Positions 1 through 64,000 of a stretch of 64,000 bases of DNA are shown piece after piece. A program made the position numbers and the translations under genes. The DNA lies in NCBI GenBank assembly GCA_002104905.1, contig MCFE01000059.1, positions 1 to 64,000 on the forward strand, written 5' to 3'. The notes below the pieces were generated by a model, which was not told where the DNA came from, searched no databases, and saw only the letters and a program-made list of their open reading frames with translations. Source of the DNA: Basidiobolus meristosporus CBS 931.73 (lineage: Eukaryota > Basidiobolomycota > Basidiobolomycetes > Basidiobolales > Basidiobolaceae). Position 1 is the first letter of the stretch. Each line of letters starts with the position of its first letter.

Positions 1-344
1 TCGAATGGATGGTCATACGAAGCTTCATACCTAGTATTGCACCCTAATAGATGAAATGTCGTTTCAGTGGGTAAGCCTCTATTGCAAGTACGATTTCTGG
101 AAGTCAACCAAATTTTTGTGGCTGCTCAAGGACATGTAGGAACCAGGGTCAGTCGGGTTAGATGTTCCGCTTGCCTGAAATAGTATTTGAAGTTCCTATT
201 TTGTACTCCAATCTGTGTATTGGATCAGTTAAGTGGATGAGGTTGGGAATCTATTTGCTGCGTTTACTCGAGTAAATTTATTACACCATAACACCAATTC
301 AAGAGGAAGAGAGGAAGTTTTCCGGTCAGATTATACAAAGCAAA
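1..344. other. Left flank, no gene seen
   Basis: This is the 3' flank of the minus-strand acid phosphatase gene that ends at 345. I see no coding exon, repeat or RNA gene. A short open frame on the plus strand at 233-511 is antisense to the third phosphatase exon and is not a gene. Confidence 0.4.
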
Positions 345-1787
345 TTAATTTTGTAAGACAAGATATTGACCCACATGCTGAGGACTTGCTTTACAATCGT
401 TCTGGGAGGCCGGTAGCTTCGGCTCCAAATAACCTACAAACTTGTTTAGTGGGCAAGCGTTTAGCTTACACCACGAGTTCTTCACTTCCAGTACTTCACC
501 GTTGTATATAACCCTAACAAAGTAATTCTTGTGGTTTCTCCAAAGTTCAAAAATAATATTAGATGCCTAACAAATTACGACAGGATTAGTGTCTAGAAGC
601 CACAATGGATATGCAAATTCACTTACAAAAGGTGGCCATCTCATGTCCTTTGCCTTTAAAAGTCCCAACAAACCAAAAATCGTGTCGTCATGCCCAGAGA
701 ATATTTCGAATTTGGCTTTGGCTTCACTATGCCGAGTTAACTGAATCCCCGAAAGTATGTTTCGCATTATCCAACCCACGACTACTGCGTTGGCTTTGTC
801 AGCCAACTCTGCATCTCGATGGGTATAAGCGTACTCTTTGTCGACCAACCGAAACAAATCGTCTGTCATCCTTTTCGTAACACATTCACCGCCTCGACAA
901 GGAAGAGGTTTTTGATGGCATTGGCGACATCTCATTGAATCCATATAAGAAACCATTGTTCTGTTAGGCCAATTGAGGGACTGTGGCGTGAGGATACGAT
1001 CCAATTTGGATTTTAATTCCTGCGCCTCTTCCAGATAGTTTTGATAATAACTAGTGTTGATCATATCGTTAGACAGCTGAGTATAACGTGGGCAGATCCA
1101 CTTGTTGAACTTCATCGTTTCGATCTCCCCTGGCTCGTAATGAATAACGAGTGGATCATGTGTGTCGTGCTTCGATTTAGGATACAGTCCGTTGAGTATC
1201 GATTGTGCAGATTGCTTGGTGCGAGTTACATCACTACTTCTGATAAATAATAGCCTAGTATCAGACAGCTTTTTGGGTAGAAATTTTAGCTTATTTACAT
1301 AGATCTCCCTTAACGCACGCCCTAAGGATATGTGCTGCAGTTTTCCTTTGGTAGTGAGCTGGCCGTTGATACAAGAGCCTTTCCAGAAGCTACTTGATAG
1401 AGAATCTTTCTTCGGGATAATCACCTGATATTTGAATTCACTACCATCGTATTCCACCTCTGGGCCATTAAGCCTCGAGTACTCCTGGACTTCATCACAA
1501 TCCCAACTGACATCATGCTCATAGGTTAGTGGCCACACAGGTGTTCTGTCACCGTGGCGAACTACTAATTGGACATGAACCAGCCGAGCATGCGGCTAAT
1601 TCAGAAAAAATGAGTGAATTCGTGCTGAAAGGTATAATATGCCGAATACTGGACTTACCAAAGGTTTGTATGTTGACTTGCTGGGCCTAGAAGCCTGACA
1701 ATAGTTGTAACCATCGTCATACAAGCTGGCAGAAATGGGAAGTACACTTGAAAAAAGTAAATAGACTACTTTCGGCCCAAGGAACAT
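345..1787 (-). CDS. Secreted histidine acid phosphatase (branch 2, PXYLP1-like)
   Basis: Three exons, 1659-1787, 627-1595 and 345-566, joined across introns 1596-1658 (GTAAGT..TTAG) and 567-626 (GTAAGT..TTAG), give 439 residues; all junctions are phase 0. Residues 1-20 form a signal peptide. The phosphohistidine motif RHGDRTP lies at about 56-62, the RSSDVTRT arginine motif near 162, and the HD motif GHDDT near 344-348, as expected for the branch 2 histidine phosphatases. The third exon supplies the conserved SNIIFELW tail block, which supports the model. The family hydrolyses phosphomonoesters outside the cell or in the secretory pathway; the closest animal relative is the Golgi 2-phosphoxylose phosphatase, so the substrate here is uncertain. 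Start chosen as the ATG directly before the signal peptide; an upstream in-frame ATG would add 26 residues and spoil it. Confidence 0.88.
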
Positions 1788-2635
1788 TGCGCAAACTCTC
1801 GATTTTATAACTCGGCTGTTGAACAGGCCCCTGCAGTATTTATACCGGTGCATTATAAAGACCAACTAGCAATGTTGGAGTTTCAGATAGTAAATGCACA
1901 ACCTACATCTTGCTCAAGATAATTGGAGTGAATTGAGTGTCATCGTCGAAAAGTGATGTGGACTATTTGTGATGAATAGGCATTATTTCGATAGTTGGTG
2001 ATTACATTGGTAGCATAAAGTTTCAAAAATCACAATAGTGACCCATGGCGAGTGGAGTTACTCTGAACTACCAATACTCCCCTCATCAAAGTCAACCTTT
2101 GTTGAGAGGCTGGATTGGATGGAATGTAGCATCACACTGAATGTAGTGTAACAATATTTGATGTATAGGTATATATATCTACTGATTTAAAGGACAATGC
2201 AAGATTTATTGGATATTTGGTTTGGAAATAGAGCCATGTCATACATACATGGTATGACGATCATTGAGTTGCACATGATCGATTTGTTTTCCTATCAGAT
2301 GAGGTGTTTAGAAAGCTTGCGAACTATAGTACGAATGAATTCTGACCACAAGATGTCCTTGGTTATGCTAATGAAAGGCTCGGAGGGTTTCGATATTATA
2401 GTAATTCACGTGCGTTGTTCATTAGAACGTTGATTCCAGAAAAGCACGTTTGCCATTTTATTTCGTTACTATAATGCCGAATAATGTGTAAAAAACGATA
2501 TTGCATGGTGATTCAATAGTAGATGTTGAGAAGTGACATCAATAGGATGTTGCTGATGGTCAATACAAAGGTCAGTCAACCGCTAAGAGAAAAATAAAAG
2601 GATGTAGACCGATTAATACCAATCCTGCAAGACAG
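1788..2635. other. Intergenic
   Basis: Lies upstream of the acid phosphatase and downstream of the glucanase, both transcribed leftward. Only short non-coding frames are present. I recognise no promoter element with confidence. Confidence 0.4.
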
Positions 2636-3992
2636 TTAACATCTATCAAGTCGGTTGGTCGGTGGGTTTGGAATCCAACCTTCCTCAACTCCTTGGATGT
2701 AATTCCATTGAGGGGCATTTTCTGCCTTAAAATTCCAAAAGATCCATCCATAACTAGCCTCATAAGCGTCCATTTGCTTTTCAGCATATTGACGCAAGAA
2801 TACACGGTATGCACTGTTGAATGTGCTAACATTCCCTTCGTCTTTACATGTACATCCAGGACAAACTGGGCTGCTGGTCAGATAGGTGCCATCATACCTG
2901 GCACCCTTTTGAAAACCATTAAGCCAAGGCGTACAGTCCGTTGTAGCTAAGCTCCATTCCCCGACAACAGTGCGTATCGGGCTATTCCCCATCTTTTGTT
3001 TTTCTCCACAAGCCATGTCCAGATGCTGCTGCTGAGAAAATTTCAGGAGGTTTTCGTCGAATACTTGGTAGATATGAGTGTCCAAAACAGTATTTTGCAT
3101 GGTGCTCAAGAATTGGCCCATTTCGTTGAAGAACGAGAATCCATCGTGGCCAACTATTAATGGTTGGTAGCCAAGCCCAGTGGCCTGATGAATGGCGGTA
3201 TACGCCTGACCATAAAAATCTTGTAATACCTGGAGTGTTATTCCGGTATTCGGGACTCCGAATGGTTCGTTCAAGAATTGGATGGAGACATTGCCTCCCT
3301 CAATCTCATTTTTAAATTCGGCAGTGACGTTGGCTAGAACATTAACTGTACGCTGGATGTTTTGAGGATCTTTGGGCCAGTCAATGGAGCCTACACGCCC
3401 ACTATTATCAAATCCATTCTAGAGTCTAACTGTTAGTAGGATTCTTTGTACCAGGGATATTTAGTGTTTCACCTGAGAATTTGGAGCACCGTGTAAATCC
3501 AATAACACGTGCATGTTGTACTTGATTGCCCAATTCACTGCTTGTCGTAAATATGGATACTGTCCCTGTACGTAAGGCTCATCCTCACGAGAGTCAACCA
3601 TCCAGTAACCGTAAGGAATTCTTACTGTGTTCAACCCATAATTAGCTAATTTTTGGAAATCTACTTCTGTTACCCAGGTTCCCCAATGAAGTTGCAGCTG
3701 TCTATAAGCCTCTGATTTCCCTAGATATTGACAGAAGGTGAACTCGTCTACAGCAGCGTTAGGCTTCCCTAGAAACTGCTCAAATAGGCTCGGAGTGATC
3801 CCTGTCATTTTTAGATGCAGAATAATGTGAGCAACAACTTTACATTCGGTACTTGGCATACGTAAGCTCCTTACATGGTTCAATTAACAACCATCCCCCA
3901 AGATTTACACCACGTATTTTGTCAGGTAGCGGTGCAGCAAGACTAGCACCTAGTTTCAGAACCGTAATGAGAGTAAAGTAAGCAATTTTCAT
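2636..3992 (-). CDS. Secreted GH5 exo-beta-1,3-glucanase
   Basis: Three exons, 3875-3992, 3473-3801 and 2636-3418, with introns 3802-3874 and 3419-3472, encode 409 residues. The first intron splits the conserved Trp of the EPW(I)TPSLFE block, and joining restores it exactly. A signal peptide (MKIAYFTLITVLKLGASLAA) starts the protein. GH5 subfamily 9 hallmarks follow: RGVNLGGWLLIEPW, RIPYGYW, LLDLHGAPNSQ, the acid/base Glu in LNEPFG (about 200) and the nucleophile Glu in VGEWS (about 303). The C-terminus WIPNPPTNR is typical. Such enzymes release glucose from beta-1,3-glucan and remodel the fungal cell wall. The length matches the family (about 400). No broken motif is seen. Confidence 0.92.
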
Positions 3993-6669
3993 GATGTCCA
4001 AGTCCTGGAAGTATAATTTAATACGGTGGGATTTCCTTGGTCTTATCTAGTTGGAAGTGGCGGAAGTACCAGAAATACGGATGGAAAGACCTAGCTTTGC
4101 AAAAATAGAATGATGTGCCATAAGAGAGCACATCCGGGCCTTTATACATAGTCTCATGCCCTCAACCGATATTGAATCATCGTAAACACTGGTCCAGCAA
4201 GAGCTCTCATATTAAAAATAAGTTGATATTGGTAGCCAACAAGACAGTCTGGATTGATGTTATTGGTTGTACCTGAAGTGCTTTTCCATCTTTGATTTTT
4301 CCTTTCGATTATTTGACATATTGTCCGACAGACTTTACAACTTATATGCAAGTCATGTAAACGATTTGGCGGACACCCGACAATCCGGATGTCAACAGCA
4401 TTATTATTGGGTGGCAATGTATTAAAAAGACCCCAGAAGGAAAGCGACTCCATCCTCACCACGCTAAAGCGTCCGCTGGTAGTCAGAGTATTACTTTTAT
4501 CAGCTTCCAGTCACCCTCTTTGAAGGAAAGAACTATACTATGGTGCTTCTTCATCTTGTCAATTCCCGTTATAACTCTATTGAAAATGCTTCTGTACTTC
4601 GCCTAGCTTCATTCCATCCCAAGTTCTCTAGGATATTCTACGTGTGGCTTATCTACCGCCACGCTTAACAGCTGCACAGACGGCGGACATGGTGAGTCAG
4701 CCACCCATTAAGTGAAACATATTCCACATGCTTCTCAACATACATCGTTCAAAGGAATGTCCATTTGGCCTTAGTAACAATTAGCCGCTAAATATCTACA
4801 ACATACAACCCTCTGGGAATGGCCAACACAAGAAATATTTTGATGTTTGGTAACTGACAATATGGTAGAAAAGGGCACATGCTCGAATAGGATCTGGGGA
4901 AATGCGGTATGATCCGCCATTGTAATTTACCAATTATTCAATCGTTCAAGCGAACAGTGTTTATTTGATGTAGCAGATCCACCAATATTAATACGCCGAC
5001 AAGGTAGGGCGGTAATATAACCAGGCTACTGCGATTGAATTGGAATCAGAAATGATTGGTCCGACTTACTGTTCATATACGCTACGCTACCATCTGTAAA
5101 TGTAACAAGAGAAGTCTTGTGATATCCAATAACGAATGTAGAAAGTAATCACTCAACAATCATATTTATTAAGAATAGAGTAACCTTTTATAGCGAACGA
5201 TTAAAATGATTTACCAGAGCGTTATGTAGAATTGACATTCAGGGAAGGTACTGGTTTGCCACAGAATAGTGTACAAATTAGCACCCTGATACCAAGATGG
5301 AATTATTTTACTGCGTACGCATGCGTAAATTCTCTCATAGCAATGAACAATGCAAGGCAGCAGAGTGGAAGTTACAGAGTGCCACGCAGCCACTTCCCAA
5401 GTAGTACTTCTTTACGTTTCCTCACTTTATCCAGGATAAGCTGCATCGTATGAGGGCTAATCAGTCACAAGTAGATTTATTGAATATTTTAAAACTTAAG
5501 AAATGGTCGATATCAGAGGCCTAGTTAAACTCTTATTATCGAACTATTCGCCAATCAGGGCTATAATAGCATTGTTTAAGGAGTATACATTATACTCTTT
5601 TGGTGATGGTCCTGGCTTCGCTATTCCATACACAATATTGACCCTATGCTCTTACATGATACTCTCTGCAGGTCCGGAATTTACGTTTGATGCGGTTTGA
5701 CCCTCCGATTCGAATAGCCGAAAACCATAAGACTTGATTTAACAAAGGCAGGAGAGAGAGGTTAATCCCTCTCAGCATAAATTTAGCCAGGGTGTGGTTT
5801 GGTTTGCGTATGATCCTTGACTAACAGACCATTTCCTTTACAAGGGGTCCATTGTCGATTATCATACATAATCTTATGTGCAACAACTAGTTGATCACTT
5901 CCATTTGTTTAGGACAAGCATGATTTTATTAGGTTTGCCATTACGACCTGATATCCCTTCAGATTGTAGATTAAAACCTTCGTGCTACATTGGTTGCCAC
6001 TTGCCTCAATACTGTACACTTTTCATGAGGGTGCTTCCCTTGGGCAGAAGAGTAAGAAACGTAATGTCATGACAATGTAATCTTGAACACAATCAAAATG
6101 CCGTTATTTTGGTGAGAATTCCAGTAGCTTGTAACCACATGCGGAGATAAAGTTCGTGCACCTGTTCTCAGGGATATGTAATTCCAAAGGGAAACTAAGG
6201 ATTTCTGCCACATGAATCCAATAAATGCTCGAATATCTAAGGGATAGAGATTTAGTCGCTTCTTATGATGCTCATAGGATCAGCTACAGTCTCTCGTGTG
6301 AGAAAAAAATATTCTCATAGCTTCATTCGCTTTTAATCTTCGAATTCCCCTTTCTCCAAGTATAGGCGCATAGAAATCAATGGTGAATGTACTACCGAGA
6401 TTTTCAATGCTTGAATTGATTCGTGTGCGCATGATTCGTGAGATACAATGTGTGACTATTCCTCTGGCACATATCCTGTGCTGCGTGGGAAAAATACACG
6501 ATGATTATACAACTCACCCATTTCATATCAACCATAAATATAAGGGTTTCAACGGCTTCACAACCAGTATTTTAGTAACATCGTGAAGGCTTGACGCCAT
6601 TACATATATTTCAACTGACTGTATCACTCTTTAACACAGACTCCAAACTGTACTTGCCAGGCTACTAGA
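3993..6669. other. Long AT-rich intergenic region
   Basis: About 2.7 kb between the divergently transcribed glucanase and acyl-CoA synthetase genes. It holds only short frames. One at 4154-4462 (minus) is described separately. I see no transposon motif or RNA gene. Confidence 0.35.
4154..4450 (-). CDS. Possible small or partial gene, unrecognised
   Basis: An open frame of about 98 codons (from MESLSFWG) with several cysteines (GCPPN, CKVCRTIC, NPDCL) and a fairly protein-like tail (YQYQLIFNMRALAG). I do not recognise a family, there is no signal peptide, and I could not find a convincing upstream exon. It could be a last exon, a relic or chance. Reported only because nothing else occupies the region. 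Confidence 0.15.
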   Translation of the reverse strand, partial: ESLSFWGLFNTLPPNNNAVDIRIVGCPPNRLHDLHISCKVCRTICQIIERKNQRWKSTSGTTNNINPDCLVGYQYQLIFNMRALAGPVFTMIQYRLRA

Positions 6670-8852
6670 ATGTATTCTCTTTACAGAACAGCTTATCCTC
6701 GACTCAATGCGAATAGAGCCTGGCGCACTTTGCTGGTTGGCTCGAAGCGACAGTACTCCGCTGTCGATGCCCAGCAGAAACAGCCCAAACTCTTACGCCA
6801 TTCCCATGTTGTGGGTGATACTTCTAAGCCCCTGTGTGAAGACACCATTGGGGCGTTCTGGGATAGACAAGTTAGCAAATATGGGGATAGAGAGGCCCTA
6901 GTTGTCAAGCACGAAAACAACCTGAGGTGGTCGTTCCGCGAGTTTGGTGAGAATGTGGACAACCTAATCAGAGGACTTCATGCCTCTGGCTTGAGGAAAG
7001 GTGACAGAGTAGGGTACGTGTGGCCGTATGCCGGATATTGCCGTATAGACCACTCATGAAATTCTGTTACAGCGTTTTTATGCCTAATAACAGCGCCTGG
7101 GCTACACTTCAATATGCTACAGCGAAGCTTGGTCTCATCCTGGTGACCATTAATCCTGCCTATAGATCTCATGAGCTACTACAGGCTCTGCAGTTGGTAG
7201 AATGCAAATCATTGATTTTGACTCCTACGTTCAAGACGTCCAATTATGTTCAAATGCTGGAATCCATCATCCCAGGGTTCAAAGATGGGAAGCAAAATAA
7301 CCTGGAGTGCGAGGAGATCCCGAGTCTGAAGCAAATTATCATGGTGGACAACTCATTTGGAAGCTTCGATTTCAATGGTCTAAATGGTGTCACTCGCTAT
7401 GAGGATCTGTTGATTAAGAATACTCATTTGGATTCCAGTATTCGGAAACATCAGGAGCAGTTGGGCAACAACGACATAGTGAATATTCAATTCACAAGTG
7501 GAACCACCGGTCTTCCAAAGTGAGTATCCCCAAACTCTTCTGCATCATCACAACCTTGATTCATATATCAACGCTGTTTTCACTACAGGGGAGTATCTCT
7601 GTCACACCGCAATATCCTTAACAATGGTATTGCCATCGGAGATCGCATGTTGCTTACGGAAAAGGACAAGATATGCATTCCAGTTCCTTTGTATCATTGT
7701 TTCGGATTGGTACTTGGAAATCTCGCAGCCATGACCCATGGGGCTAGTGTTGTTTACCCAAGTGAAGGGTTTAACTCTGCCCTCACGCTAAAAGCAGTGG
7801 AGGAAGAGAAATGCACAGCATTACATGGAGTGCCCACAGTAAGGAAATGCGGCTCTTGCTTTGAAAGCCCTCTATTAATACATTACCTTTGCAGATGTTT
7901 ATTGACGAGATGAACTTGCCGGATTTCGACAAGTACGACCTGAGCAGCCTCAGGTAAGCAATGATAACGGGTGCTCTCTAGATAGATGATTAAATTGTTC
8001 CTTGGCTAGGACTGGCATTGCCGCTGGAAGCCCTGTTCCCATCGAAACCATGAAAGACCTTATCGCGAAGATGAACATGAAGGATATCACCATTTGCTAC
8101 GGAATGACAGAGACAAGTCCAGTAAGCTTCCAATCACAAACCACTGACGATGTAGAGCACCGCTGTGAAACAGTTGGGTCAATCCATCCACACGTCGAAG
8201 CTAAAGGTATGCTGCTGTTTGCTCGCAGTAATGCCAGATTTACTAACACGAGAGCACTAGTGATCGACCCCACAACAGGCGAGACTGTACCTGTTGGGCA
8301 GTCAGGCGAACTCTGCACTAAAGGCTATATTGTTATGCAAGGAGGATATTGGAACTCCGCTACTCAAACCTCTGAGGTTATTGACAAAGATGGCTGGATG
8401 CATACAGGAGATACTGGAATCATCGACGAAGATGGTTATTGTAAGATCATTGGACGGATCAAGGACATTATTATTCGTGGGGGAGAAAAGATTCACCCAG
8501 TGGAAGTAGAAAACTGCCTTTTCGAGATGCCTGGTGTACAGAATGTCAGCATCGTTGGAGTGCCGGATAAGAAGTTTGGAGAGCAGGTAAGAACTATCTT
8601 GGCTGCGTTTATTTGAGGGCAAGTGGTTCCGGTACTCATCAACTCTTGAAGGTTTGCGCATGGATTACCCCCAGAGAGGGCACGAAGTTGACAGAAGAGT
8701 CCGTTAAGGCATTCTGCCAAGGACAGATCTCGCACTACAAGATACCCAAGTACGTCTTCTTCATGCCTTCTGACGAGTTTCCTAAAACTGTAACCGGGAA
8801 GATACAAAAGAATATTATTCGCGAGCGTTCCAAGGAGTTCCTTGGATTGTAA
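6670..8852 (+). CDS. Mitochondrial medium-chain acyl-CoA synthetase (ACSF2-like)
   Basis: Seven exons (6670-7013, 7073-7519, 7589-7838, 7895-7953, 8010-8206, 8261-8586, 8652-8852) encode 607 residues, and every junction keeps phase. The N-terminus is rich in Arg/Ser/Ala without acids ([19 protein letters not shown]), suggesting a mitochondrial presequence. ANL-superfamily motifs are intact: the AMP-binding loop SGTTGLPKG, interrupted by intron 2 and restored on splicing, YGMTETSP, the TGD of the hinge region (MHTGDTG), [18 protein letters not shown], and the C-terminal catalytic lysine in KTVTGKIQK. Members activate fatty acids to acyl-AMP and then acyl-CoA. Overall layout resembles ACSF2 rather than 4-coumarate ligases. 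Substrate chain length cannot be read from the sequence. Confidence 0.92.
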
Positions 8853-11673
8853 TTACATTGCATCCAGGAAGATCCCCCTAACTCTTAACGCGTAACTATG
8901 TTTCTGCTAATCGATTGACGTGTTTCCACCTGGGCGCCTTATGTGGCAGCCATGGAACTTTAACGGATAACCAATGGACAAGCTACAATCTACATTCTTT
9001 GTAACATTTACAACCTAGCATTGATACTTCTAATTGTGTTAAATCCTTTACCCACTTGAAAATAAACGAACAATTACGGACCTAGCTCGACTGAAGAGTG
9101 CAATGCACTTGATGCTCTTCATTAGAGATTTGGGCGTTTAATCAAATGTCGCGCCTGGAGGCGAGAGTAGGGGCCTTAGACGAATGCTGATCAGAGTACA
9201 GTATTGCTTCATGCACAAGATGGGACCGTTTCAACACAACCGCCTCTGAGCAATCAATGCATCATGCTACTGCAAGTGAATGGCAGTATGAGGCTGCAGA
9301 AGGGGCGGATGAAAGTGACAATCATGGCTACCCGTATATATAGATCATCACAAGATGGTTTAGAGTGGAATTGACTCGGATGTACTTGGTAAGTTGTGTC
9401 TCTCGATCGATCTATCCGTCAAATAGGTAGCTAGTGTTTTTCGGACACCGAAAGCAGGAGATCGTGGTTGAACCGATCCCTCCAGCGATTCGATGATATC
9501 GTGCATATGGTTGAGCTAAAATGAAATCCCATCGCCGCACAAAGTGGAACATTGTCTACAGCATTTGCTAGCGCCATCTATACGGATCAGCTGAGATCCA
9601 TTTGGATCATTTTGTATGAGAAACACTGGTTCTACTGCTCCCTACCTATTATTTACGGTTATTGGTGAAACTAATTCCCGATCTACACCCTCAGTAGGAT
9701 TGTAATCAAATGCTGATGCCAAATCAGGAACCCGGAAGAGACCAGCCTAATATCAACTGACACTTGGGGATAAGCACCCTAAACTGCATTTCATATTTGT
9801 CATTCCTGTAGCTACATGGCTATCCTAACAACAGATCTCAAGCTCACCCTCTCCACAGTGGAATCCGATTCAGTTTCATGCTGCACATGCGGAACTGGAT
9901 CAAGAAGGATTCTATACTGCAGTAAGTAAGCAGAAAGACATGTGTCAAGAGTTAAATTTGCACTTGAGCGGGGGCGCATTCGAGTGCTGTAGGTGGCAGA
10001 AACCGGTTATTGAAATCAAATATATACTTTCTGGTATGTCTGATGCCTGCTCAATTCGTTTGATGATGTTTTCGATTAAATTGGCTACATGGGGATGGTT
10101 GACCATCTATATTGCACAGATTAAACGCACATGGGAACCTTACAATCGCTTGTTTCGTTCTTTGGCTCAGAGTCCATTCGATTTGTGGCAGTTGCCAGAC
10201 AGATGTGGCCGCCGAGCTGGAGGTTGGGTGTGTGTTGTCATGAACCAACAGACTGCTCGGCGTACTCTATTGGGATGCAACGGGAATCTCATTGCTCAGC
10301 ACCCAACTGGAAGTGGTGTGACTAGATTTTATCGGATATGTCATATAGATGCAATGGAGTATGGTTTTTACTCGGAACAGGTCTGTCTTAAGCAGCCCTA
10401 TTGGCGAGGCGCCACTCAGGTTCTCGTGAATGACGAAAGGCTTCCACGCGCATTGATGCTATTCATGTAGACGCCCGATATTCTCTGGCGTAATAGGAGA
10501 ATCCTTGGATTAGTTCATATTTGAATCTATCTATAGTATCACTGGGGAATAATCTCGAGGCAGATGGACATCTCTGTACCCTGATTTCTCTCTTTGGCAA
10601 CTGATGCGTCCAATAAACCCAGGCAACTCCAAGACCCAACCGCGCTAACGGTGCTATTTGCGAAGTGGTGTTTTTGTAGCTATATCGGCTGCATGGGAAT
10701 TTTAGAGCAGCGCATATACTGGTTTCTCACCTGATTTGATCATCGCCTGACTCGATTCTGAATCTGGGGAATCCTTTTAATGATCTAGAGTAGCAATTAT
10801 TACAACACGTTTCAGTATGAAGCGGTAACCTAGTAGCTGCAGGCCCTATTTGGTAAGTCAACGATGCGGCGGGGACTGGGCTATTGGCAGTCCCAAGCGA
10901 ATGTAACACACCGGGTACCATTATTTCAGGTGAAAGGTCCATTGGGTTCGGGTACCTCAAACCATACTACTAAACAACCAAACTCTCAAACCTGTGTTTC
11001 TTCTTCTGACGTAATCCCGGGCTACCTGGGCGAATTCCCAATCTCCTAATGGCTGCTCAATCAAATGCATGCTTTGGAATTCAGAGGCCGTCCACAAGAG
11101 CCCAGGTAGCCGAATCTCCTGTTGCAGCAGAACATACGATCACTGGAGGCTCCGCCAGAGTTGCTGATCAACTGGAATGCGCCGATAGCGAGTCCCAGCC
11201 TCAGTCTGCTGCTTGTGGATCAGCTCTGCGTTTTGTGAGCATATGCTGTATCTCTTGATCAATCACCCAATTTCCATGGCCACCGCAGTTTGGCCGAGCA
11301 GTTGTTGCTAGTGTTCCCATTTGATCTCAGTTAGATGGCCGTTTGTGGTGGATTATGCTATCATAGGAGTGCTTTGTTATGCTAATCTGTATGGTTGTGT
11401 GGTTTAGGGAGGTTATCAAATCTGGATACCGATTTAGCCTCACGGGTTTTGAAACCAAAAACTATTAAAAAGCCACAATCCTCCCATAGCCTCTCTCGAA
11501 CTTTAATCTTTCATGAGTGACGCCTTTTTATTATCCATCATTCCTTGATAATTCCCTGCCAATATCCACCGCCATAAGCACTTCCCATTGAATTGTGTTG
11601 ACTGCACTCCGCATACGTACCTCGTGTTCATCCACTAGCCGCCCCATTTAGATCGGTTACTAACCACTTTCAG
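8853..11673. other. Long intergenic region with no convincing gene
   Basis: A 2.8 kb stretch before the bZIP gene. An open frame of 176 codons at 9940-10470 has no recognisable motif, is low in typical coding bias, and is rejected. The last part (about 11460-11673) probably holds the bZIP promoter and a 5'-UTR intron, since a perfect TACTAAC branch site (11658-11664) and CAG acceptor directly precede the ATG. Confidence 0.35.
11658..11673 (+). promoter_or_regulatory. Branch site and 3' splice site abutting the bZIP start codon
   Basis: A perfect TACTAAC at 11658-11664 is followed by CAG at 11671-11673 and then ATG. This is the end of an intron whose 5' splice site I could not place with certainty; a GTACCT near 11617 is a candidate. 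Confidence 0.55.
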
Positions 11674-12960
11674 ATGAACTCCCTCAAAGAAGCTGATGTA
11701 GAGAATCTTTTCGCTTCAAACGAAAATCAACAACTGGAGGACACGATATTAGATCAGATGCTCAACCTAACGGATCCTCAGCCGTCTGAGGTTGAGGGCT
11801 CTAGATTGCTTAGTGAAAGTTTGGGTCCTCTTGAGTCTCTTGAGAGAGATGGCTCTTCGAAGCTATTCCATCCGGGTAAATTGGACATGCTGAATGGACA
11901 AATGGAGCCCCAATTTTTTGACTGTACCGCGAATAAAATGGTGCCAGTGTCAGATGCTCTGCTGTCGAGGATGTCTGAACCCTCCTCCTTCGCCACAATA
12001 GCAGAATCCCCCACCAACTCTGATGCGCCTGTCTCTCCTCGCTCCTCGATCCAGACTAGGAATAGCGAGTTCAACTTGTCATGGGACGACGTGCCAGGTT
12101 TCCCCCCCTCCTCCCATGTTGTCCCTCAAAGCTCAATATACCAATTCTCGGGCTATGATAATCATTTGGCATCACGACGAGCAAGCCTTCCTGAGAATGG
12201 TATGTCCCACTTCACACAGTTCCCTGATCTTTCTAGCGGCCGAAAACGTGTGGTTTCTTGGGCAGATCTGGGCAGTCACTCTTTTGAGACCAAGGAAATA
12301 GACCGAAACGATCAACAATCATCGCAGTCACTTTACGGGAGACGGTTTTCTCTGCATTTGCCTGTACATACCACCCACCAAGCCTCGAAATTCTACCCTC
12401 CAAATAATGGGTACCCAGAGTATGGAACGATGGACTTGAGTTTGAGGAATCAATTCAATCTCCCCATTGACTGCGAGCCACTTGCAGACAACAAATCGAA
12501 AGCCCATCCATATCATGGTAACTACCTGCCGAAGCCCAAATCCAAAGAGCACATGAAGCCGGCAGGGGAGAAGAAAGCATATAATAAGAGAGACTCCCAA
12601 GCCTCCAAATTGGCAAACCCGGAGCAGCCGGTGGAAATGCTCGATGATTTTTCGGACTCCAACATAGACACCAAAGACCTTGACCCTGATGAAGAACTGC
12701 TTGATAGCCCGAAACAATCACAAACAGTTGTTGAGCGTCGTCTATCTCGTCGCAGAGAAAGAAACCGACTAGCTGCGCGTCGCAGCCGCGAAAAACGAAA
12801 CCAATTTTTGAGGGAACTAGAGCAGCTAAATCAATCGCTGAATAGTGAGAACGGTGCTTTGAAGGCCAGCCTTTGTGAGGCGCTACGGGAACTGCAAATT
12901 CTGAGGGCAGCCACTTCTTCCAACCCGAATCTTGCATCAGCATCAAGCACTAGTGATTAG
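11674..12960 (+). CDS. bZIP transcription factor (ATF/CREB-like basic region)
   Basis: Single coding exon, 428 residues. The bZIP lies at about residues 355-412: the basic region has the N-x7-R signature (RNRLAARRSREKR), followed by a short leucine zipper with heptad leucines through LEQLNQSL..LKASLCEALRELQIL. The rest is Ser/Pro-rich and acidic, probably activation and phosphorylation regions, with no other domain. It is expected to act in the nucleus as a dimer on CRE/AP-1-type sites. The start is the ATG immediately after TACTAAC...CAG, so a 5'-UTR intron appears to end exactly at the start codon; an upstream coding exon cannot be excluded. Confidence 0.85.
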   Translation: MNSLKEADVENLFASNENQQLEDTILDQMLNLTDPQPSEVEGSRLLSESLGPLESLERDGSSKLFHPGKLDMLNGQMEPQFFDCTANKMVPVSDALLSRMSEPSSFATIAESPTNSDAPVSPRSSIQTRNSEFNLSWDDVPGFPPSSHVVPQSSIYQFSGYDNHLASRRASLPENGMSHFTQFPDLSSGRKRVVSWADLGSHSFETKEIDRNDQQSSQSLYGRRFSLHLPVHTTHQASKFYPPNNGYPEYGTMDLSLRNQFNLPIDCEPLADNKSKAHPYHGNYLPKPKSKEHMKPAGEKKAYNKRDSQASKLANPEQPVEMLDDFSDSNIDTKDLDPDEELLDSPKQSQTVVERRLSRRRERNRLAARRSREKRNQFLRELEQLNQSLNSENGALKASLCEALRELQILRAATSSNPNLASASSTSD

Positions 12961-14541
12961 TAGTTTTAGTATAACGACTATTGCAAGCACTTTTTGCAAT
13001 GATGAATGAACTAAAAGTAAATACAGTCTGAGGTACTTTAGTTATTGCATTTGAAGCCAAGCCCGTTCGATCATCAACCTTCCTTTACCTCAGCGCATCA
13101 ACATGTCCCAAGGTTGCTGGAGGCCATCGTAGGAGCCCTAGCACCTCTTTGAATCAACTCGTCGACCCAACTCCATTTCCTGCCTTATTTTGTTAGTTAT
13201 TGCCAAATTATGTAGTCATGATATATTCAGCCATGCCCTGGAATGTTAGTGTAAGTGTGTATAATAAAATGGATGCATATTAGTTCATCAGCTTCATATC
13301 CTATGCTACGAAGACATTCTAGAGTAGATCAATGGCTGACAAAGCTGAGCCTGATCTTCAGCTCGTTTATTTTGTTGAGTAGTGAAGCGCAATTTTGGGC
13401 ATATTTGCGTGCCAGACAGATGCAACTGATTGGACTGGGTTGACGAACAAAGAATAAGCAAGTCGATGATTTCCATCCAAGGGTGCATTCCAACATAAAT
13501 TTCAATGGGCCAACAGTCTTTTTCGAGGGGAGTACGCAGCAATGAGCAGTAGGGTTGGCACACCGCCTTTCTGCGTTGAATGAATGTTCCACCTGAGCAT
13601 CAGCTTTTGGGGAATTGTTCAGCAATGTATAGAGGATGCCTATGGGACGCCCTTTCCGCCCTTTCCTGGTTTCATTCCAAGCCTGGGTAAACCAATACTC
13701 GGTGGCCAGATGGCCATGAGATGGTTGTTCGTTTGTGTCGCAGGGTTTTCGGCACAAATAAGGGTCACCTTTGTTGCTCCCAGTATACCGGTTTGATGAG
13801 AAGATACGAGCACATGTTTTATTGCAACTCCAGATGGATTCATCCAAGTGGAACCAGTAACCAGGCCAAGACTCGCTTTGGTAAATTTCTGTTATATTCC
13901 CCTCAACAGGTGGAATACAGGCAATAAAATCCCAGTGTCCCGTTGAAGTTTAGATCGAGACTGCCATAGGGTGTTGAACCTATTGAGGATGGAAAAGCCT
14001 CGATGCATGTGAAATATGCGATGGGCTCCCGTACATGGAACTAAATGAAACCACCCTCAGAACGTGCCAACCTGGCATTTTATAACATTACTTGGCCCTC
14101 ATCTAGTTTGATATTGCAAGCTTTATACTATCTTCACAAGAGGAAACCTTCCAAAGAGACTGATGAACAGGCTCCTGTATCAGTTTGTACCTCTTTGCTG
14201 TCCAGTATAACATGTCTTTTCGTTAGGATCTGAAGCCTTGGCTAATATCAGATCTATGTGTCGCTAGAGACGCTTGTTAAGCTTCGAGCAGGAATTTGAG
14301 TCCCTACTCCAGAGCTAAGGTAATCCCTTCATCAGATAAGCCACGCTTGTCTTTGTACTGGACTACCTTCACGCACTAGTTTCCCCCGCTAGCTTTTTAT
14401 CCACGGCTCAGCATACTGCTAATAGTAAGAAGTTTCCTTTGAACAACCCTCCGCATGGTATGCTGATAAATTGGGTTTAATAATAGCCGTAGCCGTGAAT
14501 AGAACCATGTATCCCGCAAATACTGGAAATTGCTAAATCGA
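12961..14541. other. Intergenic with transposase-like relic
   Basis: Between the bZIP and PPIL4 genes, both on the plus strand. The part at about 13580-13860 shows minus-strand fragments resembling a DDE transposase (separate entry). The rest shows nothing I can name. Confidence 0.35.
13580..13860 (-). pseudogene. Possible decayed DDE-type transposase fragment
   Basis: On the minus strand, two overlapping frames each carry part of a pattern like the first catalytic block of pogo/Tigger-type DDE transposases: a LDES.W segment near 13850, then, in another frame, GVAIKHVLVSS followed by KVTLICAENPA. The blocks are in the right order and spacing but in different frames, with no intact flanking domains. 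This suggests an old, frameshifted relic. It could also be chance. Confidence 0.25.
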
Positions 14542-14556
14542 ATTGGATTATCCAAT
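14542..14556. promoter_or_regulatory. Palindromic CCAAT element upstream of PPIL4
   Basis: ATTGGATTATCCAAT is a perfect palindrome with one CCAAT box on each strand, about 100 bp upstream of the PPIL4 start codon. CCAAT boxes at this distance are typical NF-Y (HAP) sites, and this window also encodes the NF-YA subunit. Binding is inference. Confidence 0.4.
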
Positions 14557-14657
14557 GAAACATTTTCTTAATGGTCCATTATTGATGATAATAGGGTTTT
14601 ACTGACAAATTCACTTTCAACTACTTGACCTTTAACACACTTGTACCTTACGCAGCT

Positions 14658-16040
14658 ATGAGTGTGCTTATCGAGACTTCTGTTGGTGATTTAGTTATAG
14701 ATCTGCAGACAAAAAAATGCCCCCAAACAAGTATGAACTTTCTAAAACTATGCAAGATCAAATACTACAATTTTTGCTGTTTTCACAATGTACAGAAGGA
14801 TTTCATGTTGCAAACTGGTGATCCCACTGCTACCGGCAAAGGTGGCGAGTCGATATTCGGTTTATTGAAAGGGCCAAAGTATTTCCCCGCCGAGATCCAC
14901 CCAAAACTAAAGCACAAACAACGCGGTACGGTATCTATGGCTATTGCTGAAGATGGCGAGGGTGGCGGTGTAAGCGGCTCGCAATTCTTCATCACCACCG
15001 GAGAGAACCTCGACTATTTAGACGGAAAATACACTGTATTTGGCCAAGTTGCCGAAGGCTTCGATACCTTAGACAAGATCAATAGCGTGTTTTGCGACGA
15101 GACCGGAAGGCCTTTAAAGGATATTCGCATCAAGCACACCATCATCCTTGACGATCCATTCCCCGATCCCGAAGGTTTGGTAGTTCCAGACGAATCACCA
15201 TTACCAACCAAGGAAATGTTGGAGACAGTACACATCGGGGATGACGAAGACATCGAGCCAACTCTACCTCCGGAAGAGCTCGAGAGACTTCAACGTGAGC
15301 GAGAAGCTAACGCGCAAGCTTTAACGTTAGAGATGGTCGGAGATCTGCCCTTCGCCGAGGTGAAGCCACCGGAGAACGTCATTTTCGTGTGTAAATTAAA
15401 CCCGGTCACGAGAGATGAGGACCTGGAACTTATCTTCTCTAGGTTCGGCCCTATTCACTCCTGCGAAATTATCCGTGACAAAGTAACCAACGATTCACTC
15501 GGCTACGGATTTGTTGAGTTTGAGAATAAGGAAGATTGTGAAGAGGCTTACTTCAAGATGGATAATGTTCTCATCGATGATCGACGTATTCACGTAGATT
15601 TCTCACAGTCTGTTTCGAAGCTTCACAAGGATTGGGTCGCAGGAAAAATCAAGAGCGCAAGAGACTCTGAAGGGTATGGTGGAAGCTCACAATTGCAGAA
15701 ACGGCAAAAATATCGCGCGGGTGAGCGGGATGATCAGGAGAAATTCGAGATGGTCTTTGAACACGGTGACACGTATGAGCACGAAAAGGCAAGCAGCCGT
15801 AGCCGAAGAGATAGTCGAAGCCCTGAGCGTTCTTCTCGCAGCAGTCGTTATGACTCCGAGCGCAGTAGACACAGATCACCAGAAAGACGACGCGACGACA
15901 GCCGGCGGTCAAGACGAGATGATGATAAATACTCATCACGTAATGGACATTCTCGAAAGTATTCTAGCTATGATAGAGAAAAGGAGGATTCCTCTCGACG
16001 CTCCTCGCGCCATCGTCACCACAGCAGGGATAGGCGTTAG
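14658..16040 (+). CDS. PPIL4: Cyclophilin-RRM protein, peptidyl-prolyl isomerase PPIL4
   Basis: Single exon, 460 residues from the first ATG ([16 protein letters not shown]). Residues 1-165 are a cyclophilin domain ([49 protein letters not shown]). Residues roughly 240-315 are an RRM (VIFVCKLNP as RNP2, LGYGFVEF as RNP1). The C-terminal 100 residues are an Arg/Ser/Asp-rich tail like SR proteins. This order is specific to PPIL4/Cyp6/AtCYP59, nuclear factors linked to the spliceosome and RNA polymerase II tail. The absence of introns in a window full of split genes is notable. An acceptor-like CAG lies six bases before the ATG, so a 5'-UTR intron is possible. Confidence 0.95.
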
Positions 16041-18440
16041 TACTTTGCAAGATATCTGCTTCCTACTGCGCGAAATATAGCTCCATATTGACTTACATTT
16101 CAAAGGGCATGCATTACTAGAGCCTCTGGAGATAATCAATTCAGTCCATTGTATCGATGGGGTGTTCAAAACTCTCAATAAATAAATTGGAATTGTTCTT
16201 TCTTTGTTGCTCACTACTGTTCTGGATCTTGTAGGGAGTATACATTAGAAAAACGATAACAGAGACATATATATCTTGGCTTCCAGATGTGCTGAGGCCT
16301 GGTCTGAGACTCCCAAGTAAGACTTTAGCACTCACTGATCATGAAAAATCATCAGTCTCTCTATATCCCTGTAGTACATTTTCTTGAGTAATACCAATCC
16401 ATCCCTCACAGACCCTGTTGCAAACGATTAGCTATGACACACACGGACATAAACGTCTTTATATTTTTATCCTTCATGATACGGATGAATATGCTTCAAA
16501 AATCCAGCATGCTTCAGCAGTGCCATTGAAGGTACTAGGGAAGTAGCCCACCAACTTTTCTCTCAGCCTCTCGAAGACCCTTGAAGCTAAAACCCAGGGT
16601 CAGTCTCAACAGTACTCTAGCAATAGTTTAGTAAACGAACGGTACCTAACGACTTTGTCACAAACATCCTCTGGATTTCTCGACGTGGATATACGAATAT
16701 CAACTCTGACGAGGATTAGGGTTGGCTTGGCTTGAGGCAATGATGCGTAGCCCTACATATTCTAATCTAGAGTCCTCAGCCACCAATCGGATGCTGCTAA
16801 CAGCCTTGGAGATGAAATGTAGAGCACTGATGTATTAGCACGTTCGTATACAATATTAAGTCATACCTTGTTGCTTGAGGGTAAAATTCCATAGATAACA
16901 TGATGAGATAAGGCCAGTGTGTCCAGTTGTCCTTTGAATGCCAACATCTGTATTGATTAGATGTGCATCCAAGCATCGTATACATGAGATGTCTCAGTAC
17001 GGGGAGTAATCAACGCTTAAGCCAGTAATATACAATGTATCCTTCATTTCCATCGGCTATTCTGCTGAGTGCCAGAAAAGTATATGCTACTCTGGTGCAC
17101 ATGAAGCTAGTGATTTGGAAGCCTAGAACATTCATTCGATGGAGTCCACGCTACTGCAGTGTAGGTCGTGAGAAAGAACCCGGAATCGTGGGATCGCTTT
17201 GATGCATATGTCTGCTGCTCCTGATAATAATAAGGTGGACACTACAATCAATCCGTCTAAGCCACTCGTATTGTCCTACCCCCCATGGTACATGTACATG
17301 AATAAAGAGTATAGAAACATTAAACATCTCGTTGATTAGCAAACTAATGTCCATGGTTTCAAGGTAATTGAAAGACAAGGTTGGTGTCAAATCTCATTTA
17401 GCGAATATAGGAAGTGATGGGAGTTGTGCTACATGCATTAGATTGGTCTCCAGAAACGTTGCAAGCTTTGTGAAAGGTATAAAGAGTGGAAGAGTGCGCT
17501 GTTTTAATTGTACACCATTCCAAAATGGTTTTGGCACGGATCAGCAAGCAGTGGACTCGATGGTTGGTTTTTTCCTACTGCTGTTTCACCCTCTCGGTGG
17601 TTAGACCTCTATAGGCAACTTTAGAACTAACCGCTCTCTCCCTCTCTCTCCTCCTCAGGGTCTCCGGGATGGGCATCGTAGGAGCTAGCGTGTATGTTTA
17701 CCCAAATCGCCCAGTAAACACCAGTCCTCTGAGGGCACGCAACGGCTTTGGTGTTGCGGTGGAGCGAAGCGGAGGCGGCATCTAATATCTTGCGAGTAGT
17801 GGTGTTGACGAAAGAACTCGCGCCTTCATTCATTCGAAGTAACCGATGTCCCCTTTGTAATAAAGCCTCAAAACCCTCCAATTGATATATTCTACAATAT
17901 ACTGAGATGTTGCCCATCTCGGAGAATTCCATCTACCAGGGACATGCTGACAGTTCAGATTTGTTTGTTCCTGACCAACCCCAACCTGAATGCCACCCGA
18001 ATCGTGATATGGTCTTGATGAAATAGTTTTGGTGATTTAATGTGGACGACAGAGGGCCATCAAGAATCTAGAGTCCTATCCAATGCGAGCATTGCAACAC
18101 TAATGCACCATGTGTGTATGCGTAGATGTCATCAAGCCATATTGGCTTAAATTACCACGAAATGAATTAGGGATCAAATGAAATTCAAGCAGCCATGTCC
18201 CTTTTAAATTGTTGTGTTATTTCAATAATCCATTCAGGAATCTAGTCACAAGGCTTTTGACTAGCTGTTATATGCTTTCGATTTCGTACTAAGCTGGTTG
18301 CTGTTTTTATTTGCTTCTGCTCAAGATCAGTCTTTGGAAGGCTCATATTTGCTTTGAAGCCCCTTTCTAGTACGTGTGGAGAATAATTATAAAACATAAG
18401 GACGAAAAAGCCGCTCAGAGCTGTCACCACTGACATTCAA
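16041..18440. other. Intergenic, no convincing gene
   Basis: About 2.4 kb between PPIL4 and the monooxygenase-like gene, both rightward. Short frames at 17368-17604 (+) and 17627-17932 (-) have no motif or splice support that I can defend. Confidence 0.35.
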
Positions 18441-20266
18441 ATGCAAGGCCTCCTGGATGTTGAGGTTGTGGTGATCGGGAATGACATTGATAGCTTAATA
18501 CTTGTTGAGGAACTCCTTAATCTGGGGATACGATGTAGAGCTTTTGGTAAGTAGTTGTGTTTATTTTACATTCACCCCTCCTCTAACTATGTCATATAGC
18601 GATAACCCCGTCAGCTGAGATATTCCCTCAACTGATTTTGCATGCGCGTACTCTGGAAATTCTGGATCAAATGAACCTTCTTTCCTTTTTCACGGAGGCA
18701 TCTGTTACCTCTACAGGCATGAAGTTTTGCACTTCCCCAACCGGCCAAGTGACTATGATCTCGCTTGAAGGAATACAGAATATTACCAAACACCCTTATC
18801 TACTGAGCGTGGACTCTGCAGAAGTGAGAAATAGATTCGAGGAATATTTAAAGAATGTGAGAAACTTCAGGATAGAAGATATCTGTGGCATAATGGAGGT
18901 TTCCAACGACGATGGCGTCAAGTTGACTCTTGAGGTGACCCCAGGAGCTATCGAGGAGGTTAAGGCCAAATATCTGGTGCTCTGTACCTCCACTCAGGAG
19001 ATATTTAGAAAGATTGATGTCGAAGTAGCATTTAGTCAGGACTCAAAAAGAAGCTATTGGGGTGCCAAGGCGGCCATGAATTTGGATATACAAGATTCCC
19101 ATGAGCCAACGTAAGAGGCAATTGATCTTGCAAAGTACTGAGGTTGATATGTAATACTCTGTCCATGTAGGGTTATATGGAGTAATGAGGGTTCCCTCTC
19201 TATTGTAAGGGTTGCCAACGAAAATGAATACCTCCTTCTACTGGACATGGATGATATCCCCCAGAAGGAGATGACCAGTGAGGAATTCCAACAACTAGCC
19301 AACAGATATTCAATGCCTTACCGGCTTGATTTCGACTCCACGCACTGGGTCCAAAGATTTCCAGATATAGAATATAAAAACCCTTGCTATGTCAAGGGCA
19401 GCATATTGTTTTGTGGAAAGGCAACTTACTCTCAGAACCCAATGGAATCCAGCCAGGACTTGAACAGAGGAATCCAGGATGTACAGAACTTGGCATGGAA
19501 ATTAAATCTGCTACTACGCGGGTTTGGGAAGGATTCTTTGATCCTAGAAACTTACGCACAGGAGAGAAGCCCCAGAATTGAGATTTTGCCCAACATTACA
19601 AATCGCGCCTTCAGTCTGCTGCTAAACAATACTCGATCAACGTTCAGACCTTTGCGAAACTTACTTTTCCCTTGGGTCACCTCAGTAACATCTGGAAGAG
19701 CAAAATTGATTGAGACTATGTCGGAAACGAATCTAATTTACGGCAACAACCGCTTGGTGCGAAGAACCGCTGGCTCTTTTTTCTCGAGTTTCTACTGCAC
19801 AGTTCCTGGGATGATGATACCAAACTTTGAGTTGCAATCTCAAATCACCCAGGAGAAAGTATCCCTGTACTCTATGCTCGGCGAAACGTTTCAGACTTTT
19901 ATACGATTATCCAAGGTCGACTTCATTTCCTCGACAGAGCAAAGCGGACGCATGAGAAGATTCAACGATTATTTGAAGCAGACTAATTGTATATTCTTGA
20001 GGCTTCGCACAATTCCACCAATTATTGGGCTCAATGTAATCTTGCCGACGTTAGCCACTGAATTGACTACTGGGGATGCTTTGATCAACTACGTACAAGG
20101 GAATATATTTGTTGACTTGGAGAATTCCTTTTTGAACATTACAGGGTTCCAAGAGGAGCAATCATTTATTATTCTGATCCGTCCCGATGGCTACGTTGGT
20201 CTAGCCACAACTCTTGATAATTTCCTGGATGTGGAGAGTTATTTTGCTGAACTTTCAAGGCCTTAG
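18441..20266 (+). CDS. Class A flavin monooxygenase homologue lacking flavin-binding motifs
   Basis: Three exons, 18441-18546, 18600-19110 and 19171-20266, encode 570 residues with consistent phases. Overall layout matches PF01494 phenol 2-monooxygenase-type enzymes: an N-terminal Rossmann-like strand-helix (VVVIGNDIDSLIL..GIRCRAF), HARTLEIL, a late block LNRGIQDVQNLAWKLNLLL, and a C-terminal thioredoxin-like end (LIRPDGYVGLAT). Every cofactor signature is changed: GxGxxG reads GNDIDS, the DG motif reads LCTST where CDGA.S is usual, and the GD motif reads FCGKATYS instead of GDAAH. The frame is open over all three exons with normal splice sites, so this looks like an expressed pseudoenzyme rather than a dead gene. 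Its role is unknown. It lies beside two flavin-dependent D-amino-acid oxidase genes. Confidence 0.8.
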
Positions 20267-20396
20267 TTGAATTTATAGGTGATATAATGCGAGACATTTA
20301 GCTGAAGAATGTAGGCTCTAACCCAAATGCCAATAAATAGTATAAAAAAACATATGACCGTAATAGCCGATTTATTACAATGGCAACTAGTCACCT

Positions 20397-20582
20397 TTAG
20401 AGTCTGGATTTGAGTGACATGTCTTGCTCTGCCTTCTTCAGAGTTTTTAGCATATGCTCGGCCGAGCCCCAGCTACTTTGATATCCTAAATCCAATCAGC
20501 CACGTTAGTTTGTCTGTACATCCATTTCTTATTTATCCTCCTCCTCCTCCTCCTCCTCCTCCTCCTCCTCCTCCTCCTCCTC

Positions 20583-20614
<32 letters not shown>

Positions 20615-21934
20615 ACATATCCGTGCCTATCAATGACTCTGTTCTTACCGTATGATCCGTGTCCATAGTTGTGGCAAACGATAACATTGCGTCCCTTGTG
20701 TTCTATGTTCAACAGACTCCTTTTAGCTCCCATCCTCACAACAATGCTGCTTCACAACCTTCACCACTTTACTTACCATAGAGTTGACTTTCAATCCGGA
20801 TTCCTCCCTGTCTGCTCGGCCTGAACCCTACACAATGCTTGACAACCTTCAAGTTTTCGGGTTTCCCTAACAGAGGGTAAACTTTGCAAGCACGCTCCAT
20901 AATTTTCTTGGCTGTTTCTTCGTCATGCTTTTCATCACTATGCACAGTGTAAGAGCTCGGTTAGTATTGTCTGGAGCATCAAACTTGTCAAAGAGCTTTT
21001 CTAAACATTGGCTGATCTTACTTGTTGTGAGCTTGCATGGTTCCGCCAAGGATTACATGTCCGTTATTTCGAGGAATAACATAGGTTATTTCCTTTTCAC
21101 CAAATCGAATTACGGTTGCATTGACTTGCGGAGCATCTACTATGACGACCTGTCCTCGAGTCGGGTAGACCAATCCATCCTTCACTCCCCCAAGGTACCT
21201 TGCTTGCAGTCCCGTGCAGTTAATTACAATGTTCACCTGCTCAGCAGCCTCAAACGCATCACGAATATCGTCCAGCTTACGCTGCTCGATTGTTCCACCA
21301 TTCTCTTGGAAACGCTTCTGAAGCCAGACAAGGTATTGTTGCGTGTTTACGCACACTAGCTCATTCAGAAAAATCAGCGCAGTATCAATATAGAATATTC
21401 AGTTAGATGCATACGTGTTTGAAACTCAAAGCCAAGCTCTGTGCCCTCGGGTAGCTCCGACTTGTCCATATTGCGAAACTATGTAGGCAAGAAGGTTGGT
21501 CGGGTTAGACAACACAACGACATATAAATATTGCCTACCTCTTTGCAAAAGGTAGAAAACCATGGGTTACACCAGTCACTCGGTTTCTTGTCGTAATAGT
21601 TTATTCCCAAGAAGCTTTTGATTCCTGAGTCTGGATATTGCTCCAACTCCTTGAACTTATTAAAGGCGACTCTTTCAAATTCTGGAAGAAAGTTCAACCG
21701 AAAGTGAATACCTTGTTGGCGACTTGATCCTTATATACCAAGCTTACCGTGCAATTTTAGGTCGTCTTTTTCGGCAAAGCTATTCCAATTTGCGCCTGCC
21801 CAAGGACTGGTGTAGTCTGGATGGAATTCACCTGGGAGCTGGGCAGCTACTATATGCACCTTGTATCCAGCTTTCTGTAGAACAAGAGCACTTGATAGTC
21901 CTATAACACCAGCACCTAGAACTACAGCTGTCAT
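20397..21934 (-). CDS. DAO: D-amino-acid oxidase, copy 1 (C-terminal SRL)
   Basis: Seven exons (21748-21934, 21539-21681, 21415-21478, 21022-21355, 20777-20937, 20649-20702, 20397-20485) encode 343 residues. The FAD-binding start is [16 protein letters not shown]; other family blocks are [50 protein letters not shown] and [15 protein letters not shown]. The protein ends in Ser-Arg-Leu, a canonical type 1 peroxisomal signal. The enzyme oxidises D-amino acids to 2-oxo acids with release of ammonia and hydrogen peroxide, in peroxisomes. D-aspartate oxidase is the alternative; residues visible here do not settle it. Exon sizes match the neighbouring copy at 22580-24052 except for one codon in exon 2. 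The last intron holds a long TCC repeat. Confidence 0.93.
20536..20607 (+). repeat. (TCC)24 microsatellite in the last DAO intron, copy 1
   Basis: Twenty-four uninterrupted TCC units followed by a run of C (to 20614), inside intron 6 (20486-20648) of the minus-strand oxidase. On the transcript it reads as a GGA/GGG purine tract. The paralogous intron at 22719-22742 has only eight units. Confidence 0.97.
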
Positions 21935-22579
21935 TCTTCAAAATATATGAATCACCAATCCTCATAAGTGTATTTATATTCTAGTCAATTCTTGATATTT
22001 GGTATTGCCTAATGTATAACCAATACTTGGTGAGAGCATGTTTAACGTGAACGACTACAAATTCTGAAACTTGGGGTAATTCGGTAATTGGAGGAATGAA
22101 CGATTGGTGTGTGCAAGTAGCACAATCTTGCCATGAGACATAGGGCATAGGACACCGTGAATCAGCGGTTCTGAAGCCACTATTTTAAATTGGCATGCCA
22201 TCTTAAATATTTGAAGGATTTGTAGATCACTTCACACACTTCTATGGCACAGCTCATGTACACGATGTGACGTTACAATGGGATAAGATACACCTCGTAT
22301 GTATATGCCTTATATTACCACCCAGGGAATGAAGGTGGAATTGGTCCAAGTATGGTTTTGGTCGTTTTTCTCAGAAGTTGAAAGTCCCCATCACCAAGTA
22401 CACACTAGCTGAGGTATGCTTCTTGAATATACGCATTTGACCTTTAGAAAAAAGGACGACTACAGCACAATGTGCTTGTGTTATTTCTTCATTATAGCAT
22501 TTCCTGCTCTTAATCCTCATTTTGCCAAGGCTTTGTAAGGAGTGTTTTTAATTTCTTCAGAGGTCAAAAGACACAAGAT
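21935..22579. other. Spacer between the two oxidase genes
   Basis: About 650 bp containing the promoter of copy 1 and the 3' flank of copy 2. It does not resemble the flank of the other copy, so the duplicated unit does not include it. Confidence 0.4.
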
Positions 22580-24052
22580 TTAGAGTTTTGGGGAGATATG
22601 TATATTTCTTTCTGCCTTCTTCAGAGTTTTTAGCATATGCTCGGCCGAGCCCCAGCTACTTTGATATCCTAAATCCAATCAGCCACGTTAGTTTGTCTGT
22701 ACATCCATTTCTTATTTATCCTCCTCCTCCTCCTCCTCCTCCCCCACATATCCATGCCTATCAATGACTCTGTTCTTACCGTATGATCCGTGTCCATAGT
22801 TGTGGCAAACGATAACATTGCGTCCCTTGTGTTCTACGTTCAACAGACTCCTTTTAGCTCCCATCCTCACAACAATGCTGCTTCACAACCTTCACCACTT
22901 TACTTACCATAGAGTTGACTTTCAATCCGGATTCCTCCCTGTCTGCTCGGCCTGAACCCTACACAATGCTTGACAACCTTCAAGTTTTCGGGTTTCCCTA
23001 ACAGAGGGTCTAATTTGCAAGCACGCTCCATAATTTTCTTGGCTGTTTCTTCGTCATGCTTTTCATCACTATGCACAGTGTAAGAGCTCCGTTAGCATTG
23101 CCCGGTATCGAGAAACACATTTCAAACATGGTACTCTTACTTATTGTAAGCTTGCATGGTTCCGCCAAGGATTACATGTCCGTTATTTCGGGGGATGATA
23201 TAGGTTATACCATAGTCTCCAGTTTGTGCCAAGGTAGTCTTGACTTGAGGAGCATCTACTATGACGACCTGTCCTCGAGTCGGGTAGACCAATCCATCCT
23301 TCACTCCCCCGAGGTACCTTGCTTGCAGTCCCGTGCAGTTAATTACAATGTCCACCTGCTCAGCAGCATCAAACGCATCACGAATATCGTCCAGCTTACG
23401 CTGCTCGATTGTTCCACCATTCTCTTGGAAACGCTTCTGAAGCCAGACAAGGTATTGTTGTGTGTTTATGCATACTAGGAATTTTCAATATATATAGAGG
23501 ACAGAAATATGACCGTACAACACTTACCGGTATCAAACTCATAACCAAGCACCACATTTTCAGGTAGCTCTGATTTGTCCAGGTTCCGGAACTACGAGTC
23601 AAATTTTAGACATGAATTCAGATATAGTTAATGCTCTTTGACCTACTCTCAAAATCTTGGAAAACCACGGATCACACCAATCACTTGGCCTACTCTCGTA
23701 ATAATCCCTTCCTACAACACTGACAACTCCGGTCTCGGGGACCTTTACCAAGTCCTTAAATTTATGGAATGTTACAGCATCGAATTCTATGACCCAATAG
23801 CCATGATTTAAACTCGTTTATGAATCCCTAGATGTATGGTGTGTATCTTAACTTCCATAGCGTACCTTGCTGCAACGCGTCGTTCTTTTCAGCAAAGCTA
23901 TGCCAATTTGCGCCTGCCCAAGGACTGGTGTAGTCTGGATGGAATTCACCTGGGAGTTGAGCAGCTACTATGCGCACCTTATATCCTGCGTTCTGTAAAA
24001 CAAGGGCACTTGTCAGTCCTATAACACCAGCACCAATTACAACTACGGTCAT
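22580..24052 (-). CDS. DAO: D-amino-acid oxidase, copy 2 (C-terminal PKL)
   Basis: Seven exons (23866-24052, 23647-23786, 23528-23591, 23141-23474, 22908-23068, 22780-22833, 22580-22668) encode 342 residues with the same motifs and exon phases as copy 1. It ends in Pro-Lys-Leu, a weaker but reported type 1 peroxisomal signal variant, where copy 1 ends in SRL. Exons 4-7 and introns 5-6 are nearly identical to copy 1, whereas exons 2-3, introns 1-4 and the last eleven codons differ clearly. This suggests tandem duplication followed by divergence and partial gene conversion. Substrate range may differ between copies because exons 2-3 have changed. Confidence 0.93.
22719..22742 (+). repeat. (TCC)8 microsatellite in the last DAO intron, copy 2
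   Basis: Eight TCC units and five C, at the same position in the final intron as the 24-unit array of copy 1. Confidence 0.95.
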
Positions 24053-26372
24053 GTTTCATAAATCTGTGTGCGTTCCCAAACCTCACTCAATTTATAAGCA
24101 TCAATGAGTCCCGCCAGATCACGTGCTCAGACTTTTTCACAGGCTACCCAAGGGCAGCAATTACCATTTAGATTCATCGAAGGACGAGCAAACCAGTATT
24201 GTATTACATAATTGAGTCAATAAAGAGCCATGAGAATGTTTGTCACAATGACTGCTATGAGAATGATTTCATTGATACCAACTCGGGAAGCTAGTTGAAA
24301 TAGTTGTTATATGATCAAATATACAATGATGACAGGAATCGTGGGACAGACCGTGGTATGATTGCTGTGATATAAAGTACAACACAAAAAACCGTGAAGT
24401 GCTCTACCTCGTCCCCACAGGTGTTGCGAGTGAACGGTACTGAGTCTTGACGGGATGCTCATCACAGTAGCAGCTGTTTCCAGATCCATAGGGTAACCCC
24501 GTATCAGCTGCCAAAGTGACTGTCAAACTCAGAACTTTTGGAACATTCTGATCTGGGGATACTATGGAGAAACTTATTTATTGATATATATTTGCAGCAC
24601 ATATATATTCCAGCTTATGAAAAATCCACTTTTGACTGCTCGTTTGGCACAGCCAACACTGAGACATGGTTTTTGGAAAGGGTCTAAAGGTTTGCACCCA
24701 TTGATATCCCTACGGCACCTTAGTTTTTGTTATCAATAGGCAATGGTATTTCATTTGCTCGTTCGTATAGATGATTAGTTTGGAACACTTGGTAACCAGC
24801 CATTTGAGACCATGAAAAATCTAGATCCTAGCTGGTCTAGACTATGCATTTGGGATTTGCCGTACTGACCAGCCTGCTTGGCACATAAGCTTACTCTTCA
24901 TCATCAGCACTTTCAGCAATATCCAGTTCGGGACAAAACTCCCGCTAGATTAAAGTTGGTAGATGCAATCAGGTTGGCTACCGGCTCTCAGTGTTGGTTT
25001 TCAACCTAACTACGAAACCAGCCTCGCACATTCATACCACGATTGTGACTTCGATGCTCGTATTTGTAATACAGCTTTTGAATCAACGCTGACTAACAGG
25101 TGACTGTGGCAACAATTCTAAGGGGCTTCTACATCAGGAATCCGAACCGCTCGAATGAGAAACCCATTGGCTATCAGCGGAACTCCTCAGTCAAACAATC
25201 ATACCATTACATCAACAAATAATAAATAATCCGGAGCCTATAGATTGGATTGGTATCTGCACCAACATGGTCTCGAGAGTACATGGATCTCAAGGCCATG
25301 CCACCCATACCTGGTATCCCGACATGCTCCAGGTAAGCAATCTATCACAACTCTTATCGTGGTAAGACGCAACCGGGGTGTTGGAATCCAGTTTAGTGAG
25401 CTATGAGCAGTCATGAATATACGTAAAACTTGGCAAATGCCAGGTCAGAGCGTTGTGGAAAGAGGTGGTATCGATGTATTCTTAAATCCCATTCGTACTC
25501 ATCGGAGCAGCACCTCCTTTACTTTACTACACTGATTACCAACTGAGTGAAGCACAACAGGATTAGTTTTTGACCGGTGGACTGTTGGCCATACAAAACA
25601 GCCCCACCCTCTTGACCTCGGATCGTGTGGCTATGCCGCTGTGGTTACTGCATATCGATTGAAACCTCCGCCATGTCCTCACCCATCCGGACGAAACCAG
25701 GGATTTTTCATTCGGTGTATGATCCGTGTTTAAACATTGCACCCTCCGGAAAATAGTTCATACCTTATATTCAGATTCGAGTTGATAAGGTTTTTTAAAT
25801 GAATTCATATCGAACCAAATCATTCCAATAGTGTTGAATAGGCTCGGCCGGATTAAGCAGCTCTTGCTGACGTCGATTGGGCACTGAAGCTTAAAGGTGT
25901 CTGCTGCACAGCTACCAATCTCTTTTTGTGCTGCCCAAAAGCCCCGCAAGTGAGCAAGCGAGATGTGTTGAGATTTGCGCGTGATTGTTTTAAATATGTT
26001 CGTAAAAGGCAAAGTGTTAGTATTTGGTCGAACTTGGCGATTGAGTGGAGGAAACGGCATCTTAAGGTAGCAATGAAATGAAATGATGATCTCAGCCATC
26101 GGGAAGGCTGATTTGTTGGTTGGGCTAACCAACATTCATTGGTGTGATAATTTAACAATCTCGTTCTCACCTGAACGCTGCAGATAGCACACGAACTCAA
26201 GCTAATCATGCCCTCAGGCAACCCGAAATCCTCACTTTCAACAAATAAAATTGGATTGAGGTATCAACCAACCCACACCAGTGCACCTTATAAACTCGCT
26301 GTTGTCGCTTCGTCAATCAATTTGGACTTGAGTGACTATTTGCGAAAGCAATAGCGAATACTCAATATCAAC
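24053..26372. other. Intergenic with unresolved exon-like pieces
   Basis: About 2.3 kb. Minus-strand pieces with good splice donors occur: a short ATG exon near 26162-26212 ending in a GTGAGA donor, and an open frame 25758-26135 ending in a GTATGA donor. An acidic open tail follows an acceptor near 24890-24945. I could not join these in phase or recognise a family, so no gene is called. Confidence 0.3.
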
Positions 26373-27290
26373 ATGGACAGCGATGAACATGTCACGATCA
26401 ATACGCATCTCGAGCTAATAACCACAGTGTTCTCCCTTCCCTTCATTATTAGTGATGCCTACCTTACCTTCAAGATGGTGAGAAAAGACACCCGTAAAAT
26501 TTACAAATTGAATGCACTCCAAGTATCACTCCTATTGCTAAATAGTATAACCATGTTGCTGGAACATGCCTTTAGCGATGGAAATTGCTTCTATGTCTTC
26601 ACCAGCTACAATATTTTGTCTTTCTTCTCCGTAGGGATCATTTTCTCGATGTCATTTATAAAAGCCTACCTGTGTATGGGTAGCTCTCGGAAACTCTTTT
26701 ACTTATACATCATACTGCAACTTGTCCGAGGTGTCGCGGTCATCCAACTCTTTATCAACCCTGGAATACAAGGAAACCTTATGGGCGGCTGTCTTTGGGA
26801 CAACCCCACTGCGTGGGTAATTACGCTGCTCGGAGCTGAAGCGTTTGGATTCATTACCTTCACCATCATCACTGTCTATTTCATGAGCCATCAATTACGA
26901 CAAAAAGGCTCCAGGATATATACAATATTTATCAAAGATGGCTTGATTTTTTCAGTAACCATCTCCATGTTTTATGTCGCCGCCACCGTTCTTCAAAGTC
27001 TGGCCATCGTTCAATCAAGTATTATCCTGTATGTGATGTGGATCGCTTGTTCCAAATTCGCCACTATGCAGACCCGACATTCCTTTAAGTGGCATCACCG
27101 AGAAATATTGCCAGAACCCAATGCCGTTGCAGCCTCGACAACCCCGGAAGAAACTGATGAAACAAAACTCACCGTCAAAGACTATAGTGTGCATACATTA
27201 TCTGAGCGCACCAGTAGTAGTAGCAATGAGTCGGAAGCAGAGTTTGTGGTCATGGAGCTTGACAAAGTCAAGCTAACACCATTCAAATAA
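26373..27290 (+). CDS. Seven-helix integral membrane protein, unrecognised family
   Basis: Single exon, 305 residues. Seven hydrophobic segments are evident at about residues 14-34, 48-67, 79-102, 107-127, 145-169, 188-211 and 213-232, joined by short loops. A hydrophilic Ser/Glu/Thr-rich C-terminal tail of about 70 residues follows. There is no signal peptide. The topology is receptor-like, with the N-terminus probably outside and a long cytosolic tail with many Ser/Thr, but I see no motif of a named GPCR class. Lineage-specific fungal seven-helix families share this plan. Function unknown. The gene stands alone with AT-rich flanks. Confidence 0.75.
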   Translation: MDSDEHVTINTHLELITTVFSLPFIISDAYLTFKMVRKDTRKIYKLNALQVSLLLLNSITMLLEHAFSDGNCFYVFTSYNILSFFSVGIIFSMSFIKAYLCMGSSRKLFYLYIILQLVRGVAVIQLFINPGIQGNLMGGCLWDNPTAWVITLLGAEAFGFITFTIITVYFMSHQLRQKGSRIYTIFIKDGLIFSVTISMFYVAATVLQSLAIVQSSIILYVMWIACSKFATMQTRHSFKWHHREILPEPNAVAASTTPEETDETKLTVKDYSVHTLSERTSSSSNESEAEFVVMELDKVKLTPFK

Positions 27291-29496
27291 GTACCCAATG
27301 ACCATATCGATCATCTTTCACCAGATCATTTAGTGTAAGTACTCACGACCAAATACATTTCACTGCATAACATACTTTACATCCCCAAAGCCTCCCCTCG
27401 CTCTGTAATACATATGATCATTGCTATGATAATAATTTATTTTGAACACCCCGAGTTGGCCCTGTGTATTCATAATCAGCACTCAATACACGACCCGAAA
27501 GGTTTACTTCTGCCTGCAAGAGACCTTACCATTGTTATTTTTAATAATTTGAGGCAAGTGGCTGTGAGTCACGCCCACATACCCAGCATATTAATTTGGA
27601 CGGTACCTACCGCATTCACCGGGACATATTTTTACCAGGCGGCTTTGGTAGTGCACTTGTTTACCGCAACCTTCGTAATAATGATTTAGTTGAATACTAA
27701 ATAAAGAATGGTTGATTTTACCATCGTATTTGACGTGCCCAGCCGTAAGCTAACCCCTAATATTACCAAATGGTATCTATATATATACACCAACATATAA
27801 CCATGACCAAATCACCAAGGAAATCCCTGATGCTTATTGCCAACTTGATGCATTGCGAGCAGAGCCCTCCAGCCCCAAACTCCTAGAATCAGAGTAAATA
27901 CATATATATTAAGCAAGATGAGGTTGACTTTAAGAGTCCAGGAACCAAGGCATCTCAAATAGAATGGTATGATGCAACGTTGTGTAAAATGACTGATTGT
28001 GGCTTTAGCGGGAACTTTCCGGAATGATATATAATCAATCCCTCTATATGAGAATGCATATATGTTACTTATAAGTAGTGAGCCTCGAACCAATAAAACT
28101 CCAGGGCTAAACTTTATGCCTCGAGAGGCACCAGAATTGATTTAGAAATTTGATACTATTCTTCGAGCCTGAAAGTAAAACATCACAATCACCACGTGAG
28201 GTACATTAACCTGAAAGGAATTCAGCTATTATACACATCACAACCCTAGGATCCATTTTACGCAAGCACATCTGTATGTTTCAAAAAAAAAAAAGCCTCA
28301 GATTCCAAAACATCTCCAATAAGTATATGGGGAATTATCGTTCCTGTCAGTTGATCGACTCGAGTCTTTCTTAATGCGGTGAGTCCTCAAATCACTACTT
28401 GTAATCCCTCAAGTAACGAGTATGAAACAACACTAGAAACCACTCTTTTCCTTTTTCACTTTTAATGTGCACTCAACGGGATAACTATTAAAAGGATTCA
28501 GAGCTAACGATCGAGCTAACCACCCTTGTACCTTGTAGAAACTGTTCTACAAAATATTAATAAGCTGATCACAGCGCACCGAATGCAGCCAGAATGGCTG
28601 CAAGTGTACACTCAAATATAGCAAACCATATGACATAGTATCGACCTACTTTTGCGCCTCGTACTCTGATCCCGATTTTCCCATCCGATGGCAACCGGAT
28701 GGGACTAATTTCCAAATTAATGCCTGCACAGTATGTGTTTACCTTTTATTCATGACGGTGCCTGTGTAGTTGGTTTGAATTTGGTATAGTGGTGGAGACT
28801 TTGCTCTGGTTCATGGGAACGAAAAAATCCCAGAGGCCTGATTCCGATCTAGCTAATACGATTAGTCTAAAATCGATCAGTGGCCTGTAAACCTGCTACT
28901 CTTGTTAGGGGATGTAATCTAAAGTTTGACAATTTGGTTTATACTATACCTTTTTGAGACGGGATTTAATTCTGAACGCGTGAACGCGCGTCCCCTAATG
29001 ATTGTTGGATGGTACGCTAAAATTGGTACTGATGAGGCGAGTTAATAATGCTACACAAGCACCAGCTGATTGGACCCATATTCAGACTTGGCTTGAGGTA
29101 CAACAATGCGCGATTGGGCTCTTGGATGACTGCTTTGCTCTACACAACACCAACGGTTTGGATTTTTGTACTTCCGCTTCGAAGATATTCGAGGTTCGAC
29201 CTCTCATGATTACAACTTTATTACTGAAAAACTCTATTCACGAAAGAGATCATTAGCTGATTACACCGAAACAATCTATTGAAGTATTAACAGGTTTGAA
29301 GATTGAACGAATACTGGAGTTTTGCAAGTATTAAACAACAAAATACAGAAACTGAAAATCAATTGAACTTTGGGAAAGAATGAGGAATACAAGTCGACCG
29401 TGTATGAAAGAGGGGAACCGAATGGATGGAAGTCAGTAGATGATTGTGAGCTGTATACATAAATTTCGCGAGTGTTCGCAAAGCTAGAGACCATCG
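27291..29496. other. Long AT-rich intergenic region
   Basis: About 2.2 kb between the convergent seven-helix gene and HAP2. Short frames only. A tRNA A-box-like string near 28776 has no matching B box and is rejected. Confidence 0.4.
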
Positions 29497-30220
29497 TTAC
29501 TGCTTTTCGTCCGATTCGTTCTCCTTCTTTTTATCTAGCTCGGCGATCTCAGCTGCAGTCAGAAATCTGCCACCCGGCCCTCTTGGTCGTCTCATAGCGT
29601 GACGATGACGAGACTCGTGTAGATACGGCTGGTAACATAACCCAGTTAGCGCCATTCGATCAACAATACGACGAGACAGCAGAATTACCTTTCTACTTTT
29701 CTGAATGCGGTGCTTCTCCTCTAGCTTGGCTCGAGCGGCTCTCCGCTTCAAGATACGGTGATATTGTTTGGCATTAACATATAGTGGGTCATCTTCTCCT
29801 GCAGTAACCACCTCGTTGGGCAACGGTACACGATACATGGCGTTTGGTATGGCAGCGGCAGGTGCTGTAGTGGGAAGAATCTGTGGTTTTGTATGCGTAA
29901 GTTTTTGCCACTGTAAGTGAGGTGCTTGTTCACTTACTACGTTATTGTATGCTGCTGTATAATTTAAGTGTCTAGGAGAATTGTATTGCTGAACCGAAGG
30001 GGTTGTGCTTGTCTTTTGAATATCACCCTGAAGGAGCAGTTAGTTAGGATTACTCTCAACAACCATTAGATAGTATACACACTTGTACAAGTAGCGGGTC
30101 TGGGACTTGGGGTAGACCCGCCGGAACGGTATTGTGATGCATGGCCATCCCGTAAGCTGAGAAGTCCTGGACATATGGGTTGTGCAGAAGGTGAGGCTGG
30201 GAGTGGTGTTCTTCCATCAT
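29497..30220 (-). CDS. HAP2: CCAAT-binding factor subunit HAP2 / NF-YA
   Basis: Three exons, 30083-30220, 29689-30027 and 29497-29628, encode 202 residues. The conserved core is DDPLYVNAKQYHRILKRR (subunit interaction) and PYLHESRHRHAMRRPRGPGG (DNA contact). An intron sits between the two subdomains after KSRK and is phase 0. The N-terminal part is Gln/His/Pro-rich and the C-terminus is charged. The protein joins the NF-YB/NF-YC histone-fold pair and gives it CCAAT specificity. Start is the first ATG (MMEEHHSQ) after an in-frame stop. In the linker the frame reads HRIQKSRKPYLHES, close to the consensus. A CCAAT palindrome lies upstream of PPIL4 in this window. Confidence 0.94.
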
Positions 30221-31263
30221 TTTGATGATGCTTAGATTGGAATATTGGTATAGCTTGTTGGCAGCAGTTGAATGATAATTGAGTGTATCGGGGCTTCTTG
30301 TCAAACGCAGTCAATGATTCTCAAATTAATAGGTGATGAGAGATTTGTTATAAGAATTAAAAACCAAAGCGAATTGAAGATTGGATGTGAACAAAAAACT
30401 GAAAATTTCCATCTACACCATTGACAGGATCCTACCACTATTTAGCTATTTTGGTAGATACCGTCTCCGAGCTGTTTTTTTGATGATCCAGAAAATCCGA
30501 ACTGCTCAAACCTGACATCAGTTATATTGAGGATAGTATGAAATTTAATTCAAAGGCGCAACAACACAAATATTAACATGGTTCCATTGAATTACCAAAA
30601 GAAGTTTAAAATATTGCAAAGTATAAATTATGTAGTTATCAATTCGATTTGGTGTGTAGGAAGTAATCGAAGTGCCATATCATGCTGGAGCCAAATCTTG
30701 GATCCATATATATTACTATCGTACTTTTGAATCATGAACTAAGTATCGCAATGCTTATTCCGTTATTATAGTTCCGTGGATAGAATCAGGTGACGCCCAG
30801 TGAGGTATGTTCTAGAATGGTGGTCATCAATTTAGAAATGATCGATATCATAAGAATAAATTGGATCAATTTGAAATATCTCGTGAGCAAATAAATATAG
30901 CCATCCCTTTACTAAATAGTACTGCGAAATAGAACGTTCTGCTGTCGAATATTACTTCTATATCTTGCAAGAGATAAAAGATGTTCCGGATCAATGATCA
31001 GACATGTGTCATTGAATGAGTAGTTTACAAGCATAAAAAGCCAAGAACCATACTGTTCCTAATCTGGGCACATGGGGTCATACTTGTTACGATTTGTGCT
31101 ATTCTTGTATATTGTTCTGAAAGCCCGCAGCCCACCATGTAGGTACTCATCGAAATCGGGCAACAAAACATGAGTCATTAATAGCTAAAAGTAATCAGAT
31201 ACAAGTAATGTTTATTTAACTGATGATATACGGTGGATATATCATTTGATGTACTCATGAAAG
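30221..31263. other. Intergenic upstream of HAP2
   Basis: About 1 kb of AT-rich DNA between the HAP2 start and the 3' end of eL19. It probably holds the HAP2 promoter and 5' leader. No other feature is supported. Confidence 0.4.
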
Positions 31264-31988
31264 TTAAGCGAGAAGGGCGTCCTTTTTGGCTTGGATGCGT
31301 TCAGCACGACGATCACGAGCAGCCTTGGCCTTGACACGGTGAGCCTCAGCTTGATCAGCGATGAGCTTAGCTCTAAGCTTCTCAGCCTTGGCCTTGTGAA
31401 TGAATTCCATCAAGACACGCTTGTTCTTGAACACATTACCCTTGGATTTCATGTACAAGGAATGATACAAATGCTTATCAATTTTGCCGGCCTCACGGTA
31501 CTTTCTCAACATACGTCTCAAGACACGTTGACGGCGCATCCAGAGGACTTGGGTGGGCATACGTGCCTCAGCAGTACCTCTACGCTTACCGGTACCGGTG
31601 TGGCGACCCTTGCGCTTAGCAGCAAGCTTTTCACGAACTCTGAAGCGAGAGTGAACAACTTGTGGCTTCTTGATGATTAATCCATCCTTAATAAGCTTTC
31701 TGATATTTTGACCTAAGCATAGTTCGTCATTGTGTGTTGCTTAAAGCTCAGGGATTCTGATAGACTTACGAGAGTTGGCGTTGGCAATTTCACTGACTTC
31801 GTTAGGATCAATCCAAACCTTCCTTTTACCGCACTTAAGAACACTGGCGGCCAAACGTTTTTGACTGCTCAAAGAAACCCTATATATAGTCGATACGATG
31901 GATGAATCATTGATCAGTATCGATTGCTTTTACAGTGGTCGACAATACACCGGGCATTCTCATACACTAAATCCACGTTTACTCACAT
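31264..31988 (-). CDS. RPL19: 60S ribosomal protein eL19
   Basis: Three exons, 31987-31988, 31770-31879 and 31264-31712, encode 186 residues. The first exon contributes only the AT of the start codon; after a 107 bp intron (GTGAGT..TATAG) the second exon supplies its G and begins [20 protein letters not shown]. Later blocks, including [26 protein letters not shown] and [17 protein letters not shown], are standard eL19. Length fits the family (about 185-196). A large-subunit protein near the exit-tunnel side and intersubunit bridge. The start-codon-splitting intron is the notable feature; it removes any alternative ATG with this coding potential. Confidence 0.95.
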
Positions 31989-33096
31989 TTTTAATGTCAC
32001 CCGTCAGGATAAAGAGAAGAGAAGGAAAACGAAGTTCCCTAACGACATTTTTAATCAACGCCCCAGGATCCAATCATTGAGGAAGTTTTCATGAAACTTT
32101 TCCAACTTGACACACTGGGCCGAATTGCCGAAAGAGTATCCGATCGGCCCATTCCGGTCGGCGATAGGTAACGTCAGGTCTGAAATATCGGCCACAATGC
32201 AACATGTAGGAAGTGGTGCAAATTGTGTCTCAATCGTTGTCCTTCAACTTCATGTGCGAATCCTAATCTCGACGCGGTTCCCTTGCGCCGTATCAGTCAG
32301 CTTAGCCTGGATAAACGGCTATAGGAGGAGTTGAATCAGATTACCTACTGCGGCAACGCCTGGCCTGAGGTCGGGATATGCAACCACGCTGGAATTCAAT
32401 GGGAACGGAATTTTGCGTCATGATAGGCAATCATTGCGAAGATGAATCCCAGTCGAGCCCAAGTTGATATTGATCGCTGGGAAGTTTTGCCCTTTGCTGC
32501 GGACACAAGATCACAAGTAAAACTCAGAGGCTAGTATCTTTTAAAACCTGTTAGCCCCCATGCTGCTACAATTAGGGGCACTACAATCAAGGGCACTCAA
32601 ATGGTTATCTAAGTGTAGCTAGTCATAGGTAGTATGACTGGCTTAGACAAGATCCCATTCATCAGATTTTAGAACTCAGGATAATCACATTTGAATCACA
32701 ACATATTGGAAGTTGACTTATCTTCAACACATCGAAAGTCACGGTCATGAGCAATATCCAATTGATTCCTGGTTCTCAGTAGGACAAATATCACCAAGAG
32801 AGAATAGTAGAATAATGGCCATTCTTCCATTGTCATTGGCCCCCCGGTGTTGCACATGATTAGGTCCAATTAAATAAATTTTTCCTTAGTCTATTCGTTT
32901 CCAATACGGCCCCATTGAATTATTAAGTCTACCATTCATCTCAAATTTTCCAATTCACATTTCGTAATAGTATTCTCTTCGTTGCCCATCTCTTCTGGCA
33001 TATCTTCCCTTTGGCTATAGAACTGTCATATAGGTTTTCTTAGCATTTTAATCGTTCTGTCACTTTTTGAAACTAGTCACACACTTCGATTCTCAG
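31989..33096. other. Divergent intergenic region
   Basis: About 1.1 kb between the leftward eL19 and rightward Yap-like gene, so it must contain both promoters. Its right end (33091-33096) reads TTCTCAG directly before the Yap-like ATG, again suggesting a 5'-UTR intron. No other gene is supported. Confidence 0.4.
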
Positions 33097-34540
33097 ATGA
33101 ATGATAGTCTGGCCTACCAACTTCAAAGCGCCCAAAATGATCCCGAGGTGCAGAAGCTATTGGAAGCAGCCATTTCACACAATCGTTTAAGTAAAATTGA
33201 GGACATATTAAAAAGAAAGAATGACACCGATGTCCAAAAAATCCCTGCCAAACACAATCGTATGTATAGATTGCTATCAAGGGTAATCTCTACGTCAAGT
33301 TCCTTTCTAACCTTTGTTGCAGATCAGTCGGAGAAATCGGAGAGCCCTGTAGAATCTCCCGAAGGTCTGATTGTTGCTTAAATGCCTGATCCTTCTTTCC
33401 CTGCCTTACTAACGTTATCCGCTAGCAGATGGTTCCAAGCCAACGCCAAAAAAGGCCGGTAGAAAGCCTTTAACCACTATGCCCGCCGATGTATGCGTTT
33501 TTCCCACATGAGGTGTTCATCAAGCTTGACTGACATTTTTTACTCAGAAACGCAAAGCCCAAAACCGTGCAGCTCAAAGGGCGTTCCGGGAGCGCAAAGA
33601 CAAATATGTCAAGGAGCTAGAGGATAAAGTCAAGGAGCTTGAAGACAGTAACGAAAAAAATCAGGAAGAAAACGAAAAGCTTCGCAAGCTTCTGGAAGAA
33701 GTCAAAAACGAGAACCACTTGCTGAAGGAGAACTTCACCTTCCAACCACCCGTCAACGCGTTGGACAACATCCCCACTCTAACAGATCTCCTCAAGGGTA
33801 GCAACCTGCCGGTCGACTCCTCCATTTTTAGCCCCAACATGTTCCCTTGGACCCCGAACTCCATTTCCGGCAAGACCAATTTTGCCGGTGGATCAGAGTC
33901 ACCTGAGAACCAGGGACTGAGCCCAAGCGATGACACATCTTCCCCTCACGCACTATCCTCATACGCAGCCACCCCCGAGATAGCAAATATAGGAATGGCC
34001 AGTTCACAATCGGTATTGTCGACATCTTCGATGAGCCATGCGAACTTCTTCGCCCCTATTGGTGAGGTTGTGGGTGATCCATTGATTACTGCCGAGAGCC
34101 TAGAGGCCTCCGAAGTGTTTGTCACCAACGAAAGCAGCAGTGGACTTGATTTCCCAGTCGGTCTATCGGATTATAGAGACGTAACCAATATACTGTTCGA
34201 CGAGAGTCTAACCGGCGATTTGGCTGCCCTGCCATCCTTCTTCGAGGACAGCTGGAAAGATGAGTACGAAGGCGAGTCCTTATTCAGCCCATTACAAAAT
34301 GTACCTCATGGTGCCGGCGAAGGTGATCAGTTTGCCAATATCCCCGACGGCCAGAGCACAGAGGAGGACAAACAGTCGGATGCTCACATAAGTTTAGAGG
34401 ACTGCAAGGTACTGGAGTATGGTAGCTTACCCTTCGACTTCGACATCAACGATCTTTGCGAGGAGTTGCGTAAGAAGGCTACTTGTTCTGGTCGCATGCC
34501 ATGTCCCGAAAAAAAATCCGAACAGGTGGCACAGCTATGA
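33097..34540 (+). CDS. Yap1/Pap1-like bZIP transcription factor
   Basis: Four exons, 33097-33259, 33323-33364, 33429-33490 and 33548-34540, encode 419 residues. The basic region at about 90-110 carries the Yap signature (QNRAAQRAFRERKDKY), followed by a long leucine zipper and coiled coil to about 150. The middle is Ser/Pro/Asp-rich. The C-terminus has a cysteine-rich domain with Cys at about 375, 393, 402 and 408, overlapping the segment INDLCEELRKKATC that resembles the nuclear export/cCRD region of Yap1. No cysteine occurs in the central region, so the usual nCRD is missing. Expected role: oxidative and electrophile stress response with redox-controlled nuclear export. The donor of exon 2 (GTCTGA) is weak, so that junction is less sure. 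Confidence 0.9.
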
Positions 34541-35379
34541 AGTCCCGTTTCTTTTGAAAAGAGAGCAATCATATCAAGTCTCTGGTACAAGTCAGGTACA
34601 TCACGAACTTCTCGTAGAATGCGGAAACCATACTGATGTAGCGTCCATTTAGCATACATTTCCTTACATCTCGGCGCTCGAGTCATTTTTTGGTAGGGAT
34701 GAAGCATATATATCATAATACACATCATTGTATGGAAGCGATATGTAGGTCAATTCAGAACAATCCAAGGACTACTTTTTCTCTTTTCTCGGTTGACTTT
34801 GAGTGATAGTTTATTAGCGTATTCGAGTGTGTCCCATTATTTCAGTTAGCACAATATTGGTTATTCTTTAAATGATGTCCTTGTTCCTAAAATTTTCATT
34901 ACCCTCATAATCCGACAATCTACCTGATAAACTGGCTAGTTTCTCCTATTAACCTGTCGACTGTTGCAGTGATTCAAGGTTTAGTGGGTATGAGTTGTGT
35001 CAAGTTCGCCTGATCATCGCTCTATTCTTCAATGTACTACGTGACGGTTGGTTTTTAAAGTCACTAACAAGTAAATAAACACGACAAAACCATCTCCTCT
35101 AGGCTGCTATGCCTGGCCTAGTGCGGCTCAGGGGTGTAGGCCGGGGCATCGCTCAAAGTTTACGGCTTGTCAAATAAAATGTTTAATTACTTATCACTCA
35201 ACTGAAAGCTAGTTAGCTATAGAACTATACGACAACCCAGAATGAATCATCAATAAATACGAGGAATGAAAATATTAATGTGGTATAGCAGCCGAGAAAG
35301 GGGACAGGGAGGGAAGGGGTGGGGTGGCAAAAATAATCTACAAAATATGACAAGGACAAGCGATATATGATTTGTGTAA
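34541..35379. other. Convergent intergenic region with GC-rich hairpin
   Basis: Lies between the 3' ends of the Yap-like gene and the STYX-like gene. It is AT-rich except for an island at about 35097-35166 that can fold into a strong hairpin, listed separately. Confidence 0.4.
35109..35149. other. GC-rich imperfect hairpin
   Basis: The arms 35109-35120 (ATGCCTGGCCTA) and 35137-35149 (TAGGCCGGGGCAT) pair almost completely around a 16-base loop. The island is far richer in G and C than the surrounding intergenic DNA. It might be a structured RNA or a 3'-end signal; I recognise no family. Confidence 0.4.
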
Positions 35380-36173
35380 TTATAGATCAACGTACACCTT
35401 CGCTCGCTTTCTATTACGGTACATCACATCAGGTTCGTCAATAATTGCACGAGTCAGGCAGCGAGTAGAAGATACTAACTTGTCGTCGGAGCTAGGCGAG
35501 GTGTCTCTGGGCCGGCGGATTCCTTGTTCATCTGCTCTTTGGATTGGGGCACAACGGGCTCTATAGATCGATTCGTACGCCTGTGTCAAAGGGAAAGGCG
35601 GTTGTTAGGGATCGTAGAGAGGTAGCCATAAGACAGTGCGGAAATAACCTTCAGTTGATTTTTGAAGTTGTCGTTGGGGTTGATGCAAAACCGTTTACTC
35701 TGAACATAGTTGAAGGCTATTTGGTAGCTTAACCCCATAGATTCCATAACGTAAGCGACCACAAAAGCGGGTGCACGAGATATGCCGCTTTCGCAATGAA
35801 TCAACACTCTCCCACCCTCAGCGATTGCTTGATCGATAAAGCTCTTGACTGTCGGAAATTGTTTGATGAGGTTTTGAAGGGTATCATCTGAAACCTCAAT
35901 AAGCAGGTATTTTAGTTGTTCAGGAAAGTAAGGTCTCATGAAAAATGCTTCGTCTACGCTGCGAAGACACACGATATGAGTGATTTGGTTTTGCGTTAGT
36001 GTAGGCAAAGACTTGGCTACTGAACACGGCCCTAAATACAATCTTGGCAGAATTTCCTGCATTTCACGGCGCATTTCATAGCGCCATTCAGGGACCTCGT
36101 TGAAATCCTGAACAAAAGATTAGAACCAAGGACACGAGAAATACGATAAATCAGAAGAGAGTACCAAATCCAT
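35380..36173 (-). CDS. STYX: STYX-like dual-specificity phosphatase with catalytic Cys
   Basis: Three exons, 36165-36173, 35649-36107 and 35380-35580, encode 222 residues, close to human STYX (223). The N-terminal block MRREMQEILP(x)LYLGP, the segment RFCINPN and the tail entry (YESIY) are STYX-specific. The P-loop reads HCESGISRAP: Cys at about 108 and Arg at about 114 form a complete Cx5R, and a candidate general-acid Asp lies in the SDD near 76-78. Human STYX has Gly instead of the Cys and is a pseudophosphatase, so this protein may be active. The C-terminal 65 residues are basic and Ser-rich. The nine-base first exon is the weakest part; MSAHVLLP upstream was considered but did not join in phase. 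The second donor (GTTATT) is atypical. Confidence 0.86.
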
Positions 36174-36598
36174 CTAAGAGATTCTTGATAGAAACCAGAA
36201 GAAAAAGAGACAATATGCAGCTGAAAGTTTATGAACAATCCTACTCCCCAGAGAATTACCAGGAAGTAACACATGAGCAGACATTTGATTTCGAGGTTAG
36301 TTTGATCGATTCACTGGGTTAATTCCAACATTCCAAATGGAAAATGTCCATTTTTTGGGATGAACTAGGCACAATTAGTGTATTATTTGTGGCTAAATGG
36401 AACTGATGTGTAGAGCTTATTATCGAGCACGTTATATCGTCTAAGCTGATTCGTATACCACAACCAAATTTACCTACTGACTTGTGTTCGAGCGTTTTCG
36501 ATATCGAGTGCGTCTCCTCAATACAATGTATTACAATAAGCAAGAATCACTCTCCACAGCCCTTCATAAAGAGGAAAAGTGTCTGGTAGGCTGAAAAT
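36174..36598. other. Bidirectional promoter region (STYX / ROGDI)
   Basis: The 425 bp between two divergently transcribed genes. No clear element was identified. Confidence 0.4.
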
Positions 36599-37923
36599 AT
36601 GTGCACCTTATCGTGCGTTAAGATTGTCTTTAACGCTTATTTGAAAGTCCAGGGAACTAGAATGGCTATTGGACACTCAGCTAGAGCCTACACTACAGCT
36701 AATCAAAGAACATCTTGAGGTAGGGTGGAGGTGATTCTATGCCCTTTGAAACGTGCTTGACAGAGATTTGCGTCCTATTTCAGAAAGCTCGTGAGGTTCG
36801 CGTGGCTGCTTCAGAAGGTGAGTTAAAATTAGCAAGTGCTGCATCAGGTCGGCAAAGAGCAACAGCGTATACTGATTGTCTATTGGAAATCAGTGGATAC
36901 ACCAGTAAATACTCTAGCGTTATCTTCTACGAAGTATACACATATCGTGCACGTATTTTCCTCAACATAGTGAACCTTTCAGCTTTGAATGATTAGTAGT
37001 GACGCGTTGAAGGGTTTTGTCAAAATCTCCGGATTCCAGCTCCGTAGGGCGGTAGGCTAGTGATTCGCCTTCTCGACGGCGGGTCCCTTCAGGTTTAACA
37101 TATTTACTCCAGGACCTACAAATCCGACTACCTGGCTTTAACAAAGGTCATCTGTTCCAGTGTTCACTTCAACCCACAAAGCCCTATACCTTAGAACAGG
37201 TGAGGTTCCGTGTAAGTTGAGCATAAAACCAATCCAGCTAATTACACTACATCAGATCCAAACTTCATATAATTATTTGGAGCTTGCTTGGGAGGAACTA
37301 GAGTTCGGAAGGTTTCCGAGGTACAAAGATGCCGTGAAGAATGTATTGTCTAAATTGGTGCTGCCACTTTTACATCCTTTGAAGCTAACTTGCTATGGAA
37401 TAGCATTTAGAAAGCATCCTTGACCTGATCAACAAAGGGATCGAATCGTTGAATAGATTGGACGAAGAGAAGCTCTTTCCGAACAGGGTCTGCGACCCGA
37501 AGGTATCATCGTTTGAGCATCGACATCTGGACATACTGACCAATACTGAGCCATGGCTACCCTTTATATTTCTGCTAGATGTTCCAACCCGAACTACCTT
37601 CCGACATTGTTGTTCAGTTCTATATCAAAGGAAGCGCTGTTGTAGCGAACGCCCTGATCATTCAACTCCACCAAAGCATGCCTTCAAGCACTGGCATCTT
37701 GCGAAAGAAAAACACCCACAAAATCAAGTAAGCTGACAAGCCGAGCCGGATAGTCACATCGTACTAACATCCTGCCAGTGAATTCAAAGGAATGTATGCT
37801 GAAATCACTGGTGAAATTACGGTCGAAACACACTGTCCCTCACTTGCCATTGCTCTGAATGGCCTGACACAAGCCGCCAACACATGCCATGAATTCCTTA
37901 CCAAGCTTTCAATGTTCGAGTAG
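36599..37923 (+). CDS. ROGDI: ROGDI / Rav2-family protein (V-ATPase regulator)
   Basis: Nine short exons assembled by splice signals: 36599-36612, 36653-36719, 36784-36866, 36997-37051, 37113-37199, 37256-37320, 37415-37502, 37579-37727, 37779-37923; 250 residues. Identification rests on ordered family blocks: ELEWLLDTQLEPTL at the start, ALKGFVKISGFQL, RLPGFNKG, YTLEQIQ, MFQPELPSDIVVQFYI, and ETHCPSLAIALNGLTQA near the end, matching ROGDI. A TACTAAC branch site lies in the last intron. In yeast the relative Rav2 is part of RAVE, which reassembles V1 with Vo of the vacuolar ATPase; in animals ROGDI joins the DMXL complexes. The first intron (40 bp) and the acceptors of exons 4 and 7 are least certain. 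Confidence 0.8.
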
Positions 37924-38216
37924 CTTCAAGGCATTCCTCAGGGGCTTACCATCCACTCATCCATTCGCTGGCTGTTTTGATTAAACTAAACTATTTATTT
38001 GATCGAAATAGTGTAGGTAGTTAAAGTTTGTTAATGAATTATACATAGGTTTAGTGGATTCAATAAAATAACCACTTTTGGACCCCAGCCAGAGTCCAAT
38101 ATGAATGATCACTGCGAATGTCTATGTCCTCGTCGTTGGGTTGAAGTAACTGGAGACTTGTAAGGCTGTGCAATCAATGATATAATGCAAATGAATGGTC
38201 ATGATGATGAACTGGA

Positions 38217-39612
38217 TTATATGGCTGCGGAGGAATCAATGGCTTGAGCTCTTTGCTTCTTGAGAATGTTGGTGATGTAGAATTCACCAGCTTTGTAAGA
38301 TGAGCGGACAAGAGGTCCACTAGCGACGTACTTGAATCCTAGCTCCTCACCAACCTTGGCCCAATGATCGAATTTCTCTGGGGTAACGTACTCGGTCACC
38401 TTCATGTGTCTCTTGGTGGGACGCATGTACTGGCCCAGAGTCAAACAATCAACATCAACGGCACGGAGGTCTAGTGAAATCAGTTAGGTCGATAAACAAC
38501 ACCTACAGGCAGCTCGGAAGTACTTACCTTTCATGGTTTGAAGAACCTCTTCGTCGGTTTCGCCAAGTCCTAACATGATCGAAGTCTTGGTGAAAAGAGT
38601 GGGGACGGTTTTCTTCGCATGCTCCAGCACAGCAAGTGACTGTCTATATTTGGCGCGACGATCACGAACGTAGGGAGTGAGTCCTTCGACAGTCTCCATG
38701 TTGTGCGCATAAACATCGAGTCCGGATTTGGCGACGATCGCAACATGATCCAAGTTTCCAAGAAAATCCCCGGTTAAACACTCCACAAGAATATGGGAGG
38801 CTTTCTCTTTGATCTTTTTGATGGTGCTGGCGAAATGCTCTGCTCCACTGTCTGGAAGATCGTCACGATCAACAGAGGTCAGCACAACGTAATCCAGACC
38901 CCATTTGCTGATGGCTTCCGCCGTGTTTTCTGGTTCGTTAATATCCAACGCTTTGGGCTTGCGATTTGTCTTGACGGAGCAGAAACGACATCCACGAGTG
39001 CACTCGTCACCCATTAACTATACAATGGATGTATGTGAGTCGTGTGTACGTTTTCGGGAGGCATTCCCAGTTGACTTACCATAATGGTAGCGGTAGCAGT
39101 TTGGTGCTCACCACCACCCCAACAGTCTCCGATATTAGGGCATCTGGCCTCTTCGCAAACAGTGTGCAGCTTGAGATCGCGCAAGTTCTTCTTGATGTTA
39201 GTGAAATTGCTTCCCACCGGGATCTCGGTCTTCAACCAGGGTGGCAGTCTTTGCTTTCTATAGGTATCGGGAAGGGTTACTAACAAGGTATGAGGGTTCA
39301 CTAGAGCGTGTGCCATACGGTTTTTTAACTCCAGTTGTCTTTACGGGCTCCTTCAGTTCAAAAGCTTCTTCGGCAGACATTTTGGAAGAGCTGTTGATGA
39401 AATCGCCAAGCGACGGACCATCACGAAGTTTCTCGGAGAAGTTGCTGAGTGCTGGCGCCTGCTTAGTGGTAGCAAGGGTGCGCACCTGACCCTAATCCCA
39501 TTCACAGAAAGGTTAATATTATAAGGGAGGGGCGCACGATTTTACGTGTATTGAGTACCCTGAGGGAACGGCCCAAGCCTGCAAAAGTTGCTTTGTTCAG
39601 AAGGCGAGACAT
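38217..39612 (-). CDS. LIP5: Lipoyl synthase, mitochondrial
   Basis: Five exons, 39559-39612, 39319-39491, 39080-39257, 38528-39017 and 38217-38470, encode 382 residues. An Arg/Leu/Ser-rich N-terminus ([18 protein letters not shown]) indicates mitochondrial import. The auxiliary cluster motif [12 protein letters not shown], the radical-SAM motif CTRGCRFC and the conserved terminal Ser motif VRSSYKAGE are all intact. The enzyme inserts two sulfurs into protein-bound octanoyl groups to make lipoate for pyruvate and 2-oxoglutarate dehydrogenases and the glycine cleavage system. The acceptor of exon 2 could instead lie six bases later, changing two residues. Confidence 0.95.
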
Positions 39613-40837
39613 GTGGGAAAGTATATCGATAGAAAGCAAGCTCCAAACGTAGCTTACTCTGGTGGATTGAATTCTTTAAAAATGAGAAAATCTAAGGTAG
39701 GGGTGCAATGATTTTGGGGTGTTAAGGTTGGTTATATTCATCTCATGGTGTAAGCGATATATGACACATAGGACCTATATGTCAATTTCTTAGTGAGGCT
39801 TCGGGTTGGGATTACCATAAGGAATCGCCAAAAGATAATCAACAATTGGTACATGGATCTATCCAATCGACTTGGCCATAGTGACCCTTTTGGACTCCAC
39901 CGCAGTGGCCTATACCAAGCCTTCAAAGAGCAAAGGAATTCAAAATCGTGATAATCTGAGCCTAAGATCCAACATCTCCTCCCCAATCACACTGATTATC
40001 TCCTCCTGATAGGATAATCAAGAAGTGGGTGAGATGAGCACCACTTTATGTAACTTCGTGAGAATTGATTGTTCTCGACATCGATCATTGATAACAGGTA
40101 CAGATCATGAATGCCGCCATGGCTTGAGATCTTTTTTGCAAAACTCTGCACATTGCAGCAGGGATCCAAAGTAGGCAACCCTGGTGACACAGGTCCGATT
40201 CATTCGATTATCAATGATCGTACAAGCGTTGCCTCAGAAATATAATCTTCACCGGACTGGTTTGGTCAGAATCCTGCACTGGCTACATTGGTGATTGGGT
40301 GCTTTGGATGCCTGTGAAGCCCCACTTGCTGAAACTATCTGGGGCCACCATCAATAACCTTGTGGATGGTTAGAGGGGCTTCGAATAGATGATTCGATCA
40401 TCTGATCTATAATTTCATGCTATTCAAGTACATCTGAGTTACCGAGGCGCCCTACGGAAAGGTGGAGCGTTGGATGGCTACCAGTGGTGTGAAAGCCCGA
40501 GATGCCATCCAGCGCTGGGATTCATTGACATGATCTTGCATGTGTTTATTTTTGTAGACTAGGGGAGGCTGAGTTGATATATATATATATATATAATATG
40601 GGGATGCTTTTGAGCGGCAAAACCTCAACACCCACCAGGATCCCGGTGGTGCGTGTTTCGCGGCATGAACGCAGTAGCTTCATGGTGATGGTATGAGAAG
40701 CAGTATTAGTATAGAGATGGAGTCCAAAATGTAACAGCGGTCGCAAAAATAAAAAAGGCAATGTACTAGGTGGCTTCCCGTGGTATTTCGCAAAACATTA
40801 TCCAAAATGGTGGTTGATGCTGTTGGAAAATGGAGAG
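39613..40837. other. Intergenic with hairpin and TA repeat
   Basis: About 1.2 kb upstream of lipoyl synthase and downstream of the bHLH gene. It contains an imperfect hairpin at 40466-40516 and a short TA microsatellite (about 40578-40597). No coding exon is supported. Confidence 0.4.
40466..40516. other. Imperfect 13-bp hairpin
   Basis: Arms 40466-40478 (AGCGTTGGATGGC) and 40504-40516 (GCCATCCAGCGCT) pair at 12 of 13 positions plus one G-U, around a 25-base loop. It sits in an unusually GC-rich part of otherwise AT-rich DNA. Possible structured RNA; no family recognised. Confidence 0.4.
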
Positions 40838-42525
40838 CTAGGCCCTCGACACGGTGGTTCGTCGCATGCTGGCGATGGTGACGTCGTCGGCTGAAATGAT
40901 AGAGGTGTCGGCTCGACAATAACCTATTCCACTGTTGGATAGCTCGGTTCCCATGGTATATTGGTTGCTGGAATCACCAGAGGCGCCACCACCAAAGTAG
41001 TTGCCATTTCCTACTTGAGAGCGCTGGCTGCCGTGGTATGCGAAGTTGTGCATATATCTTTGTCCCCCGGAGCCGGGGTTTGCTCCCCCACCTCCTCGTC
41101 CTGATGGCGGCGGATGGTGATGGCCGTTATGCAAAGAATACATTGTTGCCTTTTGGGATTCCTCTAAGCGTTTTTGCAAAACATTGGCTTTGTTCTTTAA
41201 CCGTTGATTCTTGCGCTCTAGTCGCTTAATGAAATCCACCGCTTTGAATAGTATGGTGGATTTGCTGTTGTTCATGTCTCGGAGCGAAGGAACAATTTCC
41301 GAAAGATCCCGAAACCCGGTGCGAATCATGTTGCGTCGCTTTTGTTCGGATGCGATGTGGTTTGCTCTCTTTTCCTCTTCCGTCAGTAACTCTTTGTTGC
41401 CTTTACGAAGCCGGTCCGGCCTGCATGTATCCTTCCTGTCCTCGAGAGAGCTTGACACAGGGGATTGGGAGGTTTGGGTGGATTCTAGCTTGATTTCCTT
41501 ATTAGTACTAGATAGCGATTCCTGGTCCAACTCCTTGGAGGGACTTTTTTCTGCTTTAATTGGTCTAGTCTTGGAGATGGATCCCTGTGACTTGCTGTTA
41601 CTCATTTTCCGTTTGGCTGGTATCAAGGATCCACTGATGCTTGGCGTGGTCGCTGAAATACAAGGTGAGGTTGAGGTGAATTTCCTTGCTGAGCTATCGG
41701 ATGATTCAACCATGGTTGGGATATTAGTCGAGGATGTTGGGTGAGACGGATTGTTATCAGCTGAGGATGCACCACCAGAATCATGGCTCATAAGCAGACT
41801 AGATGGCGTTGTCGGCGCACTGTGTATACTGGCCCCCTTCGTGTGGTAGCTAAACATATCGTATAGCGAGGAGTGAGCCATAGATTTATGCTGTGGCTTT
41901 TCCATCGATAGCATATGGGAATTACTGCTAGCAGGTAGTGAGGGGCCAGGAGCGAAGTAGGCGGCATTCTCGAGAGTTGGTGGTAGAGGACTGTCAGCGA
42001 AAAGGTTCTCGTCAAAAAATATATTATCCAAAAAGTTGTCGAAGAAACGCTGCTCCGATTCATCAAAGAGTTTGGTGTTAGGGTTGGTTGCAGATCTCAG
42101 AGAAGGTGAGGAAGGCAGTGTAGCCAAATCCTCATCAGTCAAGCCCAGTTGGTGACCAAGTTCTGTGCAAAAATTAGGTTTGTCGTACATTCAGATCGAT
42201 AAATGAGTAAAGGAAACCTACCTCTAAGCTCTTTAGCCAAATGAACTGAGATAGAAGGTTCAGGAGCAGCAGGTAGTGGGTATGAAGGTATGTGAGGTGG
42301 CGGATTGGAAGGTGGGACAGTTACACTTCGATTCGTAGCTTCAAAGGCAGTTGTAGAGGACATATGAGAAGGCGAGGGGTAGTTGTAGTAAGAGGGCTGA
42401 TATAAATTCAAGTTTATATGTTGAGAATCATGTTTGCTATCATTAACGGAGGCTTTGGAGAGGTCGGAAGTGGCAGAACAGTAAACAGAATCACCCAACA
42501 GTGCGTTGGGTATTTGCTCGTTCAT
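40838..42525 (-). CDS. bHLH-leucine zipper transcription factor
   Basis: Two exons, 42222-42525 and 40838-42162, encode 542 residues. The bHLH lies at about residues 358-430: basic region HIASEQKRR with the H-E-R pattern that contacts CACGTG E-boxes, helix 1 IRTGFRDLSEIVPSL, loop, and helix 2 SKSTILFKAVDFIKRLERK, running into a short zipper NQRLKNKANVLQKRL. The N-terminal half is Ser/Pro/Asn-rich with an acidic patch, and the C-terminal tail has Gly/Ser-rich stretches. It resembles Mlx/Max-class bHLHZip proteins; the precise orthologue is unclear. The start is the ATG at 42525; the frame remains open for 29 codons upstream to an acceptor-like TTTGCAG, so an extra 5' exon is possible. Confidence 0.85.
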
Positions 42526-43784
42526 TGAGTAATCCTTATCTTGAAGATACAAAATTACTGGAAATTCAGCAAATGGCTGAAAGAAGTTGAGCTTCAACCA
42601 GGAGAACTGCAAAGGGAATCTGCTATATGAGCGACTAGAGAATAAAGAAGACGATTGTATGTATTAGGGAAAAACGTGTGGTTGAGCAGTATCCTGTGAA
42701 CCACGAGTCTGGCTATCTACAGGTAAATAGCACGATGGTAAATAGTACTGATAGGATATAATGAAGTAAATAACCAGAGATATAAAGACGGGGGCTTACA
42801 GCTTCCTTCAAGTATACTCCGCACTATTGGTGCAACATCATCTTTTTGGGATACTATTGTTTGCCAACATATGGGAGAGTGGGTTTTGAAATACAGGAGC
42901 AATAGAAATATTCAGTGACCACTGATCCAGGATTTTCACGTGCATTTGAATAGGCAATTATCAAACTGAGGACAATACACCTGTATTGTTATGTGATGAA
43001 CACTACACTATACAGGATCATGATATATTCAGAATGTCGAGGGTAAATCTCTAGGAGTGAGGGGCGTCCATTTAAACAGTTCAAAGTGGCAGTGTTCAAC
43101 CAGCAATACCGTTAGGTTAGGAAGTAGGCTCGCGGTTGATAGTAGCAAGATTGTCGACTAATGGATTTAACGATACTGAGCAGGTGCACATCGTAGCACC
43201 TTCTGTGAGTTACTTTGGGCTGTTTCCGAAATGGCAGGGGCTGAGTTTCTTGAGACTCTTCAGAATATGGCATAGTTTGCTTTGAGATCACTCAGCATAT
43301 TTAGAAAGCGGTTTAAATCGTGTTGGCTGATGGGGTTTGCTTATGAGGATTCCCGTTAATGATAAGAATGGTACATGCGACACTGGTAAGGCTATCATAT
43401 TTTTTCAGAATCCCTATTTATTTAGTAGGGTCTTGCATTGCAAAGCCAATTGTCTCAAACAATTATGCCATTTAGTGACATGAGGGATATCAACGATACG
43501 TGATATGTCTTGTATTAATCAGCAAATTCCGCAGATCGTAAATTATCGAGGGGTCGTTTCATATATCACAAGCTCGTGACATACGAAATTTTGGAGACCA
43601 TCGAAGTACTTTCAAAAGGTTCAAATAAAGTCACAAGCTCCTACGCTCAAGAATTTCCATATCGACTCGTTATCGTTTCCATTTTTATTGTTTCTCTTGC
43701 TATTAGCACCACCACTGACTCAGAACATACTCAATATACACGCACAATCCCTCAATTAGAAAGGGTCCTTGAGCATATATTCCA
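42526..43784. other. Divergent intergenic region
   Basis: Between the leftward bHLH gene and the rightward SLC17-like carrier. A minus-strand exon-like frame at about 42793-42902 ends in a GTAAGC donor but joins nothing in phase. Confidence 0.35.
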
Positions 43785-45526
43785 ATGGTTTCAATCATAG
43801 GTACCCTACGCTCTGTCCCTAGAAGACATATCATTGTCTTTCTGTGTGCACTGAGTGTTATAATCAGTTATGCAGGTTCAAGAAACATCCGATCATAACG
43901 TTTCGCTTTTCCATATAGTAACTTGTTTTTATCGCAGATCGCTCAAACATTTCAATTGCTATTATCCCGATGGCGGAAGAATACTCTTGGTCATCAACAA
44001 CTAGAGGCCTAGTTCTCTCGAGTTTTTTCTACGGATATTTTTGTACGCAGGTCCTTGGTGGGTTTTTGGCGGATAAATTCGGAGGAAAAAGCGTATTGGC
44101 TATGGGTAAATTACTGGAATACACTTTGGAAACAAGCCAAGCTTACTCACTTGACTGTAAAAGGCGCCTTCCTGTGGTCTCTTTTCACTCTTGTTACCCC
44201 GTGGGTAGCTCACAATTTTACACTCTTAATCCTTTGCCGCCTACTTCTCGGTGCTGGGGAAGGTCAGTAAACTTCTACTCCTCTAAGCAAAGCAGCCCAA
44301 TAAACCCGTATACATGAAGGGCTTGGCTTTCCTGCGATTCACTCTTTGATTGCCAAGTGGATTCCGCACCACGAGAGCTCTCGTGCAGTTGCCGCTGTCA
44401 CAGCTGCGTCATATGCCGGTGCAATCTTGGCTCTCCTGATATCCGCCCCAATTGCCGCCTCATTTTTGGGATGGAAATGGATATTTTATGTCTTTGCTCT
44501 GATGGGTTTTGGATGGAATATCCCTTGGTTCATGTACAGCGCAAGTTCACCTGACCAATGGTTGAATTCCTCATCGGACGGCGCCTACAACAAAGAAGTT
44601 GGACAGAACTGCACCAACTATATGCGCGTGAATAGTGACGACGAACGGGATGGCTTCCGCCAAAGATCACCAGCTATTGATGGCCTCGAGGATGGCCATA
44701 AGTCTCAATCTCCTGATGAGAGTGATCCAGCAGTGGTGAGCTCGATTGTTGTTCACCCATCTGCCAAGTATAGGGGATTCGTTTCCTCTGAGAATTCGAT
44801 TCCTTGGAATGAGATTTTCTCTTCGAAGGAAGTATGGGCCATATTGCTCAACCAATTCTGTAGCTCGTGGGGATTTTATGTGCTGCTAAGTTGGTTGCCT
44901 ACATACTATAAGGACGTGTTTGATGTGGACCTCAACGAGCTGGGCTATTTCTCTGGTGAGTGCTAATATGCTCATTAGCAACCAACTAAGCTAACAAACA
45001 CTCAGTGTTGCCATATATAGTTCAGGGTTTGGTAGGTCTGGCTAGTGGGTTCGTCGGTGATTACGCCATCAACGAACTCGAGATCCCAGTTATTACCGTT
45101 CGCCGAGTAGCTCAGTGTGTTGGAATGATAGGGCCGGGGGTGTTCCTATTGTTAGCTGGCTATACCGCCTCATCAGTCGCCGTTGGGATGATTTATATTT
45201 CACTGGCGCTGGGCTTTAACTCCTTAACTCTAATCGGGGTATCAATCTCACAGCTAGACATTGCTCCCAAGTTTGCAGGGATCATATTTGGACTCGGAAA
45301 CACTGCTGCCACACTTCCAGGTGAATACTCGACTGGCAATATATATGGTTTATCGGCTTGTGCTCACCCGTGACGTCTAGGAATTTTAGGGGTAACCGTG
45401 ACGGGAATCTTGCTGGAGTCCAAGGAGGCGTGGCCCCTGGTGTTTGGACTTGCGGCCGCCTTTTACTTCACTGGAGCTGTAATATGGTACTTCTGGGGAG
45501 GTGGGAATCGGGTTGTTATCCATTAG
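43785..45526 (+). CDS. SLC17/PHT4-like anion transporter (MFS)
   Basis: Six exons, 43785-43875, 43938-44105, 44164-44262, 44320-44955, 45006-45320 and 45381-45526, encode 484 residues. The family block SYADRSNISIAIIPMA is created by joining exons 1 and 2; further marks are SSFFYGYFCTQVLGG, ADKFGG, FYVLLSWLPTYY, SVLPYIVQG and FGLGNTAATLPGILG. About twelve membrane helices are expected. Related proteins carry phosphate, organic anions or sialic acid, often with sodium or protons. A hydrophilic insert of about 75 residues between helices 6 and 7 (many Ser, Asp, Glu) is longer than usual. The donor of intron 1 (GTTCAA) is non-consensus, so the first junction is less certain. Confidence 0.86.
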
Positions 45527-45797
45527 AGCACGTTTAGGTCATTGTGTTATTTGTGATATTATTTATATAAATATAAACCGCGCTTAATGGTAAATGTTGG
45601 TAAATGTCATTTAATCTTTGACCCACTCAATAAATCCAAGCTGCGAGCCCATCCATTATTCAACTCGGTATGCTATCCAACGCAATCACGCCCTGTGACC
45701 TATCATCACAGCTAGTCATGAGAGATGATTTAATGTGGCGCAGCTTCATATTGAAGTATTTAAGGCGGCCAACGATCGGCCATTTCAGACCATTGAT

Positions 45798-46622
45798 ATG
45801 TGCACCAAAAGTGTACAAGTTGAGGCAGAGTTCTCAAAGGAAACAGACATTCATTTGGAGAGTAGCCATGTAAGTTTCAAAGCTCTATCACGATCTACAG
45901 AAAGTATTGACTCAACTCCAGGTAATACATATTCAGAAGGGTGTTCGCAAGCCGGGTAAACGATCGAAATCGACTCGGAGCAACTCGAAAAGTGCCACAC
46001 AACAGAAAGCCTTGAAGGGAAAGTGTGTTCCAGAAATCAATCACCTGGAGCTGAAGGAAAGTATGATTGCAGACCTAGGCCTACCGGTGGAGCCCTTTCA
46101 CACGTTAGAAAAATGGGGGTTCTCTCCCTATCGCTTCATCCAAGAGGTTCTGGCTAGTGACACCTGGAAGATGCTGATATCTACCATATTTCTGAACCGG
46201 ACTCGAGGCATTACCGCAGTCCCGATTCTAGCTCAATTCTTTAAACTATTCTCGAGACCCGAAGATGTTGCTGAAGGTGAGGACTTTCTGTATTTTTTAG
46301 ACTCACCAATACGCTTTCTAATCATAGCTCAGTCCATGAAAAGACCATCGCCAGTTTGATGCAGCCTCTTGGGCTACATCGCACACGTGCAAAACGAATC
46401 GTCCGATTCTCTCAGGAATTCCTCGAAAATCGAACATGGCTTAAGCCCTCTGAGCTCTATGGAATTGGGAAATATGGAGACGATTCATATGTTCTCTTTT
46501 GTACAAATGATGATGCGTGGATGCATTTGACCCCTGATGACGTGCAGTTAAAAAAATACTTGGGCTGGAGGTGGAGTTTAGTAAGAGCTGTTCCTGAAGG
46601 TGCAGGGGCTGTTCAAACATAG
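45798..46622 (+). CDS. MBD4: MBD4-type HhH-GPD DNA glycosylase
   Basis: Three exons, 45798-45869, 45922-46276 and 46333-46622, encode 238 residues. The catalytic domain is clear: SPYRFIQEVL, DTWKMLISTIFLNRTRG, MQPLGLHRTRAKRIVRFS, the helix-hairpin-helix ELYGIGKYGDDSY and the LTPDDVQLKKY segment holding the catalytic Asp. These are specific to MBD4, which removes T or U from G mispairs at deaminated CpG. The N-terminus is short and Lys/Ser-rich, with no methyl-CpG-binding domain. The start is the first ATG in frame after a stop; the second exon begins right after CTCCAG. Presence of this enzyme suggests 5-methylcytosine repair, though that is inference. Confidence 0.87.
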
Positions 46623-47271
46623 ATATCATGCAGCACTTCGATCAATCGTACTATCTTGGTCTTCCGATTGTTCTGGTATTGCTGAATAATGCCCGTCTCG
46701 TCTCGTCTGTTCGGGATCGGGGCTCAGATAGATTAATGAAGTAAATTCTACTTACAATGCAAGGATACCTAATTGAATATGGTCGGCTTCTAGTTTACGG
46801 CTGCTATAGGGCTATGAACAATGTGGACAGATCAACATCTATCCATCACCGTGCATTGAGGGCTGTAAGTGAGTGGGGGTACGCCTTGAATGGCAATGCA
46901 TCAGCCCCCAACTTGGGTCCTTCAAGGCTTATGCACAGGACAGAGAAGATTGTTGCAGAGCTCCATATATACATTGATCCCACCCATGGTTGGCGTGAGA
47001 AGTACTGGCCACTATGGGGTTCAATCGCGATTTCCGGTATTCTGCTAAAATGCATTTGGCATGAATTTTAGGATATTAATTTCGACATTAGCTAGGTAAC
47101 CTAATTCAAGGGTGCCATAATCTTCACATCAGGGATAGAAGAAATCTGATAGGCTCTATCACCATTATCTTTTTCTTCACCTCACTAGTGCAACGTACAG
47201 GTTGACACTCATCTTGTCAGTTGCTTTCCAATCAACACCCCCTTTTGCGTCCCTCTATTTTAGAATATCCA
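46623..47271. other. Intergenic
   Basis: Between two rightward genes. A frame at 46757-47071 lacks any motif. The last 100 bp probably hold the promoter of the Tho1-like gene. Confidence 0.4.
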
Positions 47272-48418
47272 ATGTCTACTATCGAAGAAGAATTCGCCAA
47301 TCTTGCCCCACCAGAAAACTTTGACTGGGACGAATCCGCCTTGGGGAACGAGTAAGCCGATCGTTTCGACTCCCGACTGTTGCTGGAAATACAATACACT
47401 TCAAGATTCTAATTGTTAACAATATGTACCCCATCTAGCGTCGATCTTCCACCCGAATTGCGCCCTCTTTCACCAACCCACGAGTCGGAAAACCCCGGGC
47501 TTTCAACGACTCAAGAGGATGATAAAGCTATTGTTGACAAACAAGAGATTGATCCACCCTCAGAACAGATTGATTCAAAGGAGGTGGAAACCGCTGATGA
47601 TCGTAGCGCTGAGACCTCCTCAGTAACAAAAAACCCAGAGGATGACGAGGAGAAGAGAAAACAAAGAGCTCTCAGATTTGGTATCCCGCTATCTGACAAG
47701 GAAAAAGCAGCACAAAGAGCCAAACGATTTGGTATCCCGATGTCACAGCCAGCCCAAGAGTCGAAAAAAAAAGCGAAAGCAAGCGACAAAAGTACAAAAC
47801 CAAAGACGGAGCAACCTGCTGAGAAGGCAGATGAAATCGAACGCGCCCTCAAACGCGCTGAGAGATTTGGCATTCCTCTATCGGATGAGCAAAAGGCTGC
47901 CAAACGTGCACTAAGATTTGGACTTCCTGTTGCTGAGGAAGCCGCAAAAAAAGCCCCCGCCGCCAACAAACAAAAGGCCAAGCAGAACAATTCAAAGAAC
48001 AAAACATCTGCTGACGGTAAATGTCATTTGAGACACGCTAGAGACCAGTTAACTAAACTTCCGTCGTAGATAAAAAAACGAAAAAGACCGCCAACAAACC
48101 CACCCCCAACACCAAGCCTCCGCAACAGAAAAATGTACAGACAACAAAACCAAAACAGAAAAATGCCAAAAAGCCCCAGAATTCTCCACAAAAGCCAAAG
48201 CCCACCTCGGTTCGTAATCATTTGGATTCTTCGGAGGCCCGAACAGCTTTCTGACCCTCCTTTCTTTCCTACAGGCCATAAATGAAGCAACATTGAAAAA
48301 ACGGCAAGCACGCTTTGGCACGGTGGACACAAGCGAAGGCCAAATTCCCCAGATGAAGAAGAAACGCACCGGGCGTTTCAATGGAAACAACAAGAACAAG
48401 AAGGCCAAGTCCGCCTAA
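47272..48418 (+). CDS. Tho1/SARNP-like mRNA export protein with repeated RFG motifs
   Basis: Four exons, 47272-47351, 47439-48016, 48070-48209 and 48275-48418, encode 313 residues. The body carries five copies of an R-A-x-R-F-G-I/L motif (ALRFGIPLS, AKRFGIPMS, AERFGIPLS, ALRFGLPVA, and a divergent QARFGTVDT). This unit is the RNA-binding Tho1/MOS11/SARNP C-terminal motif that works with the DEAD-box helicase Sub2/UAP56. The rest is acidic at the N-terminus (EEFANLAPPENFDWDE) and very Lys/Gln/Pro-rich at the C-terminus, ending in a basic nuclear-localisation-like stretch. The SAP domain found in yeast Tho1 and human SARNP is absent. Phases agree at every junction. Confidence 0.8.
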
Positions 48419-48763
48419 GTTATCTACCAGTATTTGAACTAATTGAATTGAATAAATTACTCCATTTCGTATGTATATTATTCTCCCTTTTTCATCACTT
48501 GGTATCCGGTAAACTTCAATAAAGTCTCAGTGTCTGCATTCAGTTCAAATGCATTTTGATAGCCTAATATCGACTCACCAAATGCTGGCATGAGAGATGC
48601 ACCTGATATGCGCTTAGAAGGATCAGCGATATGGCCATTTATTGGGATGTACAAAACCGTTCCATAGCGGATTATGCTCAAGTATATACGAGTTGATTAT
48701 TATCTAAATGTCTGGAGGTGAAGAATGACCACATTGCCAACATAAGCAACAATAGGCCAATGG
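48419..48763. other. Convergent 3' intergenic region
   Basis: Short spacer between the 3' ends of the Tho1-like and MFSD1-like genes. A minus-strand frame at 48478-48681 is without motif. Confidence 0.4.
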
Positions 48764-50342
48764 CTATGGGGACACTTTCGGACCAGCCACACTGAATCCA
48801 AAGAACATTCCCCAAGCAACCAACATGGCGATGCCCAGTATAGCCGTATAGAGATAGTTCATCTTATTCACAACCGGCTCATGATCGGAGCTTTCCAACG
48901 CCTGCTGCTCAGACCGAATCTTTTCCTCGATCATAGGCTCGCGTTTTTTGAGGTTAACATCTAGAAGTCCCTTGTATTTTGTGAGGTCCACGAGGTATAG
49001 TACTACTGTAGCCACAATCGGGATAAAGGTAAGGATGAAAAGTAGCAGCATAACCGTGTCATAGCTTTGCATGTGGGTTTTGTCTTGAATAACACCAGTG
49101 GTAATGTCAAGAATGACTGATCCAATGTTGTTGGATGCCTTGTATATGCCCAGGGCGGTGCCAACCATGTTCACATCGACCAGCAATTGAATAGATGAGA
49201 TCATCGCCACTGGTCCCAAAGCCAGCGAAATACTGAAAAGAACCATAGGCCCGATGGGGTTGACGTGGGTGTATGCCAGAAGGCCAAAGCAAATGGAGAG
49301 GAAGACGCTGGAGGTCACCAAGATAAGCAGCCTGTGGCCGAACCGATCGAAGATAAGTCCCACGATCGGAACAACAATGATGGGGACCACTTGCGCAATA
49401 CTGGAATTATAAGCGGCCATCGCATCGCTCTTCCCATAGCGGAACTTCATAAATTGAGTGCTGATGATGAGAAAGGCGTTCCAAATAGCTGCCAGGAAAA
49501 ACTCAATGAAAATAACAAGCCAGTAGGAGTTGTTGAAATACAGAACTTTCTTCGGTTGGAACTGTTTCTTCTTGATTCTGTTCAATTGTTCCTCGGTTAT
49601 GAAAGTACGGTTGCAATGGCGCATCAGTAATACGTAAACGATATTGCAAATAACGGAGAGAACACACAGGATGGCTCCAAGCCAGAGAGGCCAACCGTAC
49701 GAGCCAGTGGCGGCGATAAGTGGGTGCGGGATCAGATTCCCCAGGAAGGATGCCAATCTAGCCCACGATAACTGTGTGGATAAGGCCAGAGCGGCTGCCC
49801 TACCTTCAAACCACTGAGTGATAATGGTTTCTTGAGCGGTGACGATGGTTCCGCTACCAATACCGAAACAGACGCGACCAATAACCATAAGTGGGAAGGA
49901 GGTGGCATTGGTCGCCCCTGCAATTAAAAGACTGCCCACTGCGATAATTGCTGTGCAGGTGATTGAGCCGATACCTGTGCCAGCATAATCAATCAAGATG
50001 CCACCGCAGATAGGTAGGAAGGTATTGACGAAGGCGACGGCGGAAGCGATAAGGCTGAACTGTCTATTATTAATGTCGAGGTTCTGGCGTTGGAGGCTAC
50101 CTGGTTAGTATCGTGGCCATAGATATGTTGAGGAGTATCAGCAAAATATCCCCTACCTTTGTGATGTTGTCTTTAGTCGCACTCAGGGCCGAGTTCGCAA
50201 AGTGACTACCTAAGGACATAGCCAGAGCACAAAACAAGGCTATGGCCTTATAACGCCAGGGGTATTTCGACTGCCGTCCGGCAAGAGTGGGGTGCTCATG
50301 CTTCTGCTGATCGACGCTGACGATGTCTTTTGCTGACTTCAT
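48764..50342 (-). CDS. MFSD1-like major facilitator transporter
   Basis: Two exons, 50157-50342 and 48764-50083, encode 501 residues. About twelve hydrophobic helices are visible. Family-like blocks include PWRYKAIALFCALAM near the first helix, NNRQFSLIASA, ICGGILIDYAG, GRVCFGIGSGT, and the ITQWFEGRAAALALSTQLS segment that corresponds to the WFKGK block of MFSD1. Animal MFSD1 is a lysosomal carrier for dipeptides. The N-terminus carries about 30 hydrophilic residues before helix 1. Substrate and vacuolar location here are inference. An acidic linker (EQQALESSDHEP) precedes the last helix. Confidence 0.82.
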
Positions 50343-51762
50343 ACTCCTCGCCAGTTCAGCAAACTAATGGTGCAGTAGAGGTTGTATGGTTGTGCCAGCG
50401 ACAGAGATCTGGCTTTATATATTCGATTCAACGCCTCCCAGGAACCTGACCAACCGCTTGATCTAGACGGTTTTACAGTGCGTTTTCCGAGCAATTTAGG
50501 CTCGAGTTACACCTGGTCGAAATTGCCTTTAAGGAGAAACAAGCGCGCACTTTTTTGCCTCGTAAGGAATGGCCGGATGCCTATTTGATCCTCCAGTTAA
50601 TAATGAAGTCGATGGTTCATATCATTCCCCATGATACTGAAACAAGAACACCTCGATCCCACAGTCTTGTAGCAGACACCAGGACCAAATAGATTAATTA
50701 CTTGGCGAGAACCAGAATGTGTGTAACCAAGCCGGACAATGAGCTACACTGTAAAAAATCTTCGCTGACCGAAGAAGCTACAATATCATCTGATATACGT
50801 TTCTGAGTAATCTTGCCTCGACGCGTTCCCCAATAGGTATTATACATCAGATATCTTCAATCCTACGTATACCAAACCAGGTCAAGTTGCAACATTGGCT
50901 CTGCACGTTTCGCCAAACCGGTTTATCCGAGGTTACCGCTTACAAGCCCCTCCTTTCAATCTGATAACCAAGGGTGACATTGAGTCGCTGTATCAGATCC
51001 ACGATACCCAGTAAAAATATCATCAGACAATATTCGTGCAACCGGTTGTAACAAATCCTCATCACAACTCCATTTTCAGTAGCAACCTGTATATCGCATC
51101 AGTAAAACAGTGGCTAACGGTGGCTTTATTATGGTTCTATGCATACTTCCCCTATATCTGTGGTAGGATGCCTTGCATCTTGTTTGTCGCTCGTCAAATT
51201 CGAATGGAGCGTACCAGGTAGTCCAGAGCTTGGCTCAACCCCAGCAACAGGGAAGACATCCTTATTGGACTGTCCAGTAGCATCTCAATATCGTGTGCAG
51301 GAATGCGAGCGAGGCTACTATCATATTGGCCATTGCTGAACTAACCATGCCAATCACTGACAAATGTAACCTGGGCTCTATCGTATCATCGCTTACACTG
51401 CCTCAAATAAACTATGGAAAGAACGCCAATTTATGGTAAGGGTCAGCCTAGCCGGGGGGGGGCAATCTCCCAACCAAGATCTTTAATCTGAGTCCAAACA
51501 ATAGGCAGAGGAAGACAAAAGGACATTCAAACTGAGTTTATTGATAGTTACAGTCAACGTGGTTTCTGGAGACGAATCACGTGTTACCAAGGTTCAAGAT
51601 CAATTTCCTCCACATGGGAAGCTACTCTGGACCGGCTGATTGGGATATTTCTGGTGTACATGTCAATCTCGTAAATAGTTTGGTAGGCATGGTAGGCTCG
51701 TGGCTACGTTCGCTGGCCGGGCGCGTTCGTAAACATATCACGGGTTTCGAAGGGGGGGGGCA
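50343..51762. other. Intergenic, no gene seen
   Basis: About 1.4 kb upstream of the MFSD1-like gene and downstream of KICS2. Contains two short poly-G runs (about 51454 and 51752) and no supported exon. Confidence 0.4.
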
Positions 51763-53455
51763 TCATTCCATCTTCGACATCATTTCGAAAATCTCGATGT
51801 TGCGGAGGTGTCTAGCAATGTATTTCATGAACTCGACGGTGCTATTTTCTGGATTCCCATGTCTATCCAGGAAGATGACCACCAAAGTAACTTGCACGTC
51901 TACTCGGATAAGGTAATACGTGCTGCCCACCTTTTTGTCGTAGAAATGAATACATTTCACCCGAGCGTCTGCCAGCGCCTCCTCGTTGACTTGCATGATG
52001 GAAATTAAGTTCGGCCAGTGTTCATAGGGCGGGCTCTGTCGCAACATCGGGTGAGTATGGGGGTCGTCACTTTCGGGTTGATGTCATGGTCCCTACCTCT
52101 GGGTAGCTGTAGATGCACGGAAAGGACATGAGACCGGTTGGGGCTTCATAATTTCTCACTGGGCATATGTAGCCCTTCTTGTTAAATGGCTTTTGAGAAT
52201 CAACTTCATATATAAGCGAGATACTGTGTGCACCTGACCGCCTCCTAAAATTCCTGATTCTGGATTCAAAAGGTCTCTAAGTAAGCACGGGATTATGGAG
52301 CATCAAGCAGGCGTTGACATACAGCGTGAAGTAGTCCGGCTCAATACGCCGCCATACATTCTTTAACTCCCCGCCAAGCAATCGCTCTCTTTCGAGCAAA
52401 GTGTCCTGGAAGTATAGAGTCAATTTCGACATCAGCTCGACGCTGAATTGGGAGACCCAGCCCATGTTGTTAGGTAGCTGGGGGGTATTCCGGAAGGAGC
52501 GCGAGTGTTTCTAAAATAAGACCATTGAGAAAACGGGTCGTTCAAGTGCCGTATGATTTGCCCTACATCCTGGGCTTCTAGTAAAGAGCATGCTCTCTTC
52601 CACTCACAAAGTTCATTTTTCGCGTTGTATAGGTTGACCGTAGATCCCTTAAAGCTGTATTCGCTTAAAGCGAGTTGCGCCTTGAATATATTGTAAAGGA
52701 TATTCAGCTCCTTCCTAAAGCGTAGGGGTTGCTTAGCCATCGAAGCACAGATGTACTGTGGTTACAAATATATATTACTTGAGGCCCAAGGCGAGTAGCC
52801 CGAGACTATCTTCCAAATGCATTCGTTTTAAGTTCGCCTGTACAATCTGCACATTTTCAAGTATAGCTTCATATTTAATTCCCATCGGATCTCCAGATAA
52901 GCTGCGATATCTTGGATCAAACACACCTGAGTTCCGGTTCATTTCTTCAAAAAGATGGAGTGACGTGAAGTCGGTGCTTACATGTTGATTTGTTCCTGTC
53001 GGACTGTCGCCAAATTGTTCAAGGCCTTACAGAGCTTGCTTAAGAAGGCCGACGAAGCTGATTCCAAAGGGGTAGGACTTCCACCAGAGAACAATACCTG
53101 TGCTTCTTTGATGGCGTCATCTCCGATGGCAGCATACAGGATGTTTAGGAACTGTCGAGAAAGGGATCAGTTTTCGATAGAATCTGGTGGATTGTATCAG
53201 AAAGAATACGTTTTCTCGTCGAAAAAACTTAGGTTTAAGGAAGGCAAGGCCGGTGTATAAAGCTTCACAAGTTGCTAGCCTATTCAATATGGTCCCAACA
53301 GTGGGAGATAGCTAGCACAAAAACGTGGTTAGCCTTCGTGTTGGAAAGAGGGTGGGTAGATTTCATACTTTGAGGAGTTTGGAGGATAAACGACTAGCAT
53401 TGTAGTAGTCGAAGCTACCTAGTGCGTTTAAATAATCCTTACAGGCAGTTTCCAT
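51763..53455 (-). CDS. KICS2: KICSTOR subunit 2 (KICS2 / C12orf66) homologue
   Basis: Eight exons, 53369-53455, 53210-53311, 52982-53151, 52779-52901, 52567-52714, 52323-52510, 52097-52253 and 51763-52035, encode 415 residues (human protein about 446). Conserved blocks occur in order: YLNALGSFDYYNAS at the start, LATCEALYTGLAFL, LNILYNIFKAQLALSEYSF with VNLYNAKNEL, LTLYFQDTLLER, EPDYFTL then SISLIYEVDS, and the strong C-terminal stretch HWPNLISIMQ..KCIHFYDKKVGSTYYLIR..VTLVVIFLD. In animals KICS2 joins KPTN, ITFG2 and SZT2 to place GATOR1 on lysosomes and restrain mTORC1 when nutrients are scarce. The acceptor of exon 4 is ambiguous (52901 or a few codons earlier). All phases agree and no stop interrupts the joined frame. 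Confidence 0.86.
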
Positions 53456-53762
53456 TGCATACTATTACGGTAAGACTACGAAGGGCTTTATTTACTTATC
53501 TAAGCGTGATGCTTTAACCCGAGGAAGCCAGAAACCGATTGCTGATTCATGTAACTAGATTGGCAAATCTGCCGAATTCTTACTAATGATAGTAATTTGA
53601 TGAGCCACAAATTTCATCTTTACCAAGTGATGAGGTTGGCGAACAGAATGCTGCCAAAAAGCAATATGCAAATAGAACCTTCTAAACCGCCATATTAGCC
53701 TACACTTGTATCTTCATACCATCCTTTATTACATAATAGAGGCTCTAGTGAAGGTACAACAA
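53456..53762. other. Intergenic
   Basis: Promoter region of KICS2 and 3' flank of the C2 protein gene. Nothing recognised. Confidence 0.4.
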
Positions 53763-54301
53763 TCACTTTTCCTGGTATGCTATTCTCAAACGGATCTCCC
53801 CTTTGATGCTATTATGCTCATCGAATAAGCCGTACCAATTGTCCACCTCTTTCTTTTCGAATATCTCCTCGAGCAAAATGTAAGCAGTGGCTATAAAAAA
53901 ACAGGTTTAACTAGGCCAGTAGAAAGAAGAGAGGCATCCTCTGGAGATTTACCTAGCCTATGGTGCTCAAGGAGTCTTCTACCTTTTCCGAGAGCCTCAA
54001 TAAATAGCGTTTTATGTTTATCGTCAACGTCTAAGGTGAAGGTTTCGTTCCATACTGGATGGGCTAGAGGCTGCGCCCGAGTTTGGTGTTGGGAACGATT
54101 CAAGGGAATCTTATGTAGATGGGAGTGAGTATATAGATGTATACTGACTTGGGCACTTGAGGTATTTAGGTTGTTATTTGTTGGAGTGGTCACGTCCGAA
54201 GCCGAGTCACACCCACGTGCGCCAGCAGCGACTTTGCCTCCAAACCAAGGGAGGATGTTGCGCGCTTCAAATACCTCTACTTGAATCTTCCCAGGAGTCA
54301 T
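53763..54301 (-). CDS. Small C2-domain protein
   Basis: Two exons, 53953-54301 and 53763-53890, encode 158 residues. The protein is little more than one C2 domain: KIQVEVFEARNILPW at the start, HPVWNETFTLDVDD in the middle, and after the intron GEIRLRIAYQEK as the last strand. A Thr/Asn/Ser/His-rich insert of about 50 residues (with HLYTHSHLHK) interrupts the early strands. Calcium-ligand aspartates are only partly present, so lipid binding without calcium is possible. The start is the first ATG (MTPGK); an upstream GTG-begun extension is rejected. Its partners are unknown. Confidence 0.75.
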
Positions 54302-54727
54302 AGCTGTGTTTCTAGAATGACTGTGGAGACGGAGTGATCCAGCCAAGCTTGATTCCACTTAAATTCGATGGAAGTTACATCATCCATCAGTGAAAGTGCT
54401 CTGCTAGTAGTGAGCTGGGATCCTTGAGCTCACATGAAGTTTTGAAAGGTCGAAGATCTAATTATTAACATTTATATAGAGTGCTTTCTATAAATAACCA
54501 ACCCAGAAAAATCGAAGGTATCTAGTTCTGATACACCAAAGTATTACAGGGTTATCTACACCTTCGATTAGCATACAGAGTAGTGTCGTAAATTATTGCA
54601 GGCTAGGGAAGGTTCAGGGCTCAAATCCATTCCAGCGATCTTATGATACAAGCTATTGAGAAAGGAATCCAGGAGAAATGGGTCGGCCGTGCCATCATAC
54701 TTCCAAGAAAGCCAAGGAGAGAAATTA
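54302..54727. other. Intergenic
   Basis: Short AT-rich spacer between two leftward genes, holding the promoter of the C2 gene. Nothing else recognised. Confidence 0.4.
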
Positions 54728-56380
54728 TTATTTTCTCTTGCTGGGGACAAATATGAGAGTAAAGAGCAAGGCGAGGAGGTTTGTCCCAATAAAGAGGGTA
54801 AACGTGTAAGTCTTCAGATTTTCAGTCAATACCGGTAAAAGCAGCCCCACCGCAAAGGTGCATCTAGATGTGTACGGATTAGTTAATCATTCCAGAGATA
54901 CTCTTTTGCGCTACTCACATCCAGCCCACATTATTGGCCATAGAGATAACCGCGCTGATTGCCTTTGTGGGCATCAATTCGGGAATAAGAATCACAGTAA
55001 CTGGACCTAATCCAATAGCGAATGCTGCCACAAACAAGAACGCTGGAAAGAGCGAAGAAAGTGAGCAAATCGAATAGTGTTTGGACGACTTAGAATGGCT
55101 TTCTTACCTGCAGTTATAACCAATGGATCAAGTGCAAGTGTCGATCCAACAACAAGAAGCGCCGACGCCACCAACATCCCAATTTCGCTGATGACCAAAA
55201 GTAGCTTACGTCCAGCCTTTTCAATGACCACTGCCGACACGAAGGTCAGGAGGAAATTGATTGATGCGATACCGAGTGTCACGTATGCAGCTTTGGCCGC
55301 CCCAAACACTTTTTCGAAGATCGAGGTGGAGTAATATACGATTCCAATCATCCCACTAAGTGGTTGGAGTGCAAACAAGGTGATCCCGACAAGCGCCATT
55401 TTACGGAGTTTTCTGTTTTTGAGGATCTCGAAAATATTCAGCGGAGCGGCAACCTTGGTTTCCCCTAGTTCCACCGGAGGCCTAGCTACATCGACAATGC
55501 TCAATCGCATTGAAGAGCCCACAGTGGCAATGGTGTTACCGTTGGAGCCCGATTCTTTCTGAGCTCTTATCATGTCATCATATTCAAGATCAACCTGGCA
55601 CCCTCTTCGAAGCTTGACCAAAGATTCTCTAGCTTCATCGTATTTCTCGCGCATTATTAGAAATCTTGGCGTTTCTTGACAGAATGGCAAGAGGATCATT
55701 TGCAAGATAGCAGGGGCCAATGTCCCACCCATCAACCAGCGCCAACCAGGCACAGTGGCAAATGGTATGCCCAATCCTTGTGATATCAAGATGCCACCCA
55801 TCTGGGAAAGCTCTAAAGTGATGCCTAAGGGACCTCTCCACCGATCAGTGGAGATTTCGGCCAGATAGGTAGCTACTGCCACTCCTGCAACACCACTCCC
55901 AACGCCGACCAAAAAACGACCGGCAATAAAGAGGGGTATATTGACAGAGAGTGCAATCATTAAGCCACCGGCAATGAACGCAAGATTATTCCAAAATAAT
56001 GTGGTCTTCCGCCCAAATTTGCTTGTTGCCGAGCCTGCAATTGTGCTTCCCGTCAGCCCGCCTAGAGCGAAGACGCCTACAGCAAAACCCCTTGAAAAGC
56101 GGTTAGACATTTACACAACAGCTAGCTCCCAAACGTGGAGAGCGACAAGATGAGAGTGTGCTTTGTATTACCATACTAGTGAGGACATCGGCAGACAGTC
56201 TGGAAAGTCGCCCATTTCATCTTCCACCGCGGGTGGACAGTGTAGGATGATGTTTTCGGTGGTATTCGAAGCGCCACCATTATAGCCTGCGTTGAATCCG
56301 GCCAACAATGCACTGAAAGCGCAAAACACAAAGTAGGCGCTCATCCCTTTCTCTCTTGAATCCGGTTGCTCGTTTTCCAT
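54728..56380 (-). CDS. Sugar (hexose) transporter, MFS
   Basis: Four exons, 56172-56380, 55108-56090, 54919-55042 and 54728-54863, encode 483 residues. Sugar_tr hallmarks: GFNAGYNGGASN in helix 1, the Trp and GxxG block VWGFAVGVFALGG created by joining exons 1-2, SKFGRKTT, RFLVGVGSGVAG, PGWRWLMGG, ETPRFLIMREK, QPLSGM, EKAGRKLLL, and GLGPVTVILIPELMP. About twelve helices. The family imports hexoses by facilitated diffusion or proton symport. The QPLSGM motif replaces the usual QQ(L/F)(S/T)G(I/M), so one substrate-contact Gln is a Leu-flanked variant. The ATG at 56110 seen in the continuous frame lies inside intron 1. Confidence 0.93.
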
Positions 56381-58877
56381 GTTGATTTTATTTCAGTTAA
56401 TGTTATAGGGTGGTTAAGTTCAGGTTAGAGTTTATGGGGTGGTTAAGGTTACACGGAAAACGCGCTGGTGAACCTTCAGATTTTCCCGAGAAGTCCGTGT
56501 CTGTGAAGTTCAGCCATCCGTCGCCTTAAATACTTGAGTGGCAGAAATCTGTAGTCACTGTGACCGTGTTTCTTTCAGTTTAGCTAGCAGTGGTATTTCC
56601 AACTTATTACGTAATGATCTGCAGTTGAAAAGCAACTACCTCATTTTCTACGAAGCCTAATTAAACAACCTTAAAATTCCCTGGCTTGTCGAGAAAGCAT
56701 CCCTTATTCCCTCTTCGTGAAATTATCCTGACATGTTGGGCCAGTTGAACGTGTGATCGATGCCAATTCTAGAATCAGTCTGAATCGAGTGGTGTTAGGC
56801 ATTGGTTCCTTGAATCGCCTCTAACTCTATTCGATTCGTTTCTATATAGTAAATCTCGAGTTTCATGTTCACTGTCTCCGGATTATTGGTACCCAACTGC
56901 ATCTGATAATTCTCCTTTACAAACGAGGATCGCTGGCTAACTCCTCACGTGGTCACCACAAGCCTATCACCTGGGTGAGGCAACCATCACTTGATCGAAT
57001 GATATTGGAGATTTGTTGCATGAGTTGACGCCATTCAATAGAGAGAGTGCCTGTCATCAGAACTGTGGCCAAATTGATTTGCCAAGCGCCATTGTTTTGA
57101 ATAGGTTAGCCAGGCACACCAGCGTGGGACTCAAACATATCGTGGCATGCTCGAATCAACTAAGCGATCCTACATGCAAGACAATGTGTCTGATTATTGA
57201 TTCGGTTGTGGTTGTAGTTGTAGTGCTAGTTGGCATAATATACAAAGTATGCATGGTTTATGATGTATATATACGAGGTTGGTATGGGAGTGTTTGATGC
57301 GATAAATCACTTGTATTGTACAGCTTAGGTCAGTCACCTGTATAAATGAGTCATGCATATCTTACTGGCAACCAGAATATATACACATCTCCAGAGCTCT
57401 GGCCAAGTGCAGAAGGCTCAAGTAGATGTTCAGTGTTGAGTGATATCTTTTACATACTGTCCAGGTTGGCTTTTACAGTGTGGAAGTGAGTGCCTTTGGG
57501 GTTTGAACTCTTGTAGTAATGACTGCAAATAAGTTATAATTTTACTATAAGGCTTGATATGCCTCAAGCATGAGTTTTGCAAAATCACCTTACTGATGGG
57601 CCTCTTGGCTTTATTGGTGTTTATGGTACTGCACAAACGTTCTTTGCAAGATTGAAATGCCGTCAGCTATCTCATTCCAAAACAACATTGTAAACAAGCG
57701 ATCCAAAATAGGTGATATATTGGCTGTCAAATACTCCCCCTAAAAAGCACCACGCATTCCCTCTGATATATAGAGCTTAGGGAGCGAGTACTCACGCTGC
57801 TGAAATTGGCTCTAGGTGCATGCTACAGGATACAGAAAACATCATGATCCTTGCAGCAGCACACTGCACCAAGAGGCTTTGTGAGCAGTGGTGATTGCCT
57901 TTGGAAGAATGCTGAAATGAGGATATAATGTAGTGATTGATGGTTGTTTAATAACCAGCTTAACGCTTGTGTAGTGCAATGCCATGGATCGACAGCAACA
58001 TACTGTCTCTGACGTGGGATCAAATATCATCGGTATCCCTAGACATGTATCAGATATGCTCAGCTCCAACACAAATTTGTATGGCATGTGGTCGCCTTTA
58101 CTCATGACTGAATCATGATAGAATAGCTCTGACGTAAGGCGATACCTGTTGACCGAATAGGATCAGATTCTGCGCCTATAAACGGAAGTGGTTCAACCTC
58201 AGCCTCCTGAGCACTTTGTCCAAATCATGATCAATTGTGGGGTGATTGCTCAAATTAGGCCATTGTTGCTTTCATTTATGATTGCTGTACATACCGTTGC
58301 CCATTTTTCGATGGCTTTTCTATGTCGATCAGAGTCAGGCCTTTCAGGATGCTCTGTTGAGCGAGGTAGTGTAGGGTATCAAGGAACGCAGACCACACGC
58401 TGGGCGGTTTGAATTGGGGCCATACCTAATCTGTGTCGATTACCTCCTGATTGTTAACTTCAAAAGGAACTGATACGCGTCCGCCAGAATGATGAATACC
58501 AATTCCGCCTAAGCCTGGCTCTTCTCAGGAGCACCGGTGAAGTCAGGGAACAGCCGATACTTAAGAGGCATAGATACAGAACAGTGAGACCCTGGCCCAT
58601 TGGTGATTTGCACGTTGTTGCTGGGCTGTTGCACTCTGCGATGTTGGGATATGATAGGTTTTAGGGGCATTGCGTACAGTTAAGGTATCCTGATGTATGT
58701 CTGCTTGCCAACTCATTTGACTTGCGTCTAAGCCTAGATGGCTTAGCATTTCATTTATATATCTTCCTTGCTTAGCGGACTACATCCATGGATCTTTTCA
58801 ACCATCCGCTGCCCTCTCCCTCATATTAAAGTAAGCCTGTATCCTAGTTACATCAGAAATCATCACTCGCTACAAAT
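56381..58877. other. Long intergenic region
   Basis: About 2.5 kb between divergent genes. No exon, transposon or RNA gene is supported. A GTTGTGGTT-type simple stretch lies near 57205-57230. Confidence 0.4.
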
Positions 58878-59465
58878 ATGACGGCTAAGCTTCAACGTGT
58901 GCTCTCCTTCAACGAAAGCACTCTCAAACAACCACATGTACATTCGATAGCCTATAAAAAATCATTGAATAGTCACACCGAAAATGCCATACTCAGACTG
59001 GAAAAAGATGGCGATAAATTGGTGGCCAAGCTGGATGGGAAAGTTAAATATGCCATCACCACCGAGAAAGGGTTTTTTAGCACCACGGTAACTTTGAAGA
59101 ACCTGGAGACAGAGGAGATTCTTTATGTCGCAAAACCCAGATCCACTCTGGGCTACATATGGATCACCTCTGAGCGCTTTCGATCGAAATTCCAATTCGC
59201 TTACCCCTCCAGCGAGTCGGGGATATTCGGGTTTCTCCTGGATGGGACCCTCTTCTTCTGGGATTTCCAAGAGAGCAAGTACCTTCGATGCTTCACCGCC
59301 TCGAAAAAAAAATTGGTGGCCCAGTTTACCTTGGGCTACAGCGACGGTGATGTGAAGGGTTGTCCCGTCGGGTGTCTAGTGCTAAGAAACGAGGTGACTG
59401 GCGTTGCCATCCAGCCATTTCTACTGCTCACAGCAGCATTGCTAGTTAATCGAGGATATTGCTAA
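58878..59465 (+). CDS. Small beta-rich protein, tubby/LURP-one-like fold suspected
   Basis: Single exon, 195 residues, no signal peptide or confident membrane helix except a hydrophobic C-terminus (about 177-190, FLLLTAALLV). The sequence is a series of short alternating strands (AILRLEKDGDKLVAKLDGKVKYAITTE, GYIWITSERFRSKFQFAY, GFLLDGTLFFWDF) like the tubby C-terminal/LURP-one/scramblase-type barrel. The hydrophobic end would form the central helix of such a barrel. I cannot name a family with certainty. Codon use and the clean ATG support a real gene. Confidence 0.6.
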   Translation: MTAKLQRVLSFNESTLKQPHVHSIAYKKSLNSHTENAILRLEKDGDKLVAKLDGKVKYAITTEKGFFSTTVTLKNLETEEILYVAKPRSTLGYIWITSERFRSKFQFAYPSSESGIFGFLLDGTLFFWDFQESKYLRCFTASKKKLVAQFTLGYSDGDVKGCPVGCLVLRNEVTGVAIQPFLLLTAALLVNRGYC

Positions 59466-60031
59466 TTTTTGAGGGCCCATTTCCTTCTGTAAAGGCATCT
59501 GATCTCAGCATCATGTTATTGTTAATGTTTTCATAGCGCTTCATAAAATCCAATTTAGAAATGACTGTCTATTACATCCGCATGGGCCTAGCAGCTGGTC
59601 CATTAGTGTACTCATGCTATGCACGGTAGATGGGTGATAAAGGATGAGATCGCAATAACCGGCTACGGCTCGACAAAGTTCACAGCCGCACAGAATCCAT
59701 TATGGAATGGAGAATCTAGGTGCTCTGGGGGCCTTCCTTGTGATACCTGTGCGGGCTCCGGTCAAGATCGATCCTCGCAACCGTTCCAGTGGCTCATCGT
59801 TGCGAGCAAGATGGGCGAAGCTTTGTGACATTTAGATCGGATGCTTTGTCGAACTTGTCATTAGAGTCTGCTGTGGGAGGAACCCAAAAACCAAGTCCGG
59901 CACTTCGAGCTGATTGGCGCATCAAACATCATTTTTCTAGATGTACCTGATAATCAATGACTGAAGGAAAGGTGGATTTGATTTAGGAAATCGTATTACC
60001 TTGATTTAAAATCACGCAAAAGCCAACTCCC
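59466..60031. other. Intergenic upstream of DJ-1
   Basis: Contains the DJ-1 promoter at its right end. A frame at 59619-59828 has no motif. Confidence 0.4.
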
Positions 60032-60039
60032 TATATATT
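60032..60039 (+). promoter_or_regulatory. TATA box of the DJ-1 gene
   Basis: TATATATT lies about 60 bases upstream of the DJ-1 start codon, followed by a short CA-rich leader. Position is suited to a TATA element; not tested. Confidence 0.4.
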
Positions 60040-60094
60040 TTGCCCTGGAGGCAGCCAGCAGAAACATCCAACAAGCATACAATCCATTCATCCA

Positions 60095-60910
60095 ATGGCT
60101 CCCAAATCCAACCCTAAGGCTCTCGTTCTCATCGCAGAAGGTGTAGAAGAGATGGAAACCGTCATCATTAGTAAGTTGTGCCTTTCAGCCCATTCGAAGC
60201 CGCAATCCTAACCGTCGCCTGTGGTATCCGTAGTTGACGTTCTTAGACGCGCCAACATCGAGGTGGTGGTCGCTGGTGTTGATGTACGCTCGTTGCCTAT
60301 CGTTTGCAGTCGCGGTGTCTTGCTCAGCCCCGACGTCAGATTCGAATCGATCAAATCATTTGTAAGTGACTCATTGGATGCCTACTGGTCCGGTCGGAAA
60401 TCTAATGCAGTGCATATAGGACAAGTTTGATGTTGTCATTGTGCCCGGTGGGACTGGCAGTGCAAAGATCTTCTCCGAAAACGCTGCTGTCAAGGCTCTC
60501 CTTCGCTCAACCTACGACTCCGGAAAAATTTTGGGTTCTCTCTGTGCCGGTGAGTGTTCAGGTCTAATTACACTGTGAACCCTAAACACTAATCTATTCC
60601 GTGCAGGTCCTCTTGCATTGAAAGCGGCTGGTATTCCTCGCAACACCAAATTGACCTCCCATCCCAGCATCAAAGGCCAATTAGATTCCGGTACTGTTCG
60701 ACTGCTGCACGATGCTTCTCCATTTTACTTATTCTTTGGTTTTCAGTCTACGACTATCAAGAAGACCGTGTGGTTGTCTGCAAGAACTTGATCACCAGCC
60801 GTGGCCCAGGAACCACCTTCGAGTTCGCCTTGACCCTGGTCGAGAAATTGGTGTCCAAGGAGGTGGCCGTTGGAATTGCTACCCCAATGTTTGTTAAGCA
60901 CAAGTTGTAA
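60095..60910 (+). CDS. PARK7: DJ-1/PARK7-family protein
   Basis: Five exons, 60095-60170, 60234-60361, 60420-60549, 60607-60690 and 60747-60910, encode 193 residues (human DJ-1 189). Conserved parts are ALVLIAEGVEEMET with the key Glu near 18-19, DVLRRANIEVVVAG, VIVPGGTGSA, the nucleophile elbow GSLCAGPLAL with Cys at about 110, and SRGPGTTFEFALTLVEKL. The family senses oxidants through the Cys and is credited with glyoxalase or deglycase activity. Cytosolic; no targeting sequence. All junction phases agree. Confidence 0.95.
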
Positions 60911-61212
60911 ACTGGACTCCGGAACGACTGTCTAGCATTTATAAGGAAGGCTGAAGTAGGCTTTCTAACTCATCTGAGCAAATAAAATACATTCCATATT
61001 CGTCAACATGACGGTAGCACATCCCCCTCTATCCGGAATGGCCTCCAATGCTATTTGATTAATGCTTACATTCTAGATCATCCTGGTCTTATAGTTATCC
61101 TCATGATTTCCCAGACACGTTTACCACTATGGCTATGGCATAAGCAGAAAAGAAGTTCGGGACAGAACTTCTGACGCTATATGCCGAAACTTATCATACG
61201 CTTATTTCCACT

Positions 61213-61342
61213 TACCAGGTGGTGATGCTTCGAACTAAGCGACCGAAGCTACCGAAGTACATGCTCTTGAGACCTCCAAGTATATCCAACCAAATATCCC
61301 CGACCAGAACTTGCATCAGAAAATTGCGCTGGATATGAACTA
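61213..61342 (-). pseudogene. Isolated exon-like fragment of an unknown gene
   Basis: A minus-strand open segment reading QVLVGDIWLDILGGLK then SMYFGSFGRLVRSITT, flanked by an acceptor-like CTCTTAG on its 5' side and a GTAAGT donor on its 3' side. It looks like a real coding exon, but immediately upstream lies LTR-like sequence and I find no further exons. It may be the 3' remnant of a gene cut by a retroelement. Family not recognised. Confidence 0.3.
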
Positions 61343-61353
61343 AGAGAAGTAAC

Positions 61354-61620
61354 TTGGGCTGTAGGGGTTTTGGAGATATTGGAAGTGATTGGGAGAACAA
61401 GCAGATTATGTGGTCTTTATTTGATGATATACTAGATGAAAAGTGGTACTTTCACTTTTACATAGTCTTGGTAAAACAAACATGCACAATATGTGCACAA
61501 AAATCCCAGGAACATGTGCGCAAAGTTTGTGGTTCTATGGATGGCTTATCATACTTCCATATCCTGGGTGCCTAATTTGTTGGTAAAATAGAAGTTAGGC
61601 AAGATGTTCTAAGGCTCATA
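61354..61620 (-). repeat. Degraded copy of the LTR sequence
   Basis: This stretch aligns by eye with part of the LTR at 62157-62505: GGAGATATTGGAAGT, GATTATGTGG, TTTTACAT, and AACATGTG..AAAGTTT occur in the same order and spacing. Identity is low and no terminal repeat is intact. It is probably an old solo LTR. Confidence 0.5.
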
Positions 61621-62156
61621 GACTGCAATATCAGCAACTCAAGTGGCAGGAAATCCTCTTCAACTTTCTTAATTGCACTCAAATATTGACTTAACTTTGT
61701 CACTCAGTTTATAGTCTACAAATCATCTAATGTTCTGGCCAAATTCCTTGTAGGAACATGCTTGATATATTTCACCACAATATCAGCAAAATACTGGTTG
61801 CAATCTTTGTAATACTTCCTATGCTATATGTGTGCTTCATGATTGAGAGGCTTGTTACAATAACCACATGGTCTTTCTTTCTCTTCTCCTACAGTATTGA
61901 ATCAAAGTAGTCTTGTACACAGGGTAAACAGCTTAATACTCAACAATGTAACACCATTATATCACTGTCTTTTCACTATCCATATGAGTTTAAGACAGTC
62001 CTGTATATGAGACATTGTACATACATGAATGTAAGATAGAATCATGATCCCACCATAGTATGAATCATCAATAAAGTTACAGCACCATATATTTACATAT
62101 ATGTAACACTCTATCCCCTTGGGTTTGAATCACCTCCATATATACCACCAAAAGCT

Positions 62157-62505
62157 TGTTGTAAGAGTCTTGGAGATATTGAAAGTAACTGGGAAAACAA
62201 GTAGATTATGTGGTTTTCCCTTAAGGATTTATTAAATATAATAGTAGTGTTTATACTTTTACATGGTGCTGGCATAACATGCATGTAGAATAGGTTTATG
62301 AAGATCCCAAAAACATGTGTGTAAAGTTTTGGGGCTGTTTGGACAACTTTGCAAATTTCATGTTCTGAATACCTGATATTTTGGTGAAAATTCTTAAAGT
62401 AAATCCCAACAAGGATTTTGGTCAGTATTCTCTAGGAACTGAAGGTAATGATCTAAGTGACTAAGTTAGGAGAATATTTAGGTGGAATTGCAAGTTCTTA
62501 CAACA
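62157..62505 (-). repeat. 3' LTR with 10-bp terminal inverted repeat
   Basis: A 349-bp element beginning TGTTGTAAGA and ending TCTTACAACA on the minus strand, so its ends are perfect ten-base inverted repeats with the canonical TG..CA. It directly follows the polypurine-like tract that ends the coding part. The outer flank at 62152-62156 would be one half of a target-site duplication; the other half is outside the window. Confidence 0.85.
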
Positions 62506-62977
62506 CTCCCACTCAACTAAATGTTCATACTGACTAGTCCTAATTTTAACCTAAGGTATTCAAACTTGTCTCTAGCTAATGGTTTGGTAAATATGTCTGC
62601 AATATATTTGTCTGTAGGACAGCAGGCTAGGTTAGACAACTTAGTCTCTATAGCTTCATGTATGAAATTATGTCTAATATATATGTGCTTAGTTCTAGTA
62701 TGAAGAGTTGGAATTCTACTAAATTGTATATATGCTTGATTATCTTAAAATAAAGTAATAGGCATTTTTTGACATAAGCCAAAATGTTTAAAAAGCTTCC
62801 TTAACCACATGGCTTCTTTTGTAGCTTCACAGGCTGCCATATACTCTGCCTCTGTGGTATAGAGTGCAATGGTTGTTGCTTTCTTGAATTTCATGAAACT
62901 GCTCCTTTACAGTAAGCAAAGGTGTATCCTGTGGTGGATCTACTGTCTTCCAAATTTTGTCCCCAATCAGCATTGGA

Positions 62978-63582
62978 TTATCCCACAAGATCCTGTTCTG
63001 TATCCTTATAAGTGTATCTTAAGCAGATATCAGCAGTTTCTTTTAGGTATCTAAAAATCCGCTTAACTGCTGCAATATGATCAGATCCATATTTCTGATT
63101 GTGCTGGCTGACAACTCCCACTGAATATGAGATATCTGGATGTATTCCAAGCATGATATACATCAGACTGCCAGCCATAGATTGATAAGGAAGTCAGGGC
63201 TTTCAGATGGCACCAAGCTCTCTTGATTTGGTTGAGTTTTGACCAAGTTAAGGATTGTCTCCATTAGGGTAGCTGCTGGTTCACAGTCTTCCATTTGGTG
63301 CTTCTTTTGTATATCTTGAATATAGTTGGATTGGCTTAGGGTGATAGTCTGGGTACTTCTGTCTATGGAGAACTTTATTCCTAGGTAGCAACTAATTTTT
63401 CCTAGATCAGGTATCTTGAACTCCTTAGATAGGCTGGATTTAGTCACTTCCAATATTTCTAGGATATTGGTGGCTATAATAAGATCATCCACATAGAGAG
63501 CCAATAGAACTGGATTTGCTCTATTTGGCCTATAGTATATACTATAGTCACCATTACTTCTTTTGAAACTCAAAGATTCCAA
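62978..63582 (-). pseudogene. Retrotransposon reverse transcriptase fragment
   Basis: Two overlapping open pieces of the pol frame, 63163-63582 with LALYVDDLIIAT and LGKISCYLGIKF, and 62978-63178 with GSLMYIMLGIHPDISYSVG and IFRYLKET. They overlap in different frames, showing a frameshift near 63170. Part of the decayed Ty1/copia element. Confidence 0.85.
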
Positions 63583-64000
63583 ATTAGAATCTATTTTGCA
63601 ATTCTAGTCTCTTGGTAATTGTTTGAGCCCATAAAGAGACTTTTAAGCTTGCAGACTAAATGGGGGTTATCTTGGTCAATAAACCCATCAGGCTGGTCCA
63701 TATACACATCCTCATCAAGTACTCCATTCAAAAATGCGCTTTTACATCCACTTGATGTACAAAAAACTTATATTTGGCTGCAATAGCCAATAGTAATCTG
63801 ATGGAATTAAACTTGACTACTGGTGCAAAGGTCTCAGTGTAGTCAAGTCCTGTTGTTTGAGGGTATCCTTTGGCCACAAGTCCTGCTTTGTGTCTTTCAA
63901 TTGTACCATTGACCTTGTATTTTGCCTTAAAGACCTATCTGCATCCAATAGATTTTTGATTGATTGGTATTTTGACAAAGTCCTTAGTTTGATTTTTCAT

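Follow-up and report, generated by a model that had tools for sequence, protein, structure and literature searches.

The window analysed here (64,000 nt of contig MCFE01000059.1 of Basidiobolus meristosporus CBS 931.73, phylum Basidiobolomycota, from an assembly of 89.0 Mb in 1311 contigs) contains a complete KICS2 gene, copy A, on the minus strand at 53455..51763. The ATG lies at 53455 and the TGA stop codon ends at 51763, and these are exactly the outer coordinates given in the original prediction. As rebuilt, the gene has eight exons that join in phase, separated by seven introns of 56-71 nt with GT donors, and there are no in-frame stops in the 420 residues that it encodes. Exon 1 (53369..53455, 87 nt) carries the start codon and is followed by the donor GTATGA; exon 2 (53210..53311, 102 nt) lies between the acceptor CTAG and the donor GTATTC, and exon 3 (52982..53151, 170 nt) between ACAG and GTAAGC. 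Six of the seven acceptors are YAG, while exon 4 (52779..52910, 132 nt) requires a non-consensus AAG at window position 52910; the resulting junction, INIYRSL, is also present in the B. ranarum protein P0001. The remaining exons are exon 5 (52567..52714, 148 nt), exon 6 (52323..52510, 188 nt), exon 7 (52097..52259, 163 nt) and exon 8 (51763..52035, 273 nt, including the stop codon), all likewise on the minus strand.

This exon chain has a basis beyond its resemblance to animal proteins, since all eight exon lengths recur in a second copy of the gene, copy B, and since P0001, which was annotated by others, also has 420 aa and is 91% identical to copy A over the full length. The eight-exon, in-phase chain proposed originally therefore stands, but its product is five residues longer than the 415 first given. 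The three blocks on which the identification had leaned (HWPNLISIMQ, IHFYDKKVGSTYYLIR and VVIFLD) are all found, and all lie within the last exon; the open frame that contains this exon (51763-52083) matches human KICS2 (25gf_D) with an E-value of 2.6e-12. A hidden Markov model built from 12 other fungal KICS2 relatives and human KICS2 matched 6 of the 2135 open reading frames in the window at E <= 0.1, and all six overlap exons of copy A (exons 3 and 4 have no separate match). At the same cut-off, it matched none of 2214 frames in the reversed window and none of 2283 in the shuffled window. The confinement of the matches to copy A, together with the empty controls, excludes a chance match.

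Identity and inheritance of the fungal KICS2

The copy A protein matches Pfam family PF09404 with an E-value of 8.9e-59 and a score of 199.7 bits (cut-off 22), over profile positions 50-434 of 439, which is nearly the entire length. Searched against the PDB sequences at E <= 0.001, it returned three matches: two human KICS2 constructs and the mouse structure 2gnx, which is titled "hypothetical protein" and whose aligned residues are almost those of human KICS2. No chain outside the KICS2 type was found at this threshold. A fold comparison indicates that a close orthologue of copy A keeps the KICS2 fold of the solved KICSTOR from end to end, and nine residues are invariant over an 18-row KICS2 alignment. 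The original prediction had suggested a profile search and a structural comparison with human KICS2 as checks, and both bear it out, the latter by way of the close orthologue. Pfam profile, PDB sequences, fold comparison and the tree described below all agree, and the window gene is confirmed as a real, intact KICS2.

All 30 proteins found by sequence search carry PF09404, and most are from named early-diverging fungi. The tree comprises 18 rows, namely 15 of these 30 matches, the models of copies A and B, and human KICS2, which is the one animal sequence. The three Basidiobolus rows group at 100/100, and within them copy A groups with B. ranarum at 100/96, which makes the split between the two copies older, in this tree, than that between B. 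ranarum and B. meristosporus. The 15 fungal rows stand apart from human KICS2 and two long-branch rows, at forks of 93/86 and 88/98, both of which are below the starred level. The tree fits vertical inheritance among fungi, its deepest forks being without strong support, and the earlier suggestion that KICS2 is ancestral to opisthokonts is supported. The two long-branch rows are P0028 and P0030, JGI proteins with PF09404, whose branches are very long (1.65 and 2.99, respectively).

KICS2 has long been described mainly from animals (Wolfson et al. 2017, as cited in the available text of PMC11836306), and this would lend some colour to the idea, raised with the original prediction, that animal DNA contaminates the assembly. 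The presence of an orthologue in another Basidiobolus species, 91% identical and grouped with copy A at 100/96, in effect refutes it. The introns are short (56-71 nt), the block in which the gene lies has a duplicate on another contig of this genome, and the surroundings of the gene are of fungal type: of ten adjacent open frames that were scanned, nine show Pfam matches that seem unremarkable in a fungal genome, including a bZIP, an INO4-type bHLH, a Tho1/MOS11 protein, and MFS or sugar transporters. The chance of contamination is thus practically nil.

Horizontal transfer of an animal gene would be in keeping with the life of Basidiobolus in vertebrate guts (specifically those of amphibians) and with the available text of PMC7466969 and PMC10386755, which argue for horizontal transfer into the genome, from bacteria above all. 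We nonetheless regard transfer as very improbable, because the 30 matches include proteins of Glomeromycotina, Mortierellomycotina, Calcarisporiella, Massospora and Conidiobolus, and the 15 fungal rows hold together, apart from human and the two other rows (88/98, in a tree with one animal sequence). Vertical inheritance in general is also reported in the accessible part of the survey by Barua et al. (PMC11836306).

A second KICS2 copy within duplicated blocks

Copy B is found on a separate contig of the same genome (C618; L004:2933-4631), and has eight exons with lengths identical to those of copy A. The two proteins are identical at 304 of 420 residues (72%), and the differences are distributed over the three codon positions as 85/57/226. 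Silent sites are near saturation: dN is 0.16 by NG86, with dS saturated, or 0.18 by YN00, with dS of 1.74, these being pairwise values that average both copies. This pattern is as expected for old copies under purifying selection, again averaged over the two. When the protein differences are polarised, 18 fall on copy A and 25 on copy B, with 73 unpolarised. At 37 columns that are strongly conserved in the 13 other rows, copy A departs at four and copy B at two, of which two are common to both, and no functional difference between A and B was found in the conserved columns.

Like copy A, the model of copy B includes one AAG acceptor, which is at exon 8 (L004:3205) and thus belongs to a different intron. 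The NCBI model of copy B is P0002 (K493DRAFT_339926, CBS 931.73, 428 aa), which has most exons in common with the rebuilt chain. It lacks the first part of exon 7 and retains intron 7, unlike the chain found in both copy A and B. ranarum, and on this basis the database model appears to be mis-spliced. None of the 30 matches of the sequence search is a B. ranarum protein corresponding to copy B, which may reflect a loss or an incomplete assembly.

The gene is part of a larger duplicated block, detected by tblastn of the window's open frames against C618:14000-64999. It spans 31261..59462 of the window and contains seven loci, by our grouping and including KICS2, which recur on C618 at about 14.5-50.7 kb (14508-50683) with order and orientation unchanged. 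Protein identities range from 39 to 99%, the last locus being weak at 39%, and the pairs measured have saturated or nearly saturated silent sites. Several frames within the block, among them 47413-48066, 48767-50104 and 55010-56110, have no match in C618:14000-64999. Matches to this contig from window positions past 61 kb do not follow the common order and possibly represent repeats.

A comparable arrangement surrounds the GATOR1 gene Iml1/DEPDC5, for which C437:41000-59999 (L044/L045) and C1157:151000-169999 (L042/L043) are collinear, with two further loci. The two Iml1/DEPDC5 loci are about 75% identical. One of the accompanying loci, which we take to be histone H3, has identical proteins in the two blocks and differs at 39 of 77 fourfold sites. 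Over eight alignments from the KICS2 and Iml1 blocks (two of them from one locus), fourfold-site divergence is 0.51-0.72, and YN00 gave no estimate for five of the eight. Silent-site divergence in the Iml1 block is similar to that of the KICS2 block, and four unrelated region pairs, used as a control, gave no matches. The two collinear blocks hint at one old, large-scale duplication, whether whole-genome or segmental, as these are indistinguishable from the two blocks examined. In the available part of PMC3281927, the copy number of elongation factor in B. ranarum is taken to suggest duplication of a gene or of the genome, and the accessible text of PMC7466969, PMC10386755 and PMC8778642 makes no mention of a genome duplication in Basidiobolus.

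KICSTOR and GATOR1 partner genes

The original prediction held that this lineage keeps at least part of KICSTOR and proposed a search of the same genome for SZT2, KPTN and ITFG2. This proved to be an understatement, as all three are matched, and the pieces that were searched back against the PDB match their human counterparts only (E <= 0.001). KICS2 is the one gene modelled exon by exon, and its partners are represented by partial matches. ITFG2, on contig C335, matches Pfam PF15907 with an E-value of 1.4e-20, and in the reciprocal PDB search one of its exons has ITFG2 as the sole match at E <= 0.001 (4.3e-15). KPTN is on contig C682 (5.0e-8), and its reciprocal search gives kaptin at 6.6e-10, with the next best match at 0.69. 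SZT2 is on contig C479, where the N-terminal piece of human SZT2 matches with an E-value of 3.6e-7, and a 1213-aa open frame there returns SZT2 alone at E <= 0.001 (1.1e-11 to 1.2e-10). Its identity is carried mainly by one 90-residue stretch, plus a weak second stretch (E 0.014). More open frames lie on the same strand as this match, down to about 30.6 kb of C479, and a Pfam scan of three open frames of the SZT2 locus gave no family over the cut-off.

The GATOR1 genes were located by Pfam: Iml1/DEPDC5 at two loci (C437 and C1157), and NPRL2 (C1113) and NPRL3 (C1) at one locus each, with one Pfam search each. Searches with the SZT2, ITFG2 and KPTN sequences of the fungus itself gave a single locus each. 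As both KICS2 copies came up with the KICS2 query, a comparably old paralogue of any of these three would probably have shown. With two loci each for KICS2 and Iml1 and one each for SZT2, KPTN, ITFG2, NPRL2 and NPRL3, alternative KICSTOR-GATOR1 assemblies would be possible. It is conceivable, although we think it rather unlikely, that an ancient genome-scale duplication in Basidiobolus predates the separation of B. ranarum from B. meristosporus, that paired KICS2 and Iml1 were kept whereas the other five genes stayed single, and that two kinds of KICSTOR-GATOR1 are built from the alternative KICS2 and Iml1 paralogues, for example for gut versus free-living or spore stages.

We are highly confident that the gene is a true KICS2, inherited vertically from the fungus-animal ancestor and present as two anciently duplicated copies, for which a KICSTOR-GATOR1 role is most likely by homology with the human protein. 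By analogy with the human system, either KICS2 protein would bind SZT2, and KPTN-ITFG2 would join. KICSTOR would in turn hold GATOR1 (Iml1/DEPDC5, NPRL2 and NPRL3) at the vacuole or lysosome, where GATOR1 would switch off RagA/Gtr1, and hence TORC1, under amino-acid shortage. It is on this analogy that we infer KICSTOR assembly, vacuolar location and TORC1 inhibition in Basidiobolus. The direct basis is the gene model, its homology, the fold of the orthologue, the A/B pattern of purifying selection and the partner-gene matches. A true KICS2 could also have been repurposed, with the tethering of GATOR1 lost, given that human KICS2 and copy A are just about 28% identical (101/367). We consider this improbable in view of the fold, which the close orthologue retains over its whole extent, and of the KICSTOR and GATOR1 partner genes matched in the same genome.

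Comparison with described KICSTOR systems

The findings support an animal-like KICSTOR brake that would be older than the fungus-animal split, a conclusion that is not new. KICSTOR has been reported across non-Dikarya fungi by Barua, Plecha and Muszewska (Sci Rep, 18 February 2025; PMC11836306), whose available text gives Rheb, SZT2, Castor2, Sestrin and Tco89 as examples of duplicated components. KICS2 is not among these examples, and no word starting with "basidiobol" occurs in the main text of that article as available. The occurrence of KICS2 in fungi must count as already published, on account of this survey and of the PF09404 proteins of early-diverging fungi, one of which is KICSTOR-named. 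What is added here is the second, anciently duplicated KICS2 and the three partner genes in Basidiobolus, along with the duplicated KICS2 and Iml1 blocks. The genome adds a well-supported case, from Basidiobolomycota, for KICSTOR as an opisthokont-ancestral brake on TORC1, in agreement with the recent view that KICSTOR was lost in the Dikarya model yeasts and is not an animal invention. With four KICSTOR genes matched, two KICS2 copies and two Iml1 loci, Basidiobolus also offers a natural test of subunit interchangeability.

The KICS2 proteins of other early-diverging fungi form an orthologous family that is described and partly annotated; for instance, the database entry P0010 is already titled "KICSTOR complex protein C12orf66 [Entomortierella parvispora]". 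Human KICS2/C12orf66 (PDB 9o5a, 9v6e, 9van and 25gf) has its Pfam family and its fold in common with fungal KICS2, but is 445 aa long as against 420 aa for Basidiobolus copy A, and Basidiobolus has two copies. The human KICSTOR partners SZT2, KPTN and ITFG2 each have a counterpart, in the form of partial matches, in the Basidiobolus genome.
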